A stretch of DNA of 64,000 nucleotides from Telmatactis stephensoni (Eukaryota > Cnidaria > Anthozoa > Actiniaria > Isophelliidae), in the NCBI GenBank assembly GCA_029948255.1, contig JALIZF010001414.1, positions 1-64,000 of the forward strand, written 5' to 3'. Position 1 is the stretch's first letter; each line of letters begins with the position of its first letter. Of the stretch, positions 1 to 64,000 are shown piece by piece. Made by a program: the position numbers and the translations under genes. The notes below the pieces were generated by a model. That model saw nothing but the letters and a program-made list of their open reading frames with translations, did not search any database and was not told the origin of the DNA.

Positions 1-880
1 CATGTGTGAGACACAGGAATCCCAACAACATGCGCTAACCATTCACACGAATCGATAATGAGATGCACGATTCGTAAACCCCCTTTGACGATTCGTACGA
101 ATCGATCGAATCGTACGAATCGACAGGCCCCCTTCGAGCAGCTTTGAGTCTGCCAGAGTCTAAGTCCACTATATGCCCATCTGCGCATGTGTGCGACACA
201 GGAATCCCAACAACATGCGCTAACCATTTACACGAATCGATAATGAGATGCACGATTCGTAAACCCCTTTGACGATTCGTACGAATCGATCGAATCGTAC
301 GAATCGACAGGCCCCCTTCGAGCAGCTTTGAGTCTGCCAGAGTCTAAGTCCACTATATGCCCATCTGCGCATGTGTGCGACACAGGAATCCCAACAACAT
401 GCGCTAACCATTTACACGAATCGATAATGAGATGCACGATTCGTAAACCCCTTTGACGATTCGTACGAATCGATCGAATCGTACGAATCGACAGGCCCCC
501 TTCGAGCAGCTTTGAGTCTGCCAGAGTCTAAGTCCACTATATGCCCATCTGCGCATGTGCGCGACACAGGAATCCCAACAACATGCGCTAACCATTCACA
601 CGAATCGATAATGAGATGCACGATTCGTAAACCCCTTTGACGATTCGTACGAATCGATCGAATCGTACGAATCGACAGGCCCCCTTCGAGCAGCTTTGAG
701 TCTGCCAGAGTCTAAGTCCACTATATGCCCATCTGCGCATGTGCGCGACACAGGAATGCACAATCCATTTAAACGAATCGATAATGAGATGCCATTCGCA
801 AACCATCTTTACCGTTACGTAAATATTCATTATCCCTTGGTGTAATTATTCATGTTTTATGCATATCAATAACCTGTACT
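1..880. repeat. 184-bp satellite, four full units plus a decaying fifth
   Basis: Units begin near 1, 188, 372 and 556, with a fifth starting near 740 that loses similarity after about 790. Units 2-4 are almost identical, differing mainly at a few bases such as cac/tac and gtgt/gtgc; unit 1 has one extra C. Each unit contains a cluster of nested palindromes built from ACGAATCG and CGATTCGT around a CGATCG core. Related ACGAATCG words recur at 917-955. Open frames through it repeat with the unit and are not genes. Confidence 0.93.
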
Positions 881-2147
881 GTCTGCAATGCATTTCAATG
901 AAGTTCACAATCTGTTACGAATCGTAAACCACCATTTACGAATCGACTCGATTCGTGTGTATTGGACAACCCTCGGAATTTTGGGGCCCCAAAATACGAG
1001 GCCATACAACGGCCCGATCGAAACCGAAGCGATCGTAGTACAAATGTGATATTACCGACATACCGATTTATAATGGTCTAAAACCGTATTACCGCAAATC
1101 CCAATGTCCCCTCTCTATACAGACAATTTAGGTATTCTTTTATAATATATTATTCTTTATAGTTCTGAAAACTTGTGGTTTGCAAGATTCGCTTCACTAT
1201 CAAAAACACACTTGAATTCCTGAGTGTTTTTCAAAATGAAAACATATTATCTTTATCAGTTTTAACTAAATATGGCCAAGATACTCTTTTTTCACTAATA
1301 TAACGATATATTTATAGAATACTTTATCCCTATTAAGTATTTGTGGAAAACTTTATTTTTGGCTCTTTTACTGTCAAGGGAACTGATGTTTTCGGACGTC
1401 ACAGAGAAATTGAACCGTGATACCGGCTTATATTGTTACTTTGTCATTTTGGAGAGCTTTTGCTTCTTTTGGGTGCTTTTGCCTGGGGAGTTATCGATAA
1501 AATGACAAGAACGCAGATTTTCGAGTGCTATTTGCAAAAATTTGAAGATTATTTTGACGGCTCGTATTTTTATGCAAATCCATGACAAACAAATGGGCTT
1601 TGTGTTTGAACATGGTAGAGATTAGAGTCAACCTCACAATAGTCTAACATTTGTCTCTAAAAGTGTTTTATTACTTTGCTTACAGTTGTATTTGGTTCTA
1701 TTCTTTAAACAAACTACAAGCTGTATTAGCTTATTGTTTCACGATTCTTTGGAAGTGTTGAGTCGTACTTCTTCAACCAATAGGATTCAACTTCGCGGCA
1801 GGCTAAAAGATTTTTCACAAAGTATTTCACAATATATGCACATGTTTGATGACCGGCCTGTGTTTACAAGTACGTGAAAACTTCAAAACTTTGAATTGGT
1901 CCTTGTGAGAAATACATGTTCCTCGTTGTCAAGAGACCGAGCCATGCGTAAGAAAGAGGTGAGAAACGATAAGAGTTTTTTGGCATTTTAATAGTTTAAT
2001 TTAATGATTAATCTGTCACGTACTATGTAATACGAGAAGTGTCATTCCTCCATATCCTCCTGCCTTCTTGTGCTGTGGGTATCCCTCTTCTTTCGCAACT
2101 TCAAAAGCAATTATAGTTAAAGCGTATCGTTTTAAGTAAGTTTAGAG
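881..2147. other. intergenic, no gene seen
   Basis: A+T-rich sequence with no convincing exon, tRNA or repeat beyond the ACGAATCG remnants at its left edge. It should hold the promoter of the coiled-coil gene that starts at 2148, but no clear TATA box is visible. Confidence 0.5.
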
Positions 2148-5100
2148 ATGAGCTCCAAAATCCCAAAGAGTCCAAAACTCTCCAAGAAGCCTCAGGTAGG
2201 GCGATTTACAAGTTCAAATTCAAGTTTTCACTATTTACAAGTTCAAATTGAGTCATATGTAATCCTAGTGTTTGATCGATTTGTCAGAATTTATCGACCA
2301 TGAATTGGGCACAGAAAGAAGAAGTTTAATTCTCTTAGACAACCGTTATGTACATTGAGTTCTGTATGCTTTGTCCTACGTTTGTTATTGATATTCATGG
2401 CCTCACTCGCTTGAACAGCAGGCCGCCGCTATAGCAACGATATACTGCGCTCTTTGCTTCTTTCAAACTTTGACTAGAAAAATTTCTTTAATAATGTATA
2501 GCTTTTATTTCGCTTCAGTGAGTACCCATGTAATGATTAAAAGTATCCAACGAAAATCGGCATTTGTTATTTAAAAGCACTGATCTTCATGAGTTTTATA
2601 ACATTTTTATTGATAACTTTAGCAAACATCATAATGTATTCAGTTGTATTGTCGTCTTTTGTATGGGAACAGTTAGGAATCCTTATAAGTCCGCTTAAAA
2701 TTAATTGGTTTCAATGGCTTAACATTCCTTTCGCCAAATTATTAAAACATACAGAACTTTTGAGTCTTGATAATGGCTAGATTTCGAGTACTCGTTCACG
2801 AGTTTGAGAGCGCTTCGGGAATCGACTTCCGGCCGTGTATCACCACAGTAACGATGCATGAACTTTGCTCTGTCTTGGTCGTCAAATCAGTACGACTTCC
2901 GGCCGTGTATCACCCAAGCAACGATGACGACTTTGCTCTGTCAAGGTCGTCAAAATCAGTCCAAGTATGACGAAAACATATAAAGTAAATGAAGATAAAA
3001 TAGGAACAAAATAATAATGTAATTGAGGAGTCAAAACTTGAAGGCCATTTTTTGAGTACATGTGCGTTATTTTCTTTACTTTTTTTCTCTAGCCTGTGTA
3101 CAGCCGTTTCCCACGGTGGGAAACACACAGGCTACTCCCTACGGCGCATCTCTCTACACGTATGTATAGCTTCGGGTACACTAGTAATACCACATAATCG
3201 TGTTTCTCAGTAATAACAAAAAATTGACTCAGTCTCTGAAACGTCTACACGTGCTTCTTTATAATCATCTAATCAACAGATTTCCCATCGTTCATTTCGA
3301 TCTCGGCATCTATGTCAGTCAAAGGGTCAGTGTTTGTGTAATTAGCTATATATACAGGGCTCAGTTGCTGGAAAGCGGTTAGCGCTAATCCAGGGATTTC
3401 AGATTCAATAGCTGACTTCCGAGATACACTTCTTATGCCACATACAAAAGTATCAAGACGAGGCTACGTGCATAAAGCTCGGTCGTTCGTAACAAGGCAA
3501 AAGTTTAGCACGTAGCATCATTCTGAAGCATATCTCGCAACTGGACTACTGTTTTTCTTTGGGGTTTTCAGGTCTCCATGCTCCGACAGCTAGCTGGAAT
3601 TTTCTAGCCTGCTCGAGTATATTAAGGCCTGGGTCAATCGTTAATAACTTAAAATTCGAATAAAAATTATTTTGAAGACATAGAACATCTAAATGAACTT
3701 TTTTCTTCTATAAGTTACTAAACTTGACGTCCTTAATTTTTTGAGGGTACGTTTATGATGTCACGTGACCTGATGACGTCACAGTGATCAAATATTGTGT
3801 TGTAAACTTCAAAGCAAAATGCGGTCGCGGTTATTTCTTAAGACTTCAAAGTAACCATGCTTTACTGTGAGCCTGAATGTGCTTCACAACATACAGCCCG
3901 AAAAACTTGTCATCCACTTTACATTGTTGAGTTTTTCCATTTTTAAAAGAAGTAAGTAAAAGTCACGTGACCTGTTTTGGGCTTTATCTCACTAAAGCAA
4001 AACTGTAGTCAGGTTTTGCGGGTTGTTTGTTTGGAAGCACATTAAGGCTCATAGTTAAGCATGGTTACTTTGAAGACTGGGGTTATACCCACGACCGCAT
4101 TTTGCTTTGAAGTTTACAATACAATATTTGATCACTGTGACGTCATCAGGTCACGTGACATCATAAAAGTACCCTCAAAAAATTAAGGACGTCGAGTTTA
4201 GAAACTTATAGAAGAAAAACGTTCATTTAGATGTTCTATGTCTTCAAAATATTTTTTTATCCAAAATTTATACAATTAGCGATTGACCCAGGCCTTAATA
4301 TACTCGAGCATGCATTACATCCGGGAAATCTCAGAATTTCGAAGCGTGAGTTTTATTTATATTCGGCTGTAACGCAGGCTAGTTCTCCATAAATCAGTTT
4401 TAAATGAAACCTCTATAAAACGAACCCCCCTATATTACAGACGCCTTACCTCGACCACATTGGTGTCCGCATTAAGGAGGTTACACTATCAGGATTTTAT
4501 AGGATCAAGTTCATTTTGGTCGTGTATTCGGATCAACTAATTTTAACTGATTTCTTTGTTTTTATATATTGAATTTCAGCTTGAAAGAACGATAATAATA
4601 TTGAAAGAAGAACTCAATAGACTTCACCAAGATTTACTTCAAGCAACAAATGAACTTAAACTAGAGAAAACCAAAAGTATGGACCTAAGCCTAGCGCTGC
4701 GAGACGCTGAGAAATACCTCGATCAACACCAAGAAGAGTACGAACATGAAATGGCTGTCATTAGTCAAAAACTTTTATCACTGGAAAGCAGTTTTCTTAA
4801 AGAACAGAAGGAAATCCAAGAGATGTTGGATTTTAAGGATAAAATAATTGAAAGTCTACAACAGCAGCTTCAAGCTCGTGACAAGAGTCTAGAAGAAAGA
4901 AATCGTGATTTAAGTGAAATGAAATTTCATTTTGACAAAGAACTAAAGGCTAGGGATAAACGCATTGCATCACAGTGGCGAGAGTTAGAAGGGTTTAAGA
5001 GTGCAAATAACAAGTTTATAGGAGCTCTATCACAACTGAAGTCATCTCAAACTCCACTTATGACTCGCAGTACATCGAGCATCGCACGGACCAATCAGGT

Positions 5101-5203
5101 TGCTAATGTGACTAACCCTAGACGAGCTCTAACACCTAACGCTTCAAGGAAAAAGTTTCGAGATAGTTCTGAATGGAAAGAGGAGTTGTCCGCTTTTTTC
5201 TAA
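2148..5203 (+). CDS. coiled-coil protein, 223 aa, two exons
   Basis: Exon 1 is 2148-2195 (16 codons, a basic Ser/Lys/Pro-rich start, MSSKIPKSPKLSKKPQ) and ends at a GTAGGG donor. Exon 2 is 4580-5203 after a TTTCAG acceptor. Both sides are phase 0, so the join is in frame. Residues about 17-165 form a nearly continuous coiled coil rich in Leu, Glu, Lys and Gln heptads. The tail, about 166-223, is a Ser/Thr/Arg-rich, probably disordered segment ending in EELSAFF. The layout (basic N-tip, long coiled coil, short basic tail) resembles small cytoskeletal or centrosomal coiled-coil proteins such as the CCDC92 group, but that is only a loose resemblance. The 2.4-kb intron carries a tandem duplication and a 0.7-kb foldback element. 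I see no membrane segment or catalytic motif. The exon calls are strong; the function is unknown. Confidence 0.8.
2823..2960. repeat. two-copy tandem duplication, about 68 bp
   Basis: Two adjacent copies both start with CGACTTCCGGCCGTGTATCA (2823 and 2891) and end with GGTCGTCAAA. They differ by several substitutions and small indels. They lie in the intron of the coiled-coil gene. Confidence 0.8.
3610..4310. mobile_element. foldback (long inverted repeat) element, 701 bp
   Basis: The left end TGCTCGAGTATATTAAGG is matched by its exact reverse complement at the right end. The arms continue inward for about 250-280 bp each with small mismatches, including a GTCACGTGAC/GATGACGTCAC block on both sides. 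The middle still shows weak inverted similarity. No transposase is encoded, and no clear target duplication could be assigned. It sits in the intron of the coiled-coil gene. Confidence 0.88.
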
Positions 5204-6957
5204 CGGGAAATCCTCACATAAAAGAGCACATGGCATGAATGGTGGGCGTTGGCCCTCGTTGTAAACATGGTTTTCTTTCATTAGGTTACTAGAGCAAACA
5301 ATTAATGTGGCATACTGCGGCAGGCGAAGTGTACATTCTAGTTTGGGAAACAAATAGTCTGAGAAACGGAGCAGGGGAGGGAAGATTGGTAGAAGTAAAA
5401 GAGGAGGGAATGCATGGTCAAAGAACCACAAGCGCCATAATCGCAGGCTACAATCATGGTCAAATCGTCTTGAGACATGCAGTGAAGATTTTCGCATCTT
5501 ACTGCCTTCACTAAAAACATTCAGACCTTCAGTCATCCCCTCCCTCTTCTCAGTGTTGTTTGAGAGGGTTGTCAGTATACCAGACCTGATTTTGAAGAGA
5601 CAACACTTCAGTTAAGGGGCAAGTGAGCCCGGGGAGGGACTCCATCGTAAAAGGATCGGATATGCTTGGGGTAAAAATCAGCGATTTGGTATCTTTTAGG
5701 GTGTTAAAATTGAAGTTTAGAGTTTAAGCATTTCCTGGTCTCTTTTAGGGTTTCAAAAGAGCCCATCGCTTATTCTCTTGTTCTCAAATGGAAGAAATTT
5801 GCTCAACAAAAGCGTTTCGACCCGTTCAATTCTATTTCATCATAATAATGTTCATTAGCTTGTTATCGTTGGTATCTCTTAGGGGTTGGAAATCGTCTAG
5901 CCACGCCCTTCTTAAAAGACTTCCGGTGCCTTTTAGGGGTATTTTTTTTAAATTTCCGACGAGCATACCCGATGTTTTTACAATGGAGTCCCCCCCCCCC
6001 GGAAGTGAGAAGGATGGATTGAACATCAAGCCTGTTAGGAACGTATTACGAGTTTGTCAAGTGTTTTGTCCAAGATTGAAGCTTGCTGCATTAATTTAGA
6101 TATCCCATATATAGGAGATCTAGATGTTCTCTATAATTTTTAAAAAGGAAAAGAATAAAAACAGTTTGCATGGACCAAAACGTGTTGTTTACTCATCATC
6201 TGTCTCCTACGCAGCTGTGTTTAGTTTGGTCACGCAAATGGATCGAGCGTTGTGTGACGAGACTTTAGAAATACGGTTGCCTAGGAGACTAACAATGTAC
6301 CGACCTAGTATGGTGTTTTTTAAAGTGTGAGGTATTTCGGTGTCCAGGAGGTAATAAAAACCACACTAAAATGAAGATAGTGTAAAGTTACTGTCATGTA
6401 TACAGAAATGAAGAAATGTGTTTCAAATTGGTTCCGGAAGTCGTTTTCATACGATTGACGTCACTCGTCATTTTTTGATTTCCTTACAACGGGATCAAAA
6501 TATTTTATTTTCCGTTTCTTTCCCCTGACATGCGATTGAACTTGATTTTATCGGCAACTGATCGAGCTAATACGCAAGTTCGAGCTCACGTTCGTTCTAT
6601 GAGGTTGAATTACTACAGCGCAAAGACCAAAAGTATCATCAGCTATAAATTATTTCCATTCTTTTGAAAGAGCAATCATCCAATCAGCAGCCGAAGATTC
6701 TCTTATCTCTTACCTCAGTGCTAATTGGAGGATGGCGAGACAAAAGTATGCGAATACATAACACTGGTCACAGTTTGCGTTGTAAGAGCGAAAAAATCAG
6801 GACGCTCTTCGCAAATCTATACAGGAAGTTCTTCGTGGTCTAAATACCAGCCACTATAGCGCAAAAGCAAGTACGGTAACCCCCGGCCTCTTTTTTTCTG
6901 AATTTTTTGAAAATACCAACTTTAATGTACTATTGTGCTGAGTTCCAAGGAATTCTG
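5204..6957. other. intergenic, no gene seen
   Basis: No exon-like coding block was recognised on either strand. There is a short C run at about 5990-6000. The open frames here are short and show no domain or codon pattern. Confidence 0.5.
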
Positions 6958-7245
6958 GTACCATAAACATTCTTGTGAGATGGTGGTAGTCTTGCGACGA
7001 CTTTAGTGGTCCATACATACCATGAGCTGCCTCAACAAAATACACTCATGTGCACCATTGTACTTCGGTTTCACGCCGAAATTCACCGACTTACACTCAT
7101 CCAGTTGACTACACTTCATGCTACAAGACATTTCACTGGGTGCGGTTGTAGATTTGATGATCTTCCCCTCGAGAACATGGAACTCGAGTTTTGTGAAATA
7201 AGATGAGGTCGATGAGCCACTTTCAGAGGAACAAAATGGCAAAAG
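6958..7245 (-). pseudogene. broken copy of the PAN-domain exon of the gene at 14186-21083
   Basis: This block is nearly identical to the first coding exon of the secreted PAN/EGF gene at 20766-21083 and lies in the same orientation about 14 kb away. It keeps the Cys residues of the PAN/apple module. A 7-bp deletion near 7031, relative to the intact copy (which reads tttctgg there), shifts the frame, and a 9-bp insertion lies near 7207. The splice-donor region reads GGTACC instead of GGTAAG, and the start-codon half of the signal peptide is missing. Similarity stops at both ends of the exon, so no flanking intron was copied. It is most likely a dead exon duplicate; it could be an alternative cassette only if transcripts include it. 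Confidence 0.85.
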
Positions 7246-7494
7246 GTCAATACCACTCAAGTCCATCATCTCATGCAACTGGACGTTTACTAGTAATAGA
7301 CTGCATTGTATAAGCCTGTAAGCCTTTCTTTATGAAATTTGTGTTTGGAAGGGTAACATTAGAATGCATTTTTGTAGCCCTTCTCTGTAGTCATTCCATA
7401 TGCATTTAAGCTTCATTTTATCAGTTCGATCAATTACGGGGCCTATATATGCCTGAGTTGCGTAGCCCAATTAGGAACCAGCAAGGACCAGGCA

Positions 7495-7622
7495 CAATGA
7501 CCACGGAATAATAGATTCAAGACGAAACTGGGTTTTTTTAAAATACGGTAAATGTATGGATTTCGAACCCCAGCCTCGATTTGAAGCTGTTACGTGGTCA
7601 GTCATGCGAATATTCACAACCC
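7495..7622. repeat. dispersed repeat, copy 1 of 3
   Basis: It shares a consensus with 9668-9765 and 58247-58345: a block around 'gaccacg-aataatagattcaa' followed by a Tcgaggctgggtttt-like segment. This copy also carries a second, inverted version of the same block at 7562-7615. It is probably a non-autonomous transposon family. Confidence 0.65.
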
Positions 7623-7663
7623 CGTTTAAGCGAAGCGACGAGAGTTTGTTGAGCCACTATAGT

Positions 7664-7995
7664 AGCACACATAGCTGTCATAGCTGCCTCCGGTCACTTT
7701 CGTGCTGTTGGTAGTGCAATCAAGCCTCCTCAACATACAACCCCTTCTTTTTTTCTCTCTCTCCATTTTGGGATCTTGTTTGCCCTTCAAAGGAGGACTA
7801 GGCCTTAACAATCTTAAAATAGAAAAGCACAGGAAGCCCGTCGATGAAAACGAGGATACCAATTCATGTGGCAGCTATGTGTGCTTCAGAAACAAACTAT
7901 ATCAATATTATGCACATGACTGCTCTACTTGAACTCTATGAGCCCGAAAACCCGGCCTTACTCATGGAAAACGATCTGTTTGAAATGTAATATGG
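7664..7995. repeat. duplicated segment carrying an inverted interior (partner at 24911-25225)
   Basis: 7868-7995 matches 25098-25225 in direct orientation. The adjacent block 7683-7866 matches 24911-25096 only as its reverse complement. In this copy the inverted block is flanked by a 14-bp inverted repeat, AGCACACATAGCTG at 7664-7677 and CAGCTATGTGTGCT at 7872-7885. The arrangement is what a flip between inverted repeats would leave. Confidence 0.85.
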
Positions 7996-8454
7996 CTCGC
8001 ACCCTTGACCGACAACCCACTTGCTGTTTTATAATATTATTGTATTTTACGGGACCACTATTAATGGTAAAGCTATTATGGTTTCCCAGTCTACATGTCG
8101 TGCCAGTTTTTTTTCACTTTGTGGACGAAGCAAAATAAAATAAAAATATAAAATAGAATCCGGGAAAGGTCGATTAGGTACACAAGGTATAGTTTTGAAT
8201 CTGTTGCACTCTACTCCTATAGAAACGCGAATGAAATCAAACAAACAAACACACAAGCAAACAAACAAATAAATAAATAAACGAACGAACGAACAAATAG
8301 CCTGCGTTGCTGGCGGTCTGCGGTTTTTGGGGTGGATCAGTAACAAGACAAAACAAATCAAAAACGACAGATAAGTCTGAAGTCCACTATGGTTATCATC
8401 TTCATCATTATTACAGTATCTACATTACCATCACTATTCATTTACAGCTTTTTT

Positions 8455-8527
8455 AAACACAAAAACAAAAATACTGGGCATTTAAAAGTGGCCTTTATAT
8501 GTGCCCAGTATTTTTGTTTTTGTGTTT
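8455..8527. repeat. perfect hairpin, 26-bp arms
   Basis: The arm at 8455-8480 (ending ACTGGGCA) is the exact reverse complement of 8502-8527, with a 21-base spacer. It is probably a small MITE. The preceding 8240-8305 is AAAC/AAAT/CGAA simple sequence. Confidence 0.9.
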
Positions 8528-8904
8528 GCAACTTTTATCGATGCATACAGTAACGTGATTCAAGGGAATCAAAGGATTCTTGTCAAACGCCTCAATGGAA
8601 AGAAAGAACAATAGCTCAGTAGAGAAGAAACTGCAAGGACTAAGATATAAAAAGGAATAAAAATTTGATGAATAATAGATGAAGTAAGAAATATTGACGA
8701 AGGTAAGGGACTAACGTCAGTAGAAATTAACGACAAACAAACGAACATGTACATATCATTGCAAACACTGCTTTAATCAGATCAGTTTAATCACAATTCA
8801 TTTCACTTCAATTTTATTTTTTTTTGAATTTCACTACAATTTGTCCATTTATTTATTAGTTATAATATTCAGCCATCATAAAGTACATGCTTTCAGTTTG
8901 ACTT

Positions 8905-8993
8905 CGAGCACAAGGGCGGATCCAGGAATATCCTTCAGGAGGAGGTTGGGGGCCCTGCTCCCCCACCCCCTCCCCCTAAATCCGCCTCTGAAG
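8905..8993. mobile_element. degenerate MITE with GGCGGATCCAGG ends
   Basis: The left part GGCGGATCCAGG and the right part AAATCCGCCTCTG are imperfect inverted repeats. They resemble the intact element at 39098-39254, whose ends are CAGTGGCGGATCCAGG. The interior is C/G-rich. Confidence 0.65.
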
Positions 8994-9667
8994 CAAGTCA
9001 TTATAATAACAATATAAGTAAGTTCTACTTACGGACCGCATCACTCTACAAAAAAATACCTATTGTGTGTTTTCTACAAGTTCTATAATTTGAAATTATA
9101 TAAATTATATATTCGTTGTTATTTTTACGACTACGATTATTATTTCTTGGATATCCTGGTGACCAGAGTCTGTTTTCCCCGCTAGATTTACAAGCGCAAC
9201 AGCGCGATAGAAAACAGCCTCTGGTATGCAGGGTACTTCTTTCATCGTGTACCACAGCACAGTTTCGTAATTCAAATCAATCAAAGACCTCATCAAAAGA
9301 CTCAAATTTGAGTTCAAAAGGCCTAGCGTAATAGTTTACGGTGACACGAAGAAAGAGCCTTTTATACAGCTGTGCTGTTTATACAGCTGTGCTGTAGCTC
9401 ATACCATGGCTATTTTTACATACATGCTGCTGTTAATCATTGGATTATTTTATCACTATTGAAGATCCATTGATTGAACATCATGCAAGCAAGTACCGCA
9501 CTAAAGGCCCGTAAACACGTTCAAACCTTTTCTTCAATTTCTATCTTACCCGCAACAGCATTGATTGTGATTTGCTGACGTTTATCCACGATGGCTGCCG
9601 TGACGTCACTTGTGTCAGTCGTAGTAGTGTGTTGTGTTGAAGAGCCAATCAGAAATTTTATGGCCAC

Positions 9668-9765
9668 ATGCAATAGACCTTTCCCGAATTTGTATGACTG
9701 ACCACGCAATAATAGATTCAAATCGAGGCTGGGTTTTTCAGATCTATTCATTTACTGTAACTAGA
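9668..9765. repeat. dispersed repeat, copy 2 of 3
   Basis: It begins ATGCAATAGACCTTTCCCGA and runs through a GACCACGCAATAATAGATTC block. It is similar to 58247-58345 (same order) and to part of 7495-7622. Confidence 0.7.
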
Positions 9766-9780
9766 ATTCCATCAGTCTTC

Positions 9781-9920
9781 TCTGTGTGCAGATTTAGAGC
9801 ACGCGGGGATTGATCAGAACATGGGATAAGTGTAAAGAGAAGCACGAGGCGTAGACGAGTGCTTGTCAACGCTTCTCGACTGTTTTTATCAATCTCTAAG
9901 TGCTCTAAATCTACACACAG
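9781..9920. mobile_element. foldback element, about 140 bp
   Basis: CTGTGTGCAGATTTAGAGCA at the left is matched in reverse complement by TGCTCTAAATCTACACACAG at the right, with one mismatch, and further pairing extends inward. Confidence 0.85.
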
Positions 9921-11726
9921 CACAGCGGGCAAGTTTTCCATTTCTTTTATAAAATACATTTTTTCGAGCACATTAAGTATTCATTTACAAAAAATTCGAA
10001 AAGTGCCCGCGTCTGCTGTGTGCATACTTAGAGTTCGCAGTATACGCGGCCTTCGGCCAATGGGAGTGCGCGGTATGTAATGGTTATTTTATAATGGTCC
10101 TTCAAGCCAATTCGGTAAATAATATCTATTCCAACGACAACTTAGGGTTATAAACCCTGTGTAATGGTTGAAACATTAGCATCATGAAGTCAATATTTGT
10201 AAAGGTTATGTCCAACTATTGACCCATGCAATACAAAAATTGCAATTTGTATTTTGAGTCGGCTTTTTCCTATAGAAAACAGTTTATTCTAAACGCAAAC
10301 ATCCCCGGGGGTCTAGGGCATCTGCATGTGACGTTATAACCGGTAAATTAAGCAAGAAGCCCTAGACATCTCTTCTCCCTTTCCCCCTTAGCTTCCCTCC
10401 CCTGGTCCCCAAGGATGTTCAAAAAAGATCCAAAGATTTAAAGATTATTGTTTTGCAAAACAATGAAATGAATGGCTGTCATTTCTGAAGAAGACATCGG
10501 AAACCAAGGTAAGGTTCTTATGTATGAAATCAAAAAATGGTTGGACTAACTCGCCTCGGGGTTTTTTTTTTTCTTTCTTTCTTTTTGGTGTTAAGTTTTT
10601 GTGTGTGTTAATCTTTAAATCCTTAACTAATATGCCTTATTTTGGATTGCCGACTTTCGAGATATACTTCACTTGCCACAGTTACAAAAGAATCAAGACG
10701 AGGATACGTGCATAAATCTCAGTCATTTGTAACTGATGCAAGCCAAAGTTTTATGGTCTTTATACATGCTACTCGATCATATTCTAACACGTTTTATGAG
10801 TACTGGTTGCGGAATTTATATTCCATCTTAATTGGAAACACCATATCTGCACTTAAACTCTCAAAATTTAGACATTTAGTAAATACTTCAGTGCTAACCA
10901 AAATGTACTATAATACGGTGGCCCACAAGTACAAAACACAATACACAACACGTCTGACAACAAAACACACACATGCAATACACAACACACACATGTGGTA
11001 CATAAATAAAACAACTAGTGGGGGACTGGGTACTACACCGCTGACCAGCGTAACACCGCGGTCAAAATTCTAGTAAACATTGCTTTTACTTGTGTTGTGT
11101 TGTCAGATATCTGTGTTGTGTTTTCAGACTGTGTCATGCAGTTTTGGACTTGTGGGCCACAGTATATTGTTGCCACTCCCCCCCCCCCCCCCCCCCCCGA
11201 GGTGGGGGGGGTTGTTGCTCAGTAATGGACGTTCTAAACGTCATTTTGCTAATTTTATGACGTCAAGGGGCATACAAAAACATCGAGCTGATTCCTTTAG
11301 ATAGAACCAATTAATTAATCAGTGTAAAGTGAGCTTGCACAACTGGTTAGCATTACTCAGAGGGGAAACTTGAACTGCCCTGACCAAGGCCTATAGGAAT
11401 TTTGACTGGAGCAAATATCGTAATTTTTACTACGTTTTTTAAAAGAATTTAGACGAGGTACAAATTTCAGACTATTTGTCATGCACTATGCTCTCTAATG
11501 AGAAACAGTTTTCAAAATAAGTTAAGTTAATAATAACAGGATGGAAACTTGTTGCGCATGCGCCGGTAGTTTGTGATTTCATTCAACCGTGGAATTTAAC
11601 TGGACAAATACATGAATGAGTAGCGTGATATATGCAAAAGTATGGGTGAGCTTCTTGATCAAAAATGTACCAAATGATAGCGCTCCAAACATATCGAATC
11701 AGAATCCAAAATACATGCAGAATCCA
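9921..11726. other. intergenic, no gene seen
   Basis: No coding exon was recognised. It holds a 21-base C run at 11178-11198 and CA-rich simple sequence around 10930-10995. The open frame at 10642-11073 is low-complexity CA-rich translation. Confidence 0.5.
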
Positions 11727-12748
11727 CACGATGGTCGGTTGCTAGGGCTTTTCCTCCCGGAAGCCTCGAAACTGAGAGTTTTAGGCCTTAGACAAAAGTA
11801 GAATGCATCAAATTTGACAAAACGTGGCTGGGAAGTAGGTTGATAAATTACCTGTTAATTGATGGCAATTACTTAATCTCATTAGACCGCTATTGTGACG
11901 TCATTAATGATGTCCAAATTTGGCATCAGAAAAAAAATTTAGGAAAGAAATAGTAAAATGACCAGATTAGTTTTTTCTATAGAATTCTATGATTTCTGGT
12001 GAAAACCCCATCTCAATCAGATTGAAGGGTGCGAAGTTACAGCTAATGAAAGAAATTCAAATTTCCCGCCAAATGACCATATATGGTCAAAATTAAGGCT
12101 ATTTAAACGCCAATACAATGAATGTATTGGCACAGCGGCAAACACAAAGTTGCATAAAATCAAAATTGTAGTTTTTTCAATTTGGGATGTGTGGTGTTAT
12201 GACGCGTTTTCGTCATAAGATACGTCATAAGCACGTCATAATGACGTTTTTTGTGACGAAAACGCGCCATAACACCACACATCCCAAATTGAAAAAACTA
12301 CAATTTTGATTTTATGCAACTTTGTGTTTGCCGCTGTGCCAATACATTCATTGTATTGACGTTTAAATAGCCTTAATTTTGACCATATATGGTCATTTGG
12401 CGGGAAATTTGAATTTCTTTCATTAGCTGTAACTTCGTACCCTTTAATCTGATTGAGATGGGGTTTTCACTATAGACGTTCTTTTTGAGTAGCAAAAATG
12501 TCTGTAAAGTTTTGAACATTGCTTAACAAGTTTTTGATGTTGTTACTAAAAATAGGTATCATTTTTGACGTCATAATTTAAAAAACTTCCAAAATACCTT
12601 TACAATTGTAGACAAATTAAGGATTTTCTTTCTAATGAACATGTTCTAATATTTTGCTTCATTTGGAAAATAAATTACTCCTCTGTGAGCCAAAAATCAG
12701 AATTTAAGAACCTTGCGGGAGGAAAAGCCCTAGCAACCGACCATCGTG
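11727..12748. mobile_element. large foldback transposon, 1022 bp, CCA target duplication
   Basis: The ends are CACGATGGTCGGTTGC and its exact reverse complement, flanked by CCA at 11724-11726 and again at 12749-12751. The inner half, about 12000-12475, is almost perfectly palindromic around a centre near 12238. That centre carries GACG/CGTC words and a GTGTGGTGTTATGACGCGTT arm. The single-stranded form would make a stem of more than 200 bp. No transposase open frame is present, so it is non-autonomous. The 3-bp target duplication would suit a PIF/Harbinger-type mover, but it is not the usual TTA/TAA. Confidence 0.9.
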
Positions 12749-13208
12749 CCAGGTGGGGTTTTGAACATTTCAGTTGGAAAAATACAGTGTGGTTTTTCTT
12801 TTCACTCTGACTGATAAGATATATTCCAAACTAAAGCTTTAACATTAAAGATACAGAATCCAAGTGGGGTTTCGAATATTCTAATTTTTTTATATAAGAT
12901 ATCGACGATTATAAATAGCTTCTCGGTCATTTCTATATAACTGGACTGATACCGGAAGTGCATCCGGGCGTTGTCAGACAAACGATTCGAGTATTTCTTA
13001 AATATTTTGCCATGTTTAAAGCGGCCATGGATGCACTGCGATATCTAGGGATGAATTAGGATGACTAGAGATACAGTAGTGTAACTAGTGGTGTATAGTT
13101 AGATATAAGGTTACATTGATACTCTTAGTGGTGCATACATGAAGTAGTTACCCTTAGTTTGATGCACATTAAGTTCGGAACGCGTGAAATGCACGGTCTT
13201 GATTTTAT

Positions 13209-13506
13209 TATATAGCTATTTCAAAAACGGTAGACGGGGCGAACGACGAATGGCAATCGGCGATTGGTGATTGCACGACCGAAAGGAACTGTGGTCACGC
13301 TATTATCTGGCGCGGAAATATGAATCGCCTATCGACCACTTTGTCCAATAAGGTCTTTACTGCATGGCACCGGCATTGCTTGGGTATTTAGTTAATGAAA
13401 ACGAAGCAATTCTTGTTACCCCAAAATTCCTTTCGGTCGTGCAATCACCAATCGCCGCTTCCCATCGGCCATTCGTCCCGTCAACCTTTTTGAAATAGCT
13501 ATATAT
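13209..13506. mobile_element. foldback element, about 300 bp
   Basis: The left arm runs from TATATAGCTATTTCAAAAA through CGATTGGTGATTGCACGACC. The right arm is its reverse complement, GGTCGTGCAATCACCAATCG ... TTTTTGAAATAGCTATATA. The arms are about 100 bp each. Confidence 0.88.
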
Positions 13507-13807
13507 AGTCAATTAAAGAAACGTTGTCGGGTCTAAAAACATAGAACATAGAAGCTGGGTCCGAAATGGTGCATGGGATGTCAATAATTATATTCCGATT
13601 TATTCATTTAAGCTGCAACCGATAAAAATTCGAAGCCAAACGGCCCGGCAACCCAGGTCCTGAACATGCTTTTGGCATTTTGCATCGAAGGCAAAGCATA
13701 AATGAATAAATCAGAATATTATTATTAACATCCCAAGCACCATTTCGGTCTCAGCTTCTATGTTCTATGTTTTTAGACCCGATAACGTTTCTTCATTTGA
13801 CTATATA
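13504..13807. mobile_element. second foldback element abutting the first
   Basis: ATATAGTCAATTAAAGAAACG at the left is mirrored by CGTTTCTTCATTTGACTATAT at the right. The inner arms include AACATAGAACATAGAAGCTG and its near complement. Its left end shares the TATATA border with the previous element, so the two may have targeted the same TA-rich site. Confidence 0.87.
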
Positions 13808-14185
13808 TTCAAATTAGTGCATGCAAATTAGCAACATCCACCGTTTCGCCGACAATCTTAGAAAATCTTTACAATTGCTAATAATATCCGTTCAGGAGGA
13901 CAGAAATACGACGAATGTGACTTGGAATACAAAAATTATTGGTCAATATACATCGCTATTTATAAGATATTTGACTTTGCATAAGACAATTTTTTTGCTA
14001 TCACGTAATTGTCTACGTAGTTACGGTCTAGCGGTACACGCGCATGCTCATGCAAAATTCTATCCTGTTATTAATAATATCAAGTAAGTCAGATTAAAGA
14101 AGTAAATTTTCAAAAATATGAAAAAATACTGAGATTATATTGTCACTTCTGACACCGAAAAGCTAGTCGGTTATTCATACATTTT

Positions 14186-17100
14186 TTAGATGATTTCGTA
14201 AAATACTTCAATATCATCAACAAGGAATTTATGCTCACTACCCTTACCAGCAAAGAAATTACAAAGTATGCGGGCGGTACACCCAGGTGGAACCTGGAAT
14301 GTATCTGGGATTGTGTGTGAGTGTTTGACAGTTGATGCATGGTTAGAGATGTGTATATCTCCTGTTTCACCAAATGTTGGTCCATATACAGGTTGCATAT
14401 ATATAACATTGTTGGTTTTCGTCAAAGTGAATTTCATAGGATCATACCCGCGAATGTTGTACAATGAGTAGATAAATGCTGTATTTGAAGAGTAAAGTTT
14501 GTCTTTGGCTATTAAAAAACAAACAAACAGATTACTTACTACTATTACTAGTTGATAAGAAAAATTTTGGGCTGAGTGGGTTTAAATCAACTAGTAAGTA
14601 AAAATTCTTGGTTCGAGTGAATCTGGTAGGCATTACTTGTGTCTGTGAACTTCTAGTATAATAAATAAACAAACAAACAAATAAATAAATAAATACACGC
14701 ATACATACCTACATAAATAAATAAATAATTAATTAATTAATTAGATAAATAAATAAATAAACAAACAAATAAATAAATAAATGAATAAATAATTAGATGA
14801 ATAAATAAATAGATAAATAAATAAATAGATATATAAATAAATAAACAAATAAATAAATAAATAGATAAACAAATAAATAAATAAACAAACAAACAAATAA
14901 ATAAATAAATAAACAAACAAATATAGATGACTGATAAACAAAATAAACAAACAAATAAAAATAAATAAATAAATAAATATCAATATCAATAAATAAATAA
15001 ATAAACAAACAAATAGATAAGTAAACAAACACACAAATAGATAAATAAATAAACAAACAAATAAATAAATAATCAAGTAAATAAATAAATAAATATTTAT
15101 ATAGCGCATTTCACAGCGTCTCAATGCGCGGTTTACAATATAGAAATCCTAATACTCTCACACACACTTCTTACTACATTAAATATTAATTCCAAAAACC
15201 CAAATCTCAACTCACAATGCCAAGCGGAAAATCGGTTTAAAGTGATGTTTTAACCAAGGGAAGTGAAATCTAATAGACAGTATTCGAAAACACCACGTAC
15301 CCAAATCTAGGATACCTGAATAAGTGTTGGTGTTAAGGTGACTCAATAGAAATTCAGGAGGCATTCGGCCTTGACAAACTTTTGGTCACAATTTTAATTT
15401 TTTTAGAATCGCTTTCAATTTCAAAAGTCTTTATAAAACTTTTACTCCAATTATCGAGCTATACATTGGCCTTAAGCGATGTAAATGTACTTCTTACCAT
15501 CAAATACTTTCATTTCAAACTTTGTTGCTTTTTTTGGAGTTTTGTTTTCTAGTAAAGATTTTATTTCGTCCTCAGTTAGTTCGGCAAAACGCTCCGCCAC
15601 CATTTTGATTTTCTCTACTCACGGGATATTTAGTAAATAAACCCCTTCTGGCGGCTGGTATATCGAAGGATAATGTCCGAGGATTAGAGATGGTCCGATA
15701 AATGAACATTTGGCCGAGAAGCGAAGCTTTGAGGGCAAATGAGATATTTTGAGGAAAATCTCTAATCCGAGGACGTTCTCCTTCGATATGCCAGTGAGCC
15801 AGAAGGGGTTTATTTATTTTGTATCCCTCCGATAAATTTTCTTGCTTCATCTTTGAAAGAAAAACAACCTTTGGGCAAAACCCATCAAGTGCTTTTTAAA
15901 CGATTGTGATTGGCTCTTACACATTTTATCTGTCTCTGATTGGTTGTTTGGCTGGTAAGCTCTGCTGTTGTCATGACTACCGTGAAGCTACTCACTGCAT
16001 GCAGAAAGTAGAGGCGACCACAACATTTTTGGGGAGCAAAATGCATCAAAAATTCATCAAAATGCCCTCTAATAAGCTGGAAAATCATATGATTATACTA
16101 AGAGAGCTTTAGACGCAATTCGATAGACATTGAAAGTACAAATTGTAGTTTTTAAAAGCCGAAAAAGGCGTATTTCAAGGTGGAGGATGACTTGCAAACT
16201 GATGGCTGACTTCAAAGACCACGCGTACGAGGAGTTTTCACAGTTTTGTTGGCGAGGTTATCTACCGTAAAGGATAACCAACTTGGGTGATTTCTGAATT
16301 CTGTCCCTATATCGAATGCTGAAGTTTGCCGCTTTGGCGGAAACCATCGCTGTTGAAGCATTTGAAGCTAAAGTTTACAAGTCGTTTTTCAGTGCCGTTT
16401 AATTTCATTCGCCGATAAATTAATGCTCGTGTTCTATATGTTGACTGCAAGCTGGCTAGGTGAGAATTTTGAGTGAGAAATGTAGGTACAATCTTTTGTT
16501 TTGCATAAATTGCTAAACTTATATTTAACTTAACCCAAAAAATCTTTGGCGACATGTACACGTCCGGAAAACATATCTGTCTGCATGTTAACGGGAGAAA
16601 AGTATTGTTTTGCCATTAAAATTTTTCCTCGAATGTCTTTTGGATTTGTTAATTTATGTTAATTTCGGGGCAATTTTTCTTTAAAATGTTATTCCTCCGG
16701 CCTTAATTTAAAGGAAAAATCCCTATATTTTTGTCCTCTCATTTCTATTTTTCGCTGAGCGGACTGATATCACCTCGGACGGGGAATATCGCAGGATAAC
16801 TGTCCACTGAAAATGTACCACGTGACCTGTTTTAACCAATAGGTGCACGTAAAATTTTATCGGTGGGATATAAGAGCTGATAGCCTAGTAGTAGAGGAAC
16901 CAATCAGAGCGCTGCGATTGCTCATATCCAGTGGATGTGGATATAATAAAAAGAAATGTATGGGCTTCGATGAAATTGTATGTTTGATTTAGGGATATAG
17001 TGCTAATAAAGTGTTCAATTAACCTTTTAAGTTGTCCATGTTCATGCTTAAAGCATTAAATAACGCTAAAACTAGAACCAAATCAACACTTAAGGTTAAT

Positions 17101-20100
17101 TGAACACTTTATTAGAACTATTCGAGCCCTAAATCAAACATCCAAGTCATAAGGAACAATTTCATCGAAGCCCATACATTTCTTTATATTTGGCCATGAC
17201 CACAGGTAACCCAAACACTTGTTCAGCCGTTGGCGCCTGTGGTTTCAAGAGTTTGTGCAGCATATCGTACTTTGTAAAATTTATTTCTCCAGATCTATGT
17301 TGTGTACAAAAACAACTCAGTACCGTCGTTTAATGGAACCTTGAATTTATTGTTTCTAGCTTTAAAACAGCAGCTTCGCTACAGAATTTTTTCCAATTCT
17401 AGCATTAAAGTGCGTCCAAACTTTTTGACCATTTTCAGTGTTTTATAAACATTATAAACATTGCTTGTATTTTTGAACGGCTTGTCCTGTGGGCGATCAG
17501 TTTTACACTTTTATTAGGAGGACATTAAGTCAAGTGGCCATGCAATCGTCCTCGCATTTCTATTCCGACGATTTTTGTGAAACTCACTCAGCTTGAAGTT
17601 TGATTCATTGTAGTTTGATTCCCTGTGTTTCATCCATTTATACCAACAAAATTTTGATTTAGAGTGGGTCATTGCTAAACAGTTAGGGTCAGGTTTTGTT
17701 GAAATTACTCTTGGTAATTGATAATTGGAGTAAAAGTTCCTAAAAAGCTATTGAAATTGAAACTCGCTTGAATTATGCCGGAGCCACCTTTAATTTTAAG
17801 TACTCTCTTGGTTTCTCTTATACACATAAGGGCGCATCATAAGTGTTAATACTGAGATCGCGTAAGGTTAAAATATTCAGTTGTTGGGGCATGAAAGCGA
17901 GTGAAAGTTTATGTTTGGGAAATAACATATTACCCTTAACTTTTTTCTCTGGAAATCTAACATAGATCCCAAAAATGATCTTAGTGTAAATACATGTTTA
18001 AGGTGTTTGGCTACAGTTTTTGACTGCCACACCAAGATTTTTGAACCGTCGTTTACGCGTTGCCATAGCAATGATAAACAAAAAGATTGGTGAATCACTT
18101 AAACTTAAATACCGAACGCTTTTGATGAGATTCAGAAATATCGAATAGCATTTCGTACTTATACCTATTTCAAAAAAGGTTGTCCTCAGTTTTAATGCAT
18201 ACTGCATAGTGAATACTGCATACCAAGACCGAAATGCGTTGTGGATATCAAATTTCAAGTATTTTTCACAATTTTTATAAGTAGAAAAGTTGCGGAAAAA
18301 GTCTACTCAGATTCAACCTGAGAGGAAACAGAGAATCAACATTAGTAAATCCTCTTGTTACCCAATTACAAATTGTCCATGCTGCATTTCAGTCTTGGTA
18401 TGCAGTATTCATTATGCAGTATGCACCAAAACCAAGGGCAAGCTTTTTTGAACTAAGTATATATGATATCAGGCAAATCACATATCTTCGAATCAAGAAA
18501 TTCTGATTTTGAAAAAAAAACTGTTTTTCATCATCAAATTTGCATGTCACAAGGTGACGCTCAGTATTGTTTAGAAAGACTAAATGAAATTACTTTTAAA
18601 GCTCATCAAAATCTTCCTTCATCATATATTTTGATAACTTGAATGTTTTGAGGATTATGTCATTCATAACATTGAGAATAACGAATTTATCTTGTCCAGG
18701 GCGCTTGTCAGACTGTCCATTTTAGATTTAGCGCCAAATTATTCACACTCGGGTGCTTCTTCAAATGTCTCGGCTAAAACCGCTCGAACGAGTTTTTTCA
18801 AAATCTTAGTATTATCTTATGAATTTCTAAGAAATTATATATCTCAAAGCGTCATTTCCATTGATTTAATGTGACATACATAGCTAAATTATATAAATAA
18901 CAAAGTTGGCTAATGAACGACGAAACGCTTTGCAAAAACAACAAAAAAAGTTTTTAATGGTGTTACTTCACGTACTGACAAAGTTTGATCAAAATATTAG
19001 ATAGAACGTTATTTAATATTGAATCTTTAATGATGGATTTAGGGAGTGGTTTAGCGCAGCCGCATCTCCATTAGTTTTTAAATTGTATTGTAAAATGCAC
19101 TGCTGTACTTACAAATCCACGATATATCGGAATAGCCACCAAAAACATTCATTCCTACTCGAACTATGGTAACAGTTGGACCCTTGTAATCGCACTGAGG
19201 GTGGAAGGTCTTCCTGACATCCCACCCATCCACTGCAGCGTGCCAGCATTTGATCCAGTAGCTCGTGCTGGCATTCAGAACAGGAGCCAAGAAACCACTG
19301 AGGGCCTGGAAATAGCTGCTGTTGCCGTAATCAACAAGGATGGAAGAATTCCCAAGTCCTCCTGAAAAACGAAGTGTAGAAATTAATTTGGGCTAATTTT
19401 AGCAATTATAAAATGTTCCACATGAAACGCTCCGTCTGGCAGATATTGGCTTGCTAGATTTGATGAAGAAAGGAGACATTGTAACTATGGCAACATGTCC
19501 CAGCATGCCCTATGAAGCCAATATGTTTAAAAATGCGGTATAAAAGGTCCGGTTATTATATGTATTTGAGAATGGTATTTCTATCGCGTTCTCTTGTCGC
19601 ACATGCATCACGTTCATCATACACACAGCAAAAACTGCTGTACTCAAATATGTAGCAGACGTGTGCAAATACCGAAATAACTACTGACTTTGAAATCTCG
19701 TCCGCGAGATGATCTCCAAAATGGATAAACTGGTTGTATGCGCTCTTATGATTATGGGTTGCTGTTATCCTACTAGCCTTTTTTTTTCACTGGCTTAGAA
19801 CACGTTTGAGGAAGAGATCAACGGCGCTGTTGCACGCGTCATCATTTCGGAGCAACTTAATTTGGGGATTCACTTTCAGGGTCTGTACAGACAACATAAA
19901 ATCGAGCGATACCTACTTCAGAAAAATGGCGGCCAACAGAGCTTTGCGACAAGAGAAACAACACTATTGAAATTTAGGTGTTGAGTATTTACAAAACTAA
20001 AGCGAGCCTGCGCAAAACTCAAATTTCGCGTTTTGGTGCACACACAGAATAACAGAAAATCAGACCAGCAAAACCCATGTACATGTTGATGCGTTGCTCC

Positions 20101-21083
20101 ATCCCACTTTGTAATAATTAACGCACTTTGAAACAGCTGACTCACTTTGTAATAAAACTGGACGCACTTTGAAATATCAAAAGCAAACGCACTTTGTGAT
20201 AACCAGTGCGTCAAATTTATTACAAAATGCGCTAGCTATTTCAAAGTGCGTCAATTATTACGAAGTGGGTTGGAATATGCATGTTAGAAATGAAGTGAAA
20301 ATGAAAAGAAAATATGTCATTCTTACCACTTTGGCATCTGTCGCCTTGAAATCCCGGCAAACACTTGCAAACGAAGCCGTCGTTGTTGGAGATACAACTT
20401 CCTCCGTTTTCACAAGGGTGATCTTCACAGGGGTCCTGTGACACGATAATCATAGTTAAAAAAAGGTAATGGTTGATTTATTTTACTTCGAAGAGCGGAG
20501 AGTGGTTTCCCAATTCGTGTTTAAGCGCTTTCGAGGGTGCGCCCTCTACCCCCTCTATCCATCAGTGCTCCTTTTTACGGGTATTTAAAGCTAATTAAAG
20601 CTACACGTAATAAAGGAAAGAAGTTGAAACAAACAAACAAACAAACAAAAACAAAAATCGAATGAACGCCGAGCGAACGAAACGAACAAACGAACGAACG
20701 AACGAACGAACGAACGAGCAAAAACTTCACCTAATGAATTCAGTGAAAATATGAACAAGACTTACCGTAAACATTCTTGTGAGATGGTGGTAGTCTTGCG
20801 ACGGCTTTAGTGGTCCGTACATACCATGAGCTGCTTTCTGGCTCAACAAAATACACTCATGTGCACCATTGTACTTCGGTTTCACGCCGAAATTCACCGA
20901 CTTACACTCATCCAGTTGACTACACTTCATGCTACAAGACATTTCACTGGGTGCGGTTGTAGATTTGATGATCTTCCCCTCGAGAACATGGAACTCGAGT
21001 TTTGTGAAATAAGATGAGCCACTTTCAGAGGAACAAAATGGCAAAAGAATCAGAGACAAAATAACTGACAGAGGAATATCCAT
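14186..21083 (-). CDS. secreted PAN/apple - EGF - TLDc-like protein, 332 aa, four exons
   Basis: Coding exons in transcript order are 21083-20766, 20435-20327, 19361-19113 and 14508-14186. All junctions are GT-AG with matching phases (0, 1, 1), and the total of 999 nt gives 332 codons plus a stop. Exon 1 opens MDIPLSVILSLILLPFCSS, a clear signal peptide, then a PAN/apple-type module (residues about 25-106) with CSMKCSQLDECKSVNF-like cysteines. Exon 2 is one EGF-like domain with six Cys (DPCEDHPCENGG...CKCLPGF...C). Exons 3-4 (about 143-332) form a TLDc-like domain marked by WIKCWHAAVDGW, GPTVTIVRVG, FGGYSDISW and a late DIHISN...FYEII end. I know related secreted or surface modules from anthozoan gene models. 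The protein is predicted to be extracellular; its ligand is unknown. The last intron (4.6 kb) is full of foldback elements and an AAAT microsatellite. A dead copy of exon 1 lies at 6958-7245. Confidence 0.9.
14655..15105. repeat. (AAAT)n/(AAAC)n microsatellite
   Basis: About 450 bp of AAAT and CAAA tetranucleotides with scattered interruptions. It lies in the last intron of the PAN/EGF gene. The long Tyr/Leu/Ile/Phe frames on the minus strand are translations of this repeat. Confidence 0.95.
15623..15827. mobile_element. foldback element, about 205 bp
   Basis: GGGATATTTAGTAAATAAAC at the left pairs with GTTTATTTATTTTGTATCCC at the right. The inner arms share AACCCCTTCTGGC, ATATCGAAGGA and CCGAGGATTAGAGAT. 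Confidence 0.87.
16950..17185. mobile_element. foldback element, about 236 bp
   Basis: AAAGAAATGTATGGGCTTCG and its reverse complement bound the element. The arms share GATGAAATTG, TTTGATTTAGGG and AATAAAGTGTTCAATTAACC. It is intronic in the PAN/EGF gene. Confidence 0.87.
18169..18455. mobile_element. foldback element, about 287 bp
   Basis: The left arm has TTCAAAAAAGGTTGTCCT and ACTGCATACCAAGACCGAAA. The right arm has the reverse complements (TTTCAGTCTTGGTATGCAGT ... GCAAGCTTTTTTGAA). Mismatches show it is old. It is intronic. Confidence 0.82.
20098..20275. mobile_element. foldback element built from CGCACTTTGAAA words
   Basis: TCCATCCCACTTTGTAATAA at the left is matched by TTATTACGAAGTGGGTTGGA at the right. 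Inside, the word CGCACTTTG(A/T) is repeated on both strands. The element stops about 50 bp from the EGF exon. Confidence 0.85.
20625..20720. repeat. (CAAA)n/(CGAA)n simple repeat
   Basis: Tetranucleotide runs of CAAA followed by CGAA, in the first intron of the PAN/EGF gene. Confidence 0.9.
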
Positions 21084-21479
21084 GTTGAGGACAAGATAGT
21101 TAAAGAGCAAATGACACAAGAGATATGAGTTTGCTATTAATAACAGCTGATACAACCTGCATGATATTCATTAAATAACCAATTATGCCTAATTATGATA
21201 AGTTGACCTTATATCGTAGACCAGCTGCACATGCTGTCAATCAGTGCAATCATCAACAACAACATCAACAACATCCTTATTTGTGCTCATTAAGTTTAAA
21301 ATAAGATTATAACAAAAAAAAGAAAATATAATGAATAGTTAAAGGCACTGGCCCTAACAAATATCTAAAAAGCTAAAAATCAGTTAGGACCAGAGGACAG
21401 GTATTGATTTACATAAAACAGATGGGGGCTTTTACAATTTTCAAAGGTATTTAAATTACATATAACTAAGCTAGAATAC

Positions 21480-23110
21480 ACACAACATATCTATAAAGAA
21501 AAAAAACACATATACACACACATACACACACACCACAGCATTATTTAGTAACTATGGCAAAAAGTAAAAACAGCGAAGTAAAAAGCTAACTTAACATGAT
21601 GAAATGAAATTCAATAGAACTCAAGAAGTTTACTTTTGATGTTGAATTTAAACCTCTTCATGCTCATCATTTTTACGGAGTCATCAATAGAATTCCAAAT
21701 TGATGATGACCCTGTAAATCTGATATCAAATTTACCATAATTTGTGCGTATTTTGGGCAAATAAAAGTGATCTCTAGTTGCTGACCTTGTATTGTATTTA
21801 TGAATTTGTTTAACTGAAGTGAAAAAAAAAACCGATCAAAAATTGTAGGCAGAATATTATTTTTAAATTTATACATAAAGACTGCAGTGCAGTATTCTAC
21901 AAGATCATGCAATGTCATTATGTTAAGGCTTTTAAATAAGGGACTAGAATGAGCAACAAATGCCGAAAAGGTAACTAATCGCACAACCTTTTTTTGCAGA
22001 ATAAAGATCGGCTGTAAAGTAGTTGGATAAGTATTGCCCCAAGTAAGAATCCCATAGATTAAATATGGGTAAATTAACGCATAATATAGATTTACAAGGA
22101 TATCAGTGTCAACATAATAGCGTAATTTCTAAAAAATTCCAACATTTCTTTTGATTTTTTTTTTTTAGATATATTTGATATGCAATTTCCAAGACAGATT
22201 AGAATCAATGAATATTCCAATATATTTCAATGATTCTTCTTGCTTTAATTTTGTATTGTTTAGTTTTAATTCAAAATTAATCGTAATTTTCTTTTGCCTT
22301 GCGTGAAAGATCAGAGAACAAAGTTAGACTTGACAATTTATTTGCACATAACCAAACATGAATATTAATCAATTCAGAGTTAATATTCTGTTGTAAGACA
22401 TGGAGGTTTTTGTGCCTATAAAATAAGTTTGCATCATCTGCAAATAGGTTAAAGTCAAAGAGAGTAGAGCATAGATGAAAATCATTTATATAGATCAAAA
22501 ATAAGATTGGTCCAAGAACAGACCCTTGCGGAATTCCACAAGATATTATAACCAGGTCAGATTTAGAATTATTCATAGTGACTGATTGTTGGCGATTACT
22601 GAGATATGATATAAACCAGTTTTTAATTGTGCCTCTAATCCCATAATAGTGTAGCTTATTTATCAGAATATTGTGGTCTACTGTATCAAGCGCTTTACTA
22701 AAATCCAAAAATATACCACAAGAATAATCAGAATCATCAATGGCCGTTTGAATTTTATCTATAATACTAAGTAAAGCATAACCCGTTGAATGATTGCTAC
22801 GAAAGCCAAATTGATTACCAAATAAAAGGTTATTTTTCTCAAGAAATGTTACTAAACGATTTGCCATCAGTTTTAATTTTCAAGTAGTTTATCAAATACA
22901 GATAGTAAGGAAATAGGTCGGTAATTGGAAAGAAAATATTGAGAATCTTTTTTATAAATTGGAATTGCATTAGATGTTTTTTAACTGGAGGGAACTATAC
23001 CAAGAGAGAAAGAGATATTAAACAGCATTTCAAGCGGATGAGATATAATGTTTTTAATTAATTTAAGGACCTTGATAGGGGCCCTAAATGGTCCAGTAGA
23101 TTTATTATCC
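21480..23110 (-). mobile_element. 5'-truncated non-LTR retrotransposon (LINE)
   Basis: Conceptual translation on the minus strand shows a reverse-transcriptase domain running from about 23100 (a segment with NYRPISLLSVFDKL) to 22277. A C-terminal LINE region follows at 21984-21673, and the 3' side ends in CA/TA simple sequence near 21480-21540. The endonuclease and ORF1 parts are absent. There are frame breaks near 22870, near 22290 and between 22277 and 21984. The RT style is Jockey/CR1/Rex-like, but the clade is not settled. Confidence 0.85.
22277..22867 (-). pseudogene. LINE reverse-transcriptase core fragment
   Basis: The longest open stretch of the LINE is 196 codons. It shows the RT signatures FGFRSNHST, FLDFSKALDTVDH, GIPQGSVLGPILFLIYIND and the catalytic block LFADDAN, where most relatives have FADDT. 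The two catalytic Asp are present. The preceding part of the domain lies in another frame, so the copy cannot make a full RT. It is not a host gene. Confidence 0.88.
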
Positions 23111-24420
23111 TATCTCCCAGCTCCCCTCTCTAACTCAGAGCAAAACTAGTTTTGACCGTTACCAATAAAACATACTAATAAAAAACTGGACGAAAACTAG
23201 AAAATAAAACATACGACATCCAGTCTTTCATTTCAATCGACATTTTCATTTCATTTCATGACATTGCAAAGCAGTCATTGCAAAATGGTCAACAGATTAG
23301 CAGACTCACTAAACGTTTTTTGTCTAAACATGTTTTTAACAAAATTAAAAACAGTAGTGGTTTTCATTAGTTATTTCAGACAAAGGAAACAGCCTTCATT
23401 CAAGCAATTTAGACAACTAGTAGCAGTTATATATTAGTATTATTTGTTCAACGAGTCTTCAAGTGCCGTTATTAGCTAAGTAATTGTAAATAAACAATTA
23501 AGAATAAACAGAATTATTAGAGGGAAATTCCCTCTAATTCTTGGTAACTTCTTGGTAACTTATTTATTTGTCATCTGTAGATATTGCTGTACGTGTATTC
23601 ATAATAATTTGTTTAAAACTTTAATAAAAAATAAATGAACACTGCGAATAAATTTGATGGGAAGTCCAAAGGCCTATCAAACATTATCAAATCACTCTAG
23701 TGACCACTTAAGGCGAATAGTGAGAGATCGTTTTGATTTCCGATAGCTGCTTTAGACCATTTTGATGTGAAGGCCAGCTGAATTCACTCTGGGCAATTAT
23801 TACACAGAGTTACCAACAGCAACCACAGGAACAACAAAAAAGAGTTATAGCAGCCACCAGGGACAACTTGCCTTCATATGAATAGGACCTTAAAGTTATT
23901 AGAAAACGCCACCTGCCAGATTAGCTTTTAGCCAAATGGCGTTACGATGGCAAACTTAGGTAGCTCTATAAAGTTTAGCATATGCGCGCAAGATCATGAG
24001 CATGCGCAGCGTTCAAGGTTGGAACTTAACTGATAATTTTATTTTGGTGACGTCACGCCGCGCGAGCGATCTTCTTTTTGGAAGAAATCCCAAAACTGCA
24101 CGGAAAAGAAGATATACATTCATGAAAATGAGTCTTTAAAAGATTCACCCCTCATTGAAGCTAACGTGGTGTTGCTATGACAACCATTTTCGTCAATTGT
24201 TTTAATACCAAACGGTTCTCTGAGCCATGACGGGTATTGAATTTAAAATCTAGAATCTCAATCTTGTCAATCTTATATGGATATATTTCAAGGTGTTTAG
24301 GAAGAAATTCAAAAACTTCATTGATGAAAAGGTTCCATGAGAAACTGAGTTTAGCTATTAGGAGGAGATTATTATTTTTTTGGCTACAGCCTCGAGAGGC
24401 GAAGCCACGTAGTCATCAGG
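23111..24420. other. intergenic, no gene seen
   Basis: Unremarkable A+T-rich sequence with no exon, tRNA or inverted repeat that I could support. Confidence 0.45.
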
Positions 24421-24560
24421 TTGTAAGTAAGTAAGTAAGTAAGTAAGCGAGCGAGCGAGCGAGTGAGTGAGTGAGTGAGTGAGTTAGTAAGTAAGTGAGT
24501 GAGCGAGTGAGTGAGTGAGTGAGTGAGTGAGTGAGTGAGTTAGTAAGTAAGTAAGTAAGG
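24421..24560. repeat. (GTAA)n/(GAGT)n microsatellite
   Basis: Alternating runs of GTAA, GCGA, GAGT and GTTA tetranucleotides. The minus-strand Leu/Thr/Ser/His frame over it is an artefact. Confidence 0.95.
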
Positions 24561-24571
24561 GTGTGCGTAAC

Positions 24572-24604
24572 ACAGGAAGCCCACAGGAAGCCCACAGGAA
24601 GCCC
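24572..24604. repeat. three tandem copies of ACAGGAAGCCC
   Basis: An exact 11-bp unit repeated three times. The same word, or its reverse complement, occurs singly at several other sites in the window (7829, 24938, 45099, 45651; variants at 43245, 44952, 44975, 45126 and 45749). Confidence 0.9.
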
Positions 24605-24910
24605 AATGAACTTCGGAACCAATCATCGCTCGACTATAAATGGCTTATTTTTTTCTCTTTTTTTTTCAGTGCCGGATTTGAGAACTTTCCTTACTTTGTC
24701 TCACAGCAAGTGTGATTCTAGAGTGATTTTCATCGGACTGTGAAATACTAACTAGCTAGGTGTCGCTTTTTTGTTTTCGCTCCTCTTGGGTCCCGTGTGG
24801 TTGTTTTCGGTGAGCAATTCATGTAACGGTCACGCCAAACGAATCCATGTCTTTTCTTTGAAAGCAACAATGCAGCATATAAGTGTTATTCATTTGGCGT
24901 GATTGTAACG

Positions 24911-25225
24911 TGAATTGGTATTCTCATTTTCATCGACGGGCTTCCTGTGCTTTTCTATTTTAAGACTGTTCGGGCCTAGTCCTCCTTTGAAGGGCAACAA
25001 AGGGATCCCAAAATTTAGAGAGAGAAAAAAAGAAGGGGTTGTATGTTGAGGAGGCTTGATTGCACTACCAACAGCACGGAAGTGACCGGAGGCAGCTGTG
25101 GCAGCTATGTGTGCTTCAGAGACAAACTATATCAATATTATGCACATGACTGCTCTACTTGAACTCTATGAGCCCGAAAACCTGGCCTTACTCATGGAAA
25201 ACGACCTGTTTGAAATGTAATATGG
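24911..25225. repeat. partner copy of the 7664-7995 segment
   Basis: 25098-25225 matches 7868-7995 directly, and 24911-25096 matches 7683-7866 in reverse complement. This copy lacks the left-hand 14-bp inverted repeat that flanks the flipped block in the other copy. Confidence 0.85.
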
Positions 25226-26243
25226 TAGTAGTAAAGACCTTTAATTTGTCTGTCAACAGCTATTAGTGTTTGCCTTTGTCCTTCTATTATCATGCATGGG
25301 TATTATATATCTCACACATGCAAAAATATTACCTGCGAATATACCGGTTTATTCAACTTTTCATTTCACTATATATCTCAATTGTTTGCTGTAAAGACTT
25401 CTACAACGGCGTTTTTGACACAATAGCAAATCGTGTATTTTTTCGTTCATGTTTCAGATATTTTATCCATTACGTGACCAAACGCATCAGGTCAAATAGA
25501 ACCTTAGTTCCATGAAAATATATAAATAAATGATCTGGTCCAGAATTTCGGTGTTAAAATTCAGTACAAAAACCTCTCAAGATCTCTTGAATGCTTGAAT
25601 GAGAAATATAATTGACTTGCCTCTATATGCGTTCGTTTAGCAACTTCGTAGAAATTCGTAGATTTCCAGCTCAAAGGAATCACTTCTTCATCGCGGGAGC
25701 TTCAGTTTCAAGTACTCCATTGAGAGTTCGATATTTGGTCAAAGTATTGGAGATCAAGCTCAAAATAACATCCTATTCTGAAGCTCTTATAATTGTCTAG
25801 GTATATCTCGAGTTAAAAGCTCCACTGTACATAGTTGAATTGCTGGAAGAGCCTGTCTCTGAAAGCTATTTTCTTGGTTTTAGGCCATCTTGCATTCCTA
25901 AAGTTCCTGGCTAGCGTTCGCAGTCGCTCAAAGGTGATGAATGAAGGGCATTGTTTTTACGCTCTTAACCAATCAGGAGTGCATCACGTGGCCGATTGCG
26001 CAAAAATGGCCTTTTCTCGAGACGAACACAGAAAAAATATCTGCAGTTTATAACTCGTTCCCGGCCTACGGCCTGGGCACGAGTAACTAGACGCACTCGT
26101 GCGTTCACTCGTGCCCATGTAAAAGAAGCCCAAAATTAAAATCGGCTTAAAAAGGACATTTAGATTAGCTGCCGCTAGAGTAAGAGCGAATGACATGTTG
26201 TTTATATACTTTTTAACAAGACGCTCCTCGAAGCGTACACTGG
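25226..26243. other. intergenic, no gene seen
   Basis: No supported coding exon. 26050-26120 has a small inverted pattern of CACTCGTGC/GCACGAGT words. Confidence 0.45.
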
Positions 26244-27072
26244 TTGCCTGTACGTAGTTCAACAAGGCGCAGTAGTAAAGATACACTGGCAGATACACTT
26301 GTGGTTTTCATGAGGACATGTCTTGGTGTAATAGCCCTGTTAAGTTTTGATATCTTGAGATACCTTTCATTGGTTTGGGGAGAAATTGTGTGCAGATCCT
26401 TGTCATTCTTCGTGGATGTTTTTACTTACGAATCTTTGGTAACACTTTTGGTAGTAACTGTTGAACGATTCCGTGTAACCAGACTAACTGTTCAGAGATC
26501 ACGACCATATACGCTAAGACAACGTGGGATAGTTCTATCTTGTTGCTGGTAATTGATTCCGATGATATTGGTATCTTACAATTTAGTCTTTCCTTGCTTT
26601 TCTCCTAGTTATTCCAGACGATGTCGTAAATCACTTGAGTTTCCCCAGTCCTGGTTTTATATAAAATCATTTTTAACTATGATTTCACTTTGTGCCATCT
26701 TCATACTGAGTATCATAACGTTACGAAGACTGTCAAAACCGCGAGCTATCCAAGATCATCTCCTGAACCCCAGAGACAAGCACGAGCTAAAAGAATGGCA
26801 AGTGCCATGAGAATGGTGTTGTGTTCAGTGTTGCTGTACACTGTCTGCTATTTTCCATATCTATTTCAATTCTGGGTGCTATTTCTGATCTGATATCACC
26901 ACAGGAAACAACATTCAGTGAAATTGCCAACAACTTACTGGAGTACCTCATTTATTTATTTCTCCCTGTCGTCAACTCCCGCTTCAGTCCCTGTATCTAC
27001 ATTGGCTTCTTGCCTGACTTTCGAGAAGCTGCAAAGAGAGTATTGAGGTGTGGAAGAACAATCAAAAAATGA
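26244..27072 (+). pseudogene. rhodopsin-class (class A) GPCR pseudogene
   Basis: Segments of a seven-helix receptor lie in the right order but in different frames. There is a TM2/TM3-like part with the conserved Cys (GEIVCRSLSFFVD) and an E-R-F version of the DRY motif (VTVERFRVTR). TM4 is interrupted by a TAA near 26550 (CCW-stop-LIPMILVS). TM5 runs to about 26730. A frame change near 26780 leads into TM6 with CYFPYLFQFW (CWxP variant). A second shift near 26870 leads into TM7 with NSRFSPCIYIGF (NPxxY variant) and a helix-8-like basic tail. TM1 was not recognised. It looks peptide- or amine-receptor-like, but the ligand class cannot be judged. The LTR element starts 11 bp after its stop codon. 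Confidence 0.82.
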
Positions 27073-27083
27073 TTCCTCCCCGC

Positions 27084-27164
27084 TGTTATGGTTTTCCTGT
27101 GTAGCTCATGAATAAAGACACTTGCTGGACAAATGGCGGCTTGTCATGACTCAAGCTTATAACA
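27084..27164 (+). repeat. 5' LTR, 81 bp
   Basis: Bounded by TGTTATGG and CTTATAACA. It contains AATAAA inside TGAATAAAGACA, a likely polyadenylation signal, and is followed by a tRNA-primer-like TGGTGTCAGAAC. Confidence 0.95.
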
Positions 27165-27199
27165 TGGTGTCAGAACTTCACTAAACTCACGCTAATTCG

Positions 27200-27857
27200 T
27201 TGAAACTCGGCAAGAAAAAAGTCAAAAGGGCTAAATCAAGCATCCCAGCACCGGCTAAGATGGATATGCAAGGAGATCTCGCATCGAACTGGGAGTTTTT
27301 CAAGGACAGTTGGATCAACTTTGCAACCGCCACGGAACTAAACAAGAAAGCAGATGAAGTCGTCGTAGCAACCCTGCTCTCAATCATGGGTAAAGAATGT
27401 TTTAAGGTCTATAAAAACTTACCTCTGACCGAAGATGAAAGAAAGAAGCCTGCGGAGATACTGGAAAAGCTAACGGAAGAGTTTGAAGGAAAAAGAAACA
27501 CAATCTATGAAAGGCCGGTACGTGTTTAACTTGTGTACACAAAAGCCTGACGAAACGTTTGATCGCTATCTCACTCGCCTGAGAGAACTAGTACTGATCT
27601 CTACATGCAAGTATGGAACACTTGAAAACGAAATGCTGAGAGACAAAATCGTAATTGGAATCTCACAGAACGAGACACAACAGCGACTACTGAGAGAGAA
27701 GGATCTCACGCTAGATAAAGCCATAAATATATGCCGTAGTAGTGAAATGGCTGCTCAACATGCCCAAAAAATCGAACACACGGAGGCCGTAAACTTTGTC
27801 AAGAATAAACCAAAATCTGCACACAAAAGTGACTCACAGTTGATCAAAAAATTGTAA
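27200..27857 (+). pseudogene. retroelement gag region in two frames
   Basis: The first open stretch, 27200-27529, encodes a capsid-like region with W-x(3)-F...F-x-D-S-W features. The second, 27483-27857, continues the capsid in another frame. The two are separated by a small insertion near 27510. The second part ends at a TAA at 27855-27857, just where the zinc-knuckle frame begins in a third frame after an A run. Gag would package the element RNA. Whether the last shift is programmed or a mutation cannot be decided from one copy. Confidence 0.85.
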
Positions 27858-29205
27858 GTACTGTGGAAGTGAACACAAAAAAGGGAACTGCCCTGCTTAT
27901 GGAGAAACTTGCAGTAAATGCCAAAGGAAAAACCACTTAGCCAAAGTATGTTTGTCCTCTCAAGCTAGTGAACCGGTTACTGGGCCCGGACAGCGCCAAC
28001 AAAGAGACTCAAAGCCTGGAAGAAAAAACAAGCATATTCATCAGTTTGAAGAGAACACCAGCAGCAGTAAAGAAAACAGCGAAGACTTAGACAGCGAAGG
28101 AAGTATCTACAGCATACAAAATAATAACAACAAAGTCAAGTTCTGTGCAAAGGTAATGGTTAAAGCCAACGACAGCAATGAGCCACAACCAATCACCTTT
28201 CAACTAGATACAGGTGCAACTTGCAGCACTATCAGCCTGAAAGAGTACAAAAGCATAACTAAAGAAGAACCACAGCCATCCCTCACCACACTCAAGCTGT
28301 ATGACCAGTCAACACTCACTCCTGTGGGACAGGCAATACTACACTGTACAGTCAATGGAATCACAAAGAGGGTGCGCTTTCAAGTCATCAAAGATGCTCC
28401 AACCTCTCTTCTCTCTGGTAAAGCCTGTCAAGCCCTACAACTCCTGCGCTTCAGCGAGGACATTCTTCATGTAAACACACCTCTTACCAAGGAAAACATC
28501 CAACATGACTATGCAGACATATTCAGTGGTCTAGGAAAGCTCCCTGGAGTCTACCACATCGAGACAGATCCCGACGTTAAGCCCAAACAGAGCAACCCCA
28601 GAAGAGTACCAATACCCATACAAGAGGAACTGAAAAACAAAATAGAGGAACTAGAGCAAGCAGGAATCTTAGCAAAAGTCACAGAACCGACACCTTGGAT
28701 CAGCAACATGGTTGCAGTTAAGACACCCAAGAAGCTCAGGATATGTCTGGATCCTCAGGAACTAAACAAAGCAATTATACGAAACCACTACCCAACACCT
28801 ACAATTGAGCAAGTAGCGCCAAAGTTAACAAATGCAAAGATTTTTACAGTGGTTGATGCCAAAGATGGTTTCTTACAAGTTACACTGGATGAGCCTTCAA
28901 CCTACCTTACGACCTTCTGGACGCCATATGGAAGATATAGATGGTTACGCATGCCTTTTGGGATCAAATCAGCACCAGAGGAGTTCCAACGAAGACTAGA
29001 TGAATGCCTCGAAGGATTATCTAACATCCAAGCCATATACGACGACATCATCATCTATGGAACTGACGACAGTGAGCATGATGCTGCCCTAAGAGCCCTC
29101 CTTGAAAGGTGTCGAGAATGTGGACTAAAGCTAAACAAAAGAAACTCAAGTTCAAGCTCGACAAAGTTGCCTACCTGGGACACATCCTCACAGCAGAGGG
29201 GATAA
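27844..29205 (+). pseudogene. retroelement zinc knuckles, protease and N-terminal reverse transcriptase
   Basis: The frame opens after a stop at 27841. It starts with two CCHC-type knuckles (27853-27951: CKYCGSEHKKGNC and CSKCQRKNHLAKVC), nucleic-acid-binding motifs of the gag end. An aspartic protease active site LDTGATCS follows near 28206. The RT fingers and palm come next (LDPQELNKAI, VVDAKDGFLQV, LRMPFGIKSAP), with a catalytic IYDDIIIYG near 29037 that differs from the usual YxDD. The frame leaves the conserved sequence near 29140 at an AAAAG run, where the second pol frame takes over. Confidence 0.9.
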
Positions 29206-31313
29206 AGGCTGACCCAGAAAAAATCAGTGCCATTGTAGACATGTCACAACCTACAAATGTTCAAGAAGTACAGCGACTCCTTGGTGTAGTAACCTACCTC
29301 TCCAAGTTTCTGCCACAACTAAGCACAGTGTCAGAGCCACTTCGACGTCTCACAGACAAAAATGCAGTCTTCGATTGGCTGCCACAACATGAATCTGCCT
29401 TCTCGAAACTCAAGACAATGATGACAGAAACACCGGTTTTGCAATATTATGATGTCAACAAGGACGTGGTCATTGAATGTGATAGCTCTGAAGTTGGACT
29501 TGGAGCAGTAATCACGCAGGATGGTAAACCAATTGAGTACGCCTCTAGAGCACTCAGTCAGACGGAGCGCAACTATGCACAAATTGAGAAAGAGTGTCTC
29601 GCTATTGTCTTTGCCACTCAGAGATTTGAGCACTACATACTGGGCAAAGACAATGTAAAGGTCCTCACAGACCATAAACCACTTGTCACTATTTTCAAGA
29701 AACCAATCCTGACCAATCCCAAACGTCTACAGTGGATGAGACTAAGATTACAGAAATACTCACTTCAACTGGAATACAAGCCAGGACCTAAGATGTTTAT
29801 CAGTGACACACTATCAAGGGCTGCCCTACCAAGCAAGGATGTCAACAAGGATACACCTCCATATCAGATCTTTCAGATTCAAGAAGACAAGGAACTATTC
29901 ACTGATCAGTTTGAGGACATTGATTCCGAAGATTCACTCTTTGTAACCGATACAAGACTGAACACCATTAAACGAGAGACGAACAAGGACATCTCCCTCC
30001 AAACTCTGATGAATATCATCAAAGAAGGGTGGCCTGACAACAAGTCAAATGTACCACTCTCTGTTCGTGAATACTGGCCTTACAGAAATGAACTTACTAC
30101 ACAGAATGGAGTAGCATATCGAGGAACGAGAATCATCATACCCTCTACTATGAGAAAGGAGCTAACCACTAGAGCTCATGCATCACACTTAGGAATTCAG
30201 TACATCATCAACACAGCTAGAAACATCATGTATTGGCCAAGGATGACAGCTGACCTAACTGATGCTGTGAATAGCTGCAAAACCTGCCAAGTAACACAAC
30301 CTGCCGCTCAAAAAGAACCAATGATGACCCATCCTATTCCACAACTACCATGGCAAGCCATAGCTAGTGATTGTTTTGAACTAGATGGACTACATTACAT
30401 TGTATTGGTTGACCTCTATTCTGATTACATTGAAGTTGCAGAGTTATCTGACATGACCACAGCAGCTCTCATTGAACAGATGAAACCCATCTTTGCTACA
30501 CATGGCTCACCAGCAGTTTTAATAACTGACAATGGAAGCAACTATGCCTCGCAGGAATTCAAGACCTTCGCAGATGACTGGGACATCACTCATGTGACCA
30601 CAAGTCCCCATCACCACAAAGCAAATGGAAAGGCAGAATCTGCAGTGAAAATTATGAAGAGCATAATCAAGAAGGCAAGGAAGGAAAGACAGGATGTGTG
30701 GAAAGCCATATTGGAATGGCGAAACACACTTACACCAGGGATGACAAACTCACCTGCTCAAAGACTTCTGTCTCGCAGAACTAGATCTTTCATGCCATGT
30801 GGACACAACATGTACAAGCCTGAAGTCCAAGCCAATGTGACAACTCAAGTGATACAGAAAAGAAAGCAAGCCAAACTATACCATGACCGACATGCTACGC
30901 CACTCCCAAAACTAGTGGTTGGTCAACCTGTCATGGTGAAAACACACCCACAGCAGCCTCGAAGTGACTGGAAAGCTGGCACAGTGAAACGTGAAGCCAC
31001 CACACCACGCAGCTACATAGTTGAAGTAAATGGACGGAAGTACAAACGGAACAGAGTACATCTGAAGGACACCAAAGTAACACAAGGACAAGCCTCAGAC
31101 AAGTTAAAGGATCTATCATCAGAAACCACAACATCAGATACCACCACAGCTGAACCAGCTAAGAAAACTACTGCAGCTGCAGCTATAGCACCGGCAAACA
31201 ACACCTCCACCGACACAGCTTCTACACCTACAGCATCCAGTCAAACACCATCATACACTACCAAGTCAGGACGCACCGTGAAACCACCAGCAAGATACAA
31301 TGACTCTGTTTAG
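29109..31313 (+). pseudogene. retroelement RT connection, RNase H and integrase
   Basis: An open stretch of 734 codons in a different frame from the upstream part of pol; the real sequence begins near 29140. The RT connection (VAYLGHILTAEG) is followed by RNase H (VIECDSSEVGLGAVI, ASRALSQTERNYAQIEKE, TDHKPL). The integrase comes next, with an HHCC zinc finger (HASHLG...CKTCQ), core Asp residues (ASDCFELDG, LITDNGSNY) and Glu (NGKAESAVKIMK), then a basic and Thr/Ala/Pro-rich tail. All the catalytic acidic residues I looked for are present, so the damage is limited to the frame breaks. Confidence 0.92.
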
Positions 31314-31463
31314 ACTATTTAAGATAAATTCATTGTCACAGTTTGTTATGGACATTGACTGTTAAGCAAATTAGCTTCAAGTTGTTGTTAGTTTCATGTA
31401 CCAGTACAAGCACACTTAAGTCAGTTATATTTAATAGTTTTCACTTTTTTGGAGAAAGGAAGA

Positions 31464-31544
31464 TGTTATGGGTTTCCTGTGTAGCTCATGAATAAAGACA
31501 CGTGCTGGACAAATGGCGGCTTGTCATGACTCAAGCTTATAACA
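31464..31544 (+). repeat. 3' LTR, 81 bp
   Basis: It matches the 5' LTR at 79 of 81 positions and is preceded by the polypurine tract GGAGAAAGGAAGA. Confidence 0.95.
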
Positions 31545-31549
31545 CCCGC

Positions 31550-32705
31550 CCCTTGAAACGGTTTGAGTCTTTTAAATTTCAATCCGTCAATCTGCAAAAA
31601 AAACAATTAAAATTAATTATCAACTTTCGGTTAACCGTAAAGGAAAGAAATTAACGATTACCATAAAAAAGTAGTGTTAACCGTGAAAGCCTCCATCCCG
31701 TCCCTTGAAACCTTCTAAATCAAGCTGATTCTGCATGAATTTAATCATGAAGCTCGCAATTGACTTCAACACAAGCTTGGCTTCATATCTTTTTCGATTA
31801 GTTCAAATTCAGTTTCTCGACCATGCTTGTAATATTAGCCAAATGGTTTGCCTCCTTGCCAGTTGGGATTCTTAAACACTTTGTTTCTTTACCGATTATC
31901 AGTGTGTATTTATTTCAGGATTTGAGGACCAGGCAGGAAAAAAGCTTTGCTTTACCTGTTATATCCTCGTTAAATGAAGGAGTCTCTCTCTTCAATTTGC
32001 GATGACACTGGTGAAAATTACAATTTCTTCAAATCTGATTGGTAGCAAGACTGCTCTATTTCTCTCTAATAAACATGGAAATTGTAAATGCACAGTTGGC
32101 TGTAATTCGTCATTTGCATGAGCCAATCATGTTAGTGCTTTCAAATTAATCAACCAATCACAGAATTAATTCAAATTACTATAGCAACAGCAACCATTCC
32201 AAAATGGATGATTAGAAGTTTTTAAGGTTTGTTTATGCAAAGCCGATAAAAAACTCAAATGTTTGTCTCTTTTTCTCGGAAATTGTAACAGTTATGATTA
32301 ATTTGTGATTAACAGATCTTGGAACTAGAACTTACCAATTATTGATTAACATCGTGTCTTCCAATTTTGTCTGTAATCAGTACTCAGAAAACCAAATTGA
32401 ACTCCCACTATGCGAGTTGTCCAATTTTGTTCATCCTAATCATGCAACTTCGATCACAAGCCCCATTTTTTAATTTTTTGGAAACTGTTAGAGCTTTGAT
32501 TAAGAGGACGTAGAGTCGTTCAATTATATTATGTCTTTGATAGAATTTGTTTGAGAGCCTTCCACGCGCACGTCAAAAATCAAATTCTATTTGTTGAGAG
32601 CCTTGCGCGCGCGATGGCGAAGTTTCTAAAAATAGCCTTAGGCGCCACGAACATCGCACAGACATCAATACTGAGTTTCGCTCTCTTAGTATTATGGTCT
32701 CTTGA
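31550..32705. other. intergenic, no gene seen
   Basis: A+T-rich sequence with local GTTAACCGT-type words, but no exon or long repeat that I could support. Confidence 0.45.
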
Positions 32706-33554
32706 TACAATTTTTTCTGCGCATGTCTGTGTTTTTGGTTTGAAATACATTTGCATATCGAATGCAAGAAATGTTACTTTGACATGGAACATTTGGTTGG
32801 CGATCTCGTTCTTCAAAATTAACCGCGTTCAACTACCGAAATACTGAGACCTGTGCATGAGACATAAGCAGTCTACCTACCGCTAGTGCGCTGTGGATAA
32901 TGATTTAAATCGAAGGCACCCCAGATGATAAAACGCGTCAAAGTCGGTATAGATTTTCTAGTTATATTGTGGGCGCTAAATTTATACATAAGGTACATTG
33001 CATATCATTGAATAATTACCATGTTTACCAGAATGTTGTACTTTTTCGCGCAAAAATCTTGCAAGTTCGTTTTCAAAATTATACATCTTAGACAGCTGCG
33101 TCCTCAGCAAAATTATTTAATAATTGGCTTTTTCCATGTTTCTTTCTTGCAAAACTGAGCTTTTTTGGACTTCCACTGCTTAATGTACCTTATATTAAAT
33201 TTAAATAATTACCCACATTGCACTAGCGGTAGGTAGACTGCTTATGTCTCAGTTGTCTCAACCCACCTCCAAGCGAAGGGAAAAGGGCCTGGGAACGAGA
33301 TTGCAGTTGTCTCAGTATTTCGATAACTGAACATAATTTTGAAGAACGAAATCGCCAACCAAATGCTCCGTGTCAACACAACTTTTCTTGCATTCGATAT
33401 GCAAATTAGGCTCAGATTTCAGCCGTCAGGGATTCGTGCGCCCGCGATACTCATGATGAGTATCGCGGGCGCACGAATCCCTGACGGCTAAAATCCTATA
33501 TGCAAATAAATTTCAAACCAAAAACACAGACATGCGCAGATAAATTGTATAAAT
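32706..33554. mobile_element. large inverted-repeat element with an insertion in one arm
   Basis: The left arm 32706-32895 contains TCTGCGCATGTCTGTGTTTT, TTGGTTGGCGAT and GCAGTCTACCTACCGCTAGTG. The right arm carries their reverse complements at about 33225-33554. The right arm is longer because a palindromic block (33415-33495) splits it between ATATGCAAATTA and TATGCAAATAAA. No coding capacity was found. Short blocks with ATGTACCTTAT/ATAAGGTACATT near 32990 and 33183 extend the symmetry. Confidence 0.87.
33415..33495. repeat. near-perfect palindrome, 34-bp arms around a single base
   Basis: 33421-33454 is the exact reverse complement of 33456-33489, with one G at the centre (33455). One mismatch further out, pairing resumes to 33415/33495. 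The arms contain GCGCCCGCGATACTCAT and are much more G+C-rich than the surroundings. On RNA or single-stranded DNA it would fold into a very stable hairpin. Confidence 0.95.
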
Positions 33555-34926
33555 GCTTCCGCTTGCCACACATCATGCATGGAAGCCAAGGAAGTCGTTT
33601 CTGAAAATTTGGACCATTTTCGAATAATTGTGTCACGCCATACCGTCACGCGTTTTCACTCCACGTAAAACATCAATTTGTGACTAATTTCACCTGTAAT
33701 TTGATTGTGAAGATAAATATAATTGTGACTTTCTAAATATATCGAATAAAGTTAAATGTAGTTATGGCATCAACATGGAGGCTCCATTATTTCTTACCAA
33801 AAATTAGAGCACATTAAAGTGTTTATATCTTCGCGACGAAAAACTATCTTCACTGACCTTCACTCGATATTTTATAGAGAAGCAAAGTTTTAGTTGTTCT
33901 TTTAGGTGCATCTACCTTAAAGACCTTAAACTTAGTGCTCTAAAACGAACTAAATTTTTTGATGACGTCACTGAATACAATGTATCACGCATGCACAAAT
34001 GATTTCGTGACGGTCCTCATTATATGACGTAAGCAGTATTACGATATCTCACGTAGAGCTCCAAGTCATTGCAGCTCTCACGTCTCGTTATAAAGTTATC
34101 TATTTACCATTATCGTGAATACGTCTGATTGTGTTGATCTTGGGACTAGAAGGTGGAGGTAGGTATTTTAATCTTCGGTAGGTTGAGATTGAGTTTAGAT
34201 CGAGCAATTATTCACGTTAATCCCTTTGTTCTTAGGATATTGACCGCATGCCTTTTTGAATCAAAGTTGTATTAAGATTTCTTTAAATCTTGATCTTTCT
34301 TGAAAATCCCACATATCCAATACCGTAATCACAATTAAAAGACACGTTTTCAAGTCTCTCGCGCCACGAAATCCAACGTACGTTGGCTTGAGGTCACCAG
34401 AATTGAACGTCAGTCAGCATTGAATAAAGTAAACACAGCGTGAATGGTTTAGAACAACATCAGTGGCAAGTAGTTCATTTATATCAATAATTATTTCCTT
34501 CTTATTCGACTTATACTTTAGACTCTAGTCAGTAACGTGATCTTCCTTGGCGTCGCGCTGATAGTAACAAAATACAAGGAAGAGAATTAACCTTTGAGGT
34601 CAAAGACACGTTACATGTGTTTTTGAGTTCACTAAATAAACAAACTTGTAGAAGTTACAGTATGAAAAGGTTATGCAAATGTGGTACAAATGATATCAAT
34701 CATCCATGTAGTGCATCCAATAAATCTCCATCTGTTTGGAGTTTGTACGTTTATCGGTAACAATAGCAAGGATGATCTTTTTCTAGAGACTATAAAGATA
34801 TTCGGTTTATATCCGTAGCTGACTTCTCTATTCTATCAACTGTTTAATTATGCATGGTTCGATCGGAGAGTCAGAGAAGCCAATTGTGCATGCAGCGAAC
34901 TATCAGGGAACCGCCGAGCACCCTAA
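33555..34926. other. intergenic, no gene seen
   Basis: No coding exon recognised. The interval may hold distal 5' sequence of the choline transporter gene. Confidence 0.4.
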
Positions 34927-35370
34927 AAAGTGGTGGGGCTATATAAGAGACTAGTATGGGAAAAGGGAAAAAGTGGTGGGGCTATATAAGAGACTAGTGT
35001 GGGAAAAAGTGGTGGTACTATATAAGAGACTAGTATGGGAAAAGGGAAAAAGTGGTGGGGCTATATAAGAGACTAGTATGGGAAAAGGGGAAAAGTGGTG
35101 GGACTATATAAGAGACTAGTATGGGAAAAGGGAAAAAGTGGTGGGGCTATATAAGAGACTAGTATGGGAAAAGGGACAAAGTGGTGGGGCTATATAAGAG
35201 ACTAGTATGGGAAAAGGGAAAAAGTGGTGGGGCTATATAAGAGACTAGTATGGGAAAAGGGAAAAAGTGGTGGGGCTATATAAGAGACTAGTATGGGAAA
35301 AGGGAAAAAGTGGTGGGGCTATATAAGAGGCTAGTATGGGAAAAGGGACAAAGTGGTAGGGCTATAGCAC
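34927..35370. repeat. 43-bp tandem repeat, ten units with a TATA-like core
   Basis: The unit is roughly AGTGGTGGGGCTATATAAG followed by AGACTAGTATGGGAAAAGGG and a few A. The core CTATATAAGAG occurs ten times, at about 34939, 34981, 35018, 35060, 35103 and on to 35319. One unit is shortened to 36 bp, and the array ends in a degenerate GGGCTATAGC unit. It lies about 0.7 kb upstream of the choline transporter start codon. Confidence 0.95.
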
Positions 35371-35615
35371 TACCAGCCCCTCCCCCTCGCGGTCTCTGAC
35401 TATAGGGCCCTTGTTGTACGAATGATGGTAACGCTAACCGTTGGATACATCCCTAGCAATTGGGTAAAGTTATTATTTAGTCTTTACTGATGCTTTTCGT
35501 TTGACGAAGAAAGCATACTTTTTCACAATGGCGTTTCTCTTTTGTCCAAGCTAAGGTACAAAACCCAGGGGATTAGTGTAGACGAAACCATAGAGGGTTT
35601 TGGTAAAACGCATTA

Positions 35616-35836
35616 CACAGGGAAAAAATGTGAATTCCAAAATTAGGGTTTCCCTGGACCTAAACTGGGAATCTGTTCAGTCTATTTACTTTTACTTGGG
35701 AACTCTGTAATATCAAACTTGTGAAAATAGAACAGATTCCCAGGGATTTCCTGGTTAGACACAGCTAGGGAAGCCTATGCTATGCATGTTACGTTTGACC
35801 CAAGCTGGGAACTGACACTTTTTTCCTGTGTCAAAG
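35616..35836. mobile_element. MITE with ACACAGGGAAAAAA ends
   Basis: ACACAGGGAAAAAATGTGA at the left is matched imperfectly by CACTTTTTTCCTGTGT at the right. The interior holds further inverted words (TGGGAATCTGTTC and GAACAGATTCCCA). It sits just upstream of the choline transporter gene. Confidence 0.75.
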
Positions 35837-36044
35837 GCATATTTTCCACCAGCAACGGAAGCAGAGGTGAAATAAAGTAGCACACGCAGACTCAGTAGTG
35901 TTGAATTTGGTAAGAGAAAACAGTTACGTACTAGTCAATTACTGAGTCTGCATATGTTGTTTCTGTTTCTGCTTCCATCGTTCGTAAAAATCAGGCTAAA
36001 TCGGATTCCCGATAATCTCTTCTTGGTTGTTGTGTTTCATATAG

Positions 36045-39000
36045 ATGGCTGTGTATGTTGTTGGTGTTATTGGCATAGTGGTTTTCTATTTGATAATCCT
36101 TGGTCTTGGCTTATGGGCAGCTAGACGGCGCAAGGAAGGCGAAGAAGAAGCCATGTTAGCAGGAAGAAATATCGGCATGTTTGTTGGTACATTTACAATG
36201 ACAGGTAAGAAGTTGTAAAGTGTTTACGGTAAAACGAACATCGACTAGTTCAAGTTCAAGTCCTTTATTCACACACAAATATAGTTTACATATGTATTTT
36301 TAAAAAGAGAAAAGAATATTACTAAATTTTAGATGAATAAATTACAAGAAGAAATATAACATTGTTTTAAAATGGGGGAGTGTGTGTGGCTGTTGAAGTA
36401 GTGTAATTAACTTCCGAGTCAACAGCTACCCACAGCAACAAGTTACACTTAATGAAATGGTCAAGGGAACTAGAAGTACTAGATTGTCAACTGTCTCATC
36501 TAATTATAATAAGAGACTGTAATGTATCTACGGTAATACGAACATAGACTAGACTGAAAGCAGTCTCCAATTTCCCCTTGAGCGACCATTTTGCCGGGTG
36601 ACCATGTATTCTTAAAACTCGTCTTTACCGAAGCCGGAAGAAAATGTGGGACTGCGATTCTTAAAATCACGTGACTGATGTGTGTAATGTTGTTTGTCTA
36701 TTTTATTTCATTCCATATAGCGACTTGGGTTGGTGGTGGATACATTAATGGAACAGCGGAGGCAGTTTTTGCAGACGGACTCGTTTGGTCTCAAGCTCCT
36801 TGGGGATATGCGCTGAGCCTTGTCATTGGTGAGTACTCTTCTTTGCTTACGTCTATATCCATTCTACTTATTGATATCGATAACTTGTTGCTTTCTTTCT
36901 GGTTATCGTTTCCTTCTTCTCTTTTTTCTTTTCCTTCCTAATTTCCTTCCTTCCTTCCTTCCTTCCTTCCTTCCTTCCTTCCTTCCTTCCTTCCTAATTT
37001 CCTTCCTTCCTTCCTAATTTCCTTCCTTCCTTCCTTCCTTCCTTCTATTCTCACTTTTCCTTTCTCTTTATTGCATCGCGACTTTATCTCTTACCAAGTT
37101 ATAGAACCATTGAACGTGTTGTTTTATTGCTCGTAGGTGGCCTAGCGTTTGCTAAAACCATGAGGAACAAGGAATACATGACAATGCTTGATCCTTTCCA
37201 GCAAAAGTATGGTTTAAGAATGGGTGGTCTACTCTACATCCCTGCTCTTCTTGGTGAGATTTTCTGGAGTGCTGCTATCTTGTCTGCTCTCGGGGCAACA
37301 GTGAGTGTTGTCGTGGGACTGGGGAAAGACCTATCGGTCATCGTCTCGGCTTGCATTGCCGTCTTCTATACGCTGATTGGAGGACTGTACTCTGTGGCAT
37401 ACACTGACGTCATTCAACTCATTTGTATTTTTATTGGATTGGTAAGTATGGTAAACCTCTTTAAAGCGAACTCCAAAGGCTGGAAATAAAGTGTCCGTAA
37501 TCTAGAGGTGTCCGATTTGTAGAGGTTTCATGGAAATGTAAGGAGATTGTCGGGATATGACGTCTGTAGTTTGGAAAGGTTCTCGTTACCCACAATATGA
37601 TAAGGCATTCCTAGTTCAGATCACACGCATAGCTGGGGGCTATAGCTATGTCCCACTCTTTCTAAATAGTTGCGGGTTTTTGATGCCCTGCGATGAAGGG
37701 TCATTTGAGGCATTTTGACAGCCGGACAAACCCAACTAAAAACCTGGCCAATTTCTGGACCAGCCGATATGAAATTAGATCCGTTTAGATAAGACTTTGC
37801 CAATGCCTGGATTAGACGTAATTTGTTAAAACACTAACACACAAGATGTCTTTATAAAGTATCTTTGCTGTTTTCTTTTTCATCGACGCACTGCACTGGG
37901 TAAAATGCTAATATTGAGGCAAAAAAGTCCCGCCCTACCGATTTCCGTAAATCGGCGTGTTAGTGGGTGAGGATCAATGAGAGATAATGGTTATAAGCAT
38001 GGGGAAATTAGTAATTTTCTCCTGCTATAAGTAAACAGGTGTAGATTAATGAGGACCTAATTGTTGTGTCTTCTTGTTTGACAGTGGCTTAGCCTTCCCT
38101 TTGCCATGATCAATAAAGCTGTGACAAAGATTGCTGACACCTCACCCCAGTGGGTTGGTAAGTGGCCAGAAAAATACACTGGAATGTGGATCGACTTTGC
38201 CTTGCTTCTGGTAAGCTTTGAGCTAGATTATAGATGAACATCTTGATACATTCTCATGAATATTCACTTTTCAGATCGTATGAGGAGTGCAGTAAAACGT
38301 AACTCCAACCGGCCTTCGCGGTTTCACATCCCCATATTTCTGGATTTACAGGTCCTTCTACGTGAGCAAGTTTTCTGTGCCGACGATTTTCTCAGTCTGC
38401 GAGAGCAAATTCTATATGACAAATTCTTATGAAATTTGGTGTATTTTCTCATCCATACGAGCAGAACAGTTGCCATGCATAGAGAATTTGTCATAGAACA
38501 TTTTTAAGGGCCTTGTGATCTATTTGACAAAAACCTGTATGAAAGCCGGTTTGTATGCAAATGCTATCATAGCAGCTTTGCTCGTTTCTTGAATACGGAA
38601 TTCGCGCCAAGATAAGGCACGATGGACTCGCGTCAAGAAGTTTGTATTTGTACGAAAATAACGTCTACCATACTGAACCTAAAAGTCACAAGGGCAGACA
38701 GAGTTTTTTCTCACGCTCGCTGGAGACTTCGTTGGATTTCAAACACATCTTTGCTAGCAGGGTATAGAACAGACACCAAATGGTTTACTGGTTTACTGTG
38801 GCCTTTTAAGCGATACATTTTGTTGTTGGCTTATCTGCTCAACCTTGAGGATATCTTAGACAAAGAAAGTAATTCCGTTCTCATATATTTATATTTCTTT
38901 TCTTCAAGATGCTTGGTGGAATTCCATGGCAGGTCTATTTTCAGCGCGTTCTGGCCTGCAAAACAGCTAAGGTTTCAAAGTTTTTGTCGCTAACAGCTGC

Positions 39001-42000
39001 TGCTGGATGTATAGTCATGGCTATACCTGCAGTACTAATCGGAGCAGTTGGAGCATCAACTGGTAGGTAACTAGGCGATAAGGAGTCTTCCACTTTGCAG
39101 TGGCGGATCCAGGATTTTTCCAAGGGGGGTTCCATTTCTTAAATCCAGCTGTGTATAATACTCTATTGTTTGGTCAATGTTTGACAAAAAATGGCTTAAA
39201 ACCTTCAAGGGGGGTTCCGTGGAACCCATGGAACACCCCCTGGATCCGCCACTGCTTTGAGGAGTACTTTTGATTGAAAGGGCAGGAATGTACAATTCAA
39301 GAGTCTAAAAACGCAAACGGCTTCACTCCACGGAAAGAAGAACTAATTGCCCACCCGACAACGTTTTTGAAACAGATATACAAGTGTATTGTCGTCAGTG
39401 TCATTTAAGCTTAAAGCACAACTACAATATAACGTGCGCTCTAATTGGTTGAATAGACCCCTTGCACGACGCGTGACGCGTGATGTCAGAGCAGCTCAAT
39501 CTGATGGACAAAACAAAAGACTTTTGCTCCTTTGAGAATTAGAATCAATTGTGTTGTCCCCCAGATTGAGCTGCATTCCAACGTCCTGCAAGGAGTCTAT
39601 AGACCTTTTCCAGTTTGGTGATACCGCTGCAAAATTAAACAACAAACGCACAAACACAGGGTCAACCTCGAATCAACGTAAATTATTCAAAAATACCAGT
39701 GAGAGAAAAGCATAAATTGTTGACAAAGAACAACACAACTTGAGTTTACTCCCGTGGGTCTTTCTTGAAAGGGAGGCTAACCCTGTATAAATGCGCCTTT
39801 TGTCAAGAAGCTCAGCGGTCTCTAGTAATTAGATACTGGACTATTAGTGTGCGCCCGCGTGCGTCCAAACTCAGTGGATAGCATGTTGACATGATGTGTG
39901 TGTGTTGTTTTCACCCACTTCAATGTACTATTCTTATTCAAGAAAACTAAACAGCGTCCTCACTACCTGTGTTACATAAAAGAAATGCTCAGTAGTTAGC
40001 TGTGCGTCCATTGATAATGATTCACTTGGTCGGCTGGTCTCTTGCGACGTTTACGCTCTTTCGTGCTTAGTAGCCACCCGCGTGCATCCATAATTAACTA
40101 AATAGTGTACGCTGACTGAGAGTTGACCATTACTTAACTATTGGTAATATATAACATTTTTACTCGAGGCTACTTGTATAGTAAACCGAGTATAGATTTG
40201 TATTACGGTCGTCAAACAAGCAAGGGTAAGTACTTCATGGCTGAATGCTATACAGTCGTCTTCCTAATATTTACCCTAAACCTAACCCTAAGAGCGACTA
40301 TGTGGACATTCAGCCATGAAGTATAAACCCAAGTAAGTATGTAAAATTACCCAGATGGCCTTTGCGACCAAGCTTTGTTACTCGGGCTTCCTCTTAGCGT
40401 GAATGAACGCTAACTTGTATAGCGTCTTGATTTATTTGTAGATTGGACACAGACTGGGTTTTACGATCCACCAGCCAATGGCTCCAACATTAGTACTCCT
40501 ACCAAACCTGAACGTTTACTTATCCTTCCCATGGTGCTGCGTCATCTTACACCTAACTACATCTCCTTCTTTGGACTTGGAGCCGTGTCTGCAGCTGTCA
40601 TGTCGTCAGCAGACTCAAGCATCTTGTCTGCTTCAAGCATGTTTTCGTATAATATTTATCGATTGATTTTTAGACAAAAGGTAGGTGATTTTCTTTCTTT
40701 TAGCGATAACATTTGTAACGTAATCGTTGCACGCAACAAGACAGTTTTAGGGTGTCCAGTGATGCACCTTTTTACAACATTACGTGTAACTGACTTGAGA
40801 GTGGAGCCAAGTCCCACTCTTGATAAAGGATAGACAAGTTTACGGTTGTATGTTGCTCAATGTAGCTGAATGGACCACCCTGTTAAAGTAAAGTCTTATT
40901 ATTATAATGTCAGCCTCGACTTTGCGAAACTTCGCGCAAAAATCCATGAAAATAGAAAGCACTTGCTTTGTTTATATACACATCCCTGGCCCATTAATGT
41001 TCATTTCTCGCCTTTTCACTGGTTGTCATACCAAAACTACAAAGAACATATTACGCACAGTCGAGGCTGACATTGAACAAGATATAACTGTGCCTACTGT
41101 AATGATAAGATCATGTCTGGGACAAGATGCCGCAGCGATCGCTATTTCTTTGCTAGACAACGTTGCAAAAAATTGTTCTTCATTCTACTTCTACACGAAA
41201 CATTGCATGTAACAATCACAAGGATGATCACAAGGTGCACTTTTACTGTCATACGGAAAAAGGTCCTTCGTTTAAGGCCGAGATACACGATGCTAGGTTT
41301 CTGCAATTTTTTTTCCTGCAACGTTGCGCGCAATTAACACAGGTACAAACACCGTGTGTCCACCATGCAGCATGTTGTACTTTTGCAATGTTGCAATGTA
41401 CTTACATGTTGTACATGTTGCAAAAGTACAACATGTTGTTGTTGCATGTTGTACTTTTGCAATCTTTCTGTAATGTTGTGCGCAATTGTGGAAAGGTGGT
41501 TAAATGCGTAACTGCTTGCAACGTTGCAAGAAAGTTGCTGCATCTTGTCCGTGTATTTACTTTGGCACTCAACCACTTAGCTTCTCGCGTCTTCCTTTGT
41601 TAAACCTTCCGTACAACCAAAGCTCTATATAGACATACAGTTTGCTGAAACTATATTACTTTATAAGAATCACCTCTGTCTTTTTCTTTTGAAAAACTCG
41701 TATGTCTTCGATGAGGTGCACACTAAAAGCTCGGCCCTGTTCCGTTTCAGGCATCAAGCCGTGAAGTATTGTGGGTAATGCGTATTGCCATATTCATAGT
41801 TGGCGCCATAGCAACCGCCATGGCTTTAACAGTTCAATCGGTCTACACACTCTGGTTCTTGTGTAGTGACGTGGTTTACGTTACACTATTCCCACAACTC
41901 TGTTGTGTGATCTACTTTGGCAATACCAATACTTATGGATCATTCATTGGGTTTATAGTAGGCATCGTACTACGAGTTCTTGGTGGCGAGAAAGAGCTTG

Positions 42001-42263
42001 GGATCCCTGTGGTAATAAAGTATCCGTATTACAATACCACCGATGGTCAGCTGTTTCCATTCCGCACACTTTCTATGCTCTGTGCTTTTGTTAGCATTCT
42101 CCTAGTCTCATATTTGCTCCGGCTTTTGTTTCTCAAGAAGATTTTGCCCATTCACATGGACTTTCTACGCTGCTTTAGAGAGTACGAGCTGCAACCCACG
42201 GAAACTGTCGAGATTCCGACCATTGATAAGAAAGATACTAAAGCCGATAAACTATATACCTGA
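36045..42263 (+). CDS. SLC5A7: high-affinity choline transporter-like protein (SLC5 family), 534 aa, seven exons
   Basis: Exons are 36045-36204, 36721-36828, 37137-37441, 38085-38210, 38909-39062, 40442-40680 and 41751-42263. All junctions are GT-AG with matching phases (1,1,0,0,1,0), totalling 1605 nt. The protein is a sodium:solute symporter; close CHT1 signatures are [16 protein letters not shown] (exon 2), [20 protein letters not shown] and [14 protein letters not shown] (exon 3), [15 protein letters not shown] (exon 5), [20 protein letters not shown] (exon 6) and [12 protein letters not shown] (exon 7). About 12-13 membrane helices are expected. CHT1 takes up choline with sodium and chloride at cholinergic terminals. 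The cytosolic tail is short (534 aa against about 580 in vertebrates). An acceptor-like TTTCATATAG directly before the ATG suggests a 5' UTR intron. Two MITEs and a CTTC microsatellite lie in introns. Not every SLC5A7-like cnidarian protein need prefer choline. Confidence 0.95.
36931..37046. repeat. (CTTC)n microsatellite in an intron of the choline transporter gene
   Basis: CTTC runs interrupted twice by AATTTC, between exons 2 and 3. Confidence 0.95.
39098..39254. mobile_element. MITE, 157 bp, CAGTGGCGGATCCAGG ends, CTTTG target duplication
   Basis: The terminal inverted repeats are CAGTGGCGGATCCAGG and, at the right end, GGATCCGCCACTG. The flanking 5-bp CTTTG is repeated at 39093-39097 and 39255-39259. 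A GGGGGGTTCC word occurs on both sides of the interior. The ends look hAT-like, although hAT duplications are normally 8 bp. It lies in intron 5 of the choline transporter gene. Confidence 0.9.
40906..41074. mobile_element. MITE, 169 bp, 16-bp perfect terminal inverted repeats
   Basis: AATGTCAGCCTCGACT at the left and AGTCGAGGCTGACATT at the right are exact reverse complements. No coding capacity. It lies in intron 6 of the choline transporter gene. Just beyond it, 41330-41470 is rich in locally repeated ACATGTTGTACTTTTGCAA words. Confidence 0.85.
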
Positions 42264-42435
42264 ATGGGGGCAGTTTTGAGATCACTATACGAAGAGATTT
42301 TTACAACACTAGTTGACCTAACCTCAGTAAAACCTCGTTTAAATAATCAACACAGGGAAACTACTGACTCGCACACTCACACTAGCTTAACTCACTCACT
42401 CACTCAAAAGGAGCAAAGCCTATAGCTATTTTTTC

Positions 42436-42441
42436 AATAAA
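42436..42441 (+). terminator. poly(A) signal of the choline transporter gene
   Basis: AATAAA 173 bp after the stop codon, upstream of the CCTG repeat. Cleavage here would leave the repeat outside or at the very end of the mRNA. Confidence 0.6.
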
Positions 42442-42512
42442 CGTATAGCATCTACCGTAATACGCGAGTGGGATCATTCTACGACTGTCATGTTTTTGCT
42501 TTATTATGTGAC

Positions 42513-42700
<188 letters not shown>

Positions 42701-43494
42701 AGTGAATTGAGAAAAGATGAAACGATAGTGTCGCTATTTATTTAGGATTGTTTTAATATCCTCATTCCTGTATTTTTATAATCCATACATAAATAACATA
42801 AATTAAAAAACATCGATAAAAATCGAGACAAAAAAAGTCATTTTGTGTTTACATAATTATTGTTATGGTGAATGAAAACTCCACGCAAACTAGCGGGAAT
42901 ATTATCAATTTAATATGATTTTGTATTTTTGTGATTATGACGTTTTTAATTATAATTATTTTTTACCAATTATTCACTTGAGATTGGATTGGATTTCTTG
43001 ATTGATAATAACTTTCTCAGTTCATTTTTCTGTCTGGTTTTTAAATCTTTGTAACAAGTGTTCTTAAATTCTTGGTAGAAATTCTCCAACATGTCTCGCA
43101 TAGTTGTAGTTGAATGCTTGTAATGGTGCACTAGTTCTGAACATTCTGTGGGGATTGATATATATTTGAACTATGCATAGTAATGATGTAAGAAGACCAT
43201 TAACGATAATAAAAAAACAAACACTTTTTGAATAAGAACTTCGTTGGCTTCCTGTGGTCGCGGGCGCGCAAAAGCCCGCGAAATCTTACGCATGCGCGGA
43301 CATATTTGACCGCTGAGTATCCAAACGTGAGGTATTGCAGGCTCACCTGAGAAGCTCCCTTCCCCAACATGACCTCAGCATGGTTGTGCCAGGAGCCCTG
43401 CTTGTTCTTATAGCGATGTAGTTATTTACAAAATTACTCTTCTTTCCGGCCCCCTCGTCTCCCCAGTCCACTCCCCTAATAGCGCCAGCTATCC

Positions 43495-43965
43495 ATGTTA
43501 AAGTCCCTATGATGGATAATATTTTATTCTCAAACTCAGTTCTTGAAAGAAAGCATAGTAAAGATCTTTTAATCTTGTTTTTCCTCACTCCATATTTTCT
43601 GAGATATAAAGGTTTCAAATTTCAAAATGCAAATATGATGACGTAAGAGGAGTAATCATTTATTATACAAAAACAAGATAATTTAAATTACTTGTATTTT
43701 TCCATTTGTAACTCATTTCCATTGGCAAAGCCTGTTGTTTAGTAAAAAATTTGGCTCTCGAATTGAAGTCCTCTTTTTGTAAAACCCATGAGAAGTTTGC
43801 AGTGTTGCCTCCTCTTACGTCATCAAATTTGCATTTTGACATTTGAAACCTTCATATCTCAGAAAATACGGGGTAAGGAAAAACCGGGGTAAAAAGATCT
43901 TCACTATGCTCTCTAAAAATAACTAAGTTTGAAAATAAAAAATTATGTGTCATAAGGACTTTAAG
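43495..43965. mobile_element. foldback element, about 470 bp
   Basis: The left arm has AAAGTCCCTATGA, CTTTACTATGC-type words (as GCATAGTAAAGATCTTTT) and AATGCAAATATGATGACGTA. The right arm has the reverse complements (TACGTCATCAAATTTGCATT, AAAAAGATCTTCACTATGC, TCATAAGGACTTT). It lies downstream of the receptor-channel gene. Confidence 0.85.
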
Positions 43966-44274
43966 CATGTTTGGTGTAAATAATGTAAAGCACTAGTAAT
44001 ATGTAACGCCTGTAGAACCTTCACCACTGAGCTGGCCTCCAAGGAAGCCGACTGTGCGCACTTTTCCACTTCGTGCACTCAACCAGCTTTACGAGTATTT
44101 AAAGCTGATTAAAGCTACCGATGGATTATTTAGAAGCCTAAGCAAGTGTTTGAAGTGTCTGGGGGTCGAACTCTGGACCTCTCAAACAGAGGGCCGCGCA
44201 CTAATGAATTTCTCCACCACTTTGCAGTGGGCTTAAAAATTCGCTTTGAGAAAATCAAGGGTACACTTCCACTG

Positions 44275-44280
44275 TTTATT
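44275..44280 (-). terminator. poly(A) signal of the receptor-channel gene
   Basis: On the minus strand AATAAA lies 11 bases after the stop codon, which implies a very short 3' UTR if it is used. Confidence 0.5.
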
Positions 44281-44291
44281 TTGAAAAAAAA

Positions 44292-47200
44292 TCAATTGTA
44301 CATGCCTGTTTGTATTTTTGTTTTCCTGCATATCTTGTTCAATACAACAGCTTGGAAGCAAAGGCCACAGACAACTGCTAAAGCTAAAATACTCGACAAC
44401 AGTAACATTACCAGGAAGTAAAGATCGGTTGATGGGTCCAGGAAATCAATCTTGGCTTTTTCTGCGAATAAAGGAACATCCTGGAAAATAACACACAATT
44501 TCACTGCATCTTGTTTTCCACGTAGGCACATCGCATCATTTATCTCACAGGGTCTAAGAACAAGGGTGCAAAGAGCATTTGGGTTACCCGTGATTGCTCC
44601 GATTAAACATTCGCTGTACGACACGTGATCGTGACATTTAGAATAGGGCGTGATCGGGTGTAAAATGACGTCCTGGGCCCAGTTGTTCGAAAGCGAGCCA
44701 GCGCCAACTCATGATTAAAATTATAGAAAACCATTGGCGTTAGCCCGCTTTCGATCAACTTGCGTCACGACGTTGTCACGGTAGTCACGCAATGACAACA
44801 TGATTTATTCGTCATATGACGTCCCGTTCTTGCCTCGTCTTGCTAAATCTGGCTATAGTTAAAAGTATGAACCAAGCTTCTCCATCTCAACATAAATCCA
44901 TCATGTAGGACCGGTCCTAGTCTCCTTCGCAGGCAACCCCTTTAACTCCTTGGGCTTCCTTTGTAACGGTTAATGGGCTTCCTTTGTAACGGTTATATTG
45001 ACCGTGAGGGGACTGAGAGCGAAAAAGGGGAAAAAGAGAGAGGAGGAGTTAGGCTCCTTCCCTCCTCTCTTCATTGTCCATCCTCTCATTTCTCCTAAAC
45101 AGGAAGCCCAAGAACAAAGAAACCCACAGGAAACCCACAGTGATGCCCGCAGAGGAGGCTAGATCGGTCCGGGAGTAATGGGGCCAATGTTACCTCTGAT
45201 GTTACCTTAACTGATTTCTCGTAGTTCTCGTCTTTGTCCATTTCCTTTAGGTGCTCCATTGCATTGCGCATGCGACTATGTCGTGTATCAAAATGTTCCT
45301 CAAAGAAAGAAAAAAGTCTCCTTGCCTCTCCACCAATCAGAACTCCGTACGTAAACTCATGGTTGATAACCTTTGCAATCCTGAACTTTGACCTTATGAA
45401 TAAACTTTTAAAATACCAAGCAGTGTGTAGGTCAACAACTGCCACGTCTATTTGGTCTTGTGCAAGAGCACTGTATAGGGACTGGACGTCTTGGTAGACT
45501 GATGCTGGAAAAGTAACAAAAAATTACAATCGTGAACAAAACTTCATGCACAGGTTACTCCTTCATTGGGTATCCCGTGGTGATGGGAAGAGAAAAATCA
45601 ATCCGCCAATGGTGTAGTAACTCATGGATATTGACCAACCACGAATGACCACAGGAAGCCCAAACAATACAATTTAGTGAAATAACGAGTTCTTCTTTTG
45701 AAGGAGAAAATAGAAACGGGTAAGGAAACCTGAGGCGTCCGTCCTGCCACAGGAAGCTCAAAAGTCAAAATGACTTGCCTTGTATATCACATGTATATGT
45801 GAGTTTCAACAGACTTTTTCTTATACCCCTATAGCTCTATCCATCCATCTTAATTTTGTTGTCACCCAGAACTAGTGCTTACAAAATAATAGAATCCAAA
45901 TGGAGCTTAAAGCTTACTGAAAACATTAAACTCAGGCTCTTAACGTGATTCGAACCCACGACCTTTGCGAACCGATGCAATGCTCTACCAACTGAGCTAT
46001 CAAAGCCACTGAAAGCAGGTCCATGTGTAGGTTCAACTTTCTCAAAGAACTTTGAACTCTTCTAACCCAAAGTCTTGAACTTATCTAGAGCGTAATCTAC
46101 ACAAATCAAATAATATCTGGTCACCATAGTTACCTTGTTTATAGCTACTTGCAATTTGATTGGCTATTGTTTGTTCGACCGATCCTTCGACTGCTGCTAT
46201 CTGATTGACGTAAAACATAACATACATTAGTTTAATTTCGTCACCGTTGTCTGTGTACCATTCTTAAAAAGCTCTTCAGATTCCGCCCCACCCCTTCTAC
46301 CTTCAGTATCTCCCTGAAGTCATGGTCTATGTTTGGCAGAATTCGCTTAGTTTCGGTTATCTCGACCCATCTCGGTCAAATGAGACTCAAATCTAGTCTG
46401 TTTATCGCCAATGTTAATATCACAAAAGTATAATAACAAACTAACATCCATCGGTTATCAACTTACACGTGTTCCACTCTCAACGTCCATGTTCTCTTTT
46501 ATAACTGTTATAATCAATGACGTGGTCAAAGCACCAGTCAATAACGAGCTGAGTATAATACCAACTAAAGACCATATCACGGCAAACGTGCGACCTGCTA
46601 TGGACTTTGGAACTCGATCACCATATCTAGAAAAAAAAAACATAAAAACTCAGGTGCTATATGCAGCTCCACCATCCTTTACAATCAATAACAACAATCT
46701 CGAGATTCCTGCAGGCCTGTGTGGCAAAATCGGCTGACAGCTCAGGCTAGGGATCCGAGACGCTAATAGAACTTATTCCAAGGTGAAAATTTATCATGAT
46801 ATATGCTCTCTGTTTCCTGGAATGTCGTTTAAATAAAGAAAAGTACAACAACAATGACAACAACGACGACGACGACGACGACAACAACAACAACAACGTT
46901 TGTCTTTAGTAGCATTTATAGCAAAAGCAAAACAGTCCGTGCTGCAATAATTGAGTTTTAGGCCTTTGTATTCAAACACCATTTGAAATAGAGCCCTTAA
47001 ACTCACCCAATAGTTGTCATGGTTACAAAGGACCACCAAAATGCTTCTCGTACTCCTAGTACAAAGGATGTTGGGAAATGATCTTCGTTCTCTGTGGAAT
47101 CCTTGAAATTATATCAAACAATTCAAGACTAAACATTTTGTGAAATTGTACTTTACACATAATGAAGTCTAAGCAATTTGGCTCATCCTGATGCCTGGAA

Positions 47201-50200
47201 ATGGCTCGACCAGTGGCACCTGGCTTAATAACTTGAGTAAAGAGAAACCGCTAGCCCTTAAGACATCTGTTTAGAGACAGAGCACTGAAAGAGCACGCCA
47301 CTCAAACACTGGAAAATTATGTCTACTTCCATCAGTTGGAAATTGCAATTTCTAGCAAATTTCTAAAAAGCTACTATTGAATTTCACTAAGCTGTTGGAA
47401 ATGAAAGTTTCTACTGAACATTTTGCCCATTTATAACTGTTAAACATAAGTTGGAAATTTTGTTTTCCAGCAAATGTCCAACATATATATTTCTAGCAAA
47501 TTCCAAACGGTTAAAAAATATGTTGGAAAATTCATACCAACTAGTGACCAACATTCATATCAGCTAACCTTTAGGAGTCCCCCCTGCATATCCCTTGCAA
47601 ATAAAGCAGCAAAGGCATGCTGTTAAATGCCACATAAAGAGAGAGATGCCTCCTGTTGCAAGTCAGAACGCACTCACTACCTCAATATTGTACCACAAAC
47701 TATACATATGACTTACCAGAAACCATGTAATGATGCCTGCTAAAAATGCCATAGCAATGTTGATAACCACTAAAGGCCAGCACTGGAACACAGACCAGGC
47801 CAATGTACGAGCATATTTCCCTGGTGATTTTTGCTTGGTGACAAAAACAAACCCAGGAACACTGATGAGTGGAACGTACTCCATGTCTTGAGCTTCCATG
47901 GAATTTCTCCAGTCTGTGCTGGGGATCTTGAAATCCACTTGCTCTAGGCTTGCTAGGCTTTCAGTTTGATTTAGCTTTGAGCCATTGGTTTTGGACAGGT
48001 TGTAGATAACTCTTGTAGTGTTATAAGCCTTACAAACACCGCATACTGTCTGGACGATGTGTGATAATGTTCTTGGTATCAAGCCACCAGGTAAAAGGTA
48101 ATCGTTTGTAATATTGATGGTATAAGGTGGTTTTAGAAACCATCGGCTTGCAAAAGATGCTGGACATCTGCAGGTTCCTAAAACATTAGTAAGAGAGTTG
48201 AAAGATATTCTACAATTTTCTGTCACGTATATTATGCCTCCCTCCTCTAAATATTGTGGGAAGACATTCATTATGGTTTGGTATGTGCGCGAAGTTGGGA
48301 AATACAGATAATTACATACCCAAATTGAAATACAAAAGTTTTTTTTTTTTTAGGTTAATTTAAAATGGGCCTTTTGCATCAACAGGTCACGTGATACAAA
48401 ATCCGCCATGTTGGATGGCAAAAGAATGTCACAGTATCCAAAACAAAACGACTTCAATACGGTCAAGCTTAGCTTGTCTTTGCTTGAGAGGTTTTATTGC
48501 GTATTTTGACATATAGTACGGTGGAATGTTCTTAAAATGTTGAAATGCTCCCAACATTCAACAGCGTAGTATCCTTATAAATACCTGCCAAAATGACGTT
48601 GCTGCGTCGAAGAAGGCCTTTAGTTCCCATGGCAACTACTTGAACAGAAACCACACTGAATGGTTCGAGCCCCTTTAACACATACTGCGACACATCTTTG
48701 TGAAGTACTTTTACTAATGTACTAGTATTTGAGTCAGTCTTTGTTCCAACAGATATAAGCCTTGCTATAAGGCGATAGGCTTTTAAAGTGGGCAGTGTTG
48801 GTAACTGTGGAGTCCATTGGAGATGAATAGATGACGGACTTGAGAAGTTATTTGCTGTCAGATTAAGTGATCCTTCATCGATGACTGGAAATAATTACAA
48901 TAAAACTTGTTGAGAAGAATTGCAATGTGTGCAACCAGGAGAGCACAACCACTTACCACTAGGGCTGGTCTTTCGAGAGACATGGTAACATTACAGGCCG
49001 TTAACTTACGCGATAAATTTTACAGATGTAATGCGAAAGAATGTCATGCACATAACGCAACGTCTCATTTCTCATTTCTTCAAACCTTAAAGCGTTTGCC
49101 ATATACTCGTGCATAACGCAATGCGACGTCATTGTGGTTAGCTTATATAGAAAAAGCTAGAAGTCTTCTCTACTTCGTTCAGTAGTAAATTTATGATTCA
49201 TGAGGGGTAAGAAGAGCAATATTTGTTCTTCAACTTAATTTGCAACGCAACCATGACGTTGCATGCACGAAATGTCGAACAGAAAGTTTTGGTCGTCTAA
49301 ATGGATCTATCCATACCAGAAGCGTTGTACTGAACCTTGCAGGAATAGACACATCAGGTTCGCTGTCGTTAGCAATCATTTTTAATTATAACCCTTATAT
49401 AAATCAACTTCCATTAAATGATTACTTTTCCGTGCCGCAAGGTTATCGCTTGAAGGCCAGTACATAAGATGCTATTCTTCTTGCAACAATAATGACCAAC
49501 CCTGCAGCATCTGTGTAAAACGTTGCCGAACATTTCATAAGTAGAACTCGACTCAACACGTGCAAATGTTGCGCGTTGTAAGAAACGTTTGCATGCAGTA
49601 GAGTTACATCATGAGTTAAGCCTCAATAAAAGTTCAACTGATAATATCTCACCTTGCTGACTGGGCGTTAGGACGTTTACGCAATTACTAACGTTTCCGT
49701 ATCCTTTTCTAGTGTAGGCCAATATTTGAAAACAATACAGAGTGGAATGGTTGAGTCCAGATATAACAGTTGATAAGTTAGAGGCTGGAATTTCTACATT
49801 AAATTTTACTAGACTTGAGTCATTCAGTGATTGGTAGGTTATGCGGTAACCAATGACAACGCCATTTTCAAATCCCTTTGGTACTGGTTTCCATGACGAT
49901 ATTGCTGACCAGGGGCTTGTAGGCGTAACCCGTAAAGCCATGGGAGGCATGTCTGGTACTAATTAACAGAATTAAAGACAGTACATTAAATAACACCATT
50001 TATTCTATATTCTTAAGTGTATGAAACGGTATAATGATATGCCCTAACGAGCAAAAAAAGTAGTCTTACAATATTTTCTTGAAAATATATTTTCCATATA
50101 CTTGAGAAAGCCATAGACCAAATCTGCTAACGTGCTGCTATGTATGTTCCCACCAAATCCAAAACCACTGGAAATAAGATTCTTTGTTTTTTCTCGCTTG

Positions 50201-53090
50201 GAAATTTTTGGAACAAAAGTTACTATTCCCAGAGATTTTGAATTTGGTGGAAACGTACATAGCAACGCGTTAACCGATTTGGTCTATGTTCACACTAGAA
50301 ACTTGTTACATTTAATCACAAAGAAACATATTTTGTAAGTTGGTCGCATCTCGATCATTCAAATTCAAAGACACCGCCAGTCTTTTTGAGATCGGCTATA
50401 TCGACGAAGATCAATTCATGAAAACATCACTAGCGTGTGGAACAGTGTTTAGTCTGCGCGCTTGTTCCTTTGACTTAAATCGCTCAGTAGACTAAGGCGT
50501 ATATTGAATCTCCATCCACTCATGCTTGAAATCTGCCTTGTAACTTTGTTTTAGTTTTGTAACTCTTATTAACTAAAAAGGTGCGTCTTTCAAAAAATAC
50601 GATTATAACCTATCGAGCCCGCATCTTTTTTGTACGTTAAGGCCTACCATCCGCACTAAAACTGCGTTTTTATTTTAAGGCATAAAAACGAAGAAAAAAG
50701 TTGCGTTTTCAAATTCATCCGATTTGTACTGACGTAGTCTAAACTGCTTTAAAACTCACCGTCTTCATCAGTCGTGACGAGCACACAATCACTAGAATTC
50801 CCTTCGCCACTGAGTGTAACGACAGACACTCGAGCACAATAAACAGTAAACTTCTTTAGACCAGGAAACGTCACGCTAAAAGTCGTTGCGTTACACATCA
50901 CGGCGTACATAGTGTTATTCAGAGTTACGTGATAGCTTATTACGTTAGCTGAAGATAACAGCGACCACGTGATTTTGACTGAAGTGGAACTGGTGTTATG
51001 GGCACTGATGTTTTGTGGTGGGTCTGGAAACACTGTTGAAAAATAATAACAGTAACAATAATAGTTGGTTCAGGTACTGCCCTGAATAAAATAATCAACA
51101 AATGAATGAAGTAAATGAAAATTGCTAACTTAACTAACTAACACAAATTCGACTCATTTTCTTTCAATCTCTAGATCACCTAAATTCAGTCAGTGTAGTT
51201 TTTGCTTTTGAGCGGTAACAAAACCAGTGAAATTGTACATTTGAAGAGTAATCAAAAACTGCGCAAAAACCAAATCTGCCGGATTTAGTAGCGAACTAAA
51301 TCATCATGACTTTAATTGCATAAAGTTAAGGGTGAACAGCGGTATATTGTAAACCACTGGAGAAGGATTTATCCGACTGGTAGCACTATCCATTCTTTTT
51401 ACAAAAACTTGTTCAGTTTACTTTTTTTGATATATCACATCTTCCCCTGGCTATACCCATGACTGTCTAGACTAGATAAATAAATAAATATAATAAATAA
51501 ATCAGGGAAGGAAAGAAGGAAGGAAGGAAGGAAGGAATTAGCTTCGAAACAATCATTTACTTGCTAATGGCTTGCAAGGACACAACCGTCTCTCGCCTGG
51601 ATTAGCTACTTGCGAACACGTGATCACATCCGGGATATTCTTGTAACCAATGCATTCTCCAGTCAAAGACCCACTGGAGGGATAAAACGCTGGGTGATCC
51701 GGGTACTTGTATGTTGGTGAGCGACCACTGGCCAGACAAGTGATATTAAGTGCATTATAGACTGGCAACGTACTAGATGATGGGAAATCATGACCGGTTT
51801 TTGCACATGCGTACAAACCCATCGCTTTACATGCTTGATCACATGACTCCCAGGACTGAGTCAACACGTACTTAACACCTTAAAAAAGTCATCAAATCAT
51901 TCTTTTATGTTTCACTCTTGTTGAAAATAATTATCTTTATTGATAAAATTGGATACCAAGAGAGTATCATGAAACTACTCTCCTTTTTCAAAACCTTCAG
52001 CAGATAAATTTGACATGTTTGAGCTAATTTTAAAACTCACTCAATTCTCTTTTTTCCCCTCGATTCAACAATTTACCGATTTCATATCGCGCTTGTAGCG
52101 AATGCATAGTAGTTATACAATGGTTTGGAGTGGCATACCGTGGAATATCCCACGAATCACTTGTATTTTCTAGTATACGCACGAGCCTTGTGGGATATCC
52201 ACAGTATGCCACAAGAAACCATTGTATAACTATTTTATCCCACGTCAGAAAAAATACAGCAAATTGTTCGCAAAATATCATTGGAAGGATCAGTGGAATA
52301 CCGCCGAATATACAACGGCTTTCCCGCTTTCTGATTGGCTGTATTTTTTCTGATGTGGGATAAATGGTAAGCTATTCAAGCCTCAAAGCGGGACAGCACG
52401 TCACATCAACATCACGTGACTGTGCCTCAACTAATTATACCATCTGTGAATGCTCAATGCAAAAATGAACGAAAGGACGATGGTAACATACCAGTGCATG
52501 AAATACTATTCCCACAGACTTTCGACTCATTCCAGGCTCCTATACTGGAGTTTGTGCTAACGTTAGCCAGTAGAGGCCTGGCTGCGCAGGACCTTTGCCG
52601 TGTTACGTGACCCAGTCCACATGATGTGCTACAGGATGACCATGGTGCCCAGTTTCCTGGCAGATAAGAACTAGCGTTCCCAGAAATCCCTGCGGAAGTG
52701 TTCACAAAGTGTTCATAGACGGCTTTCAAAAATGGCGGCTCATTGTTCACGAGAACGAGGCCAGAAAGGCCTCAAAATTATCATGGCATCAAATGACTCT
52801 AAGTATATCCTGTAAAATGCACCGAAAATAGTTATTTCAAAAGGAAGAGGAACACATCATCTTTGATAGAAATAGAAGTTTCGCCACGCTTATTTTCTGT
52901 TAACAAGGCCTTTGTGGCCTCGTTCTCATGTACTAGGCCGCCATTTTTGAAAGTCGTCAATACGCATCATATAAGATTAAATCTCCCTTAGCTTAATTAT
53001 GCATGGGCGTTACCTACATCGAGCTAGCCTCGCCTGTTCTTCCTCGCAGTCCTCGCAGGGAAGAGGTGTGCAATAGTTTTACACAAGCTA

Positions 53091-53140
<50 letters not shown>

Positions 53141-56100
53141 CTGCTCAAGCCAGCTACATATTCGCCATTCAAATGTTAAAGTTCGACTGGAATCATTTAT
53201 AGACGCGCCATTTAAGTTAGCTAGGCTCTGTTCCCCAGCAGTCGTCCTCTAAAAGATCCGGGATTCAACGCGATTTCCATACCTCTCAAATGGTAGATTT
53301 TAATCAATGAGGATATAGCAATATGAGCTCCAATAGCCCATTTTCTTGTGACGTGCCATCATTGTAGGGCCGTTGACGTAACAAGTATTTTTTTTTAAGT
53401 TTGAACAGTTCAATTAGCGATTTTGTCGCTTACTATCAGATAAATGTTGTTTTATTCTGTATTTAATTTATAGCCCATTGATGTTTAAAAATTGGATCCA
53501 AAGCGAGGTTTATAAAGAATTCGTATCAACCTGGGTGCGCAACCTTGAGAAACGGTCTATTTCTTGAACCAGTCACATTCAATTTTAAGTGATTTTTTAG
53601 CTTTTTTAGAATCATAAATGTGGTGAGTGTGGAATCACCTGGCATGTAGACGATAATGTTGTCACGTGATATATGGTGCCAGCTGTTTGAGCCTGGTTTC
53701 TTTACAATTATTTCCATGAAGTCGGTGCCCGACCCGTCAGAATGAAGGACATCCAAAAAGTAAGGCTTATTTTTATCCAAGTAGACTTTGAAGATATCGT
53801 TTTTCCTAGAGTTGATTAAAGAATCAAATCAAGTGATCAAGGGACCACTGAAAATATTACTCATCAAATTATTATTACTATATTAGTAATTGGTTAATAA
53901 AATTTTCATTTACTTTATAGACAGCGGACACTTTGAGACACTCAGTCAATCAGCATTCAAATGTAACCAACCATCCATCCAACAGAATATTTGGAAATCG
54001 GTAGATAGAACTTTATTCATGTGTCAAAATACATTTAGCTGAAGACCGACCGACCATTGTTAATTCGATTCGTCAATCTATCCACGAACTGATTCATCTA
54101 AGCAAGCAAACATGCAACCACCAACCAACCCATATACAACCAACCAGTCCATGCAAACCATCACCGGACAACCAACCAACTAAACCATGCCATCAACGTA
54201 CCAACCAACCAACCGAACCAACCAACCAACCAACCAACCAACCAACCAACCAACCAACCAACCAACCAACCAACCAACCGACCAACCAACCAACCAACCA
54301 ACCAACCGAACCAACCAACCAACCAACCAACCAACCAACCAACCGACCAACCGACCAACCGACCAACCGACCAACCGACCAACCGACCAACCGACCAACC
54401 GACCAACCGACCAACCGACCAACCGACCAACCGACCAACCGACCAACCGACCAACCGACCAACCGACCAACCGAGCCATTTTTTAAGAGGGGGTCAATAT
54501 ATTATATTGTATAGATTTTAGCTTACCACTTGTCTGAGTTAAAACTCATGACTATTTTGGATGAATGGCGTAAAGAAACCTCACACTCCCAGTTACACAA
54601 AGCTCTAAATTCAAATACACCACTTAATGACGTCACGATATACGCTCGTAACCGCTGACCATATCGATTGCCGTAGTTCATCGGTACTTTAAAAGTTGTG
54701 AGGGTTGTGACGTAAGTCGGGTTGTCAGGGAAACGACTGTCTGACTTCAGATCATTTAAAGAACCAGGGGAGCCAATGTTTAGCCAGATTTCGTCATGAA
54801 CACCTTTGATCTCTGCATGGAATAATTAATAAGTACCATTGATTTGGAAAAAACTACACAAAAGTAAGTTTGATATTGCACTGGGGCGAATTGGAAACGC
54901 AAAAGTGTTATCATAATGAAGGTGATTTTCTGGTTTACAGTAAGAATATTTCAAAAGCGCCTTGCATTCTTTAAATGAGAAAAATAGCTAAAAATCATGA
55001 CTGAACAGCCTTAGGCCCAGTTCAGACGTCGAACTTTTGCCGCGTCGAATCTAATAGTTGCATTTTGTAGATTAGAAGTGCGGCTTCTGAACAAAATGAA
55101 TTTGACAAATTTGATTCAAACTGATTTTTTCAATTTAATACTTAATCAAATCTGTCAAATATAATAGGTTCAGACGCCGCACTTCTCATTTACAAAATGC
55201 AACTATTAGATTCGACGCGGCAAAAGTTCGACGTCTGAACTTGGCCTTAGTCCTCCCTTTAATGTGAAAATACTCTGCGATGCAAAGCCACCGCCAATGC
55301 CAACCATCGCTATCAGTTCAAGATGTAATATGTTACGCGCAACGTTTTGTTGCATGCAAAAGTAAAACTCGATTCCATTCTAGGACCCCTATTCACAAAG
55401 CGTTTATAATGACTTAGGAGCATAGAATAGTTTTCGTGTGACTGTGAAAACGGCACAGACACGGCACAGTTACGACAGGAATTTCGAATGTTTTTGTAGA
55501 TGTCACGTCACACGGAACACGGTCACGGTACGGCGTGGTAACGGCATGACACGGTCACGGCACGGCGCAGTCCGTTTCACACTCATACGAAAACTGTTCA
55601 CTATATGAAATCCTAAATGGTGATGGTTTTCCGAGAATTTACAACTAGTCATATCCGAGAGCCAGTCTCTTTTAATATTTAAACTCCTCTTGTTTTTGTT
55701 GATTTTCTTTGTGCAAACTCCCTTTAGTTTATTTTTATTTATTTACAAAACTTCCACCTAAAAATACATAATAATTGAATAAAAGTAATAATAAAAAATG
55801 GAAATATACTACAATGGTGAGGGACACGCAACAGAACTAGGCCTCCAATTAAAGCGTGCCCTATGAATGAAAATAATCTACACTATAATCATTTTACTGC
55901 TAACAAAAGTTCGTCACTCACCATCAGGGATGCAAGACACTATATCGTCTGTCGCTAGGACACTTTGAGGGAAGAGTACAGCAAAGACAACGAATACCTG
56001 CAAGCGGTGAAATCACTCATTAGTGGCGGTTATAGAGAGCTTATAAGCTTCACCTACACGGTAGACGACAAAAAGGATCATCCGACTTCTTTTGCATTTG

Positions 56101-57519
56101 AACGTTGCCATTTCAACGCGAAGGTGGGTCCTTTCCAGTTTGCTGTTAACGCGAAGTCAGGCACATGTTTAAGTGCCAAACGCGCAAATTAACGCCAGCC
56201 GCGAAAAAGGCTGTAGATTCCTCTTTACTTCCGTCTACCGTGACTTCAGAATAAGACACGAACTGATCTGGATAAACGATTCCTTTTTGTTCCAAGCTAG
56301 ACGCGAACTGACAAAATGTAAGAACAGCTCAGGGCTAGTACAGTTCCTCGCTTAGTTGGGTCTTAAGACAAAAAGTGACGCTTGAGAGCTAGGTAATTCG
56401 AGTCTTGCTTAAGTCAGTTTCACTTTTGAGATTAAGATACGTTTTATGTAATCTAGAGAAAATGACCCAGCTTGAGGACCGAATTTATGACTCAGCTTTA
56501 TAGAGGACATGAATTTATACTTTTTATCGACATGGTAAAAAACTTAGTCAAGTATCAATTAAAGGTATATACGTATAATGTAGATCTTGTTTGATGAGTT
56601 AGCGAAAGTATTAAGACCATGTGACCGTATTATTCATTTTATTTTTATTTTTTTCAGAAATGTAGTGATTGTCTTCTGACACAAATAGGATGAGAGACAA
56701 ATTTTGTTAAAAATCATGAAAAGTAAAAATACATCAACATAAACAGAATTAAATGAACGAATCGAAGGAAGGAAGGGAGGAAGGGGGGAGGGAGGAGGAA
56801 GCAAGGAAGGAAGGAAGCAATGAACAAACGAAGGAAGGAAGGAAGAAGGGATGAGAGAAAGGAAGAAATCAATGCAAGAAGGGAGGGTTATTCAGGTAGG
56901 AAGGAACAAAGGAAGGAAGGAAAGGAGGGAGGGAGCCGGGAAGGGGGAAGGAAGGAAGGAAGGAAGGATGGAAAGAAGGAAGGAAGCAAGTAAGCAAGGA
57001 AGGAATGAAGTCAGCAAGCAAGGAAGGAAGGAAGAAATGAACGAAGGATGGAAGGAGCAAACGAACAAAAGAACGAAAGAAACAAAAGGAAAAACAGTGG
57101 ATTAAGCGGGACAAAACAAGCTAAGATTACTTGCTAAATGGAATTCCTGTGGCACCAGTTTGAAAATACCGGCCTACTGCACTATACTGCAGAGAGCGGA
57201 CAGTTAAGGGTATAAGCCCATGCCAAATTATACCTTGCGGAATTGATATTCCATCCGAGAAGATCAGCATAGAAAACAGTTTAGTTACTCTACGATTTCA
57301 TGGGGCAAACCTTGTACAAACTGTTATCTTCTTGTTATGCATCACCTCATATAGTATTAGAGCAATTTTCCTTCTACTTAAGGACATTTAAAGAATATAG
57401 GGTTTTAGGAGAACTAATTTTATTAGCTCGTAACACCCCTGCAGCTGATTAAAACTATAAATAATTAAAAGTACTTTGATTCTTACCTTGTAAAAGCAAA
57501 GAAATGAGTTGATCGACAT
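44292..57519 (-). CDS. chimeric adhesion receptor-channel: PA14-TSP1-FN3x3 fused to an iGluR-like core with a TTIGYGD potassium filter, 1123 aa
   Basis: Fifteen coding exons in order: 57519-57487, 55997-55922, 54812-54527, 53805-53531, 52656-52492, 51878-51561, 51032-50760, 49958-49653, 48884-48585, 48246-47717, 47101-47007, 46626-46467, 46200-46134, 45504-45206, 44480-44292. All are GT-AG with agreeing phases and total 3372 nt. A signal peptide spans exons 1-2. A PA14-like domain (about 37-220; [15 protein letters not shown]) precedes one TSP1 repeat (224-278; [12 protein letters not shown]), a Cys-rich module (279-384) and three FN3 domains (385-677). Then come an S1-like lobe, M1 (about 833-854), a pore loop [15 protein letters not shown] (to 889), M3, an S2-like lobe (about 940-1075) and M4 (about 1082-1105). 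The helix order is that of ionotropic glutamate receptors, while the filter is that of potassium channels, as in bacterial GluR0 and rotifer AvGluR1. M3 has [10 protein letters not shown] where animal iGluRs have SYTANLAAF. I could not place the ligand-binding Arg. The weakest junction is the exon 4 donor (GTTGAT). The ligand is unknown. Confidence 0.88.
44675..44762. mobile_element. small MITE, GGGCCCAGTTGTTCGAAAGC end
   Basis: The left end GGGCCCAGTTGTTCGAAAGC is matched imperfectly by GCTTTCGATCAACTTG at the right, with GCCAACTC/TTGGCGTTAG words inside. It lies in the last intron of the receptor-channel gene. Confidence 0.7.
45830..46010 (-). mobile_element. tRNA-derived SINE candidate
   Basis: On the minus strand the 73-base head (46007-45935) has a pol III A box (TAGCTCAGTTGGTAGAGC) and B box (GGTTCGAATCA). 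Its acceptor and T-stem pairing is damaged, and an unrelated tail follows. A functional tRNA is therefore unlikely; a SINE head fits better. It lies in the intron between exons 13 and 14 of the receptor-channel gene. Confidence 0.6.
46845..46906. repeat. (CAA)n/(CGA)n trinucleotide repeat
   Basis: AACAACAATGACAACAACGA-type triplets in the intron between exons 11 and 12 of the receptor-channel gene. Confidence 0.9.
50108..50292. mobile_element. foldback element, about 185 bp
   Basis: AAGCCATAGACCAAATC at the left pairs with GATTTGGTCTATGTTC at the right. The arms share GCTATGTATGTTCCCACCAAA/TTTGGTGGAAACGTACATAGC. It lies in the intron between exons 7 and 8. Confidence 0.85.
52104..52355. mobile_element. 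two overlapping inverted repeats (compound foldback)
   Basis: The first pairs AGTAGTTATACAATGGTTT with AAACCATTGTATAACTATT (52104-52240). The second pairs TATCCCACGTCAGAAAAAAT with ATTTTTTCTGATGTGGGATA (52236-52355). They meet at about 52236, suggesting one inserted at or in the end of the other. It lies in the intron before the TSP1-to-Cys-rich junction. Confidence 0.85.
53096..53138. repeat. (CT)n dinucleotide repeat
   Basis: An uninterrupted CT run in intron 4 of the receptor-channel gene. Confidence 0.97.
54200..54474. repeat. (CCAA)n / (GACCAACC)n repeat
   Basis: A CCAA tetranucleotide array changes at about 54350 into a regular 8-bp higher-order unit, ACCAACCG. It lies in intron 3 of the receptor-channel gene. 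It is open in several frames because the repeat has no stop codon, so those frames are not genes. Confidence 0.97.
55011..55249. mobile_element. Harbinger-like MITE with TTA target duplication
   Basis: TTA at 55011-55013 and 55247-55249 flank an element starting GGCCCAGTTCAGACGTCGAA and ending with its near-exact reverse complement. Longer internal arms contain GCCGCGTCGAATCTAATAGT. TTA with GGCC ends is typical of PIF/Harbinger. It lies in intron 2 of the receptor-channel gene. Confidence 0.9.
56764..57090. repeat. (GGAA)n-rich purine tract
   Basis: GGAAGGAA/GAAGGAAC-type sequence, nearly all purine on the plus strand. It lies in intron 1 of the receptor-channel gene. Confidence 0.93.
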
Positions 57520-58246
57520 GTCTGCAAAGGACCAATTAATGAGACTCTTTCATGTCTCTATGCCAAACTATGTATTTCAGTAACGACTCTGTTTCATTAT
57601 GACGAATAAGTTTTTCATTTCAATAAGCAAATTGATAATTTTATCAGTTTTGCTAAGTAAACATTTAAACAACTGATATCTAATAACTGTTTATTTACCT
57701 GACAGAAAAAAAACTGTTATTAATATGTCTTAAAACAGTCCCTAATGAAATTTTGTTGCCGTGGCAACCATGATGATACGCAAGTTGCCAGTTATCTAAA
57801 TTCTTATTCATTTTTCCGTGACCGGTCTGTTCTTTTACAGATGCACAAATGATGTCAAATGTGGCGAGAACAAAATAGCACGCTAAGAAACGTAGTCAAG
57901 GGGAATCTATTTGTTTTATATAATATTCAGTGAAATATTTCATCCAATAAGAGCGCGCAAAAGATTTGGTGACGTCATCTATAGGGTGTTTATGGTAATC
58001 GGTACTCGACCAATAAGAGCGCGCGTAATATATATATCAATTATATATTATATAAATTGTATCACAAACGGTTCGCGACCAATCCGAACGCACGTATTAT
58101 ACCAATTATTAAATAAAAGAGTTTCCCGTAGTGACAGCGTATGAGAATAGGCTTTGATCCAACAATTTCAAAAAGAAACATTGCACCAAAGCCTACTGCG
58201 GCTCATTCATAAAGTACTGGTAGAATTTATCAAATCAATAAAACCA

Positions 58247-58345
58247 CATGCAATAGACATTTCCTGAATTCGTATGACTGTCCATGTAACAGTATATTCA
58301 AGTCGAGACTTGGGTTTTCAAATCCATACATTTAATGTATTTATC
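58247..58345. repeat. dispersed repeat, copy 3 of 3
   Basis: It starts ACATGCAATAGACATTTCC and runs in the same order as 9668-9765 with about 80% identity by eye. Confidence 0.7.
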
Positions 58346-58867
58346 ACCTTCAGCCTCTACTGTTCCGTGGATATTAATTTAAGCAAATTCGGGTACTTCG
58401 AATTCATACCCTAACTCGGCTGTCGATACGTTGTGTTATTTAATTCATCTTGAACAAGCAATCCCTTCTTTCTCATTTACAGTGTTAACTCATGTTCAAA
58501 TAACAACTCGAAATATCTCTTAGTTATCGTGGGGATGCACAATACTAGCGTTTTTCAAGCACGTGTTGAGTAATGTTATGCGCCACGCCCATGTCCGTTA
58601 GTTTCATATATAGATAGTTTTATAGATTTAAGACTCTTAGAGCCTCTTAGTGAATGTTACTAGTTTCAAAAGTTGTATATCTTTAAAATGAACGTTTTAT
58701 TAATTAGCTAAGCTTCAGCTAGTAGCTTTTAGGATGCTTTGACAAAGATGTCATAGTTGACACACGCCGGGTCAACTGGCTTAAATTTTGCGACATCCGG
58801 TTGAAGCCAAATTCTTTTGTCTAGACCGAGAATATTTTAGAAGGGACTGGGAACTATTTCCAAAGGG

Positions 58868-58875
58868 TATATAAA
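58868..58875 (+). promoter_or_regulatory. TATA box candidate
   Basis: TATATAAA followed by AGAGCTCGC, 379 bp upstream of the ATG at 59254. It is well placed to drive the transposase-like gene, with transcription starting near 58900. Confidence 0.5.
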
Positions 58876-59253
58876 GAGCTCGCTACGGCGTTTGGGATAG
58901 GTTAGTTTGTATTTTAGCGGGAAGATCGAAGCAGTGGAAGAAATAAACTTTAATTTGATACCAAATATCACTATATTCTTTTAATTTACAATGCCCTGGA
59001 TGGCATATAACTAGATGAATGATCGCGCGTATATGATGTAGCCGACAATTATTCATTTTTGGCTTGTATAAACTTTTTTATTATAATGAATATTTGTTCG
59101 AAATGTGTTGATTCCAGTTCTTCAATGTTAAGGTAAGAATCGTATGTTTTTCATTTTTCGTGATATTGTGGGTACATCGAGTTATTGTGCTCAATTGAAC
59201 ATGCTCTCGTCAAGCTGACGGCTTAATGTTTGACACTGTAGTGAGTAGGGATC

Positions 59254-62140
59254 ATGCCAAAACAGACGCATCGACGATTTAATGTTGGATCTTATATGAA
59301 AGCAAAGAGGGGTATTTTGAAAGAAATAGCCGAACAGAAAGCCAAGATATCAAAAGAAGTCAAGTGTGAACAACAAAAGCTAAAGCGATTGAACGACAAG
59401 GTAAAAATATGTGTTCAAACAATATTGATTCGAAGCTCACGTGTGCCAATATTCCATTACTATAAAGCACGCTTTGTCTACGAATTTATCTTTCTATTTG
59501 CGAGATATTTTTGGTGGTTTTACCCCTTCATTTAGAGTACGTAATTGTTAGTTTCCTTTCTGATCATAAAATGCCCCAGTGTTGTTGTATTTTACGAACA
59601 AATAGTAATCTTTGATAACGCAATCGTTGTTGATTGATTGTAAAATTCTCCTTACTATGACCCCACATGTTATTGATATTTCTTAGGAGATACTTAGAAA
59701 CGATCAGTCGGAATAATACAGCTTTTTATTTCCTTCACAGGAAAATGCAATTCGCGAGCAAACTGTTGTGGATAAATCTTTCCAAACACCACAAAGACAG
59801 CAGGTACTACGTAGGAAGTTAGAAATAGTGTAGTTGTGAGCTTTACAGCACAGAATTTGCTATATAAATTTGGCCTAGTTAGCTGTTGTTGTTGTTGTTT
59901 GTGAATGTCTGTTTCCAGCTAGAAAATAATAAAGAATTCAAACAGCTTGTTTTATTTTTTTTATAAATATATAATTTAAATTATTATTGATTTTATATAT
60001 CTTTTTCTTTCCTTTTCAGGAGCTAACAAGAGTACGTGTGTCACCAACTTCACTGTCAAACAATGCTGTATCATCTAAGACAGCTGAGCGTCGAAGGAAT
60101 GAAACACTTTCATTTGCTGAAAAAATACATGGTGCAACAAAAAGCAATAAACGCCCAGCAGTTGAAGGTTTATTTGATACTCTCCAAAAAAAATGCAAGA
60201 CTAGTGAGTTGGGGGAGCTGGTGCTTCAAAATAGTAAGGTTACAAGCTATGTAGTTAGTAACATCCAAAAAAAAGAAATTAGTGAATTTGAATCTTCTAG
60301 CTTAAACAAAATTAGAAGCATAGCAGTCTATTATAATTCTGGAGTGATGGGAAAGAGAAAATATCAAGCAGTGAGACTTGCCTCATCAATGATGCCAAGC
60401 AAGAGAAAGAGGGGAGGGAAGACTGCTATAAAGTATTTATCAAGTTGTACTATACCAAAACTTTTTACTTATAATAACCTCATGAAAGAGATAAATGATA
60501 TTAATATTGGTAATATTTATTCAGTAACTGATAGATTCTCATCAAGCATTGAAGACGAAAGTATATGTGGTTGTTTTAGAGATTTACGTGAATATTTACC
60601 AAGGCTTGCTAGTTTCTATTTACAAACAAGAAATGATTCACTTAAGTGGTTTGGGCAGACTGAAGGAACGTTTATGGTTGCATTTGGGGGGGATGGCTGT
60701 CCCTTTGGCAAAAATGAAACAGCTTGTTCCTTTCTTGTTAGTTTTCTGAACACAGGTAAGAGAGTAGCTTCAAGTAGTGACAATTTTTTAATCTTTGGAG
60801 CAAACTGTGAGGAGAACTCTTTGCTGGTAAAACAATACATACAAGATTTTTGTAAACAGGTTGCTGACATAGAAGGTAAAGTATGGGAAATAAATGGTCT
60901 CCATGTTACTTTTCATTTTCAAGAGCTTCCTAATGACATGAAAATGTTGGCTATGTTGGGTGGGGAGCTTCCCAATTCTGCAACTTATTTTTCAACTTTT
61001 GCTGATGTTAACTACAATGACTGTGGTGACATAGGAGGTAAGTTTGGCTATGATGATAAATGCAAATGGAAACCATGGAATTATGAAGAAAGGCTTTCTG
61101 TCTCCAAAAAAGTAATATCTTTCAAAGATTCCCTTAAATTGAGTTTAACAGACAAAGTAAAAAGATCTAAGGTGACAGAGTTTATAGCAAAACAAAGGAG
61201 CCGTCAAGAGTTTGAACCACTTGTGGGGAATTTAATTGACAAAGCTCATGTTGAGCCTCTTCATCTCAAAAATAATGCTTGGCAGTACTTCTTTAAAGCA
61301 CTACTCAAGGAATGTATGGCAAAGACAAGACTCTTACCATCAATGAAAACCTTTGCTGATATTCCAAGTGACACATGCTTTGCACGTGTAATAAATGCAC
61401 TGCAGTACGAGGTCAAGGCCAAACGTGTAGCAAAAAGAGTGCGAAAGTGGTATGACGAGACGCAGGGGAGCAAAGGTGATCTTCAGTATAGGTTTACTGG
61501 AAAAGAATCCCGCCTATTTTGCCACAGCTTCATGGTACTCATCAAGTACTTGAGTAGAGATGAAGACAGCTTAAAGCAGAAGCAGACAGTTTACATTGGT
61601 ATCAGGCTGAGAGACTGCTGTTCTATTTTTAACCGACTAGAAACAAAACCAGAAGAGCTAGACAAACTACAGAGGTGTGCCATGGAATACTTTTATGCAA
61701 ACAAATTATTCCTCCCCTACACAATAAACCCAACCATCTGGACCTTAGGACATGTCCTCCCTGTTCATGCTAAGCATGTGTACAGTATGTACAATCAAGG
61801 CCTCTTAACAGTAACAATGGAGGGAAGGGAAGCAAAACACATAGCCTTACACAGGTTGAGCTTAAATTCAACAACCAGGACAAGGTGGGAAAATATTTTC
61901 AGGCATGAATTTGTTATGCTTATCTGGCTCCCTGAACAAGGCTATGAGTCCACTCCATACACAGCAAGCAAAGAATTGTATATTCCAGCTGCAATCTTCA
62001 AAGACAACAAATACTGTTATTGTGGTTTAGAAAAAGCAGATCCTGCAGACACCCATTGCTACTTCTGTGGTAACCCAATCATGTCACTCATCCATGAAAG
62101 TGTGGATAACAAATCTTATGCCCCAGGTATTATAGTTTGA
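59254..62140 (+). CDS. transposase-like protein of unknown family, 776 aa, three exons
   Basis: Exons are 59254-59400, 59741-59803 and 60020-62140, all phase 0 with good GT-AG sites (TTCACAG and CCTTTTCAG acceptors). The N-terminus (about 1-70) is basic and partly coiled, with Lys/Glu-rich sequence. A central block (about 300-500) has FGGDGCPFGKNETACSF, NFLIFGANCEEN, ELPNSATYFSTFADVNYNDC and later AHVEPLHLKNNAWQ. These spaced Asp/Glu/His blocks look like a DDE-type nuclease core of transposons, although the family could not be named and the catalytic triad is not proven. The C-terminus ends in a CxC...CxxC zinc-binding-like motif (CYCGLEKADPADTHCYFCG). No terminal inverted repeats were found within the window, and the frame is fully open, so it may be a domesticated host gene or a large intact element. 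Its downstream flank is far more A+T-rich than the rest of the window. Confidence 0.72.
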
Positions 62141-63756
62141 ATAGGTAAGGTAGAACAGGCAAATATATGTAAGACTGCTTATTTAGAAATTTAAATGTAA
62201 TTTATGCATATAATTCTAGAAGCATTTTCTCTTTTGATAGTAATAATTATTATCATGTTATTTTATTATAATAATATCATAATTATTCAATTTCATTCAA
62301 TATATTCTTTGTTCAGATTTAATTTTAACATTTATATGTAATTCAAAAGTAATTGAAATGTTTCAAAGCAAAATACATGTAAATTAAAAATGAATAAAAA
62401 TACAATTAAAATTTGCAATTTGGTTCTGTTTACTAAATGTTATTACTTAATAGCTATCAGTAAATCTACAGATAAAAAGGTAAGATTTCAAATTATACAA
62501 GAAAGGGCAAAAAGGAGCATTTTTTCTAAAGACAAATTGAAAAGGTAGGAAAAAGGTACACTTAATACATGTACACTTTCATGCCTTCTATTAATTTATG
62601 TCAAGAGTGTTTGTTTATTAAGCTACTAGTGTACAAACAATAAAATTATACTAAAAATATATAAAACATTGAAAGATTGTTTAATTATGAATATTCTATC
62701 ATTTTTTAATATTGTTTAACCATCCCTCTATTGTATAATGCAAACTGAAGTTTATGTCCATGTTTATTGTTTGTACTCTATTCTAAGGTTTTGTTGTAGT
62801 TGTGTGTAGTTTTTGTCAAAGATCATGACAGCCATTTTTTGACTTGCCCAGATTTATTTAAGTACTCTGTGCAGTTGCTATCATACAATGTAGGTTCTTT
62901 GATTTGATTTGTATACATGTCCATAAAACAAATAAAATGTAATACATGTATTATTGAGGTTAAGCTAATACAGAAATTATGGACTATAGAAATGTCACAT
63001 ATTTTAGTCATTGTCATAAGAAAAACACTGGGAATAATTTCTTTGCATTCTTTAGGTTAAGCATGATGAATCAAAATTAATTTGAGCAAGCAGAAATGGA
63101 AAAATAGAAAGTTTACAAGTATCATGTATAAAAGTAACTATAATAATGATACCAAATGACCATGTATAATAAAAATATATTACTTGTAAATATAATTATG
63201 GTGGACAATACAAATTCATTATACGCAGTTAGTAAAATAATAATCAGAATTTTTTATATATTTTAACTCTATGAAATCATTATACAAAAATATATCATAT
63301 ATATATATATAATTTTAGAAGATCCATAGTTAATGCTCTATCAATAATAAAGTAGCATTTACAGATTATATAGAAAAGTGTGGTTGCAATTAACAAGCAA
63401 AAATTACTGATACACAAACAACAGAGAGTAAAGCCTGTATAAGCTTACATTTACATTAAACTTGTATTAATTGACAGGTTCATTGCAATCACTTTATTAT
63501 GAACTTAACTAGTTCACACTCGTCCAATAAGTATAAAGACATAAAATACATTTAGTGCTAAGGAAAGGATATAAAATACAGGAATAATATATTTTCTAAT
63601 AACTGCATATACACGCTAGTATATTCTATAAGCTTAGAGTACAAACACTTAAAGTGTGCAATACTTTGCACCATTTACTACTAAATAGTGTTAATTAAAC
63701 AATAGAAGATAATAGAATCAGCATAATTTAGTACTATTTATGTTGCACAGTTATTA
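62141..63756. other. A+T-rich intergenic tail, no gene seen
   Basis: No exon was recognised. The sequence is markedly richer in A+T than the rest of the window, with TATA and AATAAT runs. The first useful poly(A) signal for the preceding gene is AATAAA at 62393-62398. Confidence 0.55.
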
Positions 63757-63906
63757 GAGTGGTTTTCATTAACCCGTGAAACAAAGTGTACTTTAATATA
63801 AACGTGTAATAGTTGAATGACAAGAAAATAAAACAGTGGAATTAGGGTATATTAAAGAGTGATACACTAAAGTGAAGTGTGTTTCACAGGTTAATGAAAA
63901 CAACTC
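63757..63906. mobile_element. Tc1/mariner-like MITE, 150 bp, TA target duplication
   Basis: The ends are GAGTGGTTTTCATTAACCCG and, in reverse complement, GAGTTGTTTTCATTAACCTG. It is flanked by TA at 63755-63756 and 63907-63908. The arms of about 45 bp pair with a few mismatches, and the interior is A+T-rich. Confidence 0.85.
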
Positions 63907-64000
63907 TATAGTATTTGTACTCTACAAATCTATGTAAGCTTATACTAAGTTATAATAATATCTCAAATTTGTAACTTTTACAAATTAATAAAAAATAAGC

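Follow-up and report, generated by a model that had tools for sequence, protein, structure and literature searches.

In the literature consulted, the glutamate-receptor relatives that have a potassium filter come from bacteria and, in one case, from a rotifer. GluR0 of Synechocystis and the bacterial GluR0-like channels (Group 1 of PMC2950845) have this filter in a pore flanked by S1 and S2; GluR0 is described as having neither an amino-terminal domain nor an M4 segment (PMC6385376). AvGluR1 of the rotifer Adineta vaga, an iGluR relative from an animal whose filter is also of the potassium type (PMC12226733, PMC12332018), is reported to have eukaryotic iGluR architecture (PMC12332018) and to be opened by amino acids (PMC12226733).

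The gene analysed here lies on the minus strand, at 57519-44292 of a 64,000-nt stretch (the window) of Telmatactis stephensoni contig JALIZF010001414.1. It has the same filter in a pore flanked in the same way, and its pore and S2 can be aligned with the bacterial proteins; unlike GluR0 as described, it has an M4 and carries an adhesion-type head. A PA14/TSP1/FN3 head is not mentioned in the available parts of the AvGluR1 papers (PMC12226733, PMC12332018) either, and AvGluR1 is set apart here by description, not by sequence. Metazoan iGluRs (AKDF, epsilon and NMDA; PMC6307864, PMC12226733) share the order S1-M1-P-M3-S2-M4 with the window gene but are described as having the SYTANLAAF motif and the S1 arginine.

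Gene model and second copy

The encoded protein comprises, in order, a signal peptide, PA14, TSP1, a Cys-rich module and three FN3 modules, followed by S1-M1-P(TTIGYGD)-M3-S2-M4; hydropathy gives three hydrophobic segments besides the signal peptide. The 15 exons have GT-AG borders and consistent phases, the reading frame is open as far as the stop, and an AATAAA is found near the stop, on its 3' side.

57487-57519, minus: exon 1 as proposed, start of the signal peptide (11 residues); doubtful, no counterpart in the second copy
55922-55997, minus: exon 2, hydrophobic core of the signal peptide; hydropathy, C253 copy 100% identical
54527-54812, minus: exon 3, first part of PA14; match via an intermediate sequence
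53639-53805, minus: exon 4, second part of PA14; match via an intermediate sequence
52492-52689, minus: exon 5, TSP type 1; Pfam TSP_1, 1.2e-6
51561-51878, minus: exon 6, Cys-rich module; resembles the Glyco_transf_18 C-terminus weakly, E 0.016, below cut-off
50760-51023, minus: exon 7, FN3; Pfam fn3
49653-49958, minus: exon 8, FN3; Pfam fn3
48585-48884, minus: exon 9, FN3; Pfam fn3
47717-48177, minus: exon 10, S1 and M1; family acceptor, the first-model acceptor 48246 being less likely
47007-47101, minus: exon 11, pore helix and TTIG; the next intron splits a filter codon
46467-46626, minus: exon 12, YGD and M3; gene model, filter half kept in paralogs
46134-46200, minus: exon 13, start of S2; gene model, profile alignment
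45206-45504, minus: exon 14, S2 with conserved Asp; S2 profile and alignments
44292-44480, minus: exon 15, M4, short tail and stop; gene model, hydropathy

The sequence-only reading had proposed 15 phase-consistent exons; the borders and the open frame hold up, exon 1 is doubtful, and a different acceptor is more likely for exon 10. All 20 family loci, among them the C253 copy, have an AG at exactly the phase-1 site equivalent to 48177, and in ten of these 20 a stop lies at most 17 codons upstream of it; we therefore place the start of exon 10 at 48177, not 48246. The filter, earlier numbered 883-889, falls at 855-861 of a 1,095-residue protein when acceptor 48246 is used; acceptor 48177 removes 23 residues, giving a protein of 1,072 residues with the filter at 832-838. 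No counterpart of exon 1 (57519-57487) was found in the 1.5 kb of the second copy that were searched, and the start of the protein is therefore no more than putative. On that second contig (C253), exons 2-15 recur in frame with a dN/dS of 0.29, a retention beyond chance. The gene is real.

Pore and flanking S1 and S2 segments

The window protein matches Pfam Ion_trans_2 with an E-value of 4.9e-14, and its Ion_trans match is confined to positions 128-231 of 241. Lig_chan reaches 25.9 bits on it, below the cut-off of 30.8, and 31.6 bits, above the cut-off, on the pore of one paralog. The best phmmer match of the channel core to bacterial GluR0-type receptor channels has 77.8 bits (7.5e-21), compared with 43 bits for the best PDB potassium channel (Kv); by these scores the core is nearer to the former than to any of the latter. 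Among the 45 of 50 bacterial GluR0-like rows scored, proteins with GYGD reach 64.7-77.8 bits and those without it 39.7-58.9. When aligned with the window pore, ten bacterial rows score 101-154, five potassium channels of the same genome 78-91, and five of its iGluRs, which are without GYGD, -3 to 30. A single hhalign alignment continues from M1-P-M3 into S2 (Prob 98.6). Together with the TTIGYGD motif, which spans exons 11 and 12, these results bear out the GluR0-type pore with potassium filter claimed earlier.

It is very improbable that an ordinary potassium-channel pore, unrelated to iGluRs, was fused to an extracellular protein. The top PDB sequences are indeed Kv4 and KCNQ, and the pore tree does not resolve its deep branches, but the scores of GYGD-bearing bacterial GluR0-like proteins are far higher, and most such proteins lacking GYGD exceed 43 bits as well; the pairwise pore scores concur, the likeness extends into S2, and the topology is S1-S2-M4. 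Kv channels have the filter and pore helix in common with the window protein, but neither Pfam nor hydropathy revealed a voltage sensor S1-S4 in it, it has a signal peptide and extracellular modules, and potassium-channel pores score below the GluR0 type against its pore.

The S2 family profile scores 28.4, in register, a value that none of 200 column shuffles reached (best 20.4). An acidic residue (Asp) is present in 10 of 10 rows, and the window S2 matches a Lys/Arg/Orn binding-protein model with an E-value of 0.0017. S2 as a putative binding-protein lobe with an acidic ligand residue is thus supported by one profile test, single-sequence and fold tests being weak or undecided. S1 was recognised as a ligand-binding lobe by none of the sequence tests run. 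The S1-M1 family profile gave Prob 3.1 and E 0.014, which is not significant, its best stretch nonetheless being in register; MAFFT puts the PP, G and R of S1 in register, a placement that is no test, and the predicted model of S1 has a pLDDT of 48.9. The S1 arginine that binds the alpha-carboxylate of amino acids in iGluRs has an equivalent in the window gene (TDWR), yet of the 20 family rows only one has it in this column, as opposed to 13 of 13 bacterial GluR0-like rows in the alignment; as a rule, the family appears not to keep it. In M3, SYTANLAAF is represented by LLTGALTTS (2 of 9 matches, our own count on the alignment), and M4, after S2, has its hydropathy peak at 1055-1073.

Adhesion-type head and family

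Pfam identifies fn3 in three stretches of the window protein (E 2.5e-23) and TSP_1 once (E 1.2e-6). A direct Pfam search gave no match for PA14; exons 3 and 4 match, at 27.6% over 91% and E 6e-7, a sequence from Photobacterium that is PA14 above the Pfam cut-off, so that their PA14 likeness runs through this intermediate only. A PDB search with the Cys-rich module of exon 6 returned no match. The amino-terminal (LIVBP-like) domain of iGluRs, which the sequence-only reading regarded as replaced, was not found: none of its Pfam families is among the matches of the window protein up to E 1. Its statement that no described animal family has this domain order agrees with a search of the literature, as distinct from cnidarian protein databases.

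The S1-M1 exon of one paralog has 38 matches at about 36 places in the same genome, and the recovered paralog pore halves all read TT[VIL] and YGD; judged by similarity, the window gene belongs to a large family. Of 14 further S1 loci scanned, 12 have an FN3 that passes the Pfam cut-off no more than 1.5 kb upstream of S1; of the remaining two, one has an FN3 below cut-off and the other CUB plus Ig. At C352, a paralog with the same channel core carries a PA14-like exon and three FN3 ahead of it. Some members appear, by eye, to be minimal, without adhesion modules.

Two adjoining genes, with exons 1-9 encoding a secreted PA14-TSP1-FN3 protein and exons 10-15 a separate channel, are hardly credible. 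Intron 9 contains an AATAAA, an in-frame stop follows shortly past the exon 9 donor, and minimal members seem to exist; however, intron 9 is 407 bases long, or 338 if the other acceptor is used, has phase 1 at both sides, with the phase-1 acceptor shared by all 20 family loci, and exon 10 has no signal peptide by eye. The second copy, the large family, the kept filter and the FN3 upstream of S1 in those 12 loci make the fusion hardly a gene-model artefact, and with the C352 arrangement they agree with the single gene first proposed.

An unlikely alternative is a constitutive (leak) or contact-/mechanically gated potassium channel, in which S1-S2 would be a vestigial spacer and the gating would fall to the adhesion modules, anchored in matrix or on a neighbour. 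It would fit the poorly kept binding arginine, an S1 beyond recognition in sequence tests and heads that differ between members (FN3, PA14, CUB, Ig), but not so readily the invariant acidic residue and pattern of S2, nor the seemingly minimal members, which retain S1-S2 without adhesion modules.

Proposed mechanism and implications

Computation establishes the gene, its domain order, its filter and its family, as well as a likeness of the pore and, in one profile test, of S2 to the bacterial GluR0 type. The protein is probably a GluR0-like receptor channel with a potassium filter, an added M4 and an adhesion head, opened by a ligand to let potassium out and hyperpolarise the cell. Each subunit would cross the membrane three times and bear an intact potassium filter in a re-entrant pore loop; a channel would consist of four subunits, with the pore loop inverted, iGluR-like in orientation, and the PA14-TSP1-Cys-rich-FN3x3 modules as the outward head. 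Some extracellular ligand, presumably not a classical alpha-amino acid, may be held by the S1-S2 clamshell or act via the head, opening the M3 gate; potassium, for which the pore would be selective, would then leave and the cell would become hyperpolarised.

A survey filter that demands at least four of the nine SYTANLAAF residues, as described in PMC6307864, would have missed the window gene, because it has fewer. The joining of an ancient bacterial-style core to adhesion modules suggests receptors that silence the cell upon binding outside. More tentatively, anthozoans may possess a family, not yet described, with dozens of inhibitory ionotropic receptors that sense contact or matrix, in which the GluR0 core was kept or regained and widely duplicated, the heads were varied (FN3, PA14-TSP1, CUB-Ig) and the amino-acid site was lost, such that recognition of a cell, microbe or matrix directly hyperpolarises. 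If true, a large and diversified animal family would make this form a working receptor class, not a relic; it would bear on the loss of the potassium filter in animal iGluRs, and it would mean fast inhibition via an iGluR-like protein, with adhesion modules coupled directly to an ion channel.

Gene model and second copy

Rebuilt by hand, the window gene runs on the minus strand from 57519 to 44292 in 15 exons, with GT-AG borders and consistent phases throughout, in agreement with the sequence-only reading. Exon 10, encoding the S1 lobe of the putative binding domain and M1, had been started at acceptor 48246. The same phase-1 AG, two bases 5' of a T/K-C-x-C motif, opens this exon in all 20 loci examined of the family of same-genome paralogs (including a copy on contig C253), and in 10 of these 20 a stop lies at most 17 codons upstream of that exon start; acceptor 48177 is therefore preferred. 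In the rebuilt models, acceptor 48246 leads to 1,095 residues with TTIGYGD at 855-861, and acceptor 48177 to 1,072 residues with TTIGYGD at 832-838. The filter is present as had been claimed, while its numbering as residues 883-889 has to be corrected. The intron between the pore exons 11 and 12 interrupts a filter codon.

The copy on contig C253, from the same assembly, is either a haplotig or a recent duplicate. Exons 2-15 are in order, with 96.9-100% identity across the matched parts; AG precedes each of exons 2-15 and GT lies behind exons 2-13. Exon 14 is one codon shorter, followed by GT and in frame, and exon 10 contains a single 9-base gap, also in frame. The overall dN/dS between the two copies is 0.29, with 0.34 in the ectodomain and 0.26 in the channel, calculated from about 44 differences with the C253 exon 14 entered one codon too long. 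On C253, a search of 1.5 kb revealed no counterpart of exon 1; therefore, the first residues of the signal peptide are predicted only. At 54200-54480, between exons 3 and 4, short CCAA/CCGA-like units form a long tandem array, which gave many overlapping blocks in blastn of the C253 copy.

Neighbouring features in the window
26217-26546, plus strand: weak 7tm_1 match (21 bits, below cut-off)
27185-31310, plus strand: retroelement with reverse transcriptase, RNase H and integrase core (domain search)
36998-42260, plus strand: sodium:solute symporter exons (Pfam SSF, 38.1, 25.7 and 18.3 bits, the last below cut-off)
59975-62134, plus strand: 720-residue open frame with Cys pairs towards its end; Pfam (up to E 0.01) names nothing in it

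The symporter adjoins the window gene tail-to-tail and its exons presumably resemble the high-affinity choline transporter; the retroelement is, we assume, of the Ty3/gypsy type. Judging by its match, 26217-26546 may be a fragment of a GPCR gene, and the open frame is perhaps a transposase.

Relationships of the pore

Pfam recognises Ion_trans_2 in the window gene (4.9e-14), while Lig_chan, at 25.9 bits, stays under the cut-off of 30.8 bits that the pore of one paralog exceeds (31.6 bits). The best matches in a PDB sequence search are Kv channels, at 43 bits. Searching 72,556 plasmid records by tblastn gave two matches, both Rhizobium GluR0-like genes, and a prokaryote genome scan with one Rhizobium GluR0-like gene gave 53 loci; from these plus locus L001, 50 GluR0-like proteins were read (at L001 and L002-L049). 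Five of the 50 have GYGD in the pore and 45 do not; L001 has ASTGH in its place, yet retains SBP_bac_3 and Lig_chan. On the PDB scale, the five proteins with GYGD score 64.7-77.8 bits against the window gene and those without it 39.7-58.9 bits (40 of the 45 scored), two of them under the best Kv channel. Pairwise pore scores of the window gene are 130-154 with the five bacterial rows containing GYGD, 101-125 with five others, 78-91 with same-genome potassium channels (n=5) and −3 to 30 with same-genome ordinary iGluRs (n=5). With hhalign, one alignment spans M1 into S2 (Prob 98.6).

In the pore tree, 17 family rows fall on one side of one branch, itself weak (81/63), and the family rows are separated from iGluRs (99/99) and from potassium channels (100/100). 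Retention, loss followed by regain, or transfer from bacteria may each account for the family's origin on this tree.

Putative binding domain and extracellular modules

A family profile of ten S2 rows scores 28.4 against the bacterial profile (E 0.00086); none of 200 column shuffles reaches this value (best 20.4), and the S2 Asp is kept in all ten rows. TIGR01096, a Lys/Arg/Orn binding-protein model, matches S2 of the window gene (E 0.0017) and of one paralog (E 0.027), with unrelated models appearing at 0.0085-0.09 in the same kind of search (other S2, S1 and control strings). The window S2 alone scores 20.2, the best of 60 shuffles 20.3, and hmmsearch with single S2 sequences did not give a clean result. 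For S1 as a binding lobe, none of the sequence tests made gave significant support. MAFFT pairs an Arg of the window gene with the bacterial ligand Arg; at that column, Arg occurs in one of 20 family rows, and an alternative placement of the window gene made by eye puts Met there, which renders a classical amino-acid ligand doubtful.

Outside the channel, the modules read as three FN3 and a TSP1 are both named by Pfam (fn3, three stretches, 2.5e-23; TSP_1, 1.2e-6). The proposed PA14 identity of exons 3 and 4 is supported through an intermediate only, a Photobacterium sequence (27.6% identity, 91% of the query, E 6e-7) that is PA14 in Pfam (28.7 bits, cut-off 24). Exon 6, the Cys-rich one, weakly resembles the C-terminal part of Glyco_transf_18, below threshold (E 0.016), and has no match in the PDB.

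The family and its predicted function

Searched with the window's channel, the 483.5-Mb genome gave at least 106 matches, among them ordinary potassium channels; 99 of 250 candidates were scored. With the S1-M1 exon of a paralog, 38 matches were obtained, in about 36 places by our own count and including near-identical copies; 31 of them span at least 140 of 156 residues in a single frame. All second pore halves found contain YGD (27 rows, overlapping loci) and all first halves end in TT[VIL]; these counts are not unbiased, because the halves were retrieved by similarity to a query that itself reads this way. The genome also contains ordinary iGluRs with STYTANLAAF, and 30 GFP-family matches in it fit an anthozoan cnidarian.

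Upstream of S1, in one frame per locus picked by eye, fn3 is above the Pfam cut-off in 12 of 14 loci scanned and below it in one (20.3 vs 25); the remaining locus, L086 (G000:C310), has CUB and Ig, with no FN3 in the frames scanned. The paralog on contig C352 has three fn3 as well as an exon that shares 35% identity with the window's PA14 (E 1e-16, 12-kb search) and is not itself named by Pfam; neither TSP1 nor the Cys-rich module gave a match there. Several members seem minimal by eye: a hydrophobic start stands immediately 5' of S1.

Literature searches, covering few subscription papers and no cnidarian protein database, returned no paper that we recognised as describing the family, and within that scope bear out the earlier statement that no animal family with this domain order is described. 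Neither PMC6307864 nor PMC12226733 uses the term GYG in its main text, and the parts of them covered describe no such cnidarian group. GluR0 or AvGluR1 is presented as a potassium-type relative in the parts covered of PMC12332018 and PMC12226733.

The signal peptide, S1 sequons and three membrane spans of the window gene would place the head, S1 and S2 outside the cell and the tail inside. The pore would then be inverted relative to Kv channels, as reported for the iGluR pore in the part covered of PMC6385376. With its potassium filter, the channel would hyperpolarise the cell when open. By analogy with the GluR0 plan, we infer that it may be gated by a ligand.
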